DNA of 64,000 nt, taken from the NCBI RefSeq assembly GCF_000221045.1, contig NC_015856.1, forward strand, positions 310,001 to 374,000, read 5' to 3'. This document shows positions 1 to 64,000 of this stretch, piece by piece. This stretch comes from Collimonas fungivorans Ter331. Its GTDB lineage: Bacteria; Pseudomonadota; Gammaproteobacteria; Burkholderiales; Burkholderiaceae_D. The translations under genes and the position numbers were made by a program. How positions within the stretch are numbered: position 1 is the first letter of the stretch; every line of letters starts with the position of its first letter. The notes beneath the pieces are model-generated. The model saw only the letters and a program-made list of their open reading frames with translations, made no database searches and was not told the origin of the DNA.

Positions 1-990
1 CAGGCTGATCAGCTTGTGTTTGCCATCCGGACCGGCGTCGGCCGGCAAGATGTCCAGCCGCACCACAGTGTCCTTGGCGCCGCGGATCTGCTTGACCACA
101 TCGTCGATGCGGGTGCCGACCACGTCGACCACGGCGCCCTTGTCGCCTTGTGCGACGCCGACGATGCGGTCGCCGACCGCAAGCTTGCCGGACAATTGCG
201 CCGGGCCGCCCGCCACCAGCTCGCGGATGGTGGTGTATTCGTCTCTTTCCTGCAGCACCGCGCCGATGCCGACCAGGGAAAGCTTCATTGAAATATCGAA
301 ATCGGCCGCCGCGCTGGTGCCCAGGTAATCGGTATGCGGTTCAATCGAGGTCGCATAGGCGTTCATGAAAATCTGGAAGACGTCGTCGCTCTTATACTTG
401 TAGGCGCGCGCCAGGGAATTTTCATAACGCTTGCTGAGCGTATCGCGGATCGCCTGGTCCTTCTTGCCGGCCAGTTTCAGGCGCAGCCAGTCGTTCTTGA
501 CGCGCTTGCGCCACAGGTCGCGGCTCTCTGCCTCGGATTTCGGCCAAGGTTCCTTGTCGCGCACGAAGGCGAAGTCTTCTTTCTGGCTGAAATCGAACCC
601 CTGCTTGAGCAGTTCGCGCGCATACGTCAGGCGTTCGACGATGCGCTGCTGGTACAGGTTGAAAATGGCAAAGGGGATGCGCAGGTCTTCGCGGTAAATG
701 GCGTCGTCCAGCTTGGTGTTCTCTGCCGTAAACTGATCGATATCGGCTTGCACGAAAAAGAATTTTTCCGGGTCGAGCGACTTGATGTAGCGGTTGATGA
801 CCTTGGCCGACAAGGTATCGTCCAGCGGCACCGGCTTGTAATGGAAACGGGTAAGGAATTGCGCGCTCAGGTGCGCCGCCTGCGCTTGCTGCTGCAGCGG
901 CGACAGGACCGGCGGCGGCCCGGCTTCCAGCGCGTGGGCAGCGGTCGAAATTGCCAAGATGACACATAACAGACTGTTTTTTAAGCGCAT
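1..990 (-). CDS. prc: Tail-specific (C-terminal processing) protease, N-terminal part only
   Basis: Reading the minus strand from the ATG at 990 gives 330 open codons that run off the window edge, so the C-terminus is missing. The protein starts with a short hydrophobic signal peptide (MRLKNSLLCVILAIS...AHA). It continues with the Prc N-terminal domain, including SLDPEKFFF near residue 70 and a SIEPHTDYLG stretch near residue 215, and then a PDZ domain from about residue 235 (LVGIGAVLQ, GGPAQLSGKLAVGDRI). Prc proteases are periplasmic serine/lysine-dyad enzymes of family S41 that trim the C-termini of envelope proteins. The catalytic S41 domain lies outside the window, so activity cannot be judged. 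The gene lies 232 bp downstream of the NRPS on the same strand and is probably independent of it. Identification is firm; the exact length is unknown. Confidence 0.9.
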   Translation of the reverse strand, partial: MRLKNSLLCVILAISTAAHALEAGPPPVLSPLQQQAQAAHLSAQFLTRFHYKPVPLDDTLSAKVINRYIKSLDPEKFFFVQADIDQFTAENTKLDDAIYREDLRIPFAIFNLYQQRIVERLTYARELLKQGFDFSQKEDFAFVRDKEPWPKSEAESRDLWRKRVKNDWLRLKLAGKKDQAIRDTLSKRYENSLARAYKYKSDDVFQIFMNAYATSIEPHTDYLGTSAAADFDISMKLSLVGIGAVLQERDEYTTIRELVAGGPAQLSGKLAVGDRIVGVAQGDKGAVVDVVGTRIDDVVKQIRGAKDTVVRLDILPADAGPDGKHKLISL

Positions 991-1064
991 ATAACCTTCA
1001 ATTCGATATTCGGTGTTGATTTGAGCGGCAAGGGCACTGGCTGGCCCCTTACATTGGAAATGGC

Positions 1065-1080
1065 CGCCGGCAGGCCGGCG
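1065..1080. terminator. Short GC-rich hairpin between NRPS and prc
   Basis: A 7-bp perfect inverted repeat (CGCCGGC, loop AG, GCCGGCG) lies in the 232-bp gap after the NRPS stop codon. No T-tract follows it on the minus strand, so it could at best slow or stabilise transcript ends. Nothing else recognisable is in this gap. Confidence 0.25.
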
Positions 1081-1222
1081 TTGTGCAATTCGACCTGCAC
1101 GCCGGGCAAGCGTTCAGATTGGCTAATTCTACTTGGCTTTACTTAAGGCTTGCTTAAACACGGGTTTCCGGGCCAGGCCTGCCGTTAATTTTCCCCAATG
1201 GCAACTGATTCGGATGCCGGCT

Positions 1223-4200
1223 TCAGGGCTGGAGCGACGCCAGTTCCCCTTCCAGCTTTGCCGGCTGCAACGCCGTATTCAAGGCATGCGCAAAAACCTC
1301 GATGTGCGGTGAAATCATCATCGACTGGTGCGTCCCCGGCACCGGCACCAGGCGCAACAGCATTTCCGGCACCACGGCGCCCCAGCCGCGCAAAGGCTCG
1401 TTGACGGTATCGCCCACCGCGCTGTAGAAATGCACCGGAACCCCGATCGGCTGCGCCGCATAGTCGCCGTAGGCGCGGATGATGGTGCGGCTGTTTTCCA
1501 TCAGCTGCAGCAAGCCCTGCAAGGAGAAACCGGACGGGAACAAGCCGTTGCGCCTGGCCATCTGCAGCAGGGTGGGGACATCGATATCCGGCGCCGCCGC
1601 CTTCAGCTTTTCCATCGCCGCTTTCAGCACAGGATCATTGCCGGCAGCCGCTTCCAGCAACGTCAGCATCAGCTGTTTGTCGCCCAGTTTCCATTCGCGT
1701 TCGTCGTCGTCGCCGATTGAGCAGTGAGTATCGAACAACCCGATGAATTCCACCTCCTGGCCTTCGTTGATGAACTGCTGCGCAACCTCATAGGCTAGCG
1801 CGCCGCCGAACGACCAACCGGCCAGCCGGTAAGGCCCGTGCGGCTGCACCGCCCGCACCAGCCCCACCATGCGCGCCGCCATGCTTTGCACGGTCGACAG
1901 TTGCGGCTGATCCAGCGGCACCGGCGGCAGGCCGTATACCGGGATGTCGGGGTTGATATGGGTGGCCAGCATATGCGCGTAAATCAGCAAGCCGGAACCT
2001 TCGTGCATCAGGAACAAGGGGCGCTGGCGGCCGCCGGCACGGATCAGCACGGCGCAATTTTCCGTCTCCAGCGGATTCAGCTGTGCGATATGCTCGGCCA
2101 GCCCGGCGATGGTCGGATAGGTAAACACATCGCTGGCTGAAACCCGCACGCCTTTTTGCTTGAGCAGGTTCACTACCTGCAGAATCGACAGGGAATGCCC
2201 GCCCAGCGAGAAGAAATTGGCGTGGCGGCCGACGCGCTCGATCTGCAGCAGCTCCGACCAGATCCCGGCCAGGACGTTTTCGATTTCTCCTTCCGGCGCC
2301 GCATAACCGCCAACCGCATAAGCATCCGCCGCGGGCGCGGGCAGGTGCTTGCGGTCCAGCTTGCCGTTCGGCGTCAGCGGCAGCGCGGCCAGCATCACGT
2401 ACGCCGCCGGCACCATGTACTCCGGCATATTGACGCTCAAATGGGAGCGCAAGGTTTCGGCGCCGGCTTCTTCCGCATCGGCATTTTCATTGGCGACAAT
2501 ATAGGCAACCAGGCGTTTGTCGCCAGGATTGTCTTCGCGTGCAATCACCACCGCCTCGCGCACCGCCGGATGGGCAACCAGCTTTGCTTCGATCTCGCCC
2601 AGCTCGATGCGGAAACCGCGGATCTTGACCTGGAAGTCATTGCGGCCCAGGTGCACCAGGTTGCCGTCGGCCTGCCAGCGCGCCAGGTCGCCGGTGCGGT
2701 ACAGCAGCGCGCCAGGCCGTCCGGAGAAGCGGTCTGGAACGAACCTTTCTTCAGTCAGCTCGGCCCGGTTCAGGTAGCCGCATGCGACGCCGGCGCCGCC
2801 GATATATATTTCGCCTGTCACGCCGACCGGCACCGGTTCGCCATGGATGTCCAGCAAGTACACCTGGGTGTTGGCGATCGGCCGGCCTATCGGTATGGTC
2901 GCCTGGCTAGCGTCGACCGCCGCGATTTCATAAGTGGTTGCGTAGGTGGTGGTTTCGGTCGGTCCGTAGCAGTGGATCAGGTGCTCGGGTTTGCCGGCTG
3001 CCAGCACGCGCGCAAAAGCCGCCGGGTCGCAGCGTTCGCCGCCGGTCAGCAGATAACGCAGCTTGCCGAATGCCTCCGGCACGATTGCCGCGCATTGATT
3101 GAACACGGCCGTGGTGATGAACAGCGCGGTGACGCCTTGGCGGTCCAGCGCATCGGCGAAACGCAGCGGATCGAGGAATACATCCTTGTCGATCACGACG
3201 ACGCGTCCGCCATTGAGCAAGGCGCCCCAGATTTCCATGGTCGAGGCGTCGAAGGCAGGATTGGCGGCGAAGGCGATGCGGTCGCTGGCGTCGAATGCGG
3301 CGTAGCCGTTCTCCAGCACCAGGCGCTTGATGCCGCGCTGCGGCACCATCACGCCTTTGGGCTGTCCGGTCGAACCCGAGGTGTACATGATGTAGGCGAT
3401 TGCCTCATCGTCACCGGCCGGCGCCAGGTTGTCCGCTGCATATGCCGTTCCCGTGGCGTCATCCAGGTTGATCCTGGCGAGCGCGGCCAGCGCCGGCCAG
3501 CTGGCGCCGGCCAGCGTCAGCACGAAGCCGGCGCCGCTGTCGCCTGCCATGAAGATCTTGCGTTCGTCGGGCAAAGCCGGATCTATCGGCACATAGGCGG
3601 CGCCGCACTTGAGAATCGCCAGTTCGGCGACGATCAGCTGCGACGAGCGCTCAAGCTGCAATACCAACCGGTCGCCCGGCTTGACGCCCAGCTCGTGCAG
3701 ATGGTGCGCCAGCCGGTTGGCGCGGCGGTTGAGCTCGGCATAACTGAGCTGCTCGGCGCCATGGACAACCGCGACCGCTTGCGGCGTGCGCGCCGCCTGT
3801 GCTTCGAACAGCTGCGGCAGCGCTGCCTGTGGATTGTCGGCCTCGGTGGCATTCCACGTCGTTATTATCCGGCGGCGTTCGTCGGCGCTCAGGATCGCAA
3901 GGCGCGCGATTTGCTGCGTATCGTCCTCGACCATTGCTGCCAGCAGGCGCTGCCAATATCCCAGGTAACGCTCCACGGTGCTGCGTTCGAACAGTGCCGT
4001 CGCATATTCCAGGACGCCGGCAATCGTGTCGCCCGATTCGCCCAGCGACAAGGTCAGGTCGAATTTCGCCGTCACCTGCTTGAACGGCAGCTGCGTCAAT
4101 TCCAGGCCGGCCAGGCTCAACCTGCCTTGCGGCGCATTCTGCCAAGCGAACATTACCTGGAACAAGGGGCTATGAGCCATGCTGCGCAACGGGTGCGTAT

Positions 4201-7200
4201 GCTCGACCACCTGCTCGAAAGGAATTTCCTGGTGTTGCTGCGCCGCCAGCGATTGCTGCCTGACGTGGGTCAGCAGCGTTGCCACCGTGGCATGCTCAGG
4301 CAGGTGGATCCGCAGCGCCAGCGTATTGACAAAGAAACCGATCAATCCTTCCACTTCCTGCTGGTTGCGGTTTGCGGTCGGGGTGCCGATGACAACGTCG
4401 TCCTGCCCGGCCAGCCGGCCCAGCAGCAGGGCCCAGCTGCTCAGCAGCGTCATGTGCAGGGTGGTGCCGTGGCGCTGGCTCAACGCCTTGAGTTTTTTCG
4501 CCAGGGTGCCGTCCAGTACGGTGTCTACCCATGCGCCGGCATAGTCTTGCTGCGGCGGACGCTGGTGATCGGTCGGCAGTTCCAGCAAGGTCGGCGCGCC
4601 TGCCAGGCTTTCTGTCCAGTACGCCGTATGCTGTGCCAGCACCGTCCCGCTCATCCAGCTGCGCTGCCATGCCGCGTAGTCCGGATATTGCACCGCCAGG
4701 GCCGGCAACGGATCGTGTTCTCCTTGCCGGTAGGCGTTATAGAGCGCGCTGATTTCATTGAGCAGCACGCCGATCGACCAGCCGTCCGCAACGATATGGT
4801 GCATCGTGATCAGCAGCGTGTGCTGGGTGCGCGTCTCCTGCAGCAGGCGGCCGCGGATCAGCGGGCCCCGGGCCAGGTCGAACGGCGCGGCGGCTTCTTC
4901 GGCGAACAGGCGCTCCCTTTCGGCGTCGCGTTCGGGATGGTGCCGCAAATCGTGTTCCAGCAGCTGGAAATGACTGACCTCTGCCGCCGCCACGTGTTGT
5001 ACCGCGCCGTGGCCTGGCTGCGGGATGAAACTGGTGCGCAGCGCTTCGTGGCGGAACACCAGCCGCTCCAGCGCCTGGACCAGGGCTACCCGGTCCAGTT
5101 CGCCGCGCAGCTGCAAGCCCAGCGGAACATGGTACGCCTGGCGCACTTCGCCCATCTGCTCCAGGAACCACAAACGCTGCTGTGCAAACGACAGCAGTTC
5201 CCGTTCGGCGCCGACGGTGGCCGTCATCGGCGGCCGGATGCTGGCATCGCTGGCGGACAATGTGGCGGCAAAGTCGGCGAAAAACGGATGCATGAACAGC
5301 GTGTTCAATGCCACTTCGACACGGAATGCCTGCCTCAGGCGTGAAATCATCTGCACCGCCAGCAGCGAATGGCCGCCCAGCGAGAAGAAGTTGTCGTGGC
5401 GGCCGATGCGTTCGATCTGCAGCAGTTCCGACCAGATGGCCGCCAGCGCGATTTCGGTTTCTCCTTCCGGCGCGGCGTAGGCGCCGGCGGCGTAGGCATC
5501 GCCGTCGGGCGCCGGCAGGTTCTTGCGGTCGAGCTTGCCGTTCGGCGTCAATGGCAGCGCCGCCAGCGTGACATACGCTGCCGGCACCATGTACTCGGGC
5601 ATGCCGGCGCTCAAATGAGCACGCAGGGTCTCGGCATCGACTTCCTGGTTGACGACAATGTAGGCCACCAGCCGTTTGTCGCCGGGACTATCTTCGCGCG
5701 CAATCACCACCGCTTCGCGGATCGCCGGATGAGTAGCCAGTTGCGTTTCGATTTCACCCAGCTCGATGCGGAAACCGCGGATCTTGACCTGGAAGTCGTT
5801 GCGTCCCAGGTAGACCAGGTTGCCGTCCGCCTGCCAACGGGCCAGGTCGCCGGTCTTGTACAGGCGCGCGCCGGGCAGCGGTGAAAAAGGATCGGGTACA
5901 AAACGCTGTTCGGTCAGTTCCGGCCGGTTCAGATAACCGCGCGCTACCTGCACGCCACCGATGTGCAATTCGCCGGCGACCCCGACAGGCGTCGGTTCGC
6001 CCACGGCATCGAGGATGTAGACGCTGGTATTGGCGACAGGTTTGCCGATAGGGATAGCGGCCGGGGTTTCTCCTGCGACGCAAGCCCAGGCGGTGACATC
6101 CACCGCAGCTTCGGTAGGGCCGTACAGGTTGTGCAGCTGGGCGCGCGGCAACAGTGCATGGAAACTGCGCACCAGCGATGCCGGCAACGCCTCGCCGCTG
6201 CACATGACGCGGACGATGCTGGCGCAGCCGGCCGCTTCGTCATGCGCGGCAAACACCTGCAGCATGGATGGCACGAAATGCAGCGTGGTGACGCCGGCGG
6301 TACGGATGACCTCGTTCAGGTAGCGTGGATCCTTATGGCCGTCGGGTTTGGCCATCACCAGCTTTGCGCCCACCATCAGCGGCCAGAAGAATTCCCACAC
6401 CGAGACGTCGAAGCTGAAAGGCGTTTTTTGCAGCACCACGTCATGCTGCTCCAGGCCGTAAGCCTGCTGCATCCACAGCATGCGGTTGACCACCCCGCGA
6501 TGCTCGTTCATGACGCCCTTCGGCTTTCCGGTCGAACCCGAGGTGTAGATCACGTACGCCAGGTCCGATGGTAACAGATGGCTGCTGGCGGGATTGTGGT
6601 CCGGATAGGCATCCCAGTTTGGCGCTTGCAGGTCCAGCACCGGCAAGCTCGATGGAATCGTCGCCCTGACCTGTTGCCAGCTGCCTTCGATTCCTGCCTG
6701 GGTCAGCACCACGCGCGGGGCGCTGTCGCTGAGCATGTAGGCCAGACGGTCTGCCGGATAAGCCGGATCCAGCGGCACATAGGCTGCACCCGCTTTCAGC
6801 ACGCCGAGCAAGGCGACCACCATGGACACGCTGCGTTCGGCGCAGATCGCCACCCGGTCGTCCGGCTGGACGCCCAGTTCGCGCAGGTAGTGCGCCAGCT
6901 GGTTGGCGCGGCGGTTGAGTTCCGCATAGCTCAGCTGTTCGCTGCCCTGTTCCACCGCCACCGCTTGCGGCGTCCGCTCGGCCTGCGCTTCGCACAACTG
7001 GTGCAGCAGGGATTCGCGCTCCGGATAAATCACCTGGGTCACATTCCAACCGGTCACCAGCTGCCGGCGTTCGGCGGCGCCCAGCATCGGCAGGCGCGCT
7101 ATCTGCTGCGCATCGTCGGCGACCATCGCTTCCAGCAGCCGATGCCAGTAGCCCAGGTAACGTTCCACTGTCTTTGGTTCAAACAAGGCCGTCGCATATT

Positions 7201-10200
7201 CCAGCGAGCCGGCAAGTTCATCGCCCGCTTCGCCCAGCGACAAGGTCAGGTCGAATTTTGCCGTTACCTGCCTGACTGCCAGCGGCGTCAATTCCAGGCC
7301 TGACAGCTGCAGCTTGCCTTGCGGCGCGTTTTGCCAGGAAAACATCACCTGGAACAACGGGCTGTGCGCCATGCTGCGCACCGGACGGGCATGTTCCACC
7401 ACCTGTTCGAACGGCACTTCCTGGTGCTGCTGCGCCGCCAGGGATTGCTGTTTGACATGCGCCAGCAGCGAGGCCACCGTTGCGTTCTCCGGCAGGCTGA
7501 TGCGCAGCGCCAGCGTGTTGACGAAGAAGCCGATCAGGTTCTCGACTTCGTGCTGGTTGCGGTTCGCCGCCGGCGTGCCGACGACGACGTCGTCCTGTCC
7601 TGCCAGTCGGCCCAGCAGCAGGGCCCAGCTGCTCAGCAGCGTCATGTACAGGGTGCTGCCGTGACGCTGGCTCAAGGCCTTCAGTTTCCGCGTCAGCGCG
7701 GCGTCCAGCCTGGTGTCGATGCTGGCGCCGGCGTAGTCTTGCTGTGGCGGACGCGGATGATCGGTCGGCAGTTCCAGCAAGGTCGGCGCACCGGCCAGGC
7801 TCTGTTTCCAGTAGGCGGTCTGCTGTTCCAGCACCGCTCCGCTCATCCAGCGCCGTTGCCATGCGGCGTAATCGGGATATTGCACGGCCAGGGCTGGCAA
7901 GGGATCGTGTGCGCCTTGCCGGTAAGCGTTGTAGAGCGCGCTGATTTCATCCAGCAGCAGGCCGGTCGACCAGCCGTCCGACACGATGTGATGGGCGGTG
8001 ATCAGCAGCGTGTGCTGGGTCCGTGTCTCTTGCAGCAGCAGGCCGCGGATCAGCGGACCCTGGGCCAGGTCGAAGGGCCTTGCCGCTTCTTCCGCAAGCA
8101 GGCGTTCCAGCTCGGCCTCGCGCTCCGGATGATGGCGCAAGTCGTGTTCCAGCAGCTGGAAATGACTGACGTCTGCCGCTGCGACGCGCTGGATTGCGCC
8201 GTGGCCTTCCCTGGCGACAAAACTGGTGCGCAGCGCTTCGTGGCGGAACACCAGCCGCTCCAGCGCCTGGACCAGGGCTACCCGGTCGAGTTCGCCGCGC
8301 AGCTGCAAGCCGAGCGGGATATGGTAGGCATGGCTGACGCCGCCCATCTGCTCCAGGAACCACAAGCGTTGCTGCGCGAACGACAGCAGTTCACGTTCCG
8401 CGCCGCTGGCCGCCGTCAGCGGCGGCCGGACGCTGTGGCCGCTGGCCAGCAGTTCCGCGCAAAAATCGAGCAGCGCGGGAAACTCAAACAAGGCGCTGAT
8501 CGCCACCTCGATATTGAAGGATTGCCTGATGCGCGAAATCATCTGTACCGCCACCAGCGAGTGGCCGCCCAGGGTGAAGAAATTATCGTAGCGGCCGATG
8601 CGTTCGACCCGCAGCAGTTGCGACCAGATCGCCGCCAGCGCGGTTTCCGACTCGCCTTCCGGCGCGACATAACCGCTCGCCGCATACGCTTCCGTTTCAG
8701 GGGCCGGCAAGTGCTTGCGGTCCAGCTTGCCGTTGGCTGTCAGCGGCAACGCCGCCAGCGCGACATAGGCGGCCGGCACCATGTACTCGGGCATGCCGGC
8801 GCTCAAATGCGCACGCAGCGCCGCGGCGTCGATCTCTTCGGCGGTCACGATGTAGGCAACCAGGCGCTTGTCTCCGGGACTATCCTCGCGCACGATCACT
8901 ACCGCCTCGCGCACCGCAGGATGCGCCGCCAGCCTTGCTTCGATTTCGCCCAGTTCAATGCGGAAACCGCGGAGCTTGACCTGGAAGTCGTTGCGGCCCA
9001 GGTGCACCAGGTTACCGTCTTGCTGCCAGCGCGCCAGGTCGCCGGTACGGTACAGCAACGCGCCAGGGCGGCCGCTGAAACGGTCGGCAATAAAGCGCTC
9101 TGCCGTCAATTCGTCGCGATTCAGGTAGCCGCGCGCGATGCCGCTGCCGCCGATATACATCTCTCCTGCCACGCCGACTGGCACAGGCTCGCCTTGCGCG
9201 TCCAGCAGATATATTTGGGTGCTGGCGATCGGCCGGCCGATCGGTATGGTCGCCTGTGCAGCATCGACCGCGGTAACTTCATACGTGGTCGCATAAGCGG
9301 TCGCTTCGGTCGGTCCGTAGCAATGGATCAGGTGCCGCGGCCCGCCGGCTTCCAGCACGCGCGCAAACGCAGCCGGATCGCAGCGTTCGCCGCCGGTCAT
9401 CAGGAAGCGCAAGCGGCTGAATGCCTCCGGCATGATCGCCGCGCATTGATTGAACACCGCCGTTGTCAGGAACAGCGTGGTGATGCCTTGCTGTTCGAGC
9501 GCGCCGGCAAGATGCAGCGGATCCAGGAATATTTCTTTGTCGATCACCACGATCCGACCGCCATTCAGCAGGGCGCCCCAGATTTCCACGGTCGAGGCAT
9601 CGAAAGCCGGATTGGCGGCGAAGGCGATGCGGTCGCTGGCGTCGAAGGCAGCGTAGCCGTTCTCCAGCACCAGACGCTTGATGCCGCGCTGGGGCACCAG
9701 CACGCCTTTCGGCTGCCCGGTGGAACCTGAGGTGTACATGATGTAGGCAATCGTCTCGTCGTCGCCGCCCGGCGTCAGGTTGTCGGCGGCATAAGTGCCG
9801 GCGGCGATCTGGTCCAGGTCGATGCGCACCAGCGCGGCCCGCGCCGGCCAGCGGTTGCCGCTGAGCGTCAACAATACGCTGGCGCCGCTGTCGTTTGCCA
9901 TGAAAATCTTGCGTTCTTCGGGCAAGCTGGCATCTATCGGCAGATAGGCGGCGCCGCACTTGAGAACCGCCAGCATCGCCACAATCAGCGGCAAGGAGCG
10001 CTCAAGCTGCAGCACTATCCGGTCGTTGCGCTTGACGCCCAGTTGCCGCAGGTGATGCGCCAGCTGGTTGGCCTGGCGATTGAGTTCGGCGTAACTCAGC
10101 TGCGCCGGCCCGTGCACTACTGCCACTGCCTGCGGCGCCTTGGCCGCCTGCGCCTCGAACAGCTGCGGCAGCAGTGGTGCGGGATGCTGCGCCTGGGTTG

Positions 10201-13200
10201 CGTTCCATTTGCTGACCACCTGATGCCGCTCTTCTGCCGGCATGACGTCGATGCTATTGACGGCGCGTTCCGGCTCCGCCTCCAGCGCTGTCACCAACCC
10301 TTCCAGAGCGGCCGCCATGAAACCGCACACGCGCTGTGCGCCGACGGTGGGCGTAACCTGCGCGGTCAGCGCAAAATCCGATCCGAGGTCGTCGATCGAC
10401 AGGCTCAAGGGGTAGTTGCTGCGCTCTTCGCCCGAGATCTGGGTGATGCCCTGCCAGATCGCCTGCTCGGCCGGGGAGGGTTCGCCCAATACGCTGTGAC
10501 GATAATTGAGCAAGGCCGAGAACAAGGGCTGCGGCGCGGCAATCGCACTGGCGCGCTGGGCCAGCGCCAGCGAGGCATGCTCGTGTTCCATCAGCTGCGC
10601 CAGCAAGGCGTGCGTATGCCGCACGCTGGCTGCCGCTCCCTGGGTATCGATGTTGAGCCGCAGCGGCAGCGTATTGACCAGCAAGCCCATCATGCGGTCG
10701 GCGCCTTCGCCGCCTTGCATACGGCCGAACAGCACGGTGCCGAACACCACCTCGCTGCGGTTGGCGACCCGCGCCAGCACTTGCGCCCACGCCAGGTGGC
10801 ACAGGCTGGCTGCACTGACGCCCAGCTGCCGCGCCTGCTGGCGCAAGCGTCGAGACAAGGTCGCGCTGAGGCGCACATGGCCTTCTTCCAGGCCGCCGCC
10901 GTCGCCATGCACTTCCAGCAAGCCGAACGGCGCCGTCGGTTCATCGACATCGGCCAGCATCTGACGGAAGAAGGTTTCATGCACTTCGGTATTTCCACCC
11001 AGCCTGGCTTGCGCCACATAATTGCGGAATTGCAGCGGCACCGGCAGCTGTGCTTCCTGGCCCTGCAGATGGGCTGCGATCTCGGCGTGGACCACTTCCA
11101 GCGTAGTGTGGTCGCTGACCAGGTGATGCATCAAGGTCAGCAGTACCCAGCGCCGCTGTACGGCATCGTAGGCGAAACTGGTCCGCATCAGCGGCGCCTG
11201 CGTCAGGTCGAGGCGGGTGTGGCGCGGGTCGAAACGGGCGCGCAGCTGGCGCGCGACGTCGCCGTCGGCCGGATCGAGTATCAGTTCTTCCTGCACCAGC
11301 GGCGCCGAGCGCCAGACCACCTGCAGCGGTTCCGGCACGCCTTCCCAGACGATTGCGGTGCGCAGCACGTCGTGCCGCTGTATCACGCCTTGCAAGGCTG
11401 CCAGGTATGCTTCCAGCCGCTGCCGGGTATCGAAACCGGTCAGTCCCACCAGCAGGTAGGGATCGCCTTCCTTGGCCATCAGGTGGTGGAACAGTATGCC
11501 TTCCTGCAACGGCGCCAGCGGATAGATATCCTGCACATTGGCGGCGCCGCCTGGAACATTGCCGACAACGCTGGCGATTTCAGCGTCGTTCAGCGTCACC
11601 ATCGGCAGCATTTCCGGCGTGATGGTTTCGCATCCGGATGGAATCAGGTTGGCGGGGACGTTGACCAGGCGGCTTTCTTCGCCGATAGACGCCGCCAGTC
11701 CGGCCAGGGTCGGGGAGGAAAACAGGGCGCGTACTTCGGCTTGCAAGCCTTGCTGGCGCATTCTTTCCATCAGGGTCACGGCGAGCAGCGAATGGCCGCC
11801 CAGCGAGAAGAAGTTGTCGTGGCGGCCGATGCGTTCGATCTGCAGCAGGGCCGACCAGATGGCCGCCAGCGCAATCTCTGTCTCGCCTTGCGGCGCCTCA
11901 TAGCCGCTTACTGCATAGGCGTCGCTGTCCGGCGCCGGCAGGTTCTTGCGGTCCAGCTTGCCGTTGGTCGTCAGCGGCAAGGATTCCAGCGTGACATAGG
12001 CTGCCGGCACCATGTAGTCCGGTATGTTGAGGCTGAGGTGCGCGCGCAGCGTCTCGGCGTCGACTTCCTGATTGACCACAATGTAGGCTACCAGGCGCTT
12101 GTCGCCGGGACTGTCTTCGCGCGCGATCACCACCGCTTCGCGGATGGCCGGATGAGAAGCCAGTTGCGTTTCGATTTCCCCCAGTTCGATGCGGAAACCG
12201 CGGATCTTGACCTGGAAGTCGTTGCGTCCCAGGTAGACCAGGCTGCCGTCCGCCTGCCAGCGCGCCAGGTCGCCGGTCTTGTACAGGCGGGCATCCGGCT
12301 CTTGCGAGAACGGATCGGGAATGAAGCGCTGCTCGGTCAGTTCCGGCCGGTTCAGGTAGCCGCGCGCCACGCCGGCGCCGCCGATGTACAGCTCGCCCGG
12401 CACGCCTACCGGCGCCGGTTCGCCCTGGACATCCAGCAGATATACGGTGAGATCGGGTATGCGCACGCCGATCGGACTGACGCCGCCGCGTGCGGTATCG
12501 GCCGCTTCGATCGGCTGGTAAGTGACGTGCACCGTGGTTTCGGTGATGCCGTACATATTGATCAGGCGCGTGGCGCAGCCCTGGTTTTGCGCGTACCACG
12601 GGACCAGGGTGGCCGGTTCCAGCGCTTCGCCGCCGAAAATCACATGCCGCAGCTGATGCGTTTTGGTGCTGCCGCCCTGGGCTGCTATCAGCTGGCGGAA
12701 GGCGCTCGGCGTCTGGTTAAGGATGGTTACCTTCTCGCGGCATAACAGGCGGTAGAAATCTTCCGCCGAACGTGCGGTCTCCAGCGGCACTACCACCAGG
12801 CGGCCGCCATGCAGCAGCGCGCCCCAGATCTCCCATACCGAGAAGTCGAAGGCAAACGAGTGGAACAGGCTCCAGACGTCTTCTGCGCCGAAATGGAACC
12901 AGGCGTCGGTCGCCGCAAACAGGCGCGTCACGTTGCGATGTTCGACCATCACGCCCTTCGGCGCGCCGGTCGAGCCCGAGGTGTAGATCACGTACGCCAT
13001 GTCTGACGGCGCCAGATGGCTGCTGTCCGGATTGTAGTCCGGATAGGCGTTCCAGGCTGGCGTCCGCAGGTCCAGCACCGGCAGGCCGGCGGCAATCGTT
13101 GCTCTTACTTGTTGCCAGCCGCCTTCGATGCCGGCCTGCGTCAATACCACCCGCGGTGCGCTGTCATTCAGCATGTGCGCCAGCCGTTCCGCCGGATAGG

Positions 13201-16200
13201 CCGGATCCAGCGGCACATAGGCGGCACCTGCTTTCAGCACTGCCAGCAAGCCGACCACCATGGACAAGCCGCGCTCGACGCAGATCGCCACCCGGTCGTC
13301 CGGCTGGACGCCCAGTTCGCGCAGGTAATGCGCCAGCCGGTTGGCCTGGCGGTTGAGTTGGTCGTAGCTGAGCTGCTCGGCGCCATGCACCACGGCCGCT
13401 GCCTGCGGCGTGTTTGCCGCCTGCGCTTCGAACAGCTGCGGCAGCAATTGCCCAGGATAGCTAGGCTGGTCTGCGTTCCAGCTGCGGACGATCTGATGGC
13501 GCTCAGTCGCGGGCAGCACATCGATGCTGTTGATAGAGCGCTCCGGTGTCGTTTCCAGCGCCGCCACCAGGCATTCCAGCGCGGTCGTCATGAAACTGCA
13601 TACGCGCTGCGCGCCGACGGTTGACGTGACTTGCGCGGTCAAGGCGAAACCAGATCCCAGGTCGTCGATCGACAGGCTCAAGGGGTAGTTGCTGCGTTCT
13701 TCTCCCGAAATCCGGGTGATGCCTTGCCAGGCCGCCTGTTCGGCTGGCGCTGTCTCATTCGACATGCTGTGGCGGTAGTTGAGCAAGGCCGAGAACAAGG
13801 GCTGCGGCGCGGCAATCGCACTGGCGCGCTGGGCCAGCGCCAGCGAGGCATGCTCGTGTTCCATCAGTTCCACCAGCAAGGCATGGGTGCGCTGCACGCT
13901 TGCCGCCGCGCCTTGCGCATCGATCTTGATCCGCAACGGCAGCGTATTGATCAGTAAGCCCATCATGCGGTCGGCGCCTTCGCCGCCCTGCATGCGGCCG
14001 AACAGCACGGTGCCGAACACCACGTCGCTGCGGTTGGCGACCCGCGCCAGCACTTGCGCCCACGCCAGGTGGCACAGGCTGGCTGCACTGACGCCCAGTT
14101 GCCGCGCCTGTTGCCGCAGGCGCTGCGCCAGCGCGGCATCGAGCTGCATGTGCTTTTCTTCCAGTCCATCGCCGTCGCCATGCACCTCCAGCAAACCGAA
14201 CGGCGCGGTTGTTTCATCGACATCGCCCAGCATCTGGCGGAAGAAGGTTTCGTGTGTTTCGGTACTGGCGCCGAGCCGCGCCTGCGCCACGTAATTGCGG
14301 AACTGCAGGGGGACCGGCAACTGCTCCTCCTGCCCCTGCAAATATGCCGCGATCTCGGCGCGGACCACTTCCAGCGTAGTGTGATCGTTCACCAGGTGAT
14401 GGATCAAGGTCAGCAGCACCCAGCGCTGCTGACTGGCATCGTAGGCGAAACTGGTCCGCATCAGCGGCGCCTGCGTCAGGTCGAGGCGGGTATGGCGCGG
14501 ATCGAAGCGGGCCCGCAGCTGGCGTGCGACGTCGCCGTCGGCCGGATCGAGTATCAGCTCTTCCTGCACCAGCGGCGCCGAGCGCCAGACCACCTGCAGC
14601 GGTTCCGGCACGCCTTCCCAGACGATGGCGGTGCGCAGCACGTCGTGCCGCTGGATCACGGCTTGCAAAGCTGCCAGATAAGAATCGAGTCGTGCCCGGG
14701 TGTCGAAACCGGTCAGTCCCACCAGCAGGTAGGGATCGCCTTCTTTCGCCATCAAGTGGTGGAACAGGATGCCTTCCTGCAACGGCGCCAGCGGATAAAT
14801 ATCCTGTACATTGGCGGCGCCGCCCGGAACGTTGCCGACAACGCTGGCGATTTCAGCGTCGTTCAGCGTCACCATCGGCAGCATCGCCGGTGTGATGAGT
14901 TCACATCCTTCCGGAATCAGGCTGGCCGGCACCGCAACCAGCCGGCTTTCCGCGCCGATTGCCGCGGCCAGTCCGGCCAGGGTCGGGGAGGAAAACAGGG
15001 CGCGCACTTCGGCTTGCAGACCTTGCTGGCGCATCTTTTCCATCAGGGTCACGGCCAGCAGCGAATGGCCGCCCAGTGAGAAGAAGTTGTCGTGGCGGCC
15101 GATGGGTTCGATCTGCAGCAGTTCCGACCAGATGGCCGCCAGGGCGGTTTCGGTTTCTCCCTCTGGCGCGACATAAGCTCGCACGGCATAGGCATCGCCC
15201 TCGGGCGCCGGCAGGTTCTTGCGGTCCAGCTTGCCGTTCGGCGTCAATGGCAGCGCTGGCAGCGCGACGTAGGCTGCCGGCACCATATAGTCCGGCACAT
15301 TGAGGCTGAGGTGCGCACGCAGCGTCTCGGCGTCGACTTCTTGATTGACCACGATGTAGGCTACCAGGCGCTTGTCGCCGGGAGTATCTTCGCGTGCGAT
15401 CACTATCGCTTCGCGGATCGCCGGATGGGCCGCCAACTGGGTTTCGATTTCGCCCAGCTCGATGCGGAAGCCGCGGATCTTGACCTGGAAATCGTTGCGG
15501 CCCAGGTAGACCAGGTTGCCGTCCGCCTGCCAGCGCGCCAGGTCGCCGGTCTTGTACAGGCGTGCGCCAGGCAGCGATGAGAATGGGTCGGGCACAAAAC
15601 GCTGTTCGGTCAGTTCGGCCTGGTTCAGATAACCGCGCGCCACGCCGGCGCCGCCGATGTACAACTCGCCCGCCACGCCAACCGGCACCGGCTGGCCCAG
15701 GCTGTCCAGCAGATACGCCTGGGTGTTGGCAATCGGCCGGCCGATATGCAGGACTTCGTCCGCCGCGGTCAGGCGGCCGGAAGTGGCCACCACCGTGGCC
15801 TCGGTCGGGCCGTAATTGTTGACCAGCGAGAACGGCAAGCCTGCCTGCGGAGCGTGGCGCAGGCGATCGCCGCCGGTCAGCAAATGGCGCAGGTGCGGAT
15901 TGACGATGCCGTTGCTCAAGGCATATTCGGCCATCGGTGTCGGCAGGAAGCTGACGTCCAGCGGCTGCTCGCGCCACCATGCCAGGACGGTGGCGGCATC
16001 GTCGTCCTGCAGCGGCAGCAGCAGGGTGGCGCCGACGCTCAGGGTCGGCCAGATTTCCCACACGGCGGCATCGAACCCTAGCCGCGCCACGCAGGAAGTG
16101 CGGTGGCCCGCCTGCACATCGAATGCTGCGTTATGCCAATGCACCAGGTTGTTCAGGTTCCGGTGTTCGATCATCACACCCTTCGGCGTGCCGGTCGAGC

Positions 16201-18100
16201 CCGAGGTGTAGATCACATAAGCCAGGTGGGATGGCGCGAGCTGGCTGCTATCCGGATTGTGCTCCGGATATTCGCTCCAGGCTGGCGCCTGCAGGTCCAG
16301 CAGCGGCAGGCTGGCAGGGATTGTCGCCAGCACCTGCTGCCACTCGCCTTCGATGCCGGCCTGCGTCAATACCACCCGTGGCGCGCTGTCGTTCAGCATG
16401 TGCGCCAGCCGTTCCGCCGGATACGCCGGATCCAGCGGCACATAGGCGGCACCTGCTTTCAGCACTGCCAGCAAGCCGACCACCATGGACAAGCCGCGCT
16501 CGACGCAGATCGCCACCCGGTCGTCCGGCTGGACGCCCAGTTCGCGCAGGTAATGCGCCAGCCGGTTGGCCTGGCGGTTGAGTTGGTCGTAGCTGAGCTG
16601 CTCGGCGCCATGCACCACGGCCGCTGCCTGCGGCGTGTTTGCCGCCTGCGCCTCGAACAGCTGCGGCAGCAAGGACGATGGATAATCGGCTTGGGTTGCA
16701 TTCCAGGCCGTGACGATCTGATGGCGCTCCGCCTCGGCGAGCAACGGCAGCCGGTCGATCATGCAATCGGCGCCGCCGACGACGGCAGCCATCAGCAAGG
16801 CCATGCGGCTTTGTATCCTGGCGACTTCATCGCGTGTGAAATGGCGTGTGTTGTAATCGAACACCACCAGCACATCCTGGTCCCGGTGGAAATCCCGCAA
16901 CGACATGGCCAGCGGCGTCTGCTCGAAGCCATGGTCCAGCTTGACGCCGCTGGCCATGCCGTCGCCCATGGGGAAATCGGTATCGAAAACTTCATACGAC
17001 AGCGAGACGTCGAACAACTGGCGATAACCGTTTTGCACGACATTGTGGGCGCGGTTGATTTCCACGATAGGGAAGCGCTGGTGGCGGTAGCAGCGGCGCA
17101 GTTCTTTTGCGACGGCCGCCATCGCCTGGCTGAACGGTTGCTGGCGGTCCAGCGCGATCGCCACCGGAATGATCGACGAGAACATGCCGAAGGTGTTTTT
17201 TTCGCGGGCGTTGCTGCGGTTATGGATAGGCACGCCGATGACGACCTCGTCCAGGTCGTTGGCGCGCGCGAAATAAACGCTGATCAGGGCCAGCATGAAA
17301 TCCGAGGCGGAAAAGCCATGGGCTGCCGCAAACGCTGTCATCTGCTCGAACAGGGGGCGTTCAATAGACCAGTAGACCTGTTCGCTGGGCGCCAGTGTCT
17401 TGGCTGAAAGCGCGCTGTCGCCGGGGACCAGCCGCGCAGGCAGTTGCGTGAAACGCTGGCGCCAGAATTCCTTGTCGAGCGCAAACCGGGCGGAGGAGAA
17501 GTAATCCTGATCCTTGGCGATGAAGTCCAGGTAGGAGGGTGCTGCTTCGGCGACTGTCTCATCCAGTCCGAGCAGCCGGTTGTAGGTGCTGGCGATGCTG
17601 GCGAAACTCTGCGAGGTGCTGATGCCGTCGGCGACCAGGTGGTGGTAGCACAGCAGCCAGTAATAGCGCGCAGGACCCACGCGTATCAGTTCCATTTTCC
17701 ATAGCAGCCCGCCGTGCAGGTCGAACGGCTGCTTGAACACTTGCTCCATGCGCTGCCGGGCGCGCAGGTCGCCATCGGCTTCGGCGGAAAAATCCAGCAC
17801 CGGCAAGTCAAAATCCACCGACGGCAACACTTGTTGCCGCGCCACGCCGCCGGCCTTGACCAGCACCAGCCGGGCAGCATCGTTCTCCATCGCGAAATGG
17901 CGGATGGCTTGCTGCAGTACGAGCGGATCGATGGCGGCATCGATTTTTGCCGCCAGGCCGATGTTGTAATAGGGGATGCCGGGATTGAGCAACTGGTCCA
18001 GCCAGACCACTTGCTGTACGGAAGAAAGTTCATGGACGGACGTTTGGGCGTCGTTGGCCAGCGCGCCTGGTGCTGCAGATATTTCAACCGGATTCGACAT
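1223..18100 (-). CDS. Five-module non-ribosomal peptide synthetase with starter C domain and thioesterase (lipopeptide type)
   Basis: A 5625-residue synthetase. The ATG at 18100 follows AGAGG and is preferred to an upstream in-frame start at 18178. Approximate domains: starter C (20-450, HHLVADG near 155); A1 (476-970); carrier PCP1 (LGGHSL near 1008); dual E/C (about 1100-1540, HHLMAKEGD near 1117, HHLVNDH near 1236); A2 (1552-2060); PCP2 (2100); second dual E/C (HHLMAKEGD near 2207); A3 (2643-3140); PCP3 (3177); C4 (HHIVSDG near 3372); A4 (3700-4205); PCP4 (4243); C5 (HHIVADG near 4437); A5 (4763-5260); PCP5 (5300); TE (5340-5625, GWSFGG near 5429, GTHQS as His motif). Specificity codes read by eye: A1 DAW(F/L)LGNVV, Leu; A2 DFWNIGMVH, Thr; A3 DAVFMGCAY, unassigned; A4 DVWHMSLVD, Ser; A5 DAMFLGCTY, unassigned. 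The dual E/C domains imply D-Leu and D-Thr, and the starter C domain implies N-acylation. No MbtH or phosphopantetheinyl transferase gene is nearby. Product identity is inference. Confidence 0.95.
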   Translation of the reverse strand: MSNPVEISAAPGALANDAQTSVHELSSVQQVVWLDQLLNPGIPYYNIGLAAKIDAAIDPLVLQQAIRHFAMENDAARLVLVKAGGVARQQVLPSVDFDLPVLDFSAEADGDLRARQRMEQVFKQPFDLHGGLLWKMELIRVGPARYYWLLCYHHLVADGISTSQSFASIASTYNRLLGLDETVAEAAPSYLDFIAKDQDYFSSARFALDKEFWRQRFTQLPARLVPGDSALSAKTLAPSEQVYWSIERPLFEQMTAFAAAHGFSASDFMLALISVYFARANDLDEVVIGVPIHNRSNAREKNTFGMFSSIIPVAIALDRQQPFSQAMAAVAKELRRCYRHQRFPIVEINRAHNVVQNGYRQLFDVSLSYEVFDTDFPMGDGMASGVKLDHGFEQTPLAMSLRDFHRDQDVLVVFDYNTRHFTRDEVARIQSRMALLMAAVVGGADCMIDRLPLLAEAERHQIVTAWNATQADYPSSLLPQLFEAQAANTPQAAAVVHGAEQLSYDQLNRQANRLAHYLRELGVQPDDRVAICVERGLSMVVGLLAVLKAGAAYVPLDPAYPAERLAHMLNDSAPRVVLTQAGIEGEWQQVLATIPASLPLLDLQAPAWSEYPEHNPDSSQLAPSHLAYVIYTSGSTGTPKGVMIEHRNLNNLVHWHNAAFDVQAGHRTSCVARLGFDAAVWEIWPTLSVGATLLLPLQDDDAATVLAWWREQPLDVSFLPTPMAEYALSNGIVNPHLRHLLTGGDRLRHAPQAGLPFSLVNNYGPTEATVVATSGRLTAADEVLHIGRPIANTQAYLLDSLGQPVPVGVAGELYIGGAGVARGYLNQAELTEQRFVPDPFSSLPGARLYKTGDLARWQADGNLVYLGRNDFQVKIRGFRIELGEIETQLAAHPAIREAIVIAREDTPGDKRLVAYIVVNQEVDAETLRAHLSLNVPDYMVPAAYVALPALPLTPNGKLDRKNLPAPEGDAYAVRAYVAPEGETETALAAIWSELLQIEPIGRHDNFFSLGGHSLLAVTLMEKMRQQGLQAEVRALFSSPTLAGLAAAIGAESRLVAVPASLIPEGCELITPAMLPMVTLNDAEIASVVGNVPGGAANVQDIYPLAPLQEGILFHHLMAKEGDPYLLVGLTGFDTRARLDSYLAALQAVIQRHDVLRTAIVWEGVPEPLQVVWRSAPLVQEELILDPADGDVARQLRARFDPRHTRLDLTQAPLMRTSFAYDASQQRWVLLTLIHHLVNDHTTLEVVRAEIAAYLQGQEEQLPVPLQFRNYVAQARLGASTETHETFFRQMLGDVDETTAPFGLLEVHGDGDGLEEKHMQLDAALAQRLRQQARQLGVSAASLCHLAWAQVLARVANRSDVVFGTVLFGRMQGGEGADRMMGLLINTLPLRIKIDAQGAAASVQRTHALLVELMEHEHASLALAQRASAIAAPQPLFSALLNYRHSMSNETAPAEQAAWQGITRISGEERSNYPLSLSIDDLGSGFALTAQVTSTVGAQRVCSFMTTALECLVAALETTPERSINSIDVLPATERHQIVRSWNADQPSYPGQLLPQLFEAQAANTPQAAAVVHGAEQLSYDQLNRQANRLAHYLRELGVQPDDRVAICVERGLSMVVGLLAVLKAGAAYVPLDPAYPAERLAHMLNDSAPRVVLTQAGIEGGWQQVRATIAAGLPVLDLRTPAWNAYPDYNPDSSHLAPSDMAYVIYTSGSTGAPKGVMVEHRNVTRLFAATDAWFHFGAEDVWSLFHSFAFDFSVWEIWGALLHGGRLVVVPLETARSAEDFYRLLCREKVTILNQTPSAFRQLIAAQGGSTKTHQLRHVIFGGEALEPATLVPWYAQNQGCATRLINMYGITETTVHVTYQPIEAADTARGGVSPIGVRIPDLTVYLLDVQGEPAPVGVPGELYIGGAGVARGYLNRPELTEQRFIPDPFSQEPDARLYKTGDLARWQADGSLVYLGRNDFQVKIRGFRIELGEIETQLASHPAIREAVVIAREDSPGDKRLVAYIVVNQEVDAETLRAHLSLNIPDYMVPAAYVTLESLPLTTNGKLDRKNLPAPDSDAYAVSGYEAPQGETEIALAAIWSALLQIERIGRHDNFFSLGGHSLLAVTLMERMRQQGLQAEVRALFSSPTLAGLAASIGEESRLVNVPANLIPSGCETITPEMLPMVTLNDAEIASVVGNVPGGAANVQDIYPLAPLQEGILFHHLMAKEGDPYLLVGLTGFDTRQRLEAYLAALQGVIQRHDVLRTAIVWEGVPEPLQVVWRSAPLVQEELILDPADGDVARQLRARFDPRHTRLDLTQAPLMRTSFAYDAVQRRWVLLTLMHHLVSDHTTLEVVHAEIAAHLQGQEAQLPVPLQFRNYVAQARLGGNTEVHETFFRQMLADVDEPTAPFGLLEVHGDGGGLEEGHVRLSATLSRRLRQQARQLGVSAASLCHLAWAQVLARVANRSEVVFGTVLFGRMQGGEGADRMMGLLVNTLPLRLNIDTQGAAASVRHTHALLAQLMEHEHASLALAQRASAIAAPQPLFSALLNYRHSVLGEPSPAEQAIWQGITQISGEERSNYPLSLSIDDLGSDFALTAQVTPTVGAQRVCGFMAAALEGLVTALEAEPERAVNSIDVMPAEERHQVVSKWNATQAQHPAPLLPQLFEAQAAKAPQAVAVVHGPAQLSYAELNRQANQLAHHLRQLGVKRNDRIVLQLERSLPLIVAMLAVLKCGAAYLPIDASLPEERKIFMANDSGASVLLTLSGNRWPARAALVRIDLDQIAAGTYAADNLTPGGDDETIAYIMYTSGSTGQPKGVLVPQRGIKRLVLENGYAAFDASDRIAFAANPAFDASTVEIWGALLNGGRIVVIDKEIFLDPLHLAGALEQQGITTLFLTTAVFNQCAAIMPEAFSRLRFLMTGGERCDPAAFARVLEAGGPRHLIHCYGPTEATAYATTYEVTAVDAAQATIPIGRPIASTQIYLLDAQGEPVPVGVAGEMYIGGSGIARGYLNRDELTAERFIADRFSGRPGALLYRTGDLARWQQDGNLVHLGRNDFQVKLRGFRIELGEIEARLAAHPAVREAVVIVREDSPGDKRLVAYIVTAEEIDAAALRAHLSAGMPEYMVPAAYVALAALPLTANGKLDRKHLPAPETEAYAASGYVAPEGESETALAAIWSQLLRVERIGRYDNFFTLGGHSLVAVQMISRIRQSFNIEVAISALFEFPALLDFCAELLASGHSVRPPLTAASGAERELLSFAQQRLWFLEQMGGVSHAYHIPLGLQLRGELDRVALVQALERLVFRHEALRTSFVAREGHGAIQRVAAADVSHFQLLEHDLRHHPEREAELERLLAEEAARPFDLAQGPLIRGLLLQETRTQHTLLITAHHIVSDGWSTGLLLDEISALYNAYRQGAHDPLPALAVQYPDYAAWQRRWMSGAVLEQQTAYWKQSLAGAPTLLELPTDHPRPPQQDYAGASIDTRLDAALTRKLKALSQRHGSTLYMTLLSSWALLLGRLAGQDDVVVGTPAANRNQHEVENLIGFFVNTLALRISLPENATVASLLAHVKQQSLAAQQHQEVPFEQVVEHARPVRSMAHSPLFQVMFSWQNAPQGKLQLSGLELTPLAVRQVTAKFDLTLSLGEAGDELAGSLEYATALFEPKTVERYLGYWHRLLEAMVADDAQQIARLPMLGAAERRQLVTGWNVTQVIYPERESLLHQLCEAQAERTPQAVAVEQGSEQLSYAELNRRANQLAHYLRELGVQPDDRVAICAERSVSMVVALLGVLKAGAAYVPLDPAYPADRLAYMLSDSAPRVVLTQAGIEGSWQQVRATIPSSLPVLDLQAPNWDAYPDHNPASSHLLPSDLAYVIYTSGSTGKPKGVMNEHRGVVNRMLWMQQAYGLEQHDVVLQKTPFSFDVSVWEFFWPLMVGAKLVMAKPDGHKDPRYLNEVIRTAGVTTLHFVPSMLQVFAAHDEAAGCASIVRVMCSGEALPASLVRSFHALLPRAQLHNLYGPTEAAVDVTAWACVAGETPAAIPIGKPVANTSVYILDAVGEPTPVGVAGELHIGGVQVARGYLNRPELTEQRFVPDPFSPLPGARLYKTGDLARWQADGNLVYLGRNDFQVKIRGFRIELGEIETQLATHPAIREAVVIAREDSPGDKRLVAYIVVNQEVDAETLRAHLSAGMPEYMVPAAYVTLAALPLTPNGKLDRKNLPAPDGDAYAAGAYAAPEGETEIALAAIWSELLQIERIGRHDNFFSLGGHSLLAVQMISRLRQAFRVEVALNTLFMHPFFADFAATLSASDASIRPPMTATVGAERELLSFAQQRLWFLEQMGEVRQAYHVPLGLQLRGELDRVALVQALERLVFRHEALRTSFIPQPGHGAVQHVAAAEVSHFQLLEHDLRHHPERDAERERLFAEEAAAPFDLARGPLIRGRLLQETRTQHTLLITMHHIVADGWSIGVLLNEISALYNAYRQGEHDPLPALAVQYPDYAAWQRSWMSGTVLAQHTAYWTESLAGAPTLLELPTDHQRPPQQDYAGAWVDTVLDGTLAKKLKALSQRHGTTLHMTLLSSWALLLGRLAGQDDVVIGTPTANRNQQEVEGLIGFFVNTLALRIHLPEHATVATLLTHVRQQSLAAQQHQEIPFEQVVEHTHPLRSMAHSPLFQVMFAWQNAPQGRLSLAGLELTQLPFKQVTAKFDLTLSLGESGDTIAGVLEYATALFERSTVERYLGYWQRLLAAMVEDDTQQIARLAILSADERRRIITTWNATEADNPQAALPQLFEAQAARTPQAVAVVHGAEQLSYAELNRRANRLAHHLHELGVKPGDRLVLQLERSSQLIVAELAILKCGAAYVPIDPALPDERKIFMAGDSGAGFVLTLAGASWPALAALARINLDDATGTAYAADNLAPAGDDEAIAYIMYTSGSTGQPKGVMVPQRGIKRLVLENGYAAFDASDRIAFAANPAFDASTMEIWGALLNGGRVVVIDKDVFLDPLRFADALDRQGVTALFITTAVFNQCAAIVPEAFGKLRYLLTGGERCDPAAFARVLAAGKPEHLIHCYGPTETTTYATTYEIAAVDASQATIPIGRPIANTQVYLLDIHGEPVPVGVTGEIYIGGAGVACGYLNRAELTEERFVPDRFSGRPGALLYRTGDLARWQADGNLVHLGRNDFQVKIRGFRIELGEIEAKLVAHPAVREAVVIAREDNPGDKRLVAYIVANENADAEEAGAETLRSHLSVNMPEYMVPAAYVMLAALPLTPNGKLDRKHLPAPAADAYAVGGYAAPEGEIENVLAGIWSELLQIERVGRHANFFSLGGHSLSILQVVNLLKQKGVRVSASDVFTYPTIAGLAEHIAQLNPLETENCAVLIRAGGRQRPLFLMHEGSGLLIYAHMLATHINPDIPVYGLPPVPLDQPQLSTVQSMAARMVGLVRAVQPHGPYRLAGWSFGGALAYEVAQQFINEGQEVEFIGLFDTHCSIGDDDEREWKLGDKQLMLTLLEAAAGNDPVLKAAMEKLKAAAPDIDVPTLLQMARRNGLFPSGFSLQGLLQLMENSRTIIRAYGDYAAQPIGVPVHFYSAVGDTVNEPLRGWGAVVPEMLLRLVPVPGTHQSMMISPHIEVFAHALNTALQPAKLEGELASLQP
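13200..13426 (-). repeat. NRPS internal repeat, copy in A2 (identical to 16425-16651)
   Basis: This 227-bp block at the start of adenylation domain A2 matches 16425-16651 in A1 base for base, as far as I can compare by eye. The first differences are immediately outside at both ends. Silent positions are conserved too, which points to recent recombination or gene conversion rather than protein-level constraint. Confidence 0.85.
16425..16651 (-). repeat. NRPS internal repeat, copy in A1 (identical to 13200-13426)
   Basis: Partner of the block at 13200-13426. It encodes the A-domain segment from the region of the DQLNRQANRLAHYLRELGV stretch to the LDPAYPAERL stretch. The dual E/C domains near 11100-11500 and 14400-14760, and A3 versus A5, are also very similar but carry scattered differences. 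Confidence 0.85.
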
Positions 18101-18653
18101 AAAAACCTCTAGGCAGTGTTTTGACAACAATCGAAAAATAAGGAAGCGCTCTGCGTCTCCCGGGCCGCCGCATGCCACGGCTATGTGGCTAGCCGAGGTC
18201 GGTTCCGGGTCGAAGCAGGGTCTTAAGGGATGCTGCTGGAGGCGGTTGCCTTAGTGGTGAGAGAGCATGGACAAAGCTGCTGAAGGGTGAGCGCGCGCAT
18301 GGAATTCTCTTGGCTTGGAAACAAATTTGTGACGGACACCAGTTGCAGTAACCGACCTTTGATGACGGCGGCCGTAAAGGCAGCCAGCCGCAGCATTTAC
18401 TGGTTACGAAGCAAAAGTGGCAACGATGCTGCAAGTAGGAAGCGGAGCAGCTTTGTTACTTTACAGAAAGTAAAAAACGCCGAAACTGTCACTATTCACA
18501 GGTTGTTGCATTGCAGAAAACCCCAGTAAACTAGTGCGCACGCAGTTTTCCGATTGCATTTTTCGCAAGATATATGGCATTTTCCCCGGCGGCCCAGGCA
18601 GTCGGCTTTTCCTCCCCCAAGCCACGCCGGATTCCAAAACACAAGCTCCCGCC
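18101..18653. other. Divergent intergenic region between NRPS and MFS exporter
   Basis: About 550 bp separate the NRPS start (minus) from the chosen MFS start (plus), so both promoters should lie here. AGAGG, the NRPS ribosome binding site, is at the left end. I see no convincing -35/-10 pair and no lux box. The one clear structured element is the palindrome at 18456-18473. The MFS frame stays open back to a GTG at 18534. Confidence 0.6.
18456..18473. promoter_or_regulatory. Palindrome TTACTTT-ACAG-AAAGTAA, probable operator
   Basis: A perfect 7-bp inverted repeat with a 4-bp spacer in the NRPS/MFS divergent region, inside an AT-rich patch. The size and symmetry suit a dimeric repressor of the TetR or MarR kind, but no such regulator is encoded in the window. 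Confidence 0.5.
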
Positions 18654-19922
18654 ATGACCGAGATGACCGAAGAACTAGCAGCAGAAACCGCGGTTCCCGC
18701 CAGCCAGGCAGGGTTGCCGCCGATACTCATGCATCGCGGTTTCCTGCTGCTGATGCTGGGTTGTTTCGCTGCATTCCTGGGGGAGCAGCTGACCACGGTG
18801 GCATTGCCCTGGCTGGTGCTGAAACTGAGCAATGACAGCCTGGCCCTGGGCACCGCCGTGGCGGTGATGGCGCTGCCGAAAATCCTGTTCCTGGTGGTGG
18901 CCGGCGTGCTGGTCGACCGGCACTCGCCGCGCACCGTGCTGATATGCGCCTCGGCCGGCGGCATGGTGTTGCTGGCAGGAGTCGGCGTGATGCTGATGTA
19001 TGACTTGCTGGCGCTGTGGATGATGTATCTGTTTGCCTGCGGGATGGGACTGGCGGGCGCTTTTGCGATTCCGGCCAGGGTCGCCATACTGCCGAGGCTG
19101 ATCGACCCGCGGCAATTGCAGCCGGCTAACGCAATATTGATGGGCATCACCCAGGTCTCGCTGCTGGGCGGGCCGCTGCTGGCCGGATTGCTGGCGGCGT
19201 CGACGGATGGACTGGGATTGGTTTTCTTGCTGAATGCGTGCTGTTTCCTGATCGCCACAGTCACCGTACCGCGCTTGCAGCCGCGTGCGCAACCGGCGCC
19301 GGAGCATCAGGCGGCGCTGCTTGCCTCCATCGTTCCAGCCGCAAAATGGCTGTGGTCCGACGGCGTGCTGAGGACGCTGATCGGTTACTGGGCAGTCGTC
19401 ACCTTGCTGCTGGCAGGGCCGGTGCAGGTCGGGTTGCCGCTCTGGGTGGATCGCCAGCTGGGCGGCGGCGCCTCGGCGTTCGGGATACTGATTGCCGCCA
19501 ACGGCCTGGGGCAGCTGATCGGCATCGTGTTTTCCGGCCTGCGCGCCCGGAAAGTGGTCCATCTTGGCGTCGCGGTCTGCGTGATCGACGGCCTGGCCGG
19601 CCTGGCCGTGTTCGGCATGGGATTCACCCATGTCCTGGAAGTGGGCCTGGCGCTGATGCTGGCGGTCGGCGTGGGCGCCGGCTACGTGCAGGTAGGATTG
19701 TTCACCTGGATACAGCGCCGGATCCCGACCGAGCTGCACGGCCGGGTGCTCAGCATACTGATGCTGGTCCTGATCACGATTGCGCCGCTGTCGGCGCTGC
19801 TTGCGGGTTACCTGATCCTGTACGTGACGCCGTCCCGGTTGTTCATGTACGGCGGCCTGCTGCTGTCGCTGTTCGCCATGCTCATGCTGCTTCATCCGAA
19901 ACTGAGGAAACTGCGGAACTAG
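18654..19922 (+). CDS. MFS efflux transporter (DHA3/EntS-like), probable exporter of the NRPS product
   Basis: A 422-residue membrane protein with about 12 predicted helices. The first (after RGFLLLMLGCF) carries the GEQLTTVALPWLVLKL pattern usual for MFS_3/DHA3 exporters, followed by the loop 2-3 motif VAGVLVDRHSPRTVL. A related loop, SGLRARKVVHLGV, occurs in the C-terminal half. The start is uncertain: ATG at 18654 gives a normal-length protein with a short cytoplasmic tail, while a GTG at 18534 would add 40 unlikely residues, and neither has a clear ribosome binding site. It is divergent from the NRPS, an arrangement common for siderophore and lipopeptide exporters such as EntS. Export of the NRPS product is inference from position and family. 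Confidence 0.85.
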   Translation: MTEMTEELAAETAVPASQAGLPPILMHRGFLLLMLGCFAAFLGEQLTTVALPWLVLKLSNDSLALGTAVAVMALPKILFLVVAGVLVDRHSPRTVLICASAGGMVLLAGVGVMLMYDLLALWMMYLFACGMGLAGAFAIPARVAILPRLIDPRQLQPANAILMGITQVSLLGGPLLAGLLAASTDGLGLVFLLNACCFLIATVTVPRLQPRAQPAPEHQAALLASIVPAAKWLWSDGVLRTLIGYWAVVTLLLAGPVQVGLPLWVDRQLGGGASAFGILIAANGLGQLIGIVFSGLRARKVVHLGVAVCVIDGLAGLAVFGMGFTHVLEVGLALMLAVGVGAGYVQVGLFTWIQRRIPTELHGRVLSILMLVLITIAPLSALLAGYLILYVTPSRLFMYGGLLLSLFAMLMLLHPKLRKLRN

Positions 19923-20111
19923 CATCGCTGCAAATTGGCCGTCGCAAAATGGCAAACGGCGATTCGCTGTAGAATATTTCTATGCAGAAAGGAACTGTCG
20001 TCCTGTGCATCGGTCAGACTTGAAACAGACGTGACGCTGTCGTCGGCAGGAAGATGGCGGCGGTGCTTTCTGTTCGTCCTGTATCTGTTTCAGAAACGGA
20101 GTTCCACGGTC

Positions 20112-21683
20112 ATGGCAAAAATCCCCCTCCCCGGCAGCGAACGCAGTGCTCCTTTCGACGCCAAAATCGTCGGCAGCGCCGCTCCCGCCGAACAGCTCGA
20201 AGTGACGATCGTCTTGCGCCGCAACGCAAGCCAGGAACTGTGCGATATCGTCGACAAGCAATGCACAGGCGAAGCGGCTCAGGCGCATCTTTCACGCGAA
20301 GAGTTTGCCCGCAAATTTTCCGCCTCGCCGCAAGACGTGGCCAGGATCACTGCATTTGCACAAGACCACGGCTTGCAGGTGGTGCACGAAGATGCGGCTT
20401 GCGCCACGGTCACCCTGAAGGGCACCGTGGCGCAGTTCAACCAGGTATTCGATGTCGACCTGCAGCGCTACGAATCGCACCTCGGCAACTATCGCGGCCG
20501 CACCGGCGCGGTCCACATCCCGGCCGAGCTGCAGGATATCGTGACGGCGGTAGTCGGCCTCGACAACCGCCCGCAGGCGCGCCCGCTGTTCCGCCTGCAG
20601 CCGCCGATCCGCTTCGCACCGCGTAATGCCGCCACCGCTTCCTTCCTGCCTACCCAGTTTTCGTCGCTATACGATTTTCCCGACAACCTCGGCGCAGGCC
20701 AGTGCATAGCCATCATCGAACTGGGCGGCGGTTACCGCGAAGCCGACCAGCAAGCCTATTTTTCAAAACTGGGCATTGCGCTGCCGAAGATCACCGCGAT
20801 CGCTGTGAACGGCCCGGGCAACCAGCCCAGCGGTGATGCCAACGGCGCCGACGGCGAAGTGGTGCTGGATATCCAGATCGCCGGCGCGCTGGCGCCGGAA
20901 GCGCATCTGGTGGTGTATTTTTCGACCAATACCGATGCCGGTTTCCTTAACGCCCTCAACAGCGCGGTGCATGACAATACCAACAAGCCGTCCATCGTCT
21001 CGATCAGCTGGGGCAGCGCCGAACCGCGCTGGACGCAGCAAGCCATGCAGGCTTTTAATGCGGCGCTGCAGGCTGCCGCTGCGATGGGCGTGACGGTGTG
21101 CGTCGCCTCCGGCGACAGCGGCTCCAGCGATGGCGTGGCCGGCGGCAACCATGTCGACTTTCCGGCATCCAGCCCGTATGTGCTGGCATGCGGCGGCACC
21201 CGCCTGCAAGCGTCCGGCCAGGTAATCGAGAGCGAAGTAGTGTGGAACGGCGGCGCCCAAGGCGGCGCCGGCGGTGGCGGTGCCAGCGCGGTGTTTGCGC
21301 TGCCGGCCTGGCAGCAGAGCCTGGTGCTGACCGGCAGCGACGGCAAGCGCCAGCCGCTGGCCAAGCGTGGCGTGCCGGACGTGGCCGGCAACGCCGATCC
21401 GGTTACCGGCTACCAGGTGTATATCGACGGCACCGATGCAGTAGTCGGCGGCACCAGCGCCGTGGCGCCGCTGTGGGCGGCGCTGCTGGCGCGCATTAAT
21501 GCAGCCAAGGCGGCGGCCAAGGGCAGCGCGGTCGGGTTCGTCAATCCGCAGCTGTACCGGCAGCAGGCCGCCTTCCGCGATGTCACGCAAGGCAACAACG
21601 GTTATTACGCCGCGGCGCCGGGCTGGGATGCCTGCACCGGGCTGGGCAGCCCGGACGGCAAGAAACTGGCAAGCGTACTGTAG
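20112..21683 (+). CDS. S53 family peptidase (sedolisin/kumamolisin-like)
   Basis: A 523-residue pro-enzyme. The N-terminal ~190 residues match the pro-kumamolisin activation domain (VTIVLRRN near 40, LSREEFARKFSAS, VAQFNQVFDVDLQ). The catalytic domain shows the sedolisin triad pattern: E249 and D253 in DGEVVLDIQ, the oxyanion-hole D335 in SGDSGSSDG, and the nucleophile S449 in GGTSAVAPLWAAL. Sedolisins are acid endopeptidases that mature by removing the propeptide. No classical signal peptide is present, as in several bacterial relatives, so the export route is unclear. ATG at 20112 has GGAG upstream; the frame extends further back to 19935 but that segment looks non-coding. A carboxypeptidase gene follows after 31 bp, suggesting a two-gene protein-degradation operon. 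Confidence 0.92.
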   Translation: MAKIPLPGSERSAPFDAKIVGSAAPAEQLEVTIVLRRNASQELCDIVDKQCTGEAAQAHLSREEFARKFSASPQDVARITAFAQDHGLQVVHEDAACATVTLKGTVAQFNQVFDVDLQRYESHLGNYRGRTGAVHIPAELQDIVTAVVGLDNRPQARPLFRLQPPIRFAPRNAATASFLPTQFSSLYDFPDNLGAGQCIAIIELGGGYREADQQAYFSKLGIALPKITAIAVNGPGNQPSGDANGADGEVVLDIQIAGALAPEAHLVVYFSTNTDAGFLNALNSAVHDNTNKPSIVSISWGSAEPRWTQQAMQAFNAALQAAAAMGVTVCVASGDSGSSDGVAGGNHVDFPASSPYVLACGGTRLQASGQVIESEVVWNGGAQGGAGGGGASAVFALPAWQQSLVLTGSDGKRQPLAKRGVPDVAGNADPVTGYQVYIDGTDAVVGGTSAVAPLWAALLARINAAKAAAKGSAVGFVNPQLYRQQAAFRDVTQGNNGYYAAAPGWDACTGLGSPDGKKLASVL

Positions 21684-21714
21684 CGGCGGTCGACGCTTCC
21701 AAGAAGGAGGGATC

Positions 21715-23316
21715 ATGAGCAGCAACCATGCATCAGTCCGCGCCGCCGGCGCAGCTGGCGACCAGCCTTGTTTCGATCCTACCGCCTACGGCACCGGGCC
21801 CGGCGATTCGGTGGCCGAGGCCAGCGAAAATGCAGCGATCACCCATCACGGTACGACGATAGGCAAGCGCGCCTATCAGTACACGGCGACCGCCGGCCAC
21901 CTGGTGGCGGTCGATGCCGGCAGTTCGCAGCCCGCTGCAAAAATATTCTACGTGGCGTTCACCGTCGACGGCCAGGACTTGAATACCCGCCCGCTCACGT
22001 TCTTCTATAACGGCGGGCCGGGTTCGTCATCGGTATTTGTATTGCTGGGTTCGTTTGCGCCCAAGCGCATCAAGACCTCCATGCCGGGCTTCACGCCGCC
22101 GCCTCCCTATACCCTGGAAGACAATCCGGACAGCTTGCTCGACAAGAGCGACCTGGTATTCATCAATCCGGTCGGCACCGGTTATTCCGCCGCCATCGCA
22201 CCGTTCAAGAACAAGGATTTCTGGGGCGTCGACCAGGATGCGCGCTCAATCACACAATTCATCAAGCGCTACCTGACCGCCAACGACCGCTGGAATTCGC
22301 CGAAATTCCTGTTCGGCGAATCGTACGGCACGCCGCGCAGCGCCGTGCTGTCGTATCTGCTGCATGAAGATGGCGTGGACTTGAACGGCATCACGCTGCA
22401 ATCGTCGATCCTCGATTACTCCCAGGCCGGCAATCCGATCGGCGCGCTGCCGACGGCGGTGGCTGACGCCTGGTATCACAAGAAAACCCGGCTGACGCCG
22501 CCGCCGGCCGACCTGCCGACGCTGATGGAGAGCGCAGCGCTGTTTGCGCGCAGCGATTACGCCAAGGCGCTGGAGAAATTTCCCAAGGCCGATCCGGCGA
22601 CGCTGAAAAAGCTGAGTGACTTCACCGGCATCGACCAGACCACCCTGACGGCCTGGGGACTCGACATCACCGCAGGCGACAGCCACGGCAGGACGCTGTT
22701 CCTGATCAGCCTGCTGCAAAGCCAGGGGCTGGCGCTGGGTTCTTATGATGGCCGCGTGACCGGCGTCGACAGCGGCATCGCCGCCGACATCTCGCCGAAT
22801 GCGGGCGGCAACGATCCCAGCATGACGGCGGTAGCGGGGGTCTACACCGCGATGTGGAACAATTACCTGAACGACGGCTTGAAGTTCACCTCGAATTCGG
22901 CGTTTACCGACCTCAACGACAAGGCGTTCCAGAACTGGGATTTCAGCCACATCGATCCGACTGGCGCGCAAAAAGGCATAGACGCCAAGGGCGACGTCAT
23001 CCTGTACACGGCCGGCGACCTGGCTGCGACCATGAGCCTGAACGTCGACCTGAAGGTGCTGTCCGCCAACGGCTACTACGATTTTGTCACGCCGTTCTAC
23101 CAGACCGTGATGGACCTGCAGAAAATGCCGCTGGTCGATGCCGCCGTGCGCAAGAATCTGAGTGCGAAATTCTATCCGTCCGGCCACATGATCTACCTGG
23201 AAGCGGCTTCACGCACAGCCTTGAAAGCCGATGTGGCGGCGATGATAGATGCCGCTACCTCGGATCATCAGGCGATGGCGCGGATCAGGAGCCTGCAAAC
23301 GCTCAAGACGGGTTAG
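21715..23316 (+). CDS. S10 family serine carboxypeptidase-like protein
   Basis: A 533-residue alpha/beta hydrolase of peptidase family S10. Visible marks are the substrate-binding FFYNGGPGSSS motif (about residues 99-109), the nucleophile S203 in FGESYGTPR, D456 in NGYYDFVTPF and H491 in SGHMIYLE, giving an ordered Ser-Asp-His triad. S10 enzymes remove C-terminal residues at acidic pH, which fits the sedolisin encoded 31 bp upstream: an endopeptidase followed by an exopeptidase. ATG at 21715 sits 4 bases after AAGGAGG, a strong ribosome binding site, so this start is preferred over the longer open frame. No signal peptide is obvious at the N-terminus. Confidence 0.92.
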   Translation: MSSNHASVRAAGAAGDQPCFDPTAYGTGPGDSVAEASENAAITHHGTTIGKRAYQYTATAGHLVAVDAGSSQPAAKIFYVAFTVDGQDLNTRPLTFFYNGGPGSSSVFVLLGSFAPKRIKTSMPGFTPPPPYTLEDNPDSLLDKSDLVFINPVGTGYSAAIAPFKNKDFWGVDQDARSITQFIKRYLTANDRWNSPKFLFGESYGTPRSAVLSYLLHEDGVDLNGITLQSSILDYSQAGNPIGALPTAVADAWYHKKTRLTPPPADLPTLMESAALFARSDYAKALEKFPKADPATLKKLSDFTGIDQTTLTAWGLDITAGDSHGRTLFLISLLQSQGLALGSYDGRVTGVDSGIAADISPNAGGNDPSMTAVAGVYTAMWNNYLNDGLKFTSNSAFTDLNDKAFQNWDFSHIDPTGAQKGIDAKGDVILYTAGDLAATMSLNVDLKVLSANGYYDFVTPFYQTVMDLQKMPLVDAAVRKNLSAKFYPSGHMIYLEAASRTALKADVAAMIDAATSDHQAMARIRSLQTLKTG

Positions 23317-23501
23317 CATCGGCAGTAACTCGCGATGCGCCAGTAAATCGATATAAGCGCCTTCGATCAGCTGTCCGAACCGGACGCCGATCGGCAACGG
23401 CTGTTCTGTTCCTTCGACTGTCATCGAGGCTTCACCCGGGCGTCACCGTTGCGTAATATTTCATGTATGGAGTCGGGCCATTCTTACTCTATGGAAACAA
23501 C

Positions 23502-23790
23502 ATGGCGCACTCAAGTCCTAGGAAATTCCTCAAAAATTCTGTAGCGGCGATGGGTGCATCCATGCTGCCTCCCGCTGTCCAGCAAGTGCTGGCGGCGCCG
23601 GCGTCCTGTACACGCCGTGGCGCCTGAACTCCAGCACCGCCTCGGCGCAGTGGCTGTCGGATGTGCCGCATGACCTGAACACCGGCACCGCCGCCTGGAA
23701 CAAGGGCCGCAACGACAGGTGGATTCCCAACAAGGGCATGAATTCGCACACCTACATGACTTTTCCGTTGGATTTCAAAACAGCATTATG
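23502..23790 (+). pseudogene. Remnant of a secreted phospholipase C (PLC/acid phosphatase superfamily)
   Basis: From ATG 23502 the frame reads a Tat-like leader, MAHSSPRKFLKNSVAAMGAS, continuing to LAAPASC, then meets a stop. The twin arginine expected in SRRxFLK is SPRK here. One frame over, immediately after, runs VLYTPWRLNS, QWLSDVPHDL and AAWNKGRNDRWIPNKG, then HTYMT and a stop at 23788. These match consecutive landmarks of Burkholderiales non-haemolytic phospholipase C: the leader and the section before the TYMTRADLPF stretch. The several hundred residues normally between and after them are missing. The gene has therefore lost its catalytic core by internal deletion and a frameshift. Family assignment rests on motif memory. 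Confidence 0.75.
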
Positions 23791-24013
23791 AAGGATCGGG
23801 TACTACGGGCATCGACGCCATCTGCCGGTCGGATGCTGTATTGCGCATCGATATCCTATTATCTCAAATCATTTATTGTCAGTCGTCATACAACTGTATG
23901 GGAATGAAAAATCCCCGCCTGAGCACTGCCTTCGAAGATGTGTACCTATGGGAAATAAATCCGGTTGCTAAATTATTTTTTGCTGCTTATACTGCGAATC
24001 AAGTTGTAGGATG

Positions 24014-24033
24014 ACTGATAACAAAAAATCAGT
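24014..24033. promoter_or_regulatory. Inverted repeat ACTGAT-N8-ATCAGT upstream of the lactonase-TRAP operon
   Basis: Perfect 6-bp arms with an A-rich 8-bp spacer, about 85 bp before the lactonase start and ahead of the first gene of the operon. The position suits an operator or a promoter-proximal hairpin. GntR-type regulators often control such operons, but none is encoded here. Confidence 0.35.
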
Positions 24034-24116
24034 TGCGCAAACCGGCCAAGACCTGCAGCGCATGCGGTGACGCCAGGCAGTCTCAAGCGCTGGTTCTGCC
24101 AAAAACAGGAGACAAG

Positions 24117-25016
24117 GTGAGTATCGATAAAACGACGGTCAAACTCGAGCGTCTCGGCGACCTGCGCTGCGCCGTGGGCGAAAGCCCGCTGTGGAGCGCG
24201 GAAGAAGGCGCCTGGTACTGGGTCGACATTCCGGCCAGGACGGTCTGGCGCTGGCATGCCGGATCCGGTTCGGCGCGCAGCTGGACGCTGCCGGAAATGG
24301 TCGGCTGCATTGCACTGAAAGACAGCGGCGGCCTGGTTGCCGGGATGGAAACCGGGATTTTCAGCCTGCGGCTGGGCCAGGCCCAAGCCGCGGTGGCGGA
24401 AAAGCTGGCAAGCCCTGCCGGCCTGCGCGAAGGCATGCGTTTCAATGACGGCCGCTGCGACCGCCAGGGGCGTTTCTGGAGCGGCACCATGTTCCTCGAC
24501 ATGGCGGCGGCGCGCGCCGACGGCCATCTGTATCGCTACACCCCACAAGGCCTGTCGTTGCCGATGGTGTCCAAGCTGATCGTCTCGAACGGCCTGGCCT
24601 GGTCGCCTGACGGCCGCACCATGTATCTCTCCGATTCGCACGCATCGCGCCAGCTGGTCTGGGCCTACGACTACGACATCGACGACGGCATCCCCAGCGC
24701 CCAGCGGATTTTCATCGACATGCACCAGCATCCCGGCAGGCCGGACGGCGCGGCGGTCGATATCGACGGCTGTTACTGGATATGCGGCAACGACGGCAGC
24801 TGTGTCCTGCGTTTTACTCCCGAAGGAAAACTGGACCGGAAGATCGACCTGCCGATGACAAAACCCGCGATGTGCGCGTTTGGCGGCGCCGGCCTGGATA
24901 CCTTGCTGGTGACCTCCATCAGCGCCGGCCTGGCGGCAGACGATCAATGGGCCGGTGCGACAGTGACGTTGCGCCCTGGCGTGGCCGGCATGCCTGAGAC
25001 GGCATTCCAGACCTGA
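24117..25016 (+). CDS. SMP-30/gluconolactonase/LRE family lactonase
   Basis: A 299-residue six-bladed propeller lactonase. The metal ligands expected for the family are visible: E22 in VGESPLW, N158 in SNGLAWSPDG and D210 in RPDGAAVD, together with the FNDGRCDRQGRFW blade. The family hydrolyses sugar-acid lactones such as gluconolactone or galactonolactone with a divalent cation in the cytoplasm. GTG at 24117 is chosen because AGGAG lies just upstream and gives the normal family length; an ATG at 24033 would add 28 atypical residues. It leads a lactonase-TRAP operon, so the likely role is opening a sugar-acid lactone taken up by the transporter. The exact substrate is not deducible. Confidence 0.88.
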   Translation: MSIDKTTVKLERLGDLRCAVGESPLWSAEEGAWYWVDIPARTVWRWHAGSGSARSWTLPEMVGCIALKDSGGLVAGMETGIFSLRLGQAQAAVAEKLASPAGLREGMRFNDGRCDRQGRFWSGTMFLDMAAARADGHLYRYTPQGLSLPMVSKLIVSNGLAWSPDGRTMYLSDSHASRQLVWAYDYDIDDGIPSAQRIFIDMHQHPGRPDGAAVDIDGCYWICGNDGSCVLRFTPEGKLDRKIDLPMTKPAMCAFGGAGLDTLLVTSISAGLAADDQWAGATVTLRPGVAGMPETAFQT

Positions 25017-25098
25017 GCGGCGAGGTAGCGGGGCGCCGCGATTTTTATAAATCACGCAACGATTTTTTGTAAACAAATAGAAACCAGGAGACAGAAAA

Positions 25099-26073
25099 AT
25101 GAAGAAATACCTATCCATGCTCTGCATGGCCGGCGCGCTGTCGCTGCCGCTGTGCGCGCCGTCCGCTGTCGCCAGGGAATTCCGCGACGCCGATGTGCAG
25201 CCGGCCGATTACCCGACGGTGGCGGCCGTCAACTACATGTCTGACCTGCTCAAGCAGGGCAGCAAGGGCAAATACAGCATCAAGGTCTATCCCAACAGCC
25301 AGCTGGGCAGCGAGCCGGATACCGTGGAGCAGGTAAAGCTGGGAGCGATTGAATTCACCCGCACCCACGCCAGCGTGCTCAACGCCATCTGCCCGGAAAC
25401 GATGCTACCTTCCTTGCCGTTCGTGTTCCGCGACAAGGAACACATGCGGCACGTGCTGGACGGGCCGATCGGCGATGAAATCCTGCGTGCCTGCGAATCA
25501 CACGGCCTGGTCGGCCTGGCGTTCTACGATTCGGGCGCGCGTTTTTTCTACACAAAAAAGCAGATCAAGAACCTGGCGGACCTGAAGGGCATGAAGATCC
25601 GCGTCCCGCAGTCCGAGCTGTCGGTGGCGATGCTGCAGGCGCTGCACGCCAATGCGACGCCGATGGCGACGTCCGAGGTCTACACCGGGATCAAGAGCGG
25701 CATCGTCGATGGCGCCGAAAACAACTGGCCTACCTACCAGACCGCGCACCATTTCGAGATAGCGCCCTACGTGCTGCTGGACGAGCATGACATGACGCCG
25801 GAAATCCTGTTGATGTCGAAAGTGATCTACGACAAGCTGTCGGCCGACGACCAGAAAATGATCCGCCAAACAGCCAAGGCGTCGGTGCCATACATGCGCA
25901 AGCTGTGGGACGAGAAAGAAATCTCCTCGCGCGCCATTGTCGAAAAGGCCGGGGTGCACATCACGGCGGCCAACAAGGCGGAGTTCCAGGCCAGCATGGC
26001 CCCGGTCTACGCCAAATTCGTGACCACGCCGGCCATGAAAGACATGCTCAAGCGCATCCAGGAAACCAAATAA
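25099..26073 (+). CDS. dctP: TRAP transporter substrate-binding protein (DctP family)
   Basis: A 324-residue periplasmic solute receptor. It has a signal peptide (MKKYLSMLCMAGALSLPLC, cleavage near residue 25) and DctP landmarks: SQLGSEPDTVEQVKLGAIEF, the ligand-carboxylate-binding arginine region MKIRVPQSE, and YTGIKSGIVDGAENNW. TRAP receptors deliver organic acids to a sodium- or proton-driven membrane pair. AGGAGA precedes the ATG. It lies 82 bp after the lactonase gene and 33 bp before dctQ, in one transcription unit. The adjacent SMP-30 lactonase suggests a sugar acid rather than a C4-dicarboxylate, but that is inference. Confidence 0.93.
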   Translation: MKKYLSMLCMAGALSLPLCAPSAVAREFRDADVQPADYPTVAAVNYMSDLLKQGSKGKYSIKVYPNSQLGSEPDTVEQVKLGAIEFTRTHASVLNAICPETMLPSLPFVFRDKEHMRHVLDGPIGDEILRACESHGLVGLAFYDSGARFFYTKKQIKNLADLKGMKIRVPQSELSVAMLQALHANATPMATSEVYTGIKSGIVDGAENNWPTYQTAHHFEIAPYVLLDEHDMTPEILLMSKVIYDKLSADDQKMIRQTAKASVPYMRKLWDEKEISSRAIVEKAGVHITAANKAEFQASMAPVYAKFVTTPAMKDMLKRIQETK

Positions 26074-26106
26074 GGTCGCCTCTTCTTCCCTGTCAAGGAA
26101 CCGCTC

Positions 26107-26667
26107 ATGACACATGTCAATAAAGCAGGCGAGGCAATTGACGACAAGCTGCCTATCGCCTTGTTGCCGCCGTTTACGTTTCTTACCCGATGCAATGCCT
26201 GGCTGTCGCTGATGTGCATGCGGCTGGCGGTGCTCGGCCTGGTGCTGATTGCGATTGCCGTCTTCGGCCAGATTTTCGGCCGCTACGTGCTCAACAACAG
26301 CCCCTCCTGGACCGAGGCGCTGGCCTTGCTCATGGTGCTGTATGTGACCAATATCGGCGTCGCCGTCTGCGTGCGCGACGACCGCCACATGGGCGTCGAA
26401 CTGCTGACCGGCGCGTTGCCGCCGAAGGTAAGAGTGCCGCTGAAGATTTTCATCCACCTGCTGGTCATCCTGTTTGCGGTGCTGATGATCTGGAACGGCT
26501 GGATCCTCGGCCGCCAGATCATCGACTACATGATTCCCAACCTCGGAGTTTCACAGGGCTTGACCTACTGGCCGCTGATGCTGTCCGGCACCCTGATCGT
26601 CCTGTTCTCGATTGAGCACATCATCGCATTGCTGCAACGTACAAGGGTCGTTCCATCATGGCATTAA
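26107..26667 (+). CDS. dctQ: TRAP transporter small permease (DctQ family)
   Basis: A 186-residue membrane protein with four predicted helices, including the family-typical segment FGRYVLNNSPSWTEALALLMVLYV and the charged loop VRDDRHMGVELL between helices two and three. DctQ proteins form the small membrane subunit that pairs with DctM. CAAGGAA precedes the ATG. The last 10 bp overlap the start of dctM in another frame, implying translational coupling and equal subunit production. Confidence 0.92.
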   Translation: MTHVNKAGEAIDDKLPIALLPPFTFLTRCNAWLSLMCMRLAVLGLVLIAIAVFGQIFGRYVLNNSPSWTEALALLMVLYVTNIGVAVCVRDDRHMGVELLTGALPPKVRVPLKIFIHLLVILFAVLMIWNGWILGRQIIDYMIPNLGVSQGLTYWPLMLSGTLIVLFSIEHIIALLQRTRVVPSWH

Positions 26668-27938
26668 CTCTGCTGTCGCTCAGTTTCCTGGTGCTGTTGC
26701 TGATCGGCGTACCGATTTCGTTTTCGATCGGCCTGTCGGCGATCGCCACCATATTTTACGAAGGCTTGCCGATCGCCGTGATTTTCCAGCGGATGACAGC
26801 CGGCATGAGCGTATTTTCCTTCCTCACCATTCCTTTCTTCATCTTCGCCGGCGAGCTGATGCTGTACGGCGGCATCGCCGACCGCATCATCCAGTGCGCG
26901 CGCGGCGTGGTCGGCCACATCCGCGGCGGGCTGGGCATGACCAATGTGCTGGCATGCACCTTGTTCGGCGGCGTCTCGGGATCGCCGGTGGCGGACATAT
27001 CCGCCATGGGCGCGGTCATGATCCCGATGATGAAGCGCGAGAACTACGATACCGACTATGCGGTCAACGTCACCACCCACTCGTCGCTGGTGGGGGTGCT
27101 GATGCCGACCTCGCACAACATCATCATCTACGCCCTGGTCGCCGGCGGCGGCGTATCGATCACCACCCTGATCCTGGCGGGACTGCTGCCGGCGCTGATC
27201 CTGACCCTGGCCAACCTTACCGTGGCCTACCTGGTGGCGGTCCACCGCGGCTATCCCGCCGGCACCTTCCTCGGCTGGTCGGTGGCGCTGCGCAGCATCC
27301 TGCGCGCGGTGCCGGGGCTGATGGTCGTGATCATCATCATTGCCGGCATCACTTCGGGGGTATTTACCGCGACCGAGTCGGCCGCCATCGCCGTGTTTTA
27401 TGCGCTGATCCTCACTACCCTGGTGTACCGCAGCCTGAGCTGGGCCGATTTTCTGAAGGCCGCGGTCAAGTCGGTCAAGACTACCGGCGTGATCCTGATG
27501 CTGATCAGCATCTCATCGGCGTTCGGCTACCTGATCAGCCTCTACAGCGTGGCCGATACGGTGGGCGACGCGCTGATGGCGGTCAGCACCAACCCGATCG
27601 TGATTTTCCTGCTCATCAACCTGGCCTTGCTGCTGTTCGGCACGTTTCTCGACATGGCTGCGCATATCCTGATCTGCACGCCGATTTTCCTGCCGATCTG
27701 CGAGCACTTCGGCATGGGGCCGGTGCAGTTCGGCATGATGTTGCTGATCAACTGCTCGCTGGGACTGAATGCGCCGCCGATCGGCGCGGCGCAGATCATC
27801 GGCTGCACCATCGGCGGCATCCGCATGGGGGAAATCATGCGCACCATTTGGCCGTTTTACCTGGCGCTCCTGGTCACTCTGTTGCTGGTCACTTTTGTGC
27901 CGGGGTTTTCGCTGTGGATACCTGCCTGGTTTGCATGA
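26658..27938 (+). CDS. dctM: TRAP transporter large permease (DctM family)
   Basis: A 426-residue, roughly 12-helix permease. Family marks include IPFFIFAGELM, GGVSGSPVADISAMGAVMIPMM and the C-terminal GLNAPPIGAAQIIGCTIGGIRMGEIMRTIWPFY. It forms the ion-coupled translocation channel with DctQ and takes substrate from the DctP receptor. The start overlaps dctQ by 10 bp. A strong hairpin follows the stop codon by about 22 bp and probably ends the operon. Confidence 0.94.
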   Translation: MALTLLSLSFLVLLLIGVPISFSIGLSAIATIFYEGLPIAVIFQRMTAGMSVFSFLTIPFFIFAGELMLYGGIADRIIQCARGVVGHIRGGLGMTNVLACTLFGGVSGSPVADISAMGAVMIPMMKRENYDTDYAVNVTTHSSLVGVLMPTSHNIIIYALVAGGGVSITTLILAGLLPALILTLANLTVAYLVAVHRGYPAGTFLGWSVALRSILRAVPGLMVVIIIIAGITSGVFTATESAAIAVFYALILTTLVYRSLSWADFLKAAVKSVKTTGVILMLISISSAFGYLISLYSVADTVGDALMAVSTNPIVIFLLINLALLLFGTFLDMAAHILICTPIFLPICEHFGMGPVQFGMMLLINCSLGLNAPPIGAAQIIGCTIGGIRMGEIMRTIWPFYLALLVTLLLVTFVPGFSLWIPAWFA

Positions 27939-28352
27939 CGTTTTTGTGATGATGAATTCAGCCGGCATCCGCATACGGATGCCGGCAGGACGAGGAAAGT
28001 TGCGTCGTACGGCCTAACCTATAAAAAATATCAGTAGATAACGTGCAAAAAAAGCTATTCCTCGGCCGGGGCCTTGATCGACTCCGCCATGCCATGCGCG
28101 CAAAGCGCAATCCCAGAGCAATGTGACAATCGGCGACGTCGACCAGTACGTCGGTTATATCTATAGCGCGGCGTGTACCAGCTGGGCCTTGACGCATATT
28201 TCGAGCGTGCAAACCCGTTGCGCCGGCATCTGGTAGCATCTTGTCTGGCATTGACTTGTCCTGATGCAGACCTCCCCCAATACAGATAATTCCAGCTGCT
28301 GCAGGCTTGACCTCTCTACAACACCCGACACCTATTTCTCACAGGAACTATC
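27939..28352. other. Gap between the TRAP operon and dienelactone hydrolase
   Basis: About 410 bp. The left end holds the hairpin at 27961-27986. The remainder is free of convincing reading frames on either strand and should contain the hydrolase promoter. TTGACT near 28252 could be a -35 box but I see no well-spaced -10 partner. Confidence 0.6.
27961..27986. terminator. Strong hairpin after the TRAP operon
   Basis: A perfect 11-bp inverted repeat (GCCGGCATCCG, loop CATA, CGGATGCCGGC) begins 22 bp after the dctM stop. There is no T-tract, so it is either a Rho-assisted terminator or a 3'-end stabiliser. Confidence 0.6.
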
Positions 28353-29051
28353 ATGAGCGTTACTACCCAATGGATCGACGTCAAGGCCGATGACGGCACC
28401 TTCGGCGCCTATCTGGCCATCCCGCACACCGGCAAGGGTCCCGGCATCGTACTGCTGCAGGAAATTTTCGGCGTCAACGAACACATCCGCTCGGTCGCCG
28501 AACAATATGCGGCCGACGGCTACGTCGTATTGGTGCCGGACCTGTTCTGGCGCAGCGGCGCCCATATTGAACTGGTTTACGACGAGGCCGGCTGGAAACG
28601 CGCGGTCGAGCTGATGCAAGCCACCGACTTCGCCAAGGCGCAATCGGATATCGCGCTGACCGTGGCTGCCCTCAAGGCCCGGCCGGAACTGGACGGCAAG
28701 CTGGCCGTCATCGGTTATTGCTTCGGCGGCATGCTGGCGTATAACACCGCGGCCAATGGCCTGGTCGATGCGGCAATCGCGTATTACGGCGGCGGCATCC
28801 AGAACCAGCTGCAACGCGCCGGCGACATCAATGTGCCGCTGCTGATGCATTTCGGCGGCGCCGACAGCCACATTCCGATGGCTGCCGTGCAGAGCATCGC
28901 CGAGCGTTTTGAAGACAATGATGAAGTCGAGGTCCACATCTACCCGGGCGCCGAACACGGCTTCAACTGTTCGCACCGCGCCAGCTACAACCAGCGCGCC
29001 GCGGCGGAAGCGCATGGCAATTCCCTGACTTTCCTGAGCGACAACCTGTAA
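28353..29051 (+). CDS. Dienelactone hydrolase family protein
   Basis: A 232-residue alpha/beta hydrolase of normal family length. The catalytic triad is C123 in GYCFGG, D171 in FGGADSHIP and H202 in PGAEHGF. The N-terminal ligand-binding region PGIVLLQEIFGVNEHIRSVAEQYAADGYVVLVPDLFWR is typical. Characterised members hydrolyse dienelactones in chlorocatechol breakdown, but many chromosomal copies have other ester or lactone substrates, and no aromatic-degradation genes are next to it. It is cytoplasmic, with no signal peptide. It is transcribed alone toward the terminator at 29072-29100, which it shares with the convergent S9 peptidase gene. Confidence 0.93.
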   Translation: MSVTTQWIDVKADDGTFGAYLAIPHTGKGPGIVLLQEIFGVNEHIRSVAEQYAADGYVVLVPDLFWRSGAHIELVYDEAGWKRAVELMQATDFAKAQSDIALTVAALKARPELDGKLAVIGYCFGGMLAYNTAANGLVDAAIAYYGGGIQNQLQRAGDINVPLLMHFGGADSHIPMAAVQSIAERFEDNDEVEVHIYPGAEHGFNCSHRASYNQRAAAEAHGNSLTFLSDNL

Positions 29052-29071
29052 GGCATTTTTTAGCCCCGAAA

Positions 29072-29100
29072 AAAAACGCCAACCGACGGTTGGCGTTTTT
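29072..29100. terminator. Bidirectional rho-independent terminator
   Basis: The stem AAAAACGCCAACC, loop GAC, and GGTTGGCGTTTTT form a hairpin flanked by A- and T-tracts on both sides. It lies between convergent genes (hydrolase stop 29051, S9 peptidase stop 29131) and can end both transcripts. Confidence 0.92.
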
Positions 29101-29130
29101 GCGTCCTGTCGCTCTATCCGAGCGCGATCG

Positions 29131-31677
29131 TTAACGTGGCGCAGGCTCCGTCCGCGGCGGCGCGTTCTTCACATAGCTGTCGAACCAGCGCAGCATTTCA
29201 TACACCAGCTGCTCGTTCGATTCCATCGCCGCGTACCAGTGCGGTTCATGCGGCAGCAACACCAGGCGCGTAGTGCCGCCGTTGCCGCGGATCGCCTCGT
29301 ACAGCTTGCTGGCTTGCAGCGGCGTGGTGCCCGGATTGGCGTCGTCCGCGCCATGCACGATGAGGATAGGCGTCTTCATCTTGTCGGCGAAGAAGAATGG
29401 CGACACCTTCAGGTAGACATCCTGCGCTTCCCATACCGAGCGCTGCTCGCTCTGGAAACCGAACGGCGTCAGCGTCTTGTTATAAGAGCCGCTGGTGGCG
29501 ACGCCGGCCCGGAACAGGTCGGAGTGGGCCAGCAGGTTGGCTGTCATCAGCGCGCCATGGCTGTGTCCGGTGACGCCGATGCGGTCGGGATCGGCCACGC
29601 CCAGCCGCACCGATTCGTCAACCGCGGCCTTGGCGTCCGCCACCAGCTGCTCCATGTAGGTGTCGTAGGCTTTTTTCGGATCGCCGACGATCGGGAACGC
29701 CGCGTTATCGATGATGGCGTAGCCGGCAAGCAGCAGCAGCCGGTACTGCCGCAGCCTAGTGAAGGTTTCTTGCGAGCCCGTGGTCTGGCCGGCCTTCGAG
29801 GCATCGGCGTAATCGAGCGGGTAGGCATACAGGATAGTTGGCACGCGTGTGCCTTCCTGGTAGCCGGGCGGGGTGTACAAGGTGAACGACAAATCGAGGC
29901 CGTCCGCGCGCTTGTATTTGACCAGGCGTTTCTTGATTTCCCGCACCACTGGCGTCGGATCGGGGATGCGGGTAACGGCGGCGCTGTTCGAAGCAAAGGC
30001 CGCTTCCCCGGCTGCGGCGTCGACCGGAGCGCCGAGGGTGCGCAGAAATGCGTTAGGCGGATCGATCACCGACTGGCGCCAGGTCAGGAAGGTATGCGCA
30101 TCGGCTCCGGCGAAGCCCAGGAACTGCTCGTAGGAAGTCTTGTCGCTGCGGAACAGGCGTTCCGATTTCAGCGTCTTCAGGTCGAGCTTGTCAAGGAAAG
30201 GGCGGTCGCCATCCGGCGATGAGCCAACGCCGCTCAGGAAAATCGCATCCCCTTCCTGGCGCAGCACCCAGGAACCGTTCGGCAGCTGGCGCTTCACAGG
30301 AACCCCCGGATTTGCATATTTCTCGTCGGTCGACAGGTCCCACAGCAAGCGCTGCGGCTGCTGCGGATCGTCGAGATTGACCAGGAAACTACGGCGCCAG
30401 TGGCGGTTGCGATCGTATTCGTGCAGCAGCGCCAGGCCAGGCTGCTCGGTCCAGGAGATACCCATATAACGCTGTTCGGTGCGGGTGATTTCCAGCGGCG
30501 CCGAAGTGAACGGCGCCTTCTGCAGCATCAGCTTGTCGCGCGCAGGCACCTTGGTTTTCCAGTCGCCGCCGTCCAGCGCTTCAGCCCAGACCAGCGTCGC
30601 CGGTTCGGTGGCGCGCCAGGCAAAGTCGCGCGGGCCGAGCGGAACGCCGCCGATCGGGACCCGGTCCGCCAATGGCAGCGAGGCGATATGCTGCACCGCT
30701 ATGTTCTGCCGCTTGGCGATATCCCATACTTCCACTTCCTGCGGAAAACGGTCAAAGGTCGTGACGTAGGAATAGGGTTTGCGGATCGAGGTAACCAGCA
30801 GATGCCGCCCATCCGGCGCCGGTCCCAGCGACTCATAGCGGCCCGGCGTGCCGACCGGCGTGACGGTCGCGCCGGCGGCGTCAACCAGCGCCAGCTGCGA
30901 AGCAGCGTAGTAATCGAACAGGTCTTCGTCGTGCTTGTTGTTCAGCGTGTCGCGGTTTTCGTAGGTGCTGCTCTGTCCTTTGCTGCCGTTCGATTCCTGG
31001 ATGCTGGGGCCATCGGGGATGGTCGGCTCAGGCGGCGGTGGACCCATGCGCTGGGGGACCAGCTTGACCAACAGCGTTTTCTGGTCGGGCATCCATTGCA
31101 TCTGGTCTTCCAGCATTGGATTCAGGCGTGCGCCTGGAACCCGGCGTACGGCGCCGCTGCTGGCGTCGCCAATCCAGAGGTCGACCGAGTCCTTGGTGAC
31201 ATTTTCAAAAGCAAAACGTTTACCGTCGGCGCTCCACAGCGGCTTGCCCGGGCAGGCATCTGCGGGCAGCGTTATGTGAGTTTGCGCTCCATCGGCGATA
31301 TGTACCAGGTCAAAGCTCCTGGCGCAGGGAGTGATGCCGTAGCCGCCCGGTGTATCGTGCTTGCTGTGGTTCCCGGGTTCTACGCGCACGCCCGCCAGGC
31401 GCAGGAAAGGCGTCGCCACCCGCGCAATCGACGGATAGTCCTGCCAGGACACCAGCAGCATCCGGTCTCGCGTCGGGCTCACCACCGGCACCGGCGGCGA
31501 TGGCGCACGCATGACGTCCAGGATTGCTTTGGGCGGCTGGTTGTAGCCGGAGGTGGAATTGGGGGCTGGAGCCGCGGCCGGCGATGGTGCGGCTGCGGGC
31601 GCGGCAAGCGTCGTGGTGGCTGCGCCGGCCGCAAGCAGTGAGACCCAGAGACAGGTCAAGGTGGATTTTATTGCCAT
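29131..31677 (-). CDS. Exported S9 family peptidase (prolyl oligopeptidase fold, glutamyl endopeptidase-like)
   Basis: An 848-residue protein with a signal peptide (MAIKSTLTCLWVSLLAAGAA) and an Ala/Pro-rich linker to about residue 45. A beta-propeller of about 500 residues follows (PPKAILDVMRAPSPP, LVSPTRDRMLL-type blades), then a C-terminal alpha/beta hydrolase. The triad is S706 in GHSHGALM, D779 in HGADDANPG and H813 in LPHEPHWYA. The order and the PPKAILDV start resemble the bacterial homologues of the chloroplast glutamyl endopeptidase branch of S9. It probably acts on peptides in the periplasm. GAGGAC precedes the ATG at 31677. It stands alone and converges on the hydrolase gene. Confidence 0.92.
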   Translation of the reverse strand: MAIKSTLTCLWVSLLAAGAATTTLAAPAAAPSPAAAPAPNSTSGYNQPPKAILDVMRAPSPPVPVVSPTRDRMLLVSWQDYPSIARVATPFLRLAGVRVEPGNHSKHDTPGGYGITPCARSFDLVHIADGAQTHITLPADACPGKPLWSADGKRFAFENVTKDSVDLWIGDASSGAVRRVPGARLNPMLEDQMQWMPDQKTLLVKLVPQRMGPPPPEPTIPDGPSIQESNGSKGQSSTYENRDTLNNKHDEDLFDYYAASQLALVDAAGATVTPVGTPGRYESLGPAPDGRHLLVTSIRKPYSYVTTFDRFPQEVEVWDIAKRQNIAVQHIASLPLADRVPIGGVPLGPRDFAWRATEPATLVWAEALDGGDWKTKVPARDKLMLQKAPFTSAPLEITRTEQRYMGISWTEQPGLALLHEYDRNRHWRRSFLVNLDDPQQPQRLLWDLSTDEKYANPGVPVKRQLPNGSWVLRQEGDAIFLSGVGSSPDGDRPFLDKLDLKTLKSERLFRSDKTSYEQFLGFAGADAHTFLTWRQSVIDPPNAFLRTLGAPVDAAAGEAAFASNSAAVTRIPDPTPVVREIKKRLVKYKRADGLDLSFTLYTPPGYQEGTRVPTILYAYPLDYADASKAGQTTGSQETFTRLRQYRLLLLAGYAIIDNAAFPIVGDPKKAYDTYMEQLVADAKAAVDESVRLGVADPDRIGVTGHSHGALMTANLLAHSDLFRAGVATSGSYNKTLTPFGFQSEQRSVWEAQDVYLKVSPFFFADKMKTPILIVHGADDANPGTTPLQASKLYEAIRGNGGTTRLVLLPHEPHWYAAMESNEQLVYEMLRWFDSYVKNAPPRTEPAPR

Positions 31678-31830
31678 TAATGTCCTCAGTTTCGATTCGT
31701 CTGCAGCAAGGGTTTTGTCAGCTTGTGGCCGACCCTACCGATATTGCCATTTGATACTGGAAAAAGGGCCATTTTTCGCCGGTTTTTTTGAACAATTTGC
31801 GCAGTTCAGGATAAACCGCCATTTATGATA

Positions 31831-31847
31831 ATATACGAAACGTATAT
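31831..31847. promoter_or_regulatory. Palindrome ATATACG-AAA-CGTATAT, probable ParD-like operator
   Basis: Perfect 7-bp arms around a 3-bp centre, with a further CCGTATA half-site directly downstream (31850-31856). It sits 24-40 bp before the ParD-like start codon. Ribbon-helix-helix antitoxin relatives usually repress their own promoter through such paired short sites, so autoregulation is likely. Confidence 0.65.
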
Positions 31848-31870
31848 AAACCGTATAAAAGAAAGCAGCC

Positions 31871-32134
31871 ATGGGCATCGTCAAAATTTCCGATCTAATG
31901 CATGACAACCTGCGCACCGCAAGCGATGCGCTGAGCCGATCCATCAATGCCCAGGCTGAACACTGGATGCGCATCGGCATGTTGTCCGAACTGCATCCTG
32001 AGCTGTGCCACGGCGAGATCTGCCAGTTGCTGATGCGCGCCAGGCAGGCCGGCGACGAAAGCCTGGCGTTCTTTACGCAGGAGAGCGCGGCTGCACCTGC
32101 TGTATCGAAGCCAGCGCGAAAGGCCGCGCGGTGA
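31871..32134 (+). CDS. ParD-like antitoxin family protein
   Basis: An 87-residue protein starting MGIVKISDLMHDNLRTAS, followed by SINAQAEHWMRIGMLSELHPELCHGEI. This is the pattern of the ParD-like (ribbon-helix-helix) family: a short beta strand for DNA contact and two helices. The C-terminal 20 residues are Ala/Lys-rich and probably disordered. No ParE-type toxin is encoded. Instead its stop codon overlaps the GTG start of a methionine aminopeptidase gene by four bases. A palindromic operator lies just upstream. It may be an autorepressor of the pair rather than part of a classical toxin-antitoxin module. Confidence 0.85.
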   Translation: MGIVKISDLMHDNLRTASDALSRSINAQAEHWMRIGMLSELHPELCHGEICQLLMRARQAGDESLAFFTQESAAAPAVSKPARKAAR

Positions 32135-32922
32135 GCCGGCCGATCCTGAAGTCGGCGGCCGACATCGCCAAGGCGCGCATCGCCGGCGGCCTGGCTGCCG
32201 ATGTGCTGCGGATGATCGCGGAACATGTGAAACCCGGCGTCAGCACCGAGGAGCTGGACCGCCTGTGCCATGACCACATCGTCCACGTGCAGCAAGCGGT
32301 GCCGGCCAACATCGGCTACCACGGCTTCCCGAAGACGATATGCGTCTCGGTCAACCATGTGGTTTGCCATGGCATCCCGTCGCCGCAGAAGATCTTGAAG
32401 AGGGGCGATATCATCAACATCGACGTGGCTGTCATCGCCGACGGCTGGTTCGGCGACACCAGCCGCATGTACTTTGTCGGCGAGCCCAGCCCGCTGGCGC
32501 GCCGGCTGGTGGAAACGACCTACGAAGCGATGCGGGCCGGCATCCTGCAAGTACGGCCCGGCGCCACGCTGGGAGATGTCGGACATGCCATCCAGACCGT
32601 GGCCCACCGCGAGCGCTTCAGCGTCGTGCGCGAGTACTGCGGACACGGCATCGGCCAGATCTACCACGAAGACTTGCAGGTGCTGCACTATGGTAACCGG
32701 GGCGAAGGCCTGCGCCTGGAGCCCGGCATGGTGTTTACCATCGAACCGATGCTCAATGCCGGCAAGCGTGAAACCAAAGAACTGGCCGACGGCTGGACCG
32801 TGGTCACCCGGGATCACTCCTTGTCTGCACAGTGGGAGCACATGGTTGCGGTGACGGCCGACGGCTTTGAGCTGCTGACGCCCTGGCCGGACGGCACCGG
32901 CTCCTATGCCGCGATCGCCTGA
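32131..32922 (+). CDS. map: Type I methionine aminopeptidase
   Basis: A 263-residue enzyme that removes N-terminal methionine from new proteins. All metal ligands are present: H80, D98, D109, H172, E205 and E236. Each is exactly one position from the E. coli MetAP numbering (79, 97, 108, 171, 204, 235), so this is a complete active-looking enzyme. GTG at 32131 is preferred because it overlaps the ParD-like stop in a GTGA junction and gives the normal N-terminus SRPILKSAADIAKAR. The frame is open to an earlier ATG inside the ParD-like gene. Housekeeping map normally sits beside rpsB; this copy does not, so it is probably a second isozyme controlled by the ParD-like protein. Confidence 0.93.
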   Translation: MSRPILKSAADIAKARIAGGLAADVLRMIAEHVKPGVSTEELDRLCHDHIVHVQQAVPANIGYHGFPKTICVSVNHVVCHGIPSPQKILKRGDIINIDVAVIADGWFGDTSRMYFVGEPSPLARRLVETTYEAMRAGILQVRPGATLGDVGHAIQTVAHRERFSVVREYCGHGIGQIYHEDLQVLHYGNRGEGLRLEPGMVFTIEPMLNAGKRETKELADGWTVVTRDHSLSAQWEHMVAVTADGFELLTPWPDGTGSYAAIA

Positions 32923-32976
32923 GAATTTTTTTCACCCCCGCCACAATATTCCCAATTGTGAAACGTCTTCATTGGT

Positions 32977-33555
32977 ATGAGCCCGCCGAACAGCCCGCAG
33001 CCGATGAACGACCAGGACCGAGACATCACTGCGACCGTCTTGCGCGAGCGCGCCAGGCTCGGGAATTTTATCCTGCGCCGGGTGCGCGACCAGGACGAAG
33101 CGGACGACATCCTGCAGGATGTATTCCAGGAATTCGTCCAGGCCTATCGCCTTCCCGCTCCGATCGAACAAGCGAGTGCGTGGCTGTTCCGTGTTGCGCG
33201 CAATCGCATCATTGACCGCTTCCGCAAGAAGAAAGAACTGTCGGTAAACGAGACGAGCGACGATCCGGACGACCCGGACGGCGAGTACCGGCTCGACCTT
33301 GTGCTGCCGGCGCCCGACGGTCCGGAGGCTGTGCACGCCAGGTCGGCATTGCTGGCGGAACTGCAGCAAGCCCTCGATGCACTGCCGGCAAACCAGCGCG
33401 ATGTGTTCATCGGGCACGAACTCGAAGGACTCAGTTTCAAGGAAATGGCCTCGCAAAGCGGTGTCGCCGTAAACACCCTGTTGGCGCGCAAGCGCTACGC
33501 GGTGCTGTATCTGCGTACTCGCCTGCAGACGATTTATGACGAATTTGACATGTAA
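32977..33555 (+). CDS. ECF-type RNA polymerase sigma factor
   Basis: A 192-residue sigma-70 family protein. Region 2 is at about residues 22-80 (RDQDEADDILQDVFQEFVQAY, SAWLFRVARNRIIDRFRKKKE). An acidic linker follows (NETSDDPDDPDGEYRLD), then region 4 from about 125 (LPANQRDVFIGHELEGLSFKEMASQSGVAVNTLLARKRYAV). It is the first gene of a four-gene unit with a small membrane protein, a ferredoxin and an MFS transporter. No recognisable zinc-containing anti-sigma gene follows; the 99-residue membrane protein next to it is the only candidate. Start choice between ATG 32977 and ATG 33004 is open because neither has a clear ribosome binding site. Confidence 0.88.
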   Translation: MSPPNSPQPMNDQDRDITATVLRERARLGNFILRRVRDQDEADDILQDVFQEFVQAYRLPAPIEQASAWLFRVARNRIIDRFRKKKELSVNETSDDPDDPDGEYRLDLVLPAPDGPEAVHARSALLAELQQALDALPANQRDVFIGHELEGLSFKEMASQSGVAVNTLLARKRYAVLYLRTRLQTIYDEFDM

Positions 33556-33578
33556 GTTATTGAGTAAGGAGCAGAAAG

Positions 33579-33878
33579 ATGAAAACGAGATTTCTCTGGA
33601 AATTGCTAATGATGCTGGCGGTCGCCGCCGTGCTTGGCGCCGCTGTCATGGTGTTATGGAACCTGGTAATGCCCGGGTTGTTCGCCGGCAGCCGCCCGAT
33701 TGATTATTGGCATGCGCTAGGTTTGCTGGTGCTCAGCCGGATCCTGTTCGGTGGATTCCGCGGCCACGGCGGGTGGCATGGCCGCCGGCGCTGGCAAAAA
33801 TGGCAAGCCATGACGGCGGAAGAGCGCGAACAGTTCCGCAAAGACCGCTCGGCGTTTTGCCGGAAAAGCGAAGAATGA
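33579..33878 (+). CDS. Small membrane protein in the sigma-factor operon, function unknown
   Basis: A 99-residue protein with two hydrophobic segments (about residues 8-30, WKLLMMLAVAAVLGAAVMVLW, and 40-60, IDYWHALGLLVLSRILFGGF). A Gly/His/Arg-rich stretch (GHGGWHGRRRWQKW) and a charged tail (MTAEEREQFRKDRSAFCRK) follow. AAGGAG precedes the ATG. It lies 23 bp after the sigma gene and its stop overlaps the ferredoxin start as ATGA. Similar small proteins accompany ECF sigma genes in Burkholderiales; it could sense or anchor the sigma factor, but it has no known anti-sigma motif. A cytoplasmic basic and His-rich tail may bind metal; that is inference. Confidence 0.8.
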   Translation: MKTRFLWKLLMMLAVAAVLGAAVMVLWNLVMPGLFAGSRPIDYWHALGLLVLSRILFGGFRGHGGWHGRRRWQKWQAMTAEEREQFRKDRSAFCRKSEE

Positions 33879-34183
33879 GCGCGGCTGAAACCGCGGCCGC
33901 CTGCAAGCAGGAACCGGGGATCATCATCCCGGTTGTCAGCCTGAAACGCTGCGAAGGCAAGGGCGATTGCGTCGAGGTCTGTCCGGAAAACGTGTTCCAG
34001 ATCCGGCGTATCGACGACAGCGATTATCGAAACCTTGGTACATTACAGAAATTCAAATTACGCGTGCACGGCATGAAAGTCGCTTACACGCCAAACGCCG
34101 ATGCGTGCCGTGCATGTGGTTTATGCGTCAGCGCGTGTCCCGAACATGCCATCACCCTTCAACGTGCCCCAGCCAGCATATGA
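33875..34183 (+). CDS. Ferredoxin-like iron-sulfur protein
   Basis: A 102-residue electron carrier with two cluster motifs. The first is C26-x5-C32-x3-C36-P (CEGKGDCVEVCP) and the second is C78-x2-C81-x2-C84-x3-C88-P (CRACGLCVSACP). The first lacks one cysteine of the usual CxxCxxC order, so it may hold a 3Fe-4S cluster or share ligands; the second is a canonical 4Fe-4S motif. A 40-residue insert separates them. The ATG overlaps the upstream stop (ATGA), and the stop overlaps the next gene's start in the same way, so all three are translationally coupled. No obvious redox partner enzyme is adjacent. Confidence 0.88.
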   Translation: MSAAETAAACKQEPGIIIPVVSLKRCEGKGDCVEVCPENVFQIRRIDDSDYRNLGTLQKFKLRVHGMKVAYTPNADACRACGLCVSACPEHAITLQRAPASI

Positions 34184-35436
34184 CGCCAGCCAACACCTCG
34201 CAGCCTTTGCAGTTTTCCCGTTACCAGAAATTTGTGGTCGGCATGCTGGCATTCCTGCAGTTCGCCGTCATCCTCGATTTCATGCTGATGTCGCCGCTGG
34301 GCGCCGTGATCATGCCGGCGCTGGCCATCGGTCCGAAGCAGTTCGGGCTGGTGGTCTCCGCCTATGCGTTCAGCGCCGGCCTGTCGGGATTGCTGACGGC
34401 GGGTTTCGCCGACCGTTTCGACCGCAAGAAGCTCCTGCTGTTCTTCTATACCGGCTTCATCCTCGGAACATTGTGGTGCGGTCTGGCGCAAAGCTTCGAG
34501 AGCCTGCTGCTGGCGCGCATCGTCACAGGTTTGTTCGGCGGCGTCATCGGTTCGGTGGTGCTGGCCATCTCGACCGACCTGTTCCCGCTGCAGATGCGCG
34601 GCCGCGTGATGGGCCTGATCCAGACCGCATTCGCCGCAAGCCAGGTGCTGGGCATCCCGATCGGGCTGTACCTGTCCAACCGCTGGGACTGGCATGTACC
34701 GTTCATGGCGATGGCCGCCCTCGGCGTGGTCGGCGGACTGTTCGTGACCTGGCGCATGCAGCCGGTCACCGCCCACCTTGCAGCGCCTCAGGAACATAGC
34801 CCGTGGATGCACCTGTTTCATACGGTCACCGAGCCGCGCTACCTGATGGCTTTCGCAACCACGGCATTGCTGACCACCGGCGGCTTCATGCTGATGCCCT
34901 TCAGCAGCGCGTATGCGGTGAGCAACCTGGGCATCGACCTGCACAGCCTGCCCACGGTCTACCTGGTCACGGGACTGTGCACCATCTTCTTCGGCCCCAT
35001 GATCGGCAAGGCCGCCGATACATTCGGTAAATTTCGGGTGTTCATACTCGGCACCGCGCTGTCTATCCTCATGGTGCTGATCTACACGCACCTCGGACCG
35101 ACCTCCCTGCCTTTGCTTATCGTCGTCAATGCCTTCATGTTCGTCGGGATCTTCTCGCGCATGATTCCGTTCCAGGCACTGGTATCGTCGGTGCCGGCAA
35201 CTACCCAGCGCGGCTCCTTCAACGCCATCAGCGCGTCGATCCAGCAGCTGTCGGGCGGCATCGCCTCCGTCGTCGCCGGCCACATCGTCACGCTCGGGGC
35301 GGATGGCAAGTTGCAGCATTTCGACACGGTCGGCTACGTGGTGGTCGGCACATCGCTGGTGGCGCTGATGCTGCTGTGGCGCCTGCAGCGCAGCCCGGGG
35401 AATGGGCCGACGCCGCAGCCGGCGGCCGTCCTTTGA
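34180..35436 (+). CDS. MFS transporter (DHA1-type efflux family)
   Basis: A 418-residue permease with about 12 helices. Landmarks are FLQFAVILDFMLMSPLGAVIMPAL in helix 1, the loop 2-3 motif TAGFADRFDRKKLLLFF and helix 5 LIQTAFAASQVLGIPIGLYLSNR, which fits the DHA1 drug-proton antiporter motif C region. The ATG at 34180 overlaps the ferredoxin stop. As the last gene of the sigma operon it may export a stress-generated compound; the substrate is unknown. Confidence 0.88.
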   Translation: MTPANTSQPLQFSRYQKFVVGMLAFLQFAVILDFMLMSPLGAVIMPALAIGPKQFGLVVSAYAFSAGLSGLLTAGFADRFDRKKLLLFFYTGFILGTLWCGLAQSFESLLLARIVTGLFGGVIGSVVLAISTDLFPLQMRGRVMGLIQTAFAASQVLGIPIGLYLSNRWDWHVPFMAMAALGVVGGLFVTWRMQPVTAHLAAPQEHSPWMHLFHTVTEPRYLMAFATTALLTTGGFMLMPFSSAYAVSNLGIDLHSLPTVYLVTGLCTIFFGPMIGKAADTFGKFRVFILGTALSILMVLIYTHLGPTSLPLLIVVNAFMFVGIFSRMIPFQALVSSVPATTQRGSFNAISASIQQLSGGIASVVAGHIVTLGADGKLQHFDTVGYVVVGTSLVALMLLWRLQRSPGNGPTPQPAAVL

Positions 35437-35534
35437 TATATCAATTGTTTTAACCACAGACCGATATATTGATGCGCCCAATTTTTCCTGGCCAATTCCT
35501 TGCGGCGACCTAGATCGACAGTATGCGCAGCGAA

Positions 35535-36338
35535 CTATTGTCCGCCGCGCGCCTCCGCAAGCGCAATGGTCAAGTGCTGCACTTTCTTTTTCAGCTGATG
35601 GCGTTCCTGGGTGAGTTCAACCACCTGCTGCAGCAGGCGGTGGATCTCGATCTGTTCGGGCGTGGCGTCGTCCGGCGGCGGGTCTTGTTCGGGCTTGGGC
35701 GGCAGCCGGGCTTCGCGTACCTGCCTTGCCGCCTGGCGCAGTTCCTTCTTGCCGCCGGCAACCGCCGCTACCTGCTTCTCGCTGGGCAAGGACGCTACGG
35801 CAGCCGCGGCATTGATGGAAATCAGGCCCGACTTTACCGCGCCCACCAGTTCAGGCGCGGCCGTTTTCTGGATTCTCTCGATTTGTCCCAGTGTCGCGCT
35901 GCTCACCCGCGCGGTGCGCGCAACGGCTTCGCGGGTCCATGGCGGTTCGCCGCTGGACTGGGCGGAGGCGTCGGTTCCGGCCGGCTTCGCGGCCGATTGC
36001 TGGGCCTGCTCCTGGCGCGCCGCTACGATTTCTTTCTTGCGCAGCGCAAGCACGCCGCGCTGGAAATCCGATACGCTGCGCCGCCCGAGGTGATTGTCGA
36101 TCATCCACAGGTGCACGTCTTCGATCGATTGAAACGTATGGTTCTGCATGGTGTTGAACGGAATCTCGTGTTTCTGGCAGATACCGTAGCGGTTGTGCCC
36201 GTCCACCAGGAGATCGCCCCACAGCACTAGCGCATCGCGGCAGCCTTCGGCCAGCAGGCTGCGTTCCAGCGCAGCGAATTCGTCTTCGGTCAACGGATCG
36301 ATGTAGGCGCGGAGGTCTTCGTTGATAATGATGGTCAT
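35535..36338 (-). CDS. ParB/Spo0J-like nuclease-fold protein without ParA
   Basis: A 267-residue protein. The N-terminal ~95 residues form a ParB/sulfiredoxin-like domain with LVDGHNRYGICQKHEIPF (ParB box region) and DVHLWMIDNHLGRRSVSDFQRG. A helix-turn-helix follows (WTREAVARTARVSSATLGQIERI, about 133-155). A charged Pro-rich linker leads to a C-terminal coiled coil (IHRLLQQVVELTQERHQLKKKVQHL). Chromosomal ParB is normally longer and next to parA; this gene stands alone and convergent with the MFS gene. It resembles the orphan ParB-domain regulators found on genomic islands. It may act as a DNA-binding regulator; CTP-switch activity cannot be judged. Confidence 0.8.
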   Translation of the reverse strand: MTIIINEDLRAYIDPLTEDEFAALERSLLAEGCRDALVLWGDLLVDGHNRYGICQKHEIPFNTMQNHTFQSIEDVHLWMIDNHLGRRSVSDFQRGVLALRKKEIVAARQEQAQQSAAKPAGTDASAQSSGEPPWTREAVARTARVSSATLGQIERIQKTAAPELVGAVKSGLISINAAAAVASLPSEKQVAAVAGGKKELRQAARQVREARLPPKPEQDPPPDDATPEQIEIHRLLQQVVELTQERHQLKKKVQHLTIALAEARGGQ

Positions 36339-36550
36339 GGCTCAGGAAAAATAAAATGATAGCGTGGTAGTGTACGTCAACGGCAGTCCGTTCCATTCCA
36401 GGCTATTGGATGGACTGGATCGGATTTTACCTCGCGCCATGGCATGTTTATTGCCTAAGTTTATTGTTTAAATAATGTGGCATATCCGCTGATTCCGGTG
36501 CAGCAAGCATCGGGATGGCCTTAGATAAACATCTTCGTACGGGTGACCTG

Positions 36551-37345
36551 ATGAGATTTGCAAAACTGTTGCTGCTGTGCCTCGCCCTGTGCTTCATGGC
36601 AGTGCAAAATGCGCAGGCCGATGCGCTGGCTGACATCCAGAAGCGCGGCGTCCTGCGCATCGCCGTGCCGCAGGATTTTGCGCCGTTCGGGTCGGTCACC
36701 TCGGACATGAAGCTGCAGGGACTGGATATCGACGTTGCAACGCTGATCGCCAAGAACATGGGATTGAAACTGGAGCTGGTGCCGGTCACGAGCGCCAACC
36801 GCATCGCCTATCTGCAAACACGCAAGGCCGACCTGGCGATTTCCACATTGGGCAAGAATGCCGAACGGGAAAAAGTCATCGCCTTTTCGCAGCCATATTC
36901 CCCCTATAACAACAGCGTCTTCGGTCCCGCCAGTCTGAAAGTCTCTGGCCCCGCGGACTTGGCTGGAAAAACCATCGGCGTCGCCCGCGGCACGTTCCAG
37001 GACAGCCAGCTGACCGAAACCGCGCCGCCCAGCGCCGTGATCAAGCGCTATGAGGATAACAACGGCATGATCGCTGCCTACCTGGCGGGCCAGGTGCAGC
37101 TGGTCGGCACCGGCGATTTTGTTGCCGTTGCGCTGGCGGGGAAAGCGGCCAGCAACAAACCGCAAATGAAATACATCATCCAGGAATCGGCCTGTTATGT
37201 CGGCCTGCTCAAGGAAGAGCCGGCGCTGATGGCAAAGGTGAACGCAGCGCTGAGCCAGGCAAAGAAGAGCAATGAATTGAACGCGATCGTGCAAAAATGG
37301 CTGAACGTGCCGCTGCCTGGGAAAATGGCAGTTCAGTTTGAATAG
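36551..37345 (+). CDS. Periplasmic amino-acid-type ABC substrate-binding protein (orphan)
   Basis: A 264-residue solute-binding protein of the type 3 (polar amino acid) family. The signal peptide is MRFAKLLLLCLALCFMAVQNAQA. Family blocks are RGVLRIAVPQDFAPFG, GLDIDVATLIAKNMG, RKADLAISTLGKNAEREKVIAFSQPY and KTIGVARGTFQD. The start at 36551 follows GGGTGACC and gives a proper signal peptide; a start at 36515 would bury it. No permease or ATPase gene is nearby, so it must work with components elsewhere or act as a sensor input. A KTSC-domain gene follows 20 bp later and may be co-transcribed. Confidence 0.9.
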   Translation: MRFAKLLLLCLALCFMAVQNAQADALADIQKRGVLRIAVPQDFAPFGSVTSDMKLQGLDIDVATLIAKNMGLKLELVPVTSANRIAYLQTRKADLAISTLGKNAEREKVIAFSQPYSPYNNSVFGPASLKVSGPADLAGKTIGVARGTFQDSQLTETAPPSAVIKRYEDNNGMIAAYLAGQVQLVGTGDFVAVALAGKAASNKPQMKYIIQESACYVGLLKEEPALMAKVNAALSQAKKSNELNAIVQKWLNVPLPGKMAVQFE

Positions 37346-37364
37346 AAATACATAGGGGGCTGTC

Positions 37365-37646
37365 ATGGAGATGAAGCGGATCAATGTCGGAAAATTGCGC
37401 GCCATCGGATATGAGCCGCGCGAGCGTACGCTGCGGGTCGAGCTCGACGATGGCAGCGTCATAGATTATTCAGGTGTCGGCAATGAAGTCTGGCGGCGGT
37501 TGTCGACCTCGGGTGCGGCTTGGAGCTATTACCGCGACAACATAGAAGAAGAATTTACAGGCCGGCGAGGTGTCGCGCGGACCCAAAAGAAACCTAATCC
37601 ACTTGATGAACTGTTCAAGGCTGCGGGCGATGATGCAGAATCTTGA
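37365..37646 (+). CDS. KTSC domain-containing protein
   Basis: A 93-residue protein with the KTSC pattern: RINVGKLRAIGYEPRERTLRVELDDGSVIDYSGVGNEVWRRL, then aromatic WSYYRDNI and a basic tail. The domain is small, named for its fusion to lysyl-tRNA synthetase C-termini, and its function is not established. AGGGGG precedes the ATG. It lies 20 bp after the binding-protein gene, and a very strong hairpin follows its stop. Confidence 0.85.
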   Translation: MEMKRINVGKLRAIGYEPRERTLRVELDDGSVIDYSGVGNEVWRRLSTSGAAWSYYRDNIEEEFTGRRGVARTQKKPNPLDELFKAAGDDAES

Positions 37647-37673
37647 GCGCCAGGCGGCGCCCATGACAAGCGA

Positions 37674-37705
37674 CATGACAGGTGCCTGAACAGGCACCTG
37701 TCATG
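37674..37705. terminator. Perfect 15-bp hairpin after the KTSC gene
   Basis: Arms CATGACAGGTGCCTG and CAGGCACCTGTCATG with a two-base AA gap. It follows the KTSC stop by 28 bp and precedes the end of the convergent phosphoesterase gene (37770). No T-tract is present on either side, so termination efficiency is uncertain. Confidence 0.6.
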
Positions 37706-37769
37706 GATGGGCAGCAACAAGCTTGAGCCATCTAATCATTTCACAACTGTATTTGCAAGATCGACAACC

Positions 37770-40037
37770 TTAGCCAGCCCGCGCGGTAAGCCACTTATCC
37801 GAAGTCAGCGGGGCGCCGACAATCCGCATTTCCCCCAAGCTGCCCAAGAATCCGGTTGCCATGCCTCCCGCCCATTGCCCGCAACCGATCGCCATCTGAT
37901 CCGCAGCTTTGACATTGCGGACTCCATTCATGCCGGAGTTGTTGCGGAGGACCGGCGCTCCTTCCACATACATGGTGGTGGAATACGAGTCGCTCGGGTT
38001 GTTAACGATGGCGATGTGCAGCCATTGTCCTGCAGAGACGCTGCCGGACCAGCATGTCAGGTTTGTGTTTTGATCGACCGGCACGATTTCCCACTGAATC
38101 TCCATCAAGTTCGACAAAGCGAACATCAGGCAACAATCTCCATCGTCTGAAGCAAAGCCGGCGAGTTCTGAGCGGGGGCCGAGACGATACAGGATGCCCA
38201 TCCATCCATTTACGCTAGCGTCGAAGCCGGGATCAATCTTGATGAATGCTTCGACTGTATATCCGTTCGCGAACGGTTCGATATTAAGAGAGGAGTTCGG
38301 ATCGGTTGTAAAGTAGGAGGCTCTGGTGCCCGTGGAGTTGAGAAAACGCAGGCTTCCTGGGGCCGCCGACAACGGATGGTGATCCTTCGACCAGATCAGA
38401 TCTCCCGCCATGCCAAGTTCGGTGTGCAGAGAAATCGGGTTGGCGCCGGCGGCTGACGCATCTTTGATTTTCTGTCCCGCCTGATATGGAAAAGCATCGC
38501 CTTCGGCCGCCGCTGAATTGAAAAACCGCCAGTGCGCGAGTGTATTAGGCACTTTGGGATAGTCGTCGCTGCCGGTCGGCGGTACAACAGCTTTTTGCGG
38601 CGCCTGGTTGTAGTTTGTCAGGATCAAGGACTTCGCTATGTCGGTCAGCGCCTGAGTTGACGTGCCGGCCGGGGTAATGAAATTTTTATTGAAAGATGAA
38701 AATCTCTTGGCGAATTGAAAATCCAGAGAAAAATTTTGATTGGCATCTGTTAGCCACGCCACATCAAACTGGTTAAGTGCGCTCGACGGCTTGACAGGAA
38801 CCCATGGGGAAAATGAACTGGCAGTTATTTTGTTATTGGTGAGATCAAAATCGTACAGCCGCAGCAAGCCGTTGCCGCCCATGTATGCCATCTGATAATC
38901 GACCACCATTAAGATGACGTCGTTACCAACGGCGTTCTGTTTGATTTTCGTGCACGACCCGTGATAATGGCCGCTGACCGCCATGAAAATCTGGTCGTTG
39001 TTTTTTATGAGTTTGTCCCACAGATAATTCGAGTAGGCGGTGTCGGCCGCGGTAGTGCCATCGCTGCCAATGCCCATCAGTTGATGATTTACCAGGATAA
39101 CCGGGATCGTGCTGTTGCTCGCTATAACCTGGTTTGCCCACGCGAGAGCGTCATCGGAGGCTCTCCAGGACAGGGAGAGCACGAGGAATTTGTTACCTTC
39201 CGCGCTGAAGATATGGTACTCATGGAATCCGGATGAATGCCTGCCGCCGAATGTGGCTTGCTGCTTGGCTCGTTCCGTCGGGAATACTTGCAGATACGGC
39301 TGGAAGATGCCTGATCGATGGTTGCCGCCGTCCTGGTAGCCATCGTCGTTGTTAAAGCCCGTAACGCCAATGCCCCAATCCGGCCCCCATTGCATGTCAT
39401 GGCCAATCGCACCGACGTCGTGATTGCCGGCGCAGATCGAATAGGGACACTTGGCCATTTCGAGGACTTGCATGGCTTGGCTTGCCAGCTCCCACTCCTT
39501 GTTGACCTGATCGCTATTCAATTGCCCATTTGCCACCAGATTTGTACTAGCCGTCCACGGCGATGAACCTTCTGCCGTGTAGTACCACGACTGATCTACC
39601 ACGTCGCCGAGATGAATCGTGAATGGAATTTTCAGATCAGCACTATGTGCAGCAATCCACTGCGTCTGAGTTTTAAACGGATTGCTGTACAGCGGATTAA
39701 TTGTCTTGTAGAGCTTCTGATATAACTCGCCCATTTTCTCAGAGGCATACCGCGGATAAAATTGCGTATCGGGCAAAATAGGGATTGAAAAACTTGATAT
39801 GGTCTTGACCGCGGGCGGCGGGGATATTGTTCCACTCGGGGGTGTCGTTCCGGCGGGGGGCGTTGTTCCACCCGGGGATCCCGTTCCGCTGGTGTCGGAG
39901 AAACTCGAACCCCCGCTTCCGCAGCCTTGCAAAATCGTACTCACCCCGGCTACGGACATGGCAAGCATTGATTTCAATATTTCTCGCCGTTTTCTTTCGG
40001 GAACGGAAGCGAGCTGATCCAGATTCATATCTTTCAT
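37770..40037 (-). CDS. Lipoprotein metallophosphoesterase with LamG-like C-terminal domain
   Basis: A 755-residue protein. The N-terminus has a basic KRRE motif, a hydrophobic stretch and a lipobox-like STILQGCGSGG (cysteine near residue 39), so it is probably an outer-membrane lipoprotein. A Gly/Thr/Pro-rich spacer follows (to about 73). The calcineurin-like phosphoesterase domain shows its metal motifs in order: LPDTQFY, HLGDVVDQ, CAGNHDVG, VNHQ and VSGHYHG (about 85-360). From about residue 545 a concanavalin/LamG-like domain is suggested by YTVEAFIKIDPGF, WLHIAIVN and GSLGEMRI. Such pairs suit surface phosphodiesterases that bind glycans. The gene stands alone; ATG 40037 has no strong ribosome binding site and ATG 40028 is an alternative. 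Confidence 0.85.
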   Translation of the reverse strand: MKDMNLDQLASVPERKRREILKSMLAMSVAGVSTILQGCGSGGSSFSDTSGTGSPGGTTPPAGTTPPSGTISPPPAVKTISSFSIPILPDTQFYPRYASEKMGELYQKLYKTINPLYSNPFKTQTQWIAAHSADLKIPFTIHLGDVVDQSWYYTAEGSSPWTASTNLVANGQLNSDQVNKEWELASQAMQVLEMAKCPYSICAGNHDVGAIGHDMQWGPDWGIGVTGFNNDDGYQDGGNHRSGIFQPYLQVFPTERAKQQATFGGRHSSGFHEYHIFSAEGNKFLVLSLSWRASDDALAWANQVIASNSTIPVILVNHQLMGIGSDGTTAADTAYSNYLWDKLIKNNDQIFMAVSGHYHGSCTKIKQNAVGNDVILMVVDYQMAYMGGNGLLRLYDFDLTNNKITASSFSPWVPVKPSSALNQFDVAWLTDANQNFSLDFQFAKRFSSFNKNFITPAGTSTQALTDIAKSLILTNYNQAPQKAVVPPTGSDDYPKVPNTLAHWRFFNSAAAEGDAFPYQAGQKIKDASAAGANPISLHTELGMAGDLIWSKDHHPLSAAPGSLRFLNSTGTRASYFTTDPNSSLNIEPFANGYTVEAFIKIDPGFDASVNGWMGILYRLGPRSELAGFASDDGDCCLMFALSNLMEIQWEIVPVDQNTNLTCWSGSVSAGQWLHIAIVNNPSDSYSTTMYVEGAPVLRNNSGMNGVRNVKAADQMAIGCGQWAGGMATGFLGSLGEMRIVGAPLTSDKWLTARAG

Positions 40038-40587
40038 TTGGAATTTTTTTTCATTGAGTTGTAAAGGAGCCTACGGAGGAGCTTTTCTCCAGAAAAACAG
40101 AGCCCCTTTTTTTATGCTTGGCAATTATAGGTAGCATTTATTACCGGCCAGTTAAAGAGCGCCGAGGTCGGGCGTTACTGTGGTTATTTGTGGAAATTGT
40201 TAGTGGGGAAGCATCACGCGCGCATGTCGGGGTGCATGGCAAATGATTATCGACCGGGGGCTGCGGCTCGATGCCACTGCGGATATCTGCAGGAATTTCA
40301 GCTAGCGTGGACGTAATGGACCACTCATTGGAACCGCTCGCCCGATGGCGGCGGCGGATAGAAACCTGTCCTCAGGCATATTCCAATTTTGCCAACAACA
40401 GACCTTCAATATGTCTTGAGATATTTCATGAAGCCAAATATTGTGCAGCCCGTGAGGACGGATTTGGCCGAAGAAAAAGGAACTGCAGATATGAAATGTG
40501 CTGCGGAGCGGCGCTTGAACTTGGGCTGCATGCTGCGCGGTAAAGCGCAGCATGCATTGACCGGATCTGGCTTTGTAGCTTAAGCGA
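40038..40587. other. Gap of 550 bp between two minus-strand genes
   Basis: It contains the promoter side of the phosphoesterase gene, with an AT-rich patch at 40020-40140 and a small GGAG/CTCC hairpin near 40075-40093. At the right end is the strong inverted repeat at 40527-40556. Short open frames here show no family resemblance and I do not count them as genes. Confidence 0.6.
40527..40556. terminator. Perfect 12-bp hairpin downstream of the dehydrogenase gene
   Basis: Arms TGCATGCTGCGC and GCGCAGCATGCA with loop GGTAAA, 32 bp beyond the stop of the minus-strand NAD-dependent oxidoreductase gene. As with two other hairpins in this window, no T-tract follows. Confidence 0.55.
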
Positions 40588-41442
40588 TCAAGGCCGCTGC
40601 ACCGCATCGATGCCAAGGGCGCTGGCATCCGCGGCGCCGTGTCCTGCTGCAATCAGCTGGTCCATCCGGGCCGCGACCGCAGGCAGCGCCGCCATCGGCC
40701 GGTTGCCCGTAGTTTCCAGCATCAGCCGCACATCCTTGCGCGCCATCGCCAGTTCAAAACTTGCGGTGAAATTACCCTTTGCCATGTTCAGCCCGCGGCC
40801 CGTCACCATCCCGTTCAAGTCAAGCAGCCCCAGCAGCTTGATGGCGTCCTCGCCGTCGACGCCGCTTGCCTGCGCCAGGGTAAGGATGTCGGCGATCACT
40901 GCCGAGAGGCCGATGATCATGGCGTTGCCAAACAATTTGTTGACCGCGGCAAGGTCGCTGCGCTCACCCAGGTATTCGAGACGTCCTGTCATCTTGGCGA
41001 GATCCGCCTGCACCGATTCGAACAGCGCCTTCGGGCCTGTCACCATCATGATGCCCTGGGCATTGCGGGCGGCCGGCGGCCCCATGAAGACAGGGCAGTG
41101 CAGGTATTTCAATCCGGCCGCGTGCAGCCGTTCGGCCCGTTTGGCCGTGAGCGCCGGCAAGGTCGTGGTGTGGTCGATCAAGATTGCGTCGGGCGATAGT
41201 CCGCTGCGCGCCGCCTCAATAACTTCATCGACCACGGCGTCGTCCTTCACCACGATATGCACTCGCGCGGCGCCTCGGACTGCTGCGGCGGGCGTTGCAG
41301 CAGCCTTCACGCCGAACTGGGCAAGGGCGTGAACCTTGTCGATGGAACGATTCCATGCGGTGACCGAATCGCCGCGTTTTGCGGCGGCCTCAGCGAATGC
41401 GCCGCCGAGCAATCCGGTACCGAGAAAAGCGATGTTTGCCAT
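40588..41442 (-). CDS. NAD(P)-dependent 3-hydroxyisobutyrate dehydrogenase family oxidoreductase
   Basis: A 284-residue beta-hydroxyacid dehydrogenase. The N-terminal Rossmann motif is G8-x-G10-x-x-G13 in IAFLGTGLLGG, the substrate-binding region is FMGPPAARNAQGIMMVTG, and the family lysine K169 lies in AAVNKLFGNAM. Relatives include 3-hydroxyisobutyrate dehydrogenase and glyoxylate/succinic semialdehyde reductases. The usual DxxxSGG substrate motif is replaced by CPVFMGPPAA, so the substrate differs or is unknown. AAGGAT precedes the ATG. It is a single-gene unit divergent from an exported metallohydrolase gene. Confidence 0.9.
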   Translation of the reverse strand: MANIAFLGTGLLGGAFAEAAAKRGDSVTAWNRSIDKVHALAQFGVKAAATPAAAVRGAARVHIVVKDDAVVDEVIEAARSGLSPDAILIDHTTTLPALTAKRAERLHAAGLKYLHCPVFMGPPAARNAQGIMMVTGPKALFESVQADLAKMTGRLEYLGERSDLAAVNKLFGNAMIIGLSAVIADILTLAQASGVDGEDAIKLLGLLDLNGMVTGRGLNMAKGNFTASFELAMARKDVRLMLETTGNRPMAALPAVAARMDQLIAAGHGAADASALGIDAVQRP

Positions 41443-41908
41443 GACTGTATCCTTTTGAAATTAAATCTGAACAGCAGAATGGCAAAATATAACACCGGGA
41501 CAATTTCGACGAGCGCCGCCAACGCGTTGTTCGCAGATCGTCAATTGTTTGCGGACAATAGTGCGATCCTGGCGGCCGACCAGGGCAGCCTGAACTATGC
41601 CGCTGCCGTCAATCGGTACGGCAGGATCGATGTTCCAAGGAAGAGACCGGCTCGAGCGCCGCGCATACCTGCAATACATCAATCAAATTGCCGGCGGGCC
41701 GCCGTGCCGTTTCTGCCGGCAGCAGCGCAATGGCATGACCGTTTGCGCTCCGTCCTCATTGAAGGGATTCGGATATCGATTTTTCTGGTTATCATGGGTC
41801 TGGCTCAAGCACACCCCCGCGCGTAAAGGCCGGGCAGCGGTAATGAGCGCACATCAACCCCCGGATGGAAAAACAGGATTTCCGGCCCTGACATTTGAGG
41901 AGTCCCAC
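41443..41908. other. Divergent gap of 466 bp with no recognisable gene
   Basis: The stretch separates the dehydrogenase (minus) from the metallohydrolase (plus). Open frames exist on both strands (for example 41479-41826 plus and 41461-41682 minus), but none has a ribosome binding site or family resemblance. It should contain two promoters; a decayed regulator gene is possible but I cannot recognise one. Confidence 0.55.
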
Positions 41909-42889
41909 GTGACAAACAAGAATGTAATCAAGAATGCATTGTTTTCTGTCTATTGTATTGTTGGCATGTCGATAGCAGCATCTGCCGGCGCAGCCAATGT
42001 CAAGATCACTCCCTTGGGCAGCCACGACGGCGAATTCTGCGCGGCGGACCGCGCACTGATTTTTGAAGATCCGGATGGCACGCGGATTCTCTATGACGCC
42101 GGCCGCACGGTACGCGGCGGCAGCGATCCCCGCCTGGGTAAGATCGATGGAGTATTGCTGAGCCATGTGCATAGCGACCACTTGGGCGACATACACCAGG
42201 CCGAGGCCAATGCAGGAACCTGCGCCACCCCGGATTTTTCGGTAAAGAGCACCCCGTCGTCGGTAACCGAAGAAGTGGTCCTGGCGAAGAAAGCCAAATT
42301 GTTCGTCGGCGGCGAAATGGGCGATTTTTTCTCCCGCAGGATCACGGCCGCGGGCGGTAGCGCCGACCAGGTGCTTCTGGTCAGGTTCGGGGGACAGCGA
42401 AAAATCGGCGGCCTCACTATCGCGAGCGTCCCGGCGGCGCATTCAAACGGACTGGATGAAAAATTCCTGAGCGGCGCCCTGGCAGAAGGTCTTGCGGCAA
42501 ACGGCGTGAAGGCTTATATCGGTCCCGCAGGCGGGTTTGTGGTGACTTTTTCGAATGGGCTGGCGGTATACCTGTCTGGCGACACCGGCATCACTGCCGA
42601 CCAGGACCTGGTGGTGCGCCGCTTCTACAAGCCAAAACTGGCGGTGCTGAATATAGGCGGCATCTTTTCCACCGGCCCGCGCGAAGCTGCGTATGTGATC
42701 AACGACCTGGTGCGCCCCAATGGCGTGATTGCTTCGCATGCGAACGAGGCGGCTACCAAGGATGGAAAGTTCGTCGCAGGAAGCAAGTTCCTGGAATTCA
42801 AGGCGGCGGTGAAAGTCCCCGTGTATGCGCCTCTTAGCGGCAAGACCATGGAATTCAGCGCGGAAGGGAAATGTGTTGCGGGCTGTTAA
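41909..42889 (+). CDS. Exported metallo-beta-lactamase-fold hydrolase
   Basis: A 326-residue protein. GTG at 41909 follows GAGGAG at a 6-bp distance and starts a signal peptide (NALFSVYCIVGMSIAASAGAA). The MBL metal motif HVHSDHLGD lies near residue 90, and later His and Asp positions are visible in PAAHSNG and YLSGDTG. The family covers many hydrolases for lactones, phosphoesters or thioesters; UlaG-like L-ascorbate-6-phosphate lactonases share the order but are cytoplasmic. A cyanase gene follows after 117 bp with its own ribosome binding site. The substrate is unknown. Confidence 0.88.
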   Translation: MTNKNVIKNALFSVYCIVGMSIAASAGAANVKITPLGSHDGEFCAADRALIFEDPDGTRILYDAGRTVRGGSDPRLGKIDGVLLSHVHSDHLGDIHQAEANAGTCATPDFSVKSTPSSVTEEVVLAKKAKLFVGGEMGDFFSRRITAAGGSADQVLLVRFGGQRKIGGLTIASVPAAHSNGLDEKFLSGALAEGLAANGVKAYIGPAGGFVVTFSNGLAVYLSGDTGITADQDLVVRRFYKPKLAVLNIGGIFSTGPREAAYVINDLVRPNGVIASHANEAATKDGKFVAGSKFLEFKAAVKVPVYAPLSGKTMEFSAEGKCVAGC

Positions 42890-43006
42890 CCACGCTGCGG
42901 GTTGCCGGCCATAGAATAGCTCAACGCGATCCGATTCACGCAAGCAGGCGGCAGTTGTATTGAGCCGTATCCCCACCCAGACCCAGCATTCCTTGAAGGA
43001 GTTTTT

Positions 43007-43450
43007 ATGGACCGTCTCACCGTTACCGAAAAAATCATTGCCGCCAAAGTGTCCTCGGGTATCAAGTGGTCGGAAGTCGCCGCCAAGGTCGGGCTGAGCA
43101 AGGAATGGGTCACCGCTGCCTGCCTGGGGCAAATGACGCTGAGCGAGAAACAGGCTGGCGTCCTCGCGGAAATTTTCAGCCTGTCCGAAGAAGAGGCCAA
43201 GTGGCTGACCGTGACGCCGTACAAAGGCTCGTTGCCAACGGCGGTCCCGACCGATCCGCTCATCTATCGCTTCTACGAATTGGTCAATGTGTACGGGAGT
43301 ACTTTCAAAGCCCTCATCCACGAAGAATTTGGCGACGGCATCATGAGCGCCATCGATTTCAAGATGGACCTGCAGCGCGAGAACGACCCTAACGGCGACC
43401 GCGTGCGCATCCTGATGAGCGGAAAATTCCTCCCTTACAAGCAGTACTGA
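43007..43450 (+). CDS. cynS: Cyanase (cyanate hydratase)
   Basis: A 147-residue enzyme that converts cyanate and bicarbonate to ammonia and CO2. The catalytic residues R88, E91 and S114 (IYRFYELV, GIMSAIDF) correspond to R96, E99 and S122 of E. coli CynS with a constant offset of eight. The N-terminal helix-turn-helix-like segment (WSEVAAKVGLSKEWVTAACLGQ) is also typical. AAGGAG precedes the ATG. The usual cyn partners (carbonic anhydrase CynT, transporter CynX or ABC genes, regulator CynR) are absent; a DJ-1-like gene follows 28 bp later instead. Confidence 0.95.
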   Translation: MDRLTVTEKIIAAKVSSGIKWSEVAAKVGLSKEWVTAACLGQMTLSEKQAGVLAEIFSLSEEEAKWLTVTPYKGSLPTAVPTDPLIYRFYELVNVYGSTFKALIHEEFGDGIMSAIDFKMDLQRENDPNGDRVRILMSGKFLPYKQY

Positions 43451-43477
43451 TCCCTATCTGCACCGGAAGACGACATC

Positions 43478-44104
43478 ATGCACATCGCTATCCTTACCTT
43501 CGAAGGCTTCAACGAACTGGACTCCCTGATTGCGTTCGGCGTCCTGAATCGGATCAAGAAGCCGGGCTGGCGCGTGTCGATCGCCAGTCCTGCTGCGCGG
43601 GTCCGGTCGATGAACGGGGTGGTGCTCGAAGCCCAGGCATCGCTGCGCGAGGCCAGCACTGCCGATGCGGTGATTGTCGGCAGCGGCATACGGACGCGGG
43701 AAATTGTCGCCGACGAGGCACTGATGGCGCAGATGCAGCTCGATCCGTCGAAGCAATTGCTGGGTGCGCAATGCTCCGGCACGCTGGTGCTGGCCAAGCT
43801 CGGACTGCTGGATGGGGTTCCGGCCTGCACCGACCTGACGACCAAACCCTGGGTCCAGGAAGCCGGCGTGGACGTGCTGAACCAGCCTTTCTTCGCCAGG
43901 GGCAACGTCGCCACGGCGGGCGGGTGCCTGGCGTCGCCTTACCTTGCGGCCTGGATCATTGCGCGCCTGGAGGGCACCGAGGCGGCGGCAAGTGCGCTGC
44001 ACTACGTCGCCCCGGTGGGAGAGAAAGAAGACTACGTAGCGCGTGCGATGCGCAATATCACGCCATACCTGACAGAGACGCGTTACTTCAGCTCGGTCGA
44101 GTAG
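43478..44104 (+). CDS. DJ-1/PfpI family protein
   Basis: A 208-residue class I glutamine amidotransferase-like protein. The nucleophile elbow is C99 in GAQCSGTLVLA, with the acidic partner expected near E17 or D15 in FEGFNELDSL. Members act as glyoxalases, chaperones, or isonitrile hydratase-like enzymes; the FNELDSLIAFGVLNR start is closest to the isonitrile hydratase/ThiJ branch. It lies 28 bp after cynS and is probably co-transcribed. Its 3' end overlaps the convergent metallohydrolase gene by 22 bp. Confidence 0.87.
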   Translation: MHIAILTFEGFNELDSLIAFGVLNRIKKPGWRVSIASPAARVRSMNGVVLEAQASLREASTADAVIVGSGIRTREIVADEALMAQMQLDPSKQLLGAQCSGTLVLAKLGLLDGVPACTDLTTKPWVQEAGVDVLNQPFFARGNVATAGGCLASPYLAAWIIARLEGTEAAASALHYVAPVGEKEDYVARAMRNITPYLTETRYFSSVE

Positions 44105-45069
44105 TTCACCGGGATCCATTGCCATGACTTGCCGGCCGCGCGCAGATGGCCAAGGCCCGGGAACGAGATGTGGGCCGCACCTATCAGCGCGCCTTCCTTT
44201 GCCGCTGCGGCAAAGACCTTGGCGCGCGCTACGGCCGCGGTTTTCTTGTCCGTGTCGAATTCAATCGTGACAGCAGGGTCCGCGAACTGCACAGCGCCAA
44301 CGTGGATCAGGTCGCCGGTCACGATCAGCTTTTGCCCCTTGCTTTCGACCACATAACTGGTGTGGCCCGCCGTGTGGCCATAACTCGACCAGGCCTTGAC
44401 GCCCGGCACGATCTCGCCGCTGCCATCGAACGGCTGAAATTTTCCTGCCGCAATGTAGGGGGTGAGCGAGGCCGTTGCGCCCTGGAACGATCCCTTCGAT
44501 TCGGCGCTAGCTTGCTCCAGCTTCGCCTTGGACAGCCAGAAGTCGGCATCGCGCTGGTCGGCGTGGACGGTCGCATTGGGGAACACCAGCGCGCCGTTTG
44601 CAGCCAGTCCGCCGAGGTGGTCAGGATGCATGTGCGTGAGGAAGATGTCGTCGACCTGCTCGGGCTTGTAGCCTGCGGCTTGCAGGCTCGCCACCAGCTT
44701 GCCCAGCGTCGGGCCGAACAGCGTGCCGGCGCCGGTATCGATCAGCACCAGTTTTGTGCCGGTGTTGATCAGGAAACCGTTGACCGAGGTCTCGACCGGC
44801 GCATGCAGGAAGGATTTTCCTAGGGCCGCGGTTGTCTTGGCGGCGGGCTCGTCGAGCAGCTTGTCGACCGGCAGGTCGACGGTGCCGTCGCTCAGTGCGG
44901 TGACTTCGAAGTCACCGAGCATCACGCGGTAGAAACCCGGCGCCTGGGTCTTGACCTGAGGCGCGGCGGCGAACGCCGCGCCAGGGAAGGCGGCTGTACC
45001 CAGCGCCAGGGAGACGGCGAGCGCAGTGCCATGCAGCAGGTGGCGAAGCGGGGAGGAAGTGTGGTTCAT
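44083..45069 (-). CDS. Periplasmic metallo-beta-lactamase-fold hydrolase (quorum-quenching lactonase-like)
   Basis: A 328-residue protein with a signal peptide (RHLLHGTALAVSLALGTAAFPGAAFA). The metal motif THMHPDHLGG lies near residue 148, and further ligands appear in SSYGHTAGHTSYVV and VTGDLIH. The fold and layout (SVNGFLINTG, VLIDTGAG) resemble exported AhlD/AttM-like MBL proteins, but substrate identity is not shown. ATG 45069 gives a clean signal peptide; the open frame extends to 45180 without one. It ends 22 bp inside the convergent DJ-1 gene. Confidence 0.88.
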   Translation of the reverse strand: MNHTSSPLRHLLHGTALAVSLALGTAAFPGAAFAAAPQVKTQAPGFYRVMLGDFEVTALSDGTVDLPVDKLLDEPAAKTTAALGKSFLHAPVETSVNGFLINTGTKLVLIDTGAGTLFGPTLGKLVASLQAAGYKPEQVDDIFLTHMHPDHLGGLAANGALVFPNATVHADQRDADFWLSKAKLEQASAESKGSFQGATASLTPYIAAGKFQPFDGSGEIVPGVKAWSSYGHTAGHTSYVVESKGQKLIVTGDLIHVGAVQFADPAVTIEFDTDKKTAAVARAKVFAAAAKEGALIGAAHISFPGLGHLRAAGKSWQWIPVNYSTELK

Positions 45070-45336
45070 TGGTTGGCTTTCATAGGCCTCTCGCGAGGCT
45101 GGGTTTGTCAAGATTGCATTGTGCCGGTTTGCAAATTGGGGAACGCCCTGTCGCTTGCAAGTCAAATTTCCTGAGAGCACCGGTCAGAATAGCATTTAGT
45201 CAGTATTTGAGTTTTGTGGGAAGGAAAAATCAAGAGGCAGTCAGTTAAGTCTGCCGAGCCGACATTTTTGCTATGCTAGCGTCTTTGCGCCGGCCGGCGT
45301 CATTGCCCGGGCCTGCCTATTTACGGAGCAGCATAT

Positions 45337-45873
45337 ATGGCCTCTTTGCAAGAGCAATTTCTGAAAGCCGGCCTGGTTGACAAAAATAAAGTCAAACTGG
45401 CCAACCAGGACAAGAACAAGCAGAAAAAGGCCGAGCGCCGGAGCGGCACTGCCAGCGTCGATGAAACACGGCTGGCGGCACTCGATACGCTGCGCAAGAA
45501 TGCCGACCGGGCCCGTGAGCTCAACGCCCAGCGCGACGCGGCCGCCACCCAGAAGGCGATCGTGGCGCAAATTGCCCAGATGGTGCAGAAGAATCGCCAA
45601 AGCTTGGGTAAAGGCGACATCGCCTACAATTTTACCTACGACAATAAGATCGAACGGCTGTATGTGTCGGCCGCGGTCCAGGCGCATCTGATCGCCGGGC
45701 GCCTGGTGATCATCTGTCTGGGTGAGGCTAGAGAACTGGTGCCCAGGATAATCGCCGACAAGATCGCGGAGCGCGATGCCTCGATCGTGGTGCGGGTCAA
45801 CAAGACCAGCACCGAAGTCGATGCAGACGATCCGTATGCAGCCTTCCAGATCCCGGACGACCTGATGTGGTAG
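45337..45873 (+). CDS. DUF2058 family protein (YaiL-like)
   Basis: A 178-residue cytoplasmic protein with the usual DUF2058 layout: ASLQEQFLKAGLVDKNK, a Lys/Arg-rich coiled-coil segment to about residue 85, and a compact C-terminal half (IAYNFTYDNKIERLYVS). The function is not established; the basic N-terminal half suggests nucleic-acid or ribosome contact. GGAG precedes the ATG by 9 bases. It is a single gene converging with the DUF1801 operon. Confidence 0.88.
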   Translation: MASLQEQFLKAGLVDKNKVKLANQDKNKQKKAERRSGTASVDETRLAALDTLRKNADRARELNAQRDAAATQKAIVAQIAQMVQKNRQSLGKGDIAYNFTYDNKIERLYVSAAVQAHLIAGRLVIICLGEARELVPRIIADKIAERDASIVVRVNKTSTEVDADDPYAAFQIPDDLMW

Positions 45874-45907
45874 CTCCGGCGCCTGCCTGGTTCAGCGGCG
45901 GAATCCC

Positions 45908-46324
45908 TCAGGATTTCGCTTTCTTCGCAGGTTTCGACCTGGAGCTGTTGAGCGCGGCAGCCTGGCGAATGAGCGTCTTGAAGGCGGATTCGTCAACTTC
46001 TTCCCCTTCGAGGATGTCGATCGCGCGGCGTACGTTGCCGTCGAGGCTGGAGTTGAAGAGACCGGCCGGATCCTTCAGGGATGCGCCCTTGGCGAAGGTA
46101 AGCTTCACCTTGTCCTTGTAGGATTCGCCGGTGCAGATGATACCGTCGTACGACCAGACCGGGGTGCCCATCCACTTCCATTCTTCGACCACGTCCGGGG
46201 CGGCTTCCTTGACCAGCTTACGCATCCTGCCGAGGGTTTCTCCGCGCCAGTCCCCGAGTTCGGCGATTCTTTGCGAGATGAGCTCCGATGCCGGCAGGCC
46301 TTGGCTCGTGTCCGATTTTTTCAT
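45908..46324 (-). CDS. DUF1801 (YdhG-like) domain protein
   Basis: A 138-residue protein of the DUF1801 family: LGDWRGETLGRMRKLVKEAAPDVVEEWKWMGTPVWSYDGIIC, then YKDKVKLTFAKGASLKDPAGLFN and a basic tail (SRSKPAKKAKS). The family is linked to intracellular iron binding in Bacillus (frataxin-like Fra/YdhG), but the role here is unproven. It is the last gene of an ArsR-SRPBCC-DUF1801 unit, 22 bp after the SRPBCC gene. Confidence 0.87.
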   Translation of the reverse strand: MKKSDTSQGLPASELISQRIAELGDWRGETLGRMRKLVKEAAPDVVEEWKWMGTPVWSYDGIICTGESYKDKVKLTFAKGASLKDPAGLFNSSLDGNVRRAIDILEGEEVDESAFKTLIRQAAALNSSRSKPAKKAKS

Positions 46325-46345
46325 GTCCTCACCCTTGAAGAAACA

Positions 46346-46753
46346 TTACGCCAGCTCGGCGACAACCTGGTCCAGGGCAGCAAGGAATTTCTGCCATCCG
46401 TACTTGGCGCCCTGGTAGGCCTGCTGCTGGTCCGGCCGGAAGCCCGACTGTTCCATGTGCAGGTGGGTCCCCGTACTGGTCGGAGTAAGGGTCCAGGTGA
46501 CGACACTCTTGAGACCCATCGCTTCCCAAGTGTAAGACAGCGTTTTGTTCGGCTCGACTGCCAGGACCTCGCAGTCGACAACGCCCCAGTCCGCGCGCAG
46601 ATCGAAACGGTGCCCCACCACAGGCTGGAAGTCGTTTTTCATCAGCCACTCCTCGATCAAGGGGGCTTGCGTCAAGGCGCGCCAGATCTTCTCGGCGGGG
46701 TGCGGCAATTCTCTTTCTACAATCAGCGTTTTGGTGTCGTCGGTCTGCATCAT
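46346..46753 (-). CDS. SRPBCC (AHSA1-type START) domain protein
   Basis: A 135-residue protein with the AHSA1 pattern: ERELPHPAEKIWRALTQAPLIEEWLM near the N-terminus, VVGHRFDLRADWG in the middle and a C-terminal helix YGWQKFLAALDQVVAELA. The fold binds hydrophobic ligands. Genes of this type are regularly paired with ArsR-family regulators. Its ATG overlaps the regulator's stop by four bases (46750-46753), so the two are translationally coupled. Confidence 0.9.
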   Translation of the reverse strand: MMQTDDTKTLIVERELPHPAEKIWRALTQAPLIEEWLMKNDFQPVVGHRFDLRADWGVVDCEVLAVEPNKTLSYTWEAMGLKSVVTWTLTPTSTGTHLHMEQSGFRPDQQQAYQGAKYGWQKFLAALDQVVAELA

Positions 46754-47073
46754 TGATCCATCCTTTTCAACAGGGTTTCCAATTGGTCAAATCGACCATG
46801 CCAGAAGGTCGAATAAAAACTGAGCCAGTCAATCAGCGGCGCCAGCGCTTTCGGCTCGGCGCTGTAATACGTCTCGCGTCCGTCGCGCCGGCCGCGCACC
46901 AGGCCGGCCAGTTTGAGCGCGCCGAGGTGCTTCGAAATGGCGGGTTGCGACACCCCGGACGGACCGGTCAAGGCATGCACCGTCATTTCACCGCCCCTGC
47001 TCAAGCGCTCGAAAATTGCGCGCCTGGTCGGATCTGACAAGTTTTTCAGGACGGCTGTCGGTTCTGTGTGCAT
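46750..47073 (-). CDS. ArsR/SdpR-type winged-helix transcriptional regulator
   Basis: A 107-residue repressor. Its winged helix is KNLSDPTRRAIFERLSRGGEMTVHALTGPSGVSQPAISKHLGALKLAGLVRGRRDGRETYYSA. No metal-binding ELCVCDL-type cysteines are present, so it is not a classical arsenic sensor; the closest functional type is the SdpR-like regulator paired with SRPBCC proteins. A perfect 24-bp palindrome 54-77 bp upstream is its probable operator, implying autorepression of the three-gene unit. Confidence 0.92.
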   Translation of the reverse strand: MHTEPTAVLKNLSDPTRRAIFERLSRGGEMTVHALTGPSGVSQPAISKHLGALKLAGLVRGRRDGRETYYSAEPKALAPLIDWLSFYSTFWHGRFDQLETLLKRMDQ

Positions 47074-47126
47074 TACGAATTCTCGCCTGTGTGCATTGCG
47101 TTTCGATTTCCGAGGATGCTGGCAGA

Positions 47127-47150
47127 AATCATAACCAATTGGTTATGATT
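47127..47150. promoter_or_regulatory. Perfect 24-bp palindrome, ArsR-type operator
   Basis: AATCATAACCAA and TTGGTTATGATT are exact reverse complements with no spacer. The core TAACCAATTGGTTA is the kind of site used by ArsR/SdpR regulators paired with SRPBCC genes. The only promoter it can control is that of the minus-strand ArsR-SRPBCC-DUF1801 unit, since the flanking plus side is the 3' end of another gene. Confidence 0.85.
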
Positions 47151-47205
47151 GTCAAGGGCCTCATGGATCGCGCGCCATTCATGTTTTTATTGACTTTCAA
47201 ATAAG

Positions 47206-48075
47206 TCAGCCTTGCGTCGCAATCTCGGAGGCGAAGTCGCGATAGGAACGGAGAGGGCGCCCCAGGAGCGTAGTCAGACGTTCCACATCGCCGGCTGCGG
47301 GGATCATTCCCTCGGTGAGGAAACGCTCGCTCATCAAGCGCATATCGAAGGCCATCCAACTCGGCATGAATTGCCGGAGATTTTTCTCGAAGCCGGCGGT
47401 GTCATCCCCCGGATAGGCGATCGGGCGACCCAGGACGCTGGTCCAGATCGCGGCGACATCCGCGCCAGTCAGCGTGTCAGGCCCGACCAGGTTGATGCGG
47501 TCAAGAGGAAGCGGGACGCTGGACTGTGCTCGGCGGATAAGCTCGATCGCCGCTACCTCGGCAATATCGCGGGTATCGACCATTGCCAGGCCCTTGCTGC
47601 CGATCGGCATCGGATAGATGCCGTATCCGGTCACCACGTCCTTGATCGTGACGTCGTTGCCGATAAAGTAGGCGGGGCGCAGGATGGTGGCGTTGAGCCC
47701 CATTTGCTCGATCATGCGCTCAACGCCGAACTTGCCAGCGAAGTGCGGCACGTTCACGTAGAGGTCGCTGTGAATCACCGATAGGTAGACGATGCGCTCG
47801 ATGCCGGCCTCACGGGCGACATTCAGCGCGATCAGCGCCTGGGTGTATTCGTCCGGCACCACCGCGTTGAGCAGGAATAGCGTCGAGACGCCTGAGAAGG
47901 CGCTGCGCAGCGAGTCGACGTCGAGCAGGTCGCCTTGGACGACGTCGACGCCCGCCGGGAAGCTGGCCTTCGAGGGATCGCGGACGAGAGCGCGAACATC
48001 GGCGCCGCGTTTCACGAGCTGTTCGACAACTTGGCGGCCGACAGTGCCGGTAGCACCGGTAACGATAATAGTCAT
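47206..48075 (-). CDS. NmrA-like NAD(P)-binding protein
   Basis: A 289-residue atypical short-chain dehydrogenase relative. The Rossmann motif is G7-x-x-G10-x-x-G13 in VTGATGTVGRQ, followed by LVRDPSKASFPAGVDVVQGDL and ILRPAYFIGND. Members bind NAD(P)(H) and act as redox sensors or as quinone/NAD(P)H reductases; the absence of a YxxxK pair in the expected place argues against a classical SDR. CAAGGAG precedes the ATG. It lies 56 bp after an oxidoreductase gene, and the pair is divergent from a LysR regulator gene. Confidence 0.88.
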   Translation of the reverse strand: MTIIVTGATGTVGRQVVEQLVKRGADVRALVRDPSKASFPAGVDVVQGDLLDVDSLRSAFSGVSTLFLLNAVVPDEYTQALIALNVAREAGIERIVYLSVIHSDLYVNVPHFAGKFGVERMIEQMGLNATILRPAYFIGNDVTIKDVVTGYGIYPMPIGSKGLAMVDTRDIAEVAAIELIRRAQSSVPLPLDRINLVGPDTLTGADVAAIWTSVLGRPIAYPGDDTAGFEKNLRQFMPSWMAFDMRLMSERFLTEGMIPAAGDVERLTTLLGRPLRSYRDFASEIATQG

Positions 48076-48131
48076 GATGATTACTCCTTGGTGTAGTTGG
48101 TAAATGTAAAGGGTGTGATAGAAGGCATGGA

Positions 48132-49064
48132 TCAGAGGGCGAAATCCACCACGGTCTTGCCGACTTGCGGCTCAGTCCGATTGCGCTCGATCATCGCGGG
48201 AAGTTCGTCGAAGCGCACGACGGCGCCGACCTTTGACTGTAAGCGTCCGTGCGCGACGTCCTCTGCGATCGCTTGCAGCCGTGCGGCATCCGGGGAGCTC
48301 ATGAACCACAAGCCACGACGTCCTGCGGGGATGCTTGCAAGGATGGCCGGCGATGCGGTGCTGACGATGACGCCATCTTCGGCGAGGACGGACCACGAGC
48401 GGCTCAGCACTTCGCCGCCAATGTAGTCAAGCACGAGATCGATGTCTTTTACCGAGGTTTCGAACTGCTCTTTGTCGTAGGCGATGACGTGGTCAGCGCC
48501 CAGGCTGCGGACGTAGTCGGCATGCGCCTCCAAGGCGGTGGCAAATACCACGGCCCCGGCCTGATGCGCATACTGCACCGCGAATCCGCCGAGACCGCCA
48601 GCCGCGCCCTGGATAAGGATGCGCTGGCCGGCGCGTATCGGGCCAGCAAAATGGAGGCTTTGCCAAGCAGCCACCGAGGCCACGGGCAATGCTGCCGCGT
48701 CGACGAAGCTCAGCGAGTCGGGCACCAGGCTGAGGTTGGCCTGGTCTGCCGCTACCAGGTCGGCATAAGCGCCCAATGCGCCGCGTGGCCCCATGACGCG
48801 ATCGCCTTTGCGTAGCTGTGTGACGCCCGGGCCTACTGCTTCGACCACTCCGGCCAGTTCGATGCCCAGGACGGTCGGCAGTTGCAGTGGAAAGGCGTCT
48901 CTGACATAACCTTCCCGGACCTTCCAGTCCAGTCCGTTGATGCCGGCAGCGTGGACGCGGACCAGCACTTGGCCTGCTCCTGCCGTTGGCGCTTCGACTG
49001 ACGAAATCTTGAGGGCGGCTGGGCCGCCGTATTCGGTAAGAACCAATGCACGGATATTGTTCAT
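48132..49064 (-). CDS. NADP-dependent quinone oxidoreductase-like protein (MDR superfamily)
   Basis: A 310-residue medium-chain reductase: GroES-like N-terminal domain (VLVRVHAAGINGLDWKVREG, GIELAGVVEAVG) and a nucleotide-binding domain with GAAGGLGGFAVQYA. The cysteine and histidine zinc ligands of alcohol dehydrogenases are missing, so it is the zinc-free quinone reductase type. AAGGAG precedes the ATG. It is the first gene of a two-gene unit with the NmrA-like protein; the divergent LysR regulator at 49172 probably controls it. Confidence 0.9.
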   Translation of the reverse strand: MNNIRALVLTEYGGPAALKISSVEAPTAGAGQVLVRVHAAGINGLDWKVREGYVRDAFPLQLPTVLGIELAGVVEAVGPGVTQLRKGDRVMGPRGALGAYADLVAADQANLSLVPDSLSFVDAAALPVASVAAWQSLHFAGPIRAGQRILIQGAAGGLGGFAVQYAHQAGAVVFATALEAHADYVRSLGADHVIAYDKEQFETSVKDIDLVLDYIGGEVLSRSWSVLAEDGVIVSTASPAILASIPAGRRGLWFMSSPDAARLQAIAEDVAHGRLQSKVGAVVRFDELPAMIERNRTEPQVGKTVVDFAL

Positions 49065-49131
49065 GATTAACTCCTTTGAGGTTTGGGTTGACTACGAACA
49101 AATAATAGATGGTTCCACATTCAAAACAAAG

Positions 49132-49150
49132 ACTGTAAAATATAGACAGT
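49132..49150. promoter_or_regulatory. Inverted repeat ACTGT-N9-ACAGT in the LysR/oxidoreductase intergenic region
   Basis: Perfect 5-bp arms around an AT-rich centre, 22 bp before the LysR start in the 107-bp divergent gap. LysR-type regulators commonly bind such interrupted dyads between their own gene and the divergent target. Confidence 0.4.
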
Positions 49151-49171
49151 TCGTTTCAAAAGTGAGACATC

Positions 49172-50056
49172 ATGGATTTCAACGCCCTTGAGGACTTCCA
49201 GCTAGTGGCCTCTCACGGAGGTTTTGGAAAAGCCAGCCGCGCCAGCGGCCGGTCTAAGGCGACCCTGTCGCGTCGGGTCGCCGATCTCGAAGAAGCACTT
49301 GGCATTCGGCTCATCGAGCGCGGTGCTCGTAGCCTGGAGCTGACCGAAGCAGGCCAGCTGCTGCGAGCCAGAACGGAGGGACCGATGCACGAGGTTGCCG
49401 AAGCTGTAGCGGCAGCACGGGATGGCCTGGCGACGCCGCGAGGGCGTCTGCGTATCGCGGCGCCGATCCTGTTTTCGCAGTTGGCGCTGGGGCGTATTGC
49501 CGCTCGCTTCCTGCTGAGCTATCCCGAAGTGCAGATCGAAGCTGTGGCCGAGGATCGTCTCGTCAATCTGGTAGACGAGCACTTCGATGTCGCCATCCGT
49601 ATCAATCCGAGCAAGGACAGCACATTGGTCGGCAGGTGCTTTGCCAAAGACCGGCTGGTCCTTGCTGCCGCGCCATCGGTCCAGATGCCGAAGGGGAATC
49701 GCGACAAGCCGTTCCCCGTTCCGGCAGTCGTTACGCCGAGCTATCGCGACGGCGATGTCTGGTCGGTCCGTAATGGTCAGTTCACCGTCGAACCGCGACC
49801 TGTTCTGCATCTGTCTTCGCTCCTGATGGTTCGCGATGCGATTGCCGCCGGCGCAGGGGCAGCGATGCTGCCGCAGTCCATCATTGGGAGCATGCTGGAA
49901 AAAGGCGAACTGGTGTCGTGGGGAATCGCCGGCGACGAAGTCGAGCTGTGGGTTCTGCACACCTCTCGCCGCTTGCAAAGTCCCAAAGTTCGGGCTTTCG
50001 TGGAGTTCATGTGCAAGCAGTACCCTGGCGGATCGTTCACCATTCCCATCCGATAA
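49172..50056 (+). CDS. LysR family transcriptional regulator
   Basis: A 294-residue regulator. The N-terminal winged helix is DFNALEDFQLVASHGGFGKASRASGRSKATLSRRVADLEEALGIRLIERG. The effector domain from about residue 90 has the usual LRIAAPILFSQLALGRIAARFL and HFDVAIRINPS blocks. It is divergent from the oxidoreductase/NmrA unit and probably responds to an electrophile or quinone-type signal, by analogy with similar local arrangements; the ligand is not deducible. Confidence 0.93.
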   Translation: MDFNALEDFQLVASHGGFGKASRASGRSKATLSRRVADLEEALGIRLIERGARSLELTEAGQLLRARTEGPMHEVAEAVAAARDGLATPRGRLRIAAPILFSQLALGRIAARFLLSYPEVQIEAVAEDRLVNLVDEHFDVAIRINPSKDSTLVGRCFAKDRLVLAAAPSVQMPKGNRDKPFPVPAVVTPSYRDGDVWSVRNGQFTVEPRPVLHLSSLLMVRDAIAAGAGAAMLPQSIIGSMLEKGELVSWGIAGDEVELWVLHTSRRLQSPKVRAFVEFMCKQYPGGSFTIPIR

Positions 50057-50499
50057 ATTGAATTGGACCGTCCCGCAAATAGCAAACGGATAAAGCCGAG
50101 CTTCGCCGCGGCGTGACAATTACTCGGTGCGATGCTGGCCCATGTCGCCATCGAATGGTGCGACTAAATCGAGATGGCTGCTGTACCCATGTCATTACTC
50201 AAAAAGCCTGCAGGCAATGTCAAGGTTAACTGTTCCATGCAATGAAAGTCCGGGACAAATTTCGTCTGAAACTTCCAAAAATCGGCATCTTTTTTGACAA
50301 TGCAATACCAAAGAAAATGTCTGTCCCTCTTCCTAATATGCCTCGAAAGCGCCTCACCTCAGCTCTTCAGCCGAATTTCAAGAAAAGCGGATCCGCGTGG
50401 CATAAAAATTGCTGCCAAGCAGCAATGCTGTTTCCACGCGCATAGTTTAAATAACAGCTATCGCCCGACAGGCACAGCGACGCTTGTTTGGAGAATCTA
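50057..50499. other. Gap of 440 bp before the BTAD regulator
   Basis: No gene is recognised. The region is more AT-rich than the flanking genes and carries the regulator's promoter. GGAG at 50489-50492 is the regulator's ribosome binding site. Small frames near 50242-50500 show no resemblance to known proteins. Confidence 0.6.
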
Positions 50500-52956
50500 A
50501 TGTTTAGCGCGCGTTTGAATTTATTAGGTACGCCGGAATTCCACAATGCTGAAACCGGTCAGAAAATAAAACTGGGATATGCAAAGCTAGTCCTTCTATT
50601 GGCATATCTTGCGCTGGAACCCCGAGCCCATACGCGCGAATCGCTTGCCGATTTGTTATGGCCGGAATTGGATGAGCATGACGCCAAGGCCAATCTGCGC
50701 CGGGCGCTGTTCAATCTGCAGCAGGCGTTTGTGCAGGGAGGACTGGAAAAATCGCTGGTCTATGCGGATCGCGGCGTCGTCCGCCTTGCCAAAGAGCGCT
50801 TTTGGATCGATGCGGCCGAATTCGAGAATTGGGAAAAAATCGACTGCATCAAATTAACCGATCAGCAACTTGACCTTTACAGAGGGCCATTGCTGGACGG
50901 GATTTTTCCTGTCGGCGAGAGGCTTGCCAACTGGTTGCAGCTCAGGAGAGAACAATGCGAGCGGAAAAATATTGCATTGCTTGAGCATGCCGTGGTCTTG
51001 CACGCAAATGCGGGCGAATTTGATGTCATGGAACGGCGGTGCCAACAGCTCATTTCGGCGGATTTCCTCAGTGAATTGGCGCATTCCCGTCTCATGCACA
51101 TGCATCTTGAGATGGGCAATCAGGCCGCGGCCCGAAAAATATACGATGCATATTGCAGCATGACCCTGCAACACCTCGGAACTTCTCCCTCAAACGAGAT
51201 CACCTCGCTGTTCGACAAATCCGCATTTCAGCCGCTGGCAACAACGCAGCCAGCAGGGTCCAATCTTGTTCCTGGAAAATTTCCGGCGTCCGAAACGAGG
51301 CGAGAATATCGTTTGGTTTCCACCCTCTACATCGAGCTGTTCCCACTTGTCCATTATGATCGTGAGGCATGGCTTCAGGTGAGCGCGGCGGCCATCGTGC
51401 GCTTGCGCGGATTGCTCTCGAAATACTGCGGCACCTTCCGGCAACAGTCGAATTCTGTCGTCATCGCCTATTTCGGTTATCCGATTTCAAACGAATTCAT
51501 CACGGAATGGTCCTTGGCCGCCGGGCTATCCATCCGCCAATGCATTGCGCAAGAGTTCCATCATGTCGGAATCCGCAGCGCAGTGCATGCCGACATGATG
51601 ATGACAGGCCCGGGATATACCTTGCCAGACATACTGGGGGAATGCACTACGATTGCCCGCCGCCTGGCGGAGTCAGCCTCGACAGGAGCACTCCTTGCGT
51701 CGGCAGAGACCCGGCATGGCATTGCATCGGTGTTTGACATGAAATCCCTTGACGGCGCTCCGCATGATGCTTTTGAGGTGCAAGCGCTGCGAGAGCCTCA
51801 CGAAATACGCAAAGGCGAGCCGTCCCGCCGGTCCAATTTCGTGGGACGCTCGAATGAGCTCAAAGCGCTGGACCTGGCGTGGGAAAAAGCTTCTGTCGAG
51901 GGGGGAGCGTGTGTGCAGCTGATCGGGGAAGCGGGGGTCGGCAAGTCTCGCCTGGTACGGGAATTCCTTGGCACAAAAAAAATACAGTTCGACAATGAGT
52001 ATCGTGTTTGTTTTCATATCGAAAATTTGCTGTCGCCGTTGCATCCCATTCTTGCACTGGCCCGTTTGCTTGGTAAGCCCTCGCGTCGCGCGGCCTCAGA
52101 CGACAGTGCCGGCTTGACATCGGCCAGTGTACTTCCTGATAAGGTCTCCGTGGATGACAGTGAGTCAACCCTGTTGTCGGATATCCTGAGTACACATGAA
52201 AAATATGCTCGCGGCTATTCCATCCTTGAGCGAGAAAAATTGTTCTCTTCGATTGTCGGCAGCCTGAAAAGAAATCACAAAAAATTACTGGCCGTACTGG
52301 TGTTTGAAGATATTCAATGGGCCGATAAAGTTTCGCTCGACTTCATCGCCTGGCTCAGAGAGAACAGAAATTCACTGGGCATATTTTTGTTGCTTACCTC
52401 CAGAAAGCATCCGAAATTATCAGGCTCAGCTCTGAGTCCCGGCATCTCGATGGAAATAAAGCCGCTTAACATGGCTGAGGCAAGCAGGATGGCGTTGCAG
52501 TTTCCTCAGTTTTTCGAGGCGTCGTCGACATGGCGGCCTCTGCTGCTCAGAATGGCAGATGGCATTCCGCTATTTCTTGAAAAACTGCTTCAAAACCCCA
52601 GTCCTGAAGGCCACTTCACCTGCCCGAAGGCGCTGCGCAACCTCTTGACGGAGAGGATAGACAGGCTCGGAGAGATCCGCCAGGTATTGTGTCATGCCTC
52701 GTGCATAGGTTTCCGGTTCGGCTTGCATGTCTTGGCCGAAATCGAATCGGTCAGTGTCCGCAAATGCCAGCAGTCGATCAAGGCGCTGCTCGCTTCAGGC
52801 TTGATTGAACAGCGGCCGGAGCCGGGCCATTTCCAGTTTCGTTACAGGCTGGTGCGAGAGGTCGCGTATAGCATGTTAACGTTTGAAGAACGGCAACGGA
52901 TCCTTGCAAGGATAGCTAAGCCCGATCCATTGCAAGCCGCGCTTGACTATCGATGA
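50500..52956 (+). CDS. BTAD/SARP-like transcriptional regulator with degenerate cyclase-like and AAA ATPase domains
   Basis: An 818-residue protein. Residues 1-100 form a winged helix (RLNLLGTPEFHN, HTRESLADLLWPELDEHDAKANLRRALFNL), followed by the bacterial transcriptional activator domain (100-240, LYRGPLLDGIF, ALLEHAVVLHANAG). Residues about 270-430 resemble a class III nucleotide cyclase domain, but the metal aspartates are lost (FADI is YIEL, and the GDG turn reads NSV), so it is probably inactive. An AAA domain follows with Walker A GEAGVGKSR near 476 and Walker B VLVFEDIQWAD around E603-D604. The C-terminal TPR region usual in larger relatives is missing. ATG 50500 has GGAG at 7 bp. It stands 770 bp upstream of the giant adhesin and is its likely activator. 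Base composition is lower in GC than its neighbours. Confidence 0.85.
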   Translation: MFSARLNLLGTPEFHNAETGQKIKLGYAKLVLLLAYLALEPRAHTRESLADLLWPELDEHDAKANLRRALFNLQQAFVQGGLEKSLVYADRGVVRLAKERFWIDAAEFENWEKIDCIKLTDQQLDLYRGPLLDGIFPVGERLANWLQLRREQCERKNIALLEHAVVLHANAGEFDVMERRCQQLISADFLSELAHSRLMHMHLEMGNQAAARKIYDAYCSMTLQHLGTSPSNEITSLFDKSAFQPLATTQPAGSNLVPGKFPASETRREYRLVSTLYIELFPLVHYDREAWLQVSAAAIVRLRGLLSKYCGTFRQQSNSVVIAYFGYPISNEFITEWSLAAGLSIRQCIAQEFHHVGIRSAVHADMMMTGPGYTLPDILGECTTIARRLAESASTGALLASAETRHGIASVFDMKSLDGAPHDAFEVQALREPHEIRKGEPSRRSNFVGRSNELKALDLAWEKASVEGGACVQLIGEAGVGKSRLVREFLGTKKIQFDNEYRVCFHIENLLSPLHPILALARLLGKPSRRAASDDSAGLTSASVLPDKVSVDDSESTLLSDILSTHEKYARGYSILEREKLFSSIVGSLKRNHKKLLAVLVFEDIQWADKVSLDFIAWLRENRNSLGIFLLLTSRKHPKLSGSALSPGISMEIKPLNMAEASRMALQFPQFFEASSTWRPLLLRMADGIPLFLEKLLQNPSPEGHFTCPKALRNLLTERIDRLGEIRQVLCHASCIGFRFGLHVLAEIESVSVRKCQQSIKALLASGLIEQRPEPGHFQFRYRLVREVAYSMLTFEERQRILARIAKPDPLQAALDYR

Positions 52957-53725
52957 CGGCTTGCGTCATGTACTTCTCAATTATTCCTTCCTGATGAAAA
53001 ACCGATAACGGCGGCAAGAAACGACACGCTGTTATCTATGAAAAATAGAGTGTCCATCAAGCTCGTCCTGCATGTCCCTCATTCCGGCGTTGTTTCCTGT
53101 ATGCATTACGAGACAGATTGTTAATCATTGTTAAAAATATTAAAACGCCATCCGAATTTCCGGATTTTTCTCTGGCTATGGACGTTTTATGGATGATGGG
53201 TGGTGACACTGAAGGTAACAAGAGGTAACAACTAAAACATTGCGGCTTAGTCCGGCGACAGCGTTAAAGCGTCATCGTCAGTGAAATTCTTGCAACCCGA
53301 TTACCGTATCGAAATCGGGATAACTGGGGAGGAAACGATCAATGTATTTCTTTAATTACTGCTTCAAAAAAACGTGTTCTTTTGCGTTCAATCACTGCTC
53401 CGGCGACAGGCTTTTCTCCCCGCCGAGAGACGGCTGAATCGCCCTCGCATGATTCCAGGCCGCTTATCTCATCGATACAACGATAGCTAACCGGCGCCAT
53501 TTCCAGACAGATTGTCCAGGTCCCATGAGTCCCTGCTGGGTTTTCAGCGGAGACGGGGACGGCTGTCGAAAAAAATCCATCAGGCTTCATCGCAATAAGC
53601 AAGCCGATGGAAGGCAAGTTTTTGTAAAAAATGTGCTCAATATGCCGACCTCGTGCCCAGAGCTTTTGCGCGCCTGCATTTCGAGTCCGTTGCTGTTCCC
53701 ATATTCCCTAAACCAAGGAGATGTT
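52957..53725. other. Long regulatory gap upstream of the adhesin gene
   Basis: A 769-bp stretch with AT-rich sequence at 53060-53260, phased direct repeats at 53202-53230 and about 500 bp of possible 5' leader before the adhesin start. AAGGAG at 53715-53720 is the adhesin ribosome binding site. An open frame on the minus strand (53339-53617) shows no family resemblance. Confidence 0.65.
53202..53230 (+). promoter_or_regulatory. Phased GGTRACA direct repeats, candidate BTAD/SARP binding site
   Basis: GGTGACA at 53202, GGTAACA at 53214 and GGTAACA at 53224 are spaced 12 and 10 bp, about one helical turn each; the last two are embedded in identical AGGTAACAA nonamers. SARP-type activators bind short direct repeats with one-turn spacing next to the -35 region. 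The site lies between the BTAD regulator and the adhesin, in front of the adhesin leader. Confidence 0.5.
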
Positions 53726-56700
53726 ATGAACAAGATTCACAGCAAGGTCTGGAGTCCCGCGCGGAACCAGTTCGTGGTCGCGTCGGAGATCGCCGCATGC
53801 CCTCGCGGCGGTGCGCCAGGACAAGGCGGGCGGCGCGCATTGTTGCGCAGCCGGAGTCCGGCCGTGTTCGCTGCGCTGGTGGCGTCGGGATGGCTCGGAT
53901 GGGCTTCGCTGGCGCAGGCGCAGGCGCAGGCGGTGGATTGTTCCACGGCGCCTTATAACTTCTACAACGGCACGGCATCGTGCATGGGGTTTCAGTCCGC
54001 GGCCACCGGTGTTGGAGCCACCGCGCTAGGATCGCTTGCGCATGCCAACGTGCTGGGCGGATTGGCTGTAGGTTACAACGCTCTTTCCAACGCGCAAAAT
54101 GGGATATCCCTGGGCTTCCAGGCCTATACCAACGCCATCAATTCCATTTATCTGGGAGCGCGTACTGCTGCCGGCACCGGTGCGCTTGCCGGCGGCGCGA
54201 TCGGCATCGGCACGGATGTCACGGCTTCCGGTCCCAATTCCGTTGCCTTGGGAACGCTTGCGATCGGCGCCGGCACCAACAGCGTTGCTGTTGCCAACAG
54301 CAGCTCGGTGGACGCGAACTCGGTCAACAGCATCGCCATTGGTTATTTAACCAAGGTCACCAATTCCAACAATGCCGTTGCTCTCGGCTCGGGCTCGCTG
54401 GTGAGCGGAGGGACCCATGGGACAGCCGTCGGCTGGCAAGCCTATGCGTCGGCCCTCAATGCAGTCTACCTGGGCGCCCGAACTGCCGGGACTGGTGCAT
54501 CGGCCGAGTCGGCCGTGGGCATCGGTACGGATGTGAGCGCGTCAGGGATCTATTCCATCGGTATGGGTTTGGGAGCAAAAGCGAGCCAGGGCGACGCGAT
54601 TGCCATCGGCAGGCAGGCAGTGGCCACTGGCATCAACTCCATCTATTTAGGTTCGCTCCAGAGCGGCATCGCCGGCAGCGGCGCCACGGCGAATAATGCG
54701 ATTGCTGTCGGCACAGATATCACCGCCAGCGGGGTGGGGGCGCTAGCATTAGGCAACTTTACAGTTGCGTCGGGCGTGAACAGTGTTGCATTGGGCGCCA
54801 GCTCTGCGACAGCCTCGGATGCCTTATCGATGGGCCGCCAGGCCAATGCGTCGGCTGCCAACACCATAGCGATTGGGCTGGCGTCGACGGCGCAAGCGGC
54901 TTCTACCATCGCCTTTGGCGACAGCAACACTGTCGCCGCTGCGGCCGGGACGGGCTCCATCGCCGGCGGCCACAACTCACAAGTGAAGGGCGGCACTGGC
55001 GCCGTCGCGCTGGGCGAGGGGCAGACCGTCACCGGCAACGGCGCGGTGGCGATCGGCGATCCGAACGTCAGCAATGGCAACGGCGCAGTGACGATGGGCG
55101 CCAACAATGTCGCCGCGGGCGACGCCGCCGGCGCAACGGCGGCGGCAGGCGCCGTGGCGATCGGCAACAACAACCAGGCCATCGGCCAGGGCTCGGTCGC
55201 GCTCGGCAATGCGAGCAAGGCATTGGCTGCCGGCGCGCTGGCTTTAGGTGATACAGCCACAGCGAACAACGCCAAGGACGTCGCGCTGGGTTCCGGTTCG
55301 ACAACGGTGACGGCTGTCGGCACCGGCAGCATCACAATTGGCGGTACGGTCTACAATTTTGCCGGCACCAACCCGACTAGCACGGTGAGTGTGGGCGCAG
55401 TGGGAAGCGAGCGCACCATCACCAATGTCGCGGCCGGCCGCATCTCTGATACTTCGACCGATGCCATAAACGGCAGCCAGCTGTATGCCACCAACCAGGC
55501 CGTCCAGGCGATTGCGGCCAGCACGCCTCTCCACTATTACAGCGTGAACGACGCCGGTACGCAGCAGGCGAACTATATCAACAACGGCGCCACCGGCAAC
55601 AACTCGGTAGCGGCAGGCGTTGCGGCGAGCGCTTCGGGAAATCGATCGATTGCGATGGGCTTCCAAACTCAGGCGAGCGCGACGCAGGCTCTCGCCATCG
55701 GCGATGGAGCAACGGCTTCGGGCAGTCAGGCAACTGCGCTCGGCGTGGGCGCGGTGAGTTCTGGCGTGAGCGGATCGACCGCGGTTGGCGCGAATAGCAT
55801 AGCGAGTGGAGTCAATAGCGTGGCGGCGGGTGTGTTCTCGAGCGCGACTGGCGCCACCTCCGCGGCCTTTGGCCCAGGTGCGCTCGCTGCGGCTGCGCGC
55901 TCCACCGCATTCGGACCTTCGGCACAGGCGAATGCCGCATCTACCGTGTCCTTTGGCGACACGTCGGTGGTGGCCGCCGCAGCGGGCCCCGGCTCTATCG
56001 CCGGCGGCCACAACTCGCAGGTAACCGGCGGCACCGGCGCGGTGGCGCTAGGTGAAGGCCAGGTCGCCAATGGAAACGGTGCGGTGGCGATCGGCGATCC
56101 CAATAGCGCGATTGGTACCGGTGCGGTGACAGTTGGCGCCAACAACACGTCGAATGGACAAGGAGCGATTGCTCTCGGCAATTCCAACAGCGCAACGGGA
56201 CAAGGTTCTATCGCCTTGGGTAACGCCTCGACTGCTGCCGTCGCCGGCGGCATAGCACTTGGAGATACGGCGAATGCGGCGCTGGGTAACGGCGTGGCGA
56301 TCGGCGCCAATTCAATAGCCGGCAACGCCAATGATGTGGCGCTCGGTGCGGGTTCAACTACAGCGGCGCCACACACCGGCGTCACCGCTCAGTTTGGCGG
56401 TACGGCGGCAGGCATTGCCAATGCTGCCAGCGGTGTGGTGTCGGTTGGCGCTGGGGGTAGCGAGCGTCAAATCCAGAACGTCGCGGCAGGCGTGATTTCT
56501 GCGACGAGCACCGATGCCATCAATGGTTCGCAGCTGAATACGGTCGTCACCGGCATCAATAACCTGGGCACGACCACGGCCGGCACCCTGGGCGGCGGCG
56601 CTGCCTATGATCCGGCGACCGGCAATGTCGCCGGCTTCAGTCAGCCGATCAATACTGTTAGCGCTACCGGCGCAGTGACCGGGCCGACGGCGCAGACCAC

Positions 56701-59700
56701 GGTCGCAGGGGCGTTGACGGCGCTGAATACGAATGTCGACAACACGGCCAATATCGCGGTCAAGTACGATGCGGTGGGCGGCAGCAAGATCACCCTGGGT
56801 GCGACCGGGGGCGCCGGCGCCGGTGCGCCGGTAACGATCACCAACCTGGCGCCGGCGGCATTGAATCCAACCAGCACCGACGCGGTCAATGGTTCACAGT
56901 TGTATGGCACCAACCAGAATGTGACGAATCTCACCGACGGCAAGATAGGCCCGTTTGTATCCGACAATAGCGTGACGGCGGTGCAACCGGTGTCCAGCGG
57001 CGCCAACGCCAGCGCCGGCGGCTTCGGCGCGACGGCGACGGGCGCGGCCTCGACAGTGGTGGGCAACCAGGCCACCGACAATGGCAACGCCAACGCAACG
57101 GTATTGGGCCAGGGCGCCAGCATCGCGGCCGGCACCGCCGGCAGCAATGTGGCGCTGGGCCAAGGCAGCACCGTGGCGGCGGCAGCAGTGCCGACTACCG
57201 GCGCGACCATCGGCGGCACGGCTTATACCTTCGCCGGCGGTGCGCCGGCGGGTGTGGTGTCGGTCGGCAGCGCCGGCAACGAGCGTCAGATCACCAACGT
57301 GGCGGCAGGTCAGCTGAGCGGTACAAGCACCGATGCGGTGAATGGCAGCCAGCTGTTTGCAACCAATACGCAAGTGACGGCCAATACCACGGCGATCACC
57401 AACATCAACAATGGCGGCGGCATCAAGTATTTCCACGCTAGTTCGACGCTGGCCGATAGCACTGCTACCGGTACCGACAGCGTTGCAGTCGGTCCTACTG
57501 CAAATGCCTCGGCCACCGATGCGATGGCGCTGGGTCATGGCTCGGCAGCTACCAATGTAGGCGCGGTAGCCCTGGGCGCCGGCAGCACGACGACCGCTGC
57601 CGTTGTTACTACAGGAACCACCATCAACGGCACTGCGTACAATTATGCAGGCACTGCGCCGACCAGTACGGTGAGCATCGGCAATGTCGGTAATGAGCGG
57701 ACGATCACCAATGTGGCCGCCGGCCAGGTCAGCGGAACCTCTACTGATGCAGTGAACGGTTCGCAATTATTCGCTACCGATACCGCTGTCACCAGCCTCG
57801 GCAACACGGTCAACAACATCACCAACGGCAAGGCTGGTCCATTCGTCTCGGACAACAGCGTGACGGCGGTGCAACCGGTGTCCAGCGGCGCCAACGCCAG
57901 CGCCGGCGGCTTCGGCGCGACGGCGACGGGCGCGGCCTCGACGGTGGTGGGCAACCAGGCCACCGACAATGGCAACGCCAACGCAACGGTATTGGGCCAG
58001 GGCGCCAGCATCGCGGCCGGCACCGCTGGCAGCAATGTGGCGCTGGGCCAGGGCAGCACCGTGGCCGCGGCAGCGGTGCCAACCACAGGGGCGACCATCG
58101 GCGGCACGGCTTATACCTTCGCCGGCGGAGCGCCGGCGGGTGTGGTGTCGGTCGGCAGCGCTGGCAACGAGCGTCAGATCACCAATGTGGCGGCCGGTCA
58201 GCTGAGCGGTACAAGCACAGATGCGGTGAATGGCAGCCAGCTGTTTGCAACCAATACGCAAGTGACGGCCAACACCACGGCGATCACCAACATCAACAAC
58301 GGTGGCGGCATCAAGTATTTCCACGCTAGTTCGACGCTGGCCGATAGCACTGCTACCGGTACCGACAGCGTTGCAGTCGGTCCCACTGCAAATGCCTCGG
58401 CCACCGATGCGATGGCGCTGGGTCATGGCTCGGCAGCTACCAATGCAGGCGCGGTAGCCCTGGGCGCAGGCAGCACGACGGCGGCGGCGGTAGCCACCAC
58501 CGGCGCCACCATCAACGGCACCACTTACGCTTTTGCCGGCGCTGCGCCGACCAGTACGGTGAGCGTCGGCAGTGTGGGTAACGAGCGGACCATCACCAAT
58601 GTGGCGGCCGGACAGCTGAGCACTAGCAGCACCGATGCAGTCAACGGCAGCCAGCTGAACGCAACCAACCTGGCGATTGCCGCGAGCAAGACCCATTACT
58701 ACAGCGTCAACGACGGCGGCACCCAAGGCGGCAACTACAATAACAACGGCGCCACCGGAGTGGATGCCCTGGCAGCTGGCGTCGGATCCTCGGCCGCGGC
58801 GCTGAACGATGTCGCCATCGGCAATCTGGCAGCAGCTTCGGGCGGGTCATCGATTGCCATCGGCGACGGCGCCCAGGCGTCCGGCGCCAACAGCATCAGC
58901 ATCGGCACCGGCAATATCGTCAGCGGCGCCAGCAGCGTGGCGATCGGCGATCCGACCACCATTACCGGTACCGGCAGCTTCTCCGTCGGCAACAATAACA
59001 ATATTGCCTCGAACAATACCTTTGTGTTCGGCAGCAATGTGACGGTGCCCACGGGTTTCGACGGTTCCGTGGTGCTGGGCAGTGGCAGTGCGGCAGCGGC
59101 GGCGAATCCTGTTTCCAGCGGCACGGTCAATGGCACGACCTACGGCGGCTTTGCCGGCGCCACGCCGACTTCCACCGTATCGGTAGGGGCAGTTGGAGCG
59201 GAACGTCAAATCACCAACGTGGCGGCGGGCCAGCTCACGGCGACCTCAACCGATGCCATCAACGGCTCCCAGCTCTATTCAGTGGCGAGCGGCCTCGGCA
59301 CCGCAATCAGCAACCTGAGCACTGTCGTCAACGCCAACCAGTTCCCGATTGCTTCCAGCGAAGGCAAGGCATTTAGCGGTGCTATCGGCGCGGCCGGCAG
59401 CAATTCGCTGGGCATGGGCACCAATGCCGTGGCAACCGGCCAGAATGCGACCGCCGCCGGCCAGGGATCGGTGGCCAACCAGGCTAACACCACCGCACTC
59501 GGCCAAGGCGCCCAGGCAACTGCTGCCAACAGCACCGCACTGGGCCAAGGAGCGGTTGCCGGCACCGGCAACAGCGTGGCGATCGGCAGTGCTTCGGCCA
59601 CCACCGCAGCCGTGGCGACCGCCGGCACCACCATCCGCGGCACCGCCTATTCCTTCGCCGGCGGTGCGCCAGTGGGAACGGTGAGTGTCGGTTCCGCCGG

Positions 59701-60655
59701 AAATGAGCGGCAGATCCAGAATGTTGCGGCGGGACAGTTGAGCGCGACCAGCACCGATGCCATCAACGGCAGCCAGCTGTATGCGACCAACAGCGCCATC
59801 AACAACCTGACTAACGTCGTGACGTCTACCCAGGTCAAATATTACAGCGACAATTCCAGCGGCGGCGGCAATGTCAACAATGACGGAGCGACCGGAGCCG
59901 ACGCCATGGCCATGGGTAAAAACACCACGGCCACTGCCACCAATGCAGTCGCCATGGGTCCGGGTGCGAGCGCAACGGCCAGCAACGGCGTGGCAATCGG
60001 CGCCGGTTCGACGGCGGATCGCGCAGGCTTGGGCGGCGCCAAGGAGTCGTTCTCCAATGCGGCGGTGGCGTCGACGCAAGGCGCGGTCTCGGTCGGCAGT
60101 GCCGGCAATGAACGCCAGATCACCAATGTCGCGGGCGGAACGCAGGCGACGGATGCGGTCAATGTGCGGCAATTGCAGGCGGTGCAGGCGGGCGGAGTGC
60201 ATTACGACACCAACACCGACGGTTCGACCAACTACAGCAGCGTCACGATGGGCAACGGCGGCAGCAGTCCTGTGGCGATTCATAACGTCGAAGCCGGTAC
60301 TGCAGCCACCGACGCGGTCAACGTCTCGCAACTCAATACCGGCCTGAGCAGCGCGGTGCAGCAGGCCAACCAGCATGCTGACGGGCTGGCCATGCAGTTG
60401 CAGAACAATATCAACGACGTTGCCAAGAAAGCGTATGCAGGTGTCGCGGCAGCCATGTCGATGGAGAGTGCGCCGTATGTGCCTGGCAAGATCACCTACT
60501 CTGCAGGATATGGCTACTACCAGAACCAGAATGCGATTGGCATATCGTTGCGCCGTACCGCTGATAACGGTCGCTGGGCCCTTAGCGGCGGCGTCTCCGG
60601 CACCACTTCCGGCGGTGTAGCCGCCAGGCTGGCAGTGTCTGGGGTTCTCAATTGA
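53726..60655 (+). CDS. Giant YadA/Hia-like trimeric autotransporter adhesin
   Basis: A 2309-residue surface adhesin (type Vc). ATG 53726 follows AAGGAG. It begins with the extended signal peptide region (MNKIHSKVWSPARNQFVVASE) and a second hydrophobic part to about residue 68. The passenger is made of YadA head repeats (SVALG, AIAIG and NSIYLG-type 14-residue units) and nine neck motifs of the STDA(I/V)NGSQL type, with two shorter ATDAVNxxQL forms near the C-terminus. The final ~95 residues form the membrane anchor: a coiled segment (NQHADGLAMQLQNNINDVAKKAYAG) and four strands (ITYSAGYGYYQNQNAIGISL, RWALSGGVSG, GVAARLAVSGVLN). Three copies build one 12-stranded pore. The C-terminal residue is Asn, not the usual aromatic. 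An 888-bp internal duplication is present. An OmpA-like gene follows. Confidence 0.95.
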   Translation: MNKIHSKVWSPARNQFVVASEIAACPRGGAPGQGGRRALLRSRSPAVFAALVASGWLGWASLAQAQAQAVDCSTAPYNFYNGTASCMGFQSAATGVGATALGSLAHANVLGGLAVGYNALSNAQNGISLGFQAYTNAINSIYLGARTAAGTGALAGGAIGIGTDVTASGPNSVALGTLAIGAGTNSVAVANSSSVDANSVNSIAIGYLTKVTNSNNAVALGSGSLVSGGTHGTAVGWQAYASALNAVYLGARTAGTGASAESAVGIGTDVSASGIYSIGMGLGAKASQGDAIAIGRQAVATGINSIYLGSLQSGIAGSGATANNAIAVGTDITASGVGALALGNFTVASGVNSVALGASSATASDALSMGRQANASAANTIAIGLASTAQAASTIAFGDSNTVAAAAGTGSIAGGHNSQVKGGTGAVALGEGQTVTGNGAVAIGDPNVSNGNGAVTMGANNVAAGDAAGATAAAGAVAIGNNNQAIGQGSVALGNASKALAAGALALGDTATANNAKDVALGSGSTTVTAVGTGSITIGGTVYNFAGTNPTSTVSVGAVGSERTITNVAAGRISDTSTDAINGSQLYATNQAVQAIAASTPLHYYSVNDAGTQQANYINNGATGNNSVAAGVAASASGNRSIAMGFQTQASATQALAIGDGATASGSQATALGVGAVSSGVSGSTAVGANSIASGVNSVAAGVFSSATGATSAAFGPGALAAAARSTAFGPSAQANAASTVSFGDTSVVAAAAGPGSIAGGHNSQVTGGTGAVALGEGQVANGNGAVAIGDPNSAIGTGAVTVGANNTSNGQGAIALGNSNSATGQGSIALGNASTAAVAGGIALGDTANAALGNGVAIGANSIAGNANDVALGAGSTTAAPHTGVTAQFGGTAAGIANAASGVVSVGAGGSERQIQNVAAGVISATSTDAINGSQLNTVVTGINNLGTTTAGTLGGGAAYDPATGNVAGFSQPINTVSATGAVTGPTAQTTVAGALTALNTNVDNTANIAVKYDAVGGSKITLGATGGAGAGAPVTITNLAPAALNPTSTDAVNGSQLYGTNQNVTNLTDGKIGPFVSDNSVTAVQPVSSGANASAGGFGATATGAASTVVGNQATDNGNANATVLGQGASIAAGTAGSNVALGQGSTVAAAAVPTTGATIGGTAYTFAGGAPAGVVSVGSAGNERQITNVAAGQLSGTSTDAVNGSQLFATNTQVTANTTAITNINNGGGIKYFHASSTLADSTATGTDSVAVGPTANASATDAMALGHGSAATNVGAVALGAGSTTTAAVVTTGTTINGTAYNYAGTAPTSTVSIGNVGNERTITNVAAGQVSGTSTDAVNGSQLFATDTAVTSLGNTVNNITNGKAGPFVSDNSVTAVQPVSSGANASAGGFGATATGAASTVVGNQATDNGNANATVLGQGASIAAGTAGSNVALGQGSTVAAAAVPTTGATIGGTAYTFAGGAPAGVVSVGSAGNERQITNVAAGQLSGTSTDAVNGSQLFATNTQVTANTTAITNINNGGGIKYFHASSTLADSTATGTDSVAVGPTANASATDAMALGHGSAATNAGAVALGAGSTTAAAVATTGATINGTTYAFAGAAPTSTVSVGSVGNERTITNVAAGQLSTSSTDAVNGSQLNATNLAIAASKTHYYSVNDGGTQGGNYNNNGATGVDALAAGVGSSAAALNDVAIGNLAAASGGSSIAIGDGAQASGANSISIGTGNIVSGASSVAIGDPTTITGTGSFSVGNNNNIASNNTFVFGSNVTVPTGFDGSVVLGSGSAAAAANPVSSGTVNGTTYGGFAGATPTSTVSVGAVGAERQITNVAAGQLTATSTDAINGSQLYSVASGLGTAISNLSTVVNANQFPIASSEGKAFSGAIGAAGSNSLGMGTNAVATGQNATAAGQGSVANQANTTALGQGAQATAANSTALGQGAVAGTGNSVAIGSASATTAAVATAGTTIRGTAYSFAGGAPVGTVSVGSAGNERQIQNVAAGQLSATSTDAINGSQLYATNSAINNLTNVVTSTQVKYYSDNSSGGGNVNNDGATGADAMAMGKNTTATATNAVAMGPGASATASNGVAIGAGSTADRAGLGGAKESFSNAAVASTQGAVSVGSAGNERQITNVAGGTQATDAVNVRQLQAVQAGGVHYDTNTDGSTNYSSVTMGNGGSSPVAIHNVEAGTAATDAVNVSQLNTGLSSAVQQANQHADGLAMQLQNNINDVAKKAYAGVAAAMSMESAPYVPGKITYSAGYGYYQNQNAIGISLRRTADNGRWALSGGVSGTTSGGVAARLAVSGVLN
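56968..57591 (+). repeat. Adhesin internal direct repeat, copy 1 (888-bp period)
   Basis: About 624 bp that recur at 57856-58479 with only scattered, mostly silent changes; the encoded protein segments are almost identical. It spans a head-neck block from the VSDNSVTAVQPVSSG stretch through GGGIKYFHASSTLADST to ALGHGSAATN. Confidence 0.88.
57856..58479 (+). repeat. Adhesin internal direct repeat, copy 2 (888-bp period)
   Basis: Second copy of the block at 56968-57591; the constant offset of 888 bp equals 296 codons, so the frame is kept. The sequence between the two copies (57592-57855) is a divergent head-neck segment. Confidence 0.88.
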
Positions 60656-60750
60656 ACGCAAGGCAGGGTGGATGCTTAGGCAAGTGGATCTCTGTGGCCG
60701 CCGCGCCACAGAGACAATCTTTCGATTCCTATTTTTTTCAGGACTAATGT

Positions 60751-61563
60751 ATGCGACATTCTTCCAGCAATTTCCGTCGGGCTTTATGCATAAGCGTACT
60801 TTATTGCATGAGCTTTTCCGCCACGGCGGCCGATGCCGGCGAAACGAATTTTCCGGCGCTTGACAGTTCCTACCTGAAGACCGGGGATTTTATCGGCCCG
60901 GACCACGTAAAACGCGTGAGGCCAGGCCAGCACAAAGACCAGGTGCGCCGCGAGCTCGGCAACCCGCATTTCAGCGAAGGCATCTTCAACGTGCGCGAGT
61001 GGGATTATGCGTTCAATTTTTATACGGGCAAGGGCAATGAGTACGTTACCTGCCAGTTCAAGGTGAAGTTCGACTCCGACAATCGGGCTACGTCTACCCA
61101 TTGGAAGGACCCGGACTGCGAAAAATACATCAATCCGCCCCCAGCCAAAGATGCGCCGATGATAGAGAAAGTCTTGCCGCGCCGCGTGGAGTTGGGTGCA
61201 GACGGCCTGTTTGCATTTGGCAAATCGGACCTCGGCAACCTTGATCCGGCAGGACGCAGCAAACTCGACGATCTGGCAAACCGTCTCAAGCAGGACGAAG
61301 TCAAATTGTCGTCGGTAGTCGTGACCGGGCACACGGACCGGATTGGCTCTGAAGAGGCAAACCTTGCATTGTCGCAGGCAAGGGCCGATACGATCCGCAA
61401 TTATTTAATACAGAAAGGTCTGGACGGCCGCCTGGTGCGGGCATATGGCGCCGGCAAAGCCAAGCCGGTAGTGCAATGCCCGGGCCAGAAACTGACGCCG
61501 CAACTGGTGCAGTGCCTGCAACCGAACCGGCGCATCGAGATCGAAATCGTCGGCGAGCAATAA
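60751..61563 (+). CDS. OmpA family protein with BamE/SmpA-like N-terminal domain
   Basis: A 270-residue protein with a signal peptide (ALCISVLYCMSFSATAA). Residues about 45-125 resemble the SmpA/OmlA (BamE) domain (VKRVRPGQHKDQVRRELGNPHFSEG, VREWDYAFNFY). Residues about 150-268 form an OmpA-like peptidoglycan-binding domain (FAFGKSDLGNL, VTGHTDRIGSEEANLALSQARADTIRNYL, PNRRIEIEI). The peptidoglycan ligands D and R are present. It follows the adhesin by 95 bp. It may anchor or assist insertion of the trimeric anchor at the outer membrane; this is inference from position and domains. No lipobox is visible. Confidence 0.88.
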   Translation: MRHSSSNFRRALCISVLYCMSFSATAADAGETNFPALDSSYLKTGDFIGPDHVKRVRPGQHKDQVRRELGNPHFSEGIFNVREWDYAFNFYTGKGNEYVTCQFKVKFDSDNRATSTHWKDPDCEKYINPPPAKDAPMIEKVLPRRVELGADGLFAFGKSDLGNLDPAGRSKLDDLANRLKQDEVKLSSVVVTGHTDRIGSEEANLALSQARADTIRNYLIQKGLDGRLVRAYGAGKAKPVVQCPGQKLTPQLVQCLQPNRRIEIEIVGEQ

Positions 61564-61574
61564 GCCTGAACGGC

Positions 61575-62483
61575 CTACTCTTGCGCCGAGAGACGGCTTT
61601 TCTTGCAGCAGGCAGACGCGATTTGCCTGCCTGTCTGCAGGGCGCTGGCGAAATCGGCGTCAGACATTTGCGCGCCAGCGTTGCGCCTTAGCTGTTCTTC
61701 CGACAAAACGCTGTTTCTCGCATCTGCCTCGGCTACCTTGTAGGCGAGGGATAGTCTGGCGTCGCGCGGCAGCAGTTCGCCGGCGTCATACACTTGCGAT
61801 AGCAATGCCAAGGCAAATGGTTCTCCTTGTCCCGCAGCGGATTTCAGGTCCGTGACGGCTTCGGTTTTCCATTGTTGCACTACCGGATCCTCTGCGCTTT
61901 TTGCCAGGTCGGTGTCGCGGCCGTACGGCCCTTCCATGAAATAGTCAATCTGCGCCTCGACTTTTCCCGCGCGCGCGGCCACAGCCAGGAAGGAGAGGCG
62001 CTCCTGGAGTTGCGCCGGATTGACGCCTTCGCACAATGCCAGCATTTTTTTTCGTTCTGCCTGAAATTGTTCAAGCTCGGCGGTGCTGCGATAGGCGGGA
62101 GCGGGTTCGTCGTTGCTCGCGCAAACTGCTGTCGCCTGGTAGACATTGTAGGCCGCGTCTTTATCGCCGGCCCTGGCCAGGCTGTTCCATTTGGAGATGT
62201 ATTGCTGCGCCGTCAGCCCGCCCAGGTCGACCTGGCGGCCGTTGCGCGCATACACCGGGGCCAATGGAAGAGGAAGGGTGGCGCGGCCATTTCCCTGGCC
62301 TGCGCTTCCCGTAGCAAACGGCGATATCAATTCGCCGCCATGAAGGGATTGGGTGGAAGCAGGATCCTGGCTGGCGGTTTTCAGGCTCAGCCTTTCGCCG
62401 GAGCTCCCTGTCGCCGACAGATACATTCCAAGGCATGCACCGGCTACTGCGAGCAGCAGCGAATAACGGATGGTCGGGTTCAC
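61575..62483 (-). CDS. Exported protein of unknown function, Sel1-like C-terminal part
   Basis: A 302-residue protein starting with GTG 62483 and a single N-terminal membrane segment (YSLLLAVAGACLGMYLSA), so it is a membrane-anchored or secreted protein. A low-complexity stretch follows to about residue 80. The rest is helical, with repeat-like Ala-rich pieces (KDAAYNVYQATAVC, GEPFALALLSQVYDAGELLPRDARLSLAYKVAEAD) reminiscent of Sel1/TPR units, and cysteine pairs (AVCAS, LALCEG, ASACCKK). I do not recognise a family. It converges with the OmpA-like gene, with only 11 bp between stops. Confidence 0.75.
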   Translation of the reverse strand: MNPTIRYSLLLAVAGACLGMYLSATGSSGERLSLKTASQDPASTQSLHGGELISPFATGSAGQGNGRATLPLPLAPVYARNGRQVDLGGLTAQQYISKWNSLARAGDKDAAYNVYQATAVCASNDEPAPAYRSTAELEQFQAERKKMLALCEGVNPAQLQERLSFLAVAARAGKVEAQIDYFMEGPYGRDTDLAKSAEDPVVQQWKTEAVTDLKSAAGQGEPFALALLSQVYDAGELLPRDARLSLAYKVAEADARNSVLSEEQLRRNAGAQMSDADFASALQTGRQIASACCKKSRLSAQE

Positions 62484-62624
62484 GACATCGGCAAGACGTA
62501 GAGAAATGGTTAACCATGGACTGGCGGCGATGACTGTTTTCCATAAAACATCATCGCGCCAGACAGTTCGCTACAGGCCTGATGCCGGTACAGCGTATCC
62601 GGCATCAGGAGTCAGGCAGGCCGC

Positions 62625-63104
62625 TTAATTCCACAAATAGCAATATGCCTCGCTGGCTTCCAGGTTGCCGCCTTCGCTGCCATCAGCCAGCACGTTCTTG
62701 ATGAAGCCATTTGGGTGTGCTTGGTCCGGCGTGACGTTGCAGTTGTCATGGACCCAATGGATGCCATAGCCGCTGGTATACAGCTGGCCGCACATTTCCA
62801 CTTTGTCGCCTAGCTTGAATGCTGCAAGCGACTTCGGTATCGAAGTCGAATTCTTTTGGTAATCCTTGGCGTAGACGTTGTCCATGGCAACGTCGTAAGT
62901 CCGGCCATCCTTGTCCGCTTTTACGCTGATATGCGTATGCGAGAGCTTGACGCCCTTGAGCGCCTTGCCGTCCGCAAATGTCGGCTTGGCGTTGACGGTG
63001 CCCGTGAGATAGCTGCCGGCGGCAGCGTCGCAATCCGTTTGGCCATCAGCCATGGCGTACATTGCCTGAGTCAGCAAGCATAGGGAAACCAGGAATTTTT
63101 TCAT
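62625..63104 (-). CDS. Small secreted protein of unknown function
   Basis: A 159-residue protein. ATG 63104 follows AAGGAG and starts a signal peptide (MKKFLVSLCLLTQAMYAMA). The mature part has four cysteines (DCDAA, VEMCGQ, DNCNV, EAYCYLWN) that could form two disulfides, and an ends-in-YLWN C-terminus. The sequence SYLTGTVNAKPTFADGKALKGVKLSHTHISVKAD looks like a beta-rich extracellular domain. I do not recognise a family. The gene stands alone between the unknown exported protein and a LysR gene. Confidence 0.8.
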   Translation of the reverse strand: MKKFLVSLCLLTQAMYAMADGQTDCDAAAGSYLTGTVNAKPTFADGKALKGVKLSHTHISVKADKDGRTYDVAMDNVYAKDYQKNSTSIPKSLAAFKLGDKVEMCGQLYTSGYGIHWVHDNCNVTPDQAHPNGFIKNVLADGSEGGNLEASEAYCYLWN

Positions 63105-63366
63105 TTGCCTTTTCTCCTTCATGTTTCTATAGGTCGATCGGTTAATAAAGCAGGGGTTTTTTGCTTCCACCGTGGCGCGGTACGGATTTTGTCCGGCAGC
63201 GCCTTATCCTCGAGCGAGCCAGGGTATCACCTTGGCAGCCAGCAGAAAATAACAGTTATTTATTACCTAATGATGACTGGGGGAAACATTTTTGTTGTGT
63301 TGGTGTAGTCCTGACTATGCGTTCTGGCTTGTTGGTGATCACGAAGCCTTTCTGGCCTGCCGATGA

Positions 63367-64000
63367 TCAGGCAGAAGCACGACGGCCTTCCCGTTCGGCC
63401 CCCAGGATCTCGCTTACAAAATCGATGAAAGCCTGCACCTTCGCCGCAGGCAGATGGCGCGACGGATAGAGCGCATACAGCGCGTATTTCTCCCCCGCAT
63501 AGTTCGGGAGAAGTTCGACCAGCAAGCCTTCGTCGATGAGTTCCTGTACGCCGCCTGCCTTGATGCGCGCAATGCCGGCGCCGGCCAGGCATGCGCTGAG
63601 CAATGTGCCAGCCTCGGTAACGAGGAGCCGGCCAGAGGTCTTTGCTGCAATGGTCTTGCGGCCAGAGCGGTACTCCCACTCGAGCGGCAGGCCCGTCATG
63701 GTGTTGCGCATCTGGATGCACTCGTGGTCGGCAAGATCCTCAGGTGTTTCGGGTCGCCCATGTTTTTTGATATAAGCCGGCGCGGCGACGGTTACGGTAC
63801 GCGTCTCAAGCAACTTGCGCCCGACCAGAGAGGAAGAGGGCGGCTGTCCGAAGCGCACCGCGACATCAAAGCCTTCGGCAACCAGGTCACCCAATTGTTC
63901 GCGCGCAACCAGATCCAGCGAGAGATCGGGATATCGATCCAGGAATCGCGTGATGTGGGGCGCAAGCATCCTGCGTGAGAAGAAAGAATCGACATTTACT
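63367..64000 (-). CDS. LysR family transcriptional regulator, C-terminal part
   Basis: Only the effector-binding domain is in the window; the frame is open to the right edge (VNVDSFFSRRMLAPHITRFL, then HLDLV-like DLSLDLVAREQLGDLVAEGFDVAVRFGQPP). The N-terminal winged helix lies beyond 64000. The pattern is typical of the CrgA/AaeR-like branch common in Proteobacteria. The stop is at 63367. The function and target are unknown. Confidence 0.9.
   Translation of the reverse strand, partial: VNVDSFFSRRMLAPHITRFLDRYPDLSLDLVAREQLGDLVAEGFDVAVRFGQPPSSSLVGRKLLETRTVTVAAPAYIKKHGRPETPEDLADHECIQMRNTMTGLPLEWEYRSGRKTIAAKTSGRLLVTEAGTLLSACLAGAGIARIKAGGVQELIDEGLLVELLPNYAGEKYALYALYPSRHLPAAKVQAFIDFVSEILGAEREGRRASA

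What the first reader, a model, noticed from the sequence alone, without database searches (positions are those of the whole stretch)
1223..18100. Single-protein NRPS predicted to make an acyl-D-Leu-D-Thr-X-Ser-X lipopentapeptide
Seen: five C-A-PCP modules and a TE on one polypeptide, a starter C domain first, and two C domains (modules 2 and 3) that carry the HH[I/L]xxxxGD motif of dual E/C domains. Known: starter C domains acylate the first residue, and dual E/C domains epimerise the preceding residue. Inferred: N-acyl-D-Leu, D-Thr, X, L-Ser, X, probably released as a lactone through the Thr hydroxyl. A lipopentapeptide from a five-module megaenzyme with a divergent MFS exporter is short compared with most lipopeptides of this lineage and may be undescribed.
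Basis: partly seen in the sequence, partly recalled or inferred. Interest (0 to 1): 0.7.

Follow-up and report, generated by a model that had tools for sequence, protein, structure and literature searches.

The report
Collimonas antifungal lipopentapeptide synthetase, already published
This is a real five-module enzyme that very probably makes a short fatty-acid-tailed peptide in a soil bacterium; the gene was almost certainly already reported in 2015 as making an antifungal 'new lipopeptide', and what remains open is the molecule's exact structure.

Summary
Window 1223-18100 (-) is one 16,878-bp gene for 5,625 aa: five C-A-PCP modules plus one thioesterase, with a divergent MFS transporter gene. 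It is not undescribed. Genome size, a tripropeptin-like NRPS set and the 16.9-kb length match Collimonas fungivorans Ter331, where Song et al. 2015 (PMC4690342) reported a five-residue 'new lipopeptide' (NLP) gene whose disruption reduced or abolished inhibition of two fungi and an oomycete. Both X positions are Ile/Val-type: module 5 has the code that a survey names for Ile, module 3 a relative of it. Prediction: acyl-Leu-Thr-Ile/Val-Ser-Ile/Val. A tree anchored on rhizomide synthetase supports starter, E/C, E/C, LCL, LCL condensation domains. Epimerisation cannot be read from motifs: 74 of 468 assigned Pseudomonas E/C domains are inactive. Release as Thr lactone, fatty-acid lactone or linear acid is undecided. 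New here: the MFS gene sits beside the NRPS in 8 of 8 positive and is missing from 7 of 7 negative Collimonas genomes, and no other AMP-binding or carrier domain lies near.

The parts
1223..18100 (-). five-module NRPS gene (the 'NLP' gene), 5,625 aa
16715..18034 (-). C1, starter-type condensation domain
   Evidence: Pfam; best PDB match RzmA-Cs 7c1k; tree
15230..16657 (-). A1, code DAWFLGNVVK = Leu
14957..15145 (-). PCP1
13490..14809 (-). C2, dual E/C-type (HHLMAKEGD, HHLVNDH)
11957..13432 (-). A2, code DFWNIGMVHK = Thr
11690..11869 (-). PCP2
10220..11536 (-). C3, dual E/C-type (HHLMAKEGD, HHLVSDH)
8726..10159 (-). A3, code DAVFMGCAYK, Ile/Val-type by similarity
   Evidence: orthologues G003 and G011 read as DAMFLGCTY here
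8459..8641 (-). PCP3
7055..8389 (-). C4, LCL-type
5534..6991 (-). A4, code DVWHMSLVDK = Ser
5285..5446 (-). PCP4
3866..5197 (-). C5, LCL-type
2360..3808 (-). A5, code DAMFLGCTYK = code named for Ile
2087..2275 (-). PCP5
1241..2023 (-). single terminal thioesterase (GWSFGG, Ser5430; GTH, His5591); end of domain set by eye
   Evidence: catalytic roles inferred
18654..19922 (+). divergent MFS transporter, probable exporter (start codon chosen by eye)
   Evidence: PF07690; beside the NRPS in 8 of 8 NLP-positive and absent (E 1e-30) from 7 of 7 NLP-negative Collimonas genomes

Best explanation
The gene is the NLP lipopeptide synthetase of Collimonas fungivorans, almost certainly strain Ter331. C1 takes a fatty acyl group from primary metabolism (no separate AMP-binding or carrier-protein gene lies near) and joins it to Leu on PCP1. 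C2 and C3, dual E/C-type domains, may first epimerise Leu1 and Thr2 and then condense them onward. Module 3 adds Ile (or Val), C4 joins Ser, C5 joins Ile (or Val). The single thioesterase releases acyl-Leu-Thr-Ile/Val-Ser-Ile/Val, most likely as a lactone through Thr2 or through a 3-hydroxyl of the fatty acid. The divergent MFS protein exports it. The product suppresses fungi and oomycetes. Shown: domain order, codes, C-domain clades, MFS co-occurrence, and (in the literature) the knockout phenotype. Inferred: residues, stereochemistry, acyl chain, ring closure and export.
For: Domains. Codes identical to ones PMC12283262 names for Leu, Thr, Ser and Ile, and similar for module 3. C-domain tree: C1 in the clade of the biochemically characterised RzmA-Cs (96/97), C2 and C3 in the E/C clade (100/100), C4 and C5 with LCL domains (98/99); best PDB match of C1 is RzmA-Cs. 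MFS gene 8 of 8 versus 0 of 7. Of 31 AMP-binding and 22 PP-binding matches in the genome, five each are in this gene and none of the others lies within 500 kb. Published 16.9-kb five-residue NRPS gene with knockout phenotype in Ter331. Genome 5,186,898 bp in one contig, with five-, one- and two-module NRPS frames like trpA/B/C; Ter331 is the only 5.2-Mb strain of the six in that paper's Table 1.
Against: No product structure or mass was seen. The module 3 code differs from the Ile code at three of ten places. The survey's list of codes does not say 'respectively'; the Ile reading follows its order. E/C clade and motif do not prove epimerisation. The acyl-chain rule from RzmA is uncertain here because C1 is only 30% identical to RzmA-Cs. 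The TrpA C1 row is a long branch in the tree and four rows have unusual composition. Strain identity rests on size, gene set and gene length, not on an accession.
Confidence: 0.87

Rival explanations
1. The peptide is released by hydrolysis as a linear lipopentapeptide acid rather than as a lactone.
For: The related starter-C enzyme HolA makes a linear product while RzmA makes a cyclic one (PMC7804268); the thioesterase sequence alone does not tell.
Against: Possible hydroxyl nucleophiles (Thr2, or a 3-hydroxy acyl group) and the cyclic five-residue products of Serratia swrA and sphA.
Confidence: 0.3
2. Leu1 stays L because the C2 E/C domain is epimerisation-inactive, so the product is acyl-L-Leu-D-aThr-Ile-Ser-Ile.
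For: In PMC10531924 a clade holding the second C domain of entolysin synthetase EtlA together with C domains of xantholysin, viscosin-group, poaeamide and orfamide synthetases is inactive in all cases with known configuration. Whether the present C2 belongs with that clade was not tested.
Against: C2 and C3 are 87% identical and sister in the tree, so both may behave alike; C2 keeps both histidine motifs.
Confidence: 0.35
3. The window comes from a close relative of Ter331, not Ter331 itself, so the published knockout concerns an orthologue.
For: No accession is shown for G000.
Confidence: 0.07

Closest known systems
NLP ('new lipopeptide') gene of Collimonas fungivorans Ter331, Song et al. 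2015, PMC4690342
   Same: 16.9 kb, one NRPS gene, five residues, in C. fungivorans and C. pratensis and not in C. arenae; almost certainly this very gene
   Different: No difference found; the paper's predicted residues are in a figure that is not held, so they could not be compared
SwrA, serrawettin W2 synthetase (Serratia)
   Same: One protein, (C-A-PCP)x5-TE, Leu first (PMC9581180)
   Different: Leu-Ser-Thr-Phe-X, residue order differs; sequence not compared here
SphA, stephensiolide synthetase (Serratia)
   Same: One protein, (C-A-PCP)x5-TE, Thr/Ser/Val/Ile residues
   Different: Thr-Ser-Ser-Val-Ile/Val, no Leu start; sequence not compared here
RzmA, rhizomide synthetase (Mycetohabitans rhizoxinica)
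   Same: Starter C domain, Leu at module 1, partial Thr-type code at module 2, E/C and LCL domains in the same clades
   Different: Seven modules; E/C motifs at C4, C5 and C7, not C2 and C3; C1 only 30% identical
TrpA, tripropeptin-like synthetase of the same genome
   Same: Starter C in the same sub-clade, 42% identical; E/C domains at C2 and C3
   Different: Five modules on one protein of a three-protein, eight-module set; partial codes begin Thr-Pro-Pro (the Pro label is recalled)

Membership tests
Starter-C (lipoinitiating) NRPS | First domain is a C domain of the starter clade | tested here: met
   96/97 support, anchored on RzmA-Cs
Starter-C (lipoinitiating) NRPS | C1 acylates the first residue with a fatty acid | not testable with these tools
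   needs enzyme assay or product
Dual E/C condensation domains (C2, C3) | HH[I/L]xxxxGD plus HHxxxDH motifs and E/C clade | tested here: met
   motif definition from PMC10531924
Dual E/C condensation domains (C2, C3) | Epimerises the preceding residue | not testable with these tools
   motif does not decide
Collimonas NLP lipopeptide synthetase | 16.9-kb single NRPS gene of five residues | tested here: met
   16,878 bp, five modules
Collimonas NLP lipopeptide synthetase | Present in C. fungivorans and C. pratensis, absent from C. arenae | tested here: inconclusive
   8 of 15 Collimonas genomes positive, both 4.7-Mb genomes lack it, but the genomes of that search are unnamed; one C. fungivorans MAG is positive by name
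Rhizomide synthetase (RzmA) | Seven modules, E/C domains at C4, C5 and C7 | tested here: not met
   five modules, E/C at C2 and C3
Serrawettin W2 / stephensiolide synthetases | Residue order Leu-Ser-Thr-Phe-X or Thr-Ser-Ser-Val-Ile/Val | tested here: not met
   codes give Leu-Thr-Ile/Val-Ser-Ile/Val

The most novel reading that the evidence does not exclude
The product is a structurally unreported antifungal cyclic lipopentapeptide, acyl-D-Leu-D-allo-Thr-Ile-Ser-Ile closed through Thr2 into a small four-residue lactone ring, exported by a dedicated MFS pump in place of the MacAB-type exporters usual for Pseudomonas lipopeptides (the last point recalled).
Probability: 0.3. Interest if true: 0.45.

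Novelty: already known. Interest (0 to 1): 0.24.

Why it matters
The gene explains part of the antifungal and anti-oomycete activity of a mycophagous soil bacterium, and a mutant has been made. The refined residue prediction, expected masses and candidate exporter make the missing step, structure elucidation of the product, straightforward to attempt.

Tried and rejected
A full-length match to rhizomide synthetase was considered and rejected: RzmA has seven modules with E/C motifs at other positions, and the C1 domains are 30% identical. PDB matches for C2 did not tell its type (best McyB and PvdL), so the tree was used. Acyl-chain length from the RzmA gate residue: R148 aligns with Thr162 of this protein and Tyr138 is kept as Tyr152. 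Read literally this predicts a medium chain, but tripropeptin's C1 has Ile at that place while tripropeptins carry long chains (recalled), so only a weak statement is made. In one search two identity values of 100.0 (G003 C5, G007 A5) are self-comparisons from missing domains and were dropped; the C4/C5 extraction pattern also missed domains in G003, G007, G008 and G011. NRPS codes were read by motif anchors recalled from the standard PheA scheme, not by alignment to the PheA structure; position 278 was read by eye from the printed stretches and the final Lys taken from the NGKLDR motif (not checked in the orthologues). In the tree the one-module tripropeptin-like protein's C domain sits in the E/C clade although the motif pattern did not find the second motif in it. 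Serrawettin W3 has the same amino-acid composition as one predicted variant (Thr, Ser, Val, Leu, Ile), but no link is claimed. MIBiG and antiSMASH were not available; the other NRPS hits (plasmids, best 49.6% over the first 2,967 aa) were not followed one by one.

Full report
Observation. The minus strand from 18100 to 1223 holds one uninterrupted gene of 16,878 bp, 5,625 aa. A GTG at 18178 in the same frame is a longer possible start, but ATG 18100 has GAGG just upstream. Pfam places Condensation, AMP-binding, AMP-binding C-terminal and PP-binding domains in each of five modules, and one Thioesterase domain at the C-terminus.

Which organism, and is it known? The window lies in G000, a single contig of 5,186,898 bp. 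In the genome-contig scan with C1, a pattern-based search for close relatives, 4 of 46 loci are Collimonas, at 81-95% identity; the next best are Paenibacillus at about 30%. In the plasmid collection the best C1 match is 44.2% (Eleftheria terrae). G000 also holds NRPS frames of 5,380 aa (five C domains), 1,219 aa (one) and 2,855 aa (two). That agrees with trpA, trpB and trpC of tripropeptin as described for C. fungivorans Ter331 and Ter6 in PMC4690342 (abstract, passages and sections 18 and 19 seen). In that paper's Table 1 only Ter331, of six strains, has a 5.2-Mb chromosome. The same paper reports 'another 16.9 kb NRPS gene' in Ter331, Ter6, Ter91 and Ter291, 'composed of five amino acids', with no hits to known lipopeptides, named new lipopeptide (NLP). 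The abstract says disruption had a large effect on antifungal/oomycetal activities; [quoted passage not shown] the same legend says the mutant still inhibited Staphylococcus aureus. C. arenae strains lack the gene yet also suppress fungal and oomycetal pathogens, so other factors act too. Length, module number and genome match, so this is almost certainly the same gene. The product structure is not in the parts read. No later structural report showed up in the listings of searches; three of these listed only the top 20, 12 and 12 of 2,779, 1,260 and 4,860 papers, and the library misses most subscription journals.

Residue prediction. The codes read by motif anchors are A1 DAWFLGNVVK, A2 DFWNIGMVHK, A3 DAVFMGCAYK, A4 DVWHMSLVDK and A5 DAMFLGCTYK (final Lys). 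PMC12283262 (passages and section 9 seen) discusses Leu, Ile and Val domains and gives DAWFLGNVVK, DAMFLGCTYK and DALWIGGTFK as the commonest codes; I read these in that order although the text does not say 'respectively'. It names DFWNIGMVHK in its Thr section, noting that it also takes modified Thr, and DVWHMSLVDK as a Ser/Dha code. A1, A2, A4 and A5 are therefore exact. A3 differs from the Ile code at three positions, but A3 and A5 are 80% identical over the compared stretch, and orthologues G003 and G011 read as DAMFLGCTY at A3. The same paper says Ile codes resemble Val codes more than Leu codes, so Val cannot be excluded.

Condensation domains. A maximum-likelihood tree of 33 C domains (this protein 5, RzmA 7, the tripropeptin-like enzymes 8, an Eleftheria terrae NRPS 7, and six of the 46 loci) separates three groups. 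C1 falls with RzmA-C1, TrpA-C1, Eleftheria-C1 and others (9 rows, 96/97). C2 and C3 fall with RzmA C4, C5 and C7 and the tripropeptin-like E/C domains (9 rows, 100/100). C4 and C5 fall with RzmA C2, C3 and C6 (15 rows, 98/99). The labels E/C and LCL come from motifs; the starter label is anchored on RzmA-Cs, whose activity is published. One Pseudomonas locus, L037, fell in the third group. TrpA-C1 is flagged as a long branch and four rows as compositionally unusual. RzmA identity is secure: the PDB match maps to NC_014718.1 at 99.4%, in the gene of WP_013428324.1, the accession PMC7804268 gives for RzmA. C2 and C3 carry both E/C motifs. However, PMC10531924 (passages seen) aligned 394 active and 74 inactive Pseudomonas E/C domains without a striking difference in the motifs, and describes an inactive clade that holds the second C domain of entolysin synthetase EtlA with C domains of xantholysin, viscosin-group, poaeamide and orfamide synthetases. 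D-Leu1 and D-Thr2 are therefore predictions only.

Acyl chain. No dedicated acyl ligase or carrier protein was found: of 31 AMP-binding and 22 PP-binding matches in G000, five each are this gene's own, and none of the rest lies within 500 kb. In RzmA, residue R148 gates chain length (R gives C2; small residues give C8 to C10) and Y138 limits longer chains (PMC7804268, passages and section 8 seen). The aligned residues here are Thr162 and Tyr152, the same in the six genomes compared. A medium chain would follow, but C1 is closer to TrpA-C1 (42%) and Eleftheria-C1 (43%) than to RzmA (30%), so this is weak.

Exporter. The divergent MFS gene was sought in the 15 Collimonas genomes held. It is present in all 8 genomes that have the NLP C1 domain at 77% or more, each time divergent and within about 0.5 kb, and no match at E 1e-30 was found in the 7 that lack it. 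The chance of this split for independent genomes would be 1 in 6,435; the genomes are related, so the real weight is less.

Spread. In a sample of 116 genomes of the family, 4 had a C1 match at E 1e-80 or better: two Collimonas (this genome and G007) and two genomes of other genera at 45% and 35%; the latter two were not examined further. In one genome, G007, the NRPS frame is split into 4,424- and 1,286-aa open stretches, either a real frameshift or an assembly error.

Judgement. The suggestion that it may be undescribed fails, because the gene and a knockout phenotype are almost certainly published, and five-module single-protein lipopeptide synthetases are an established kind (swrA, sphA; PMC9581180, passages seen). 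What is still open, as far as I could search, is the structure of the molecule.

Noticed in passing
53525-60655 (+): 2,376-aa trimeric autotransporter adhesin of the YadA type: ten stalk stretches, head repeats, extended signal peptide.
   Followed up: no
50488-52956 (+): 822-aa protein with BTAD and AAA_16 domains, regulator-like, shortly before the adhesin gene.
   Followed up: no
21499-23316 (+) and 29131-31677 (-): Serine carboxypeptidase S10 family protein and a prolyl oligopeptidase family protein in the region beyond the MFS gene.
   Followed up: no
L083 (genome G007): The NLP orthologue is split into two open stretches of 4,424 and 1,286 aa in different frames; error or true break not decided.
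   Followed up: partly
window 1223-18100: C2/C3 (87%), C4/C5 (82%) and A3/A5 (80%) are close paralogues inside the protein, as if modules arose by internal duplication; within-strain C2/C3 identity (83-87% in six genomes) is about as high as the identity of the same domain between this strain and its more distant orthologues.
   Followed up: partly
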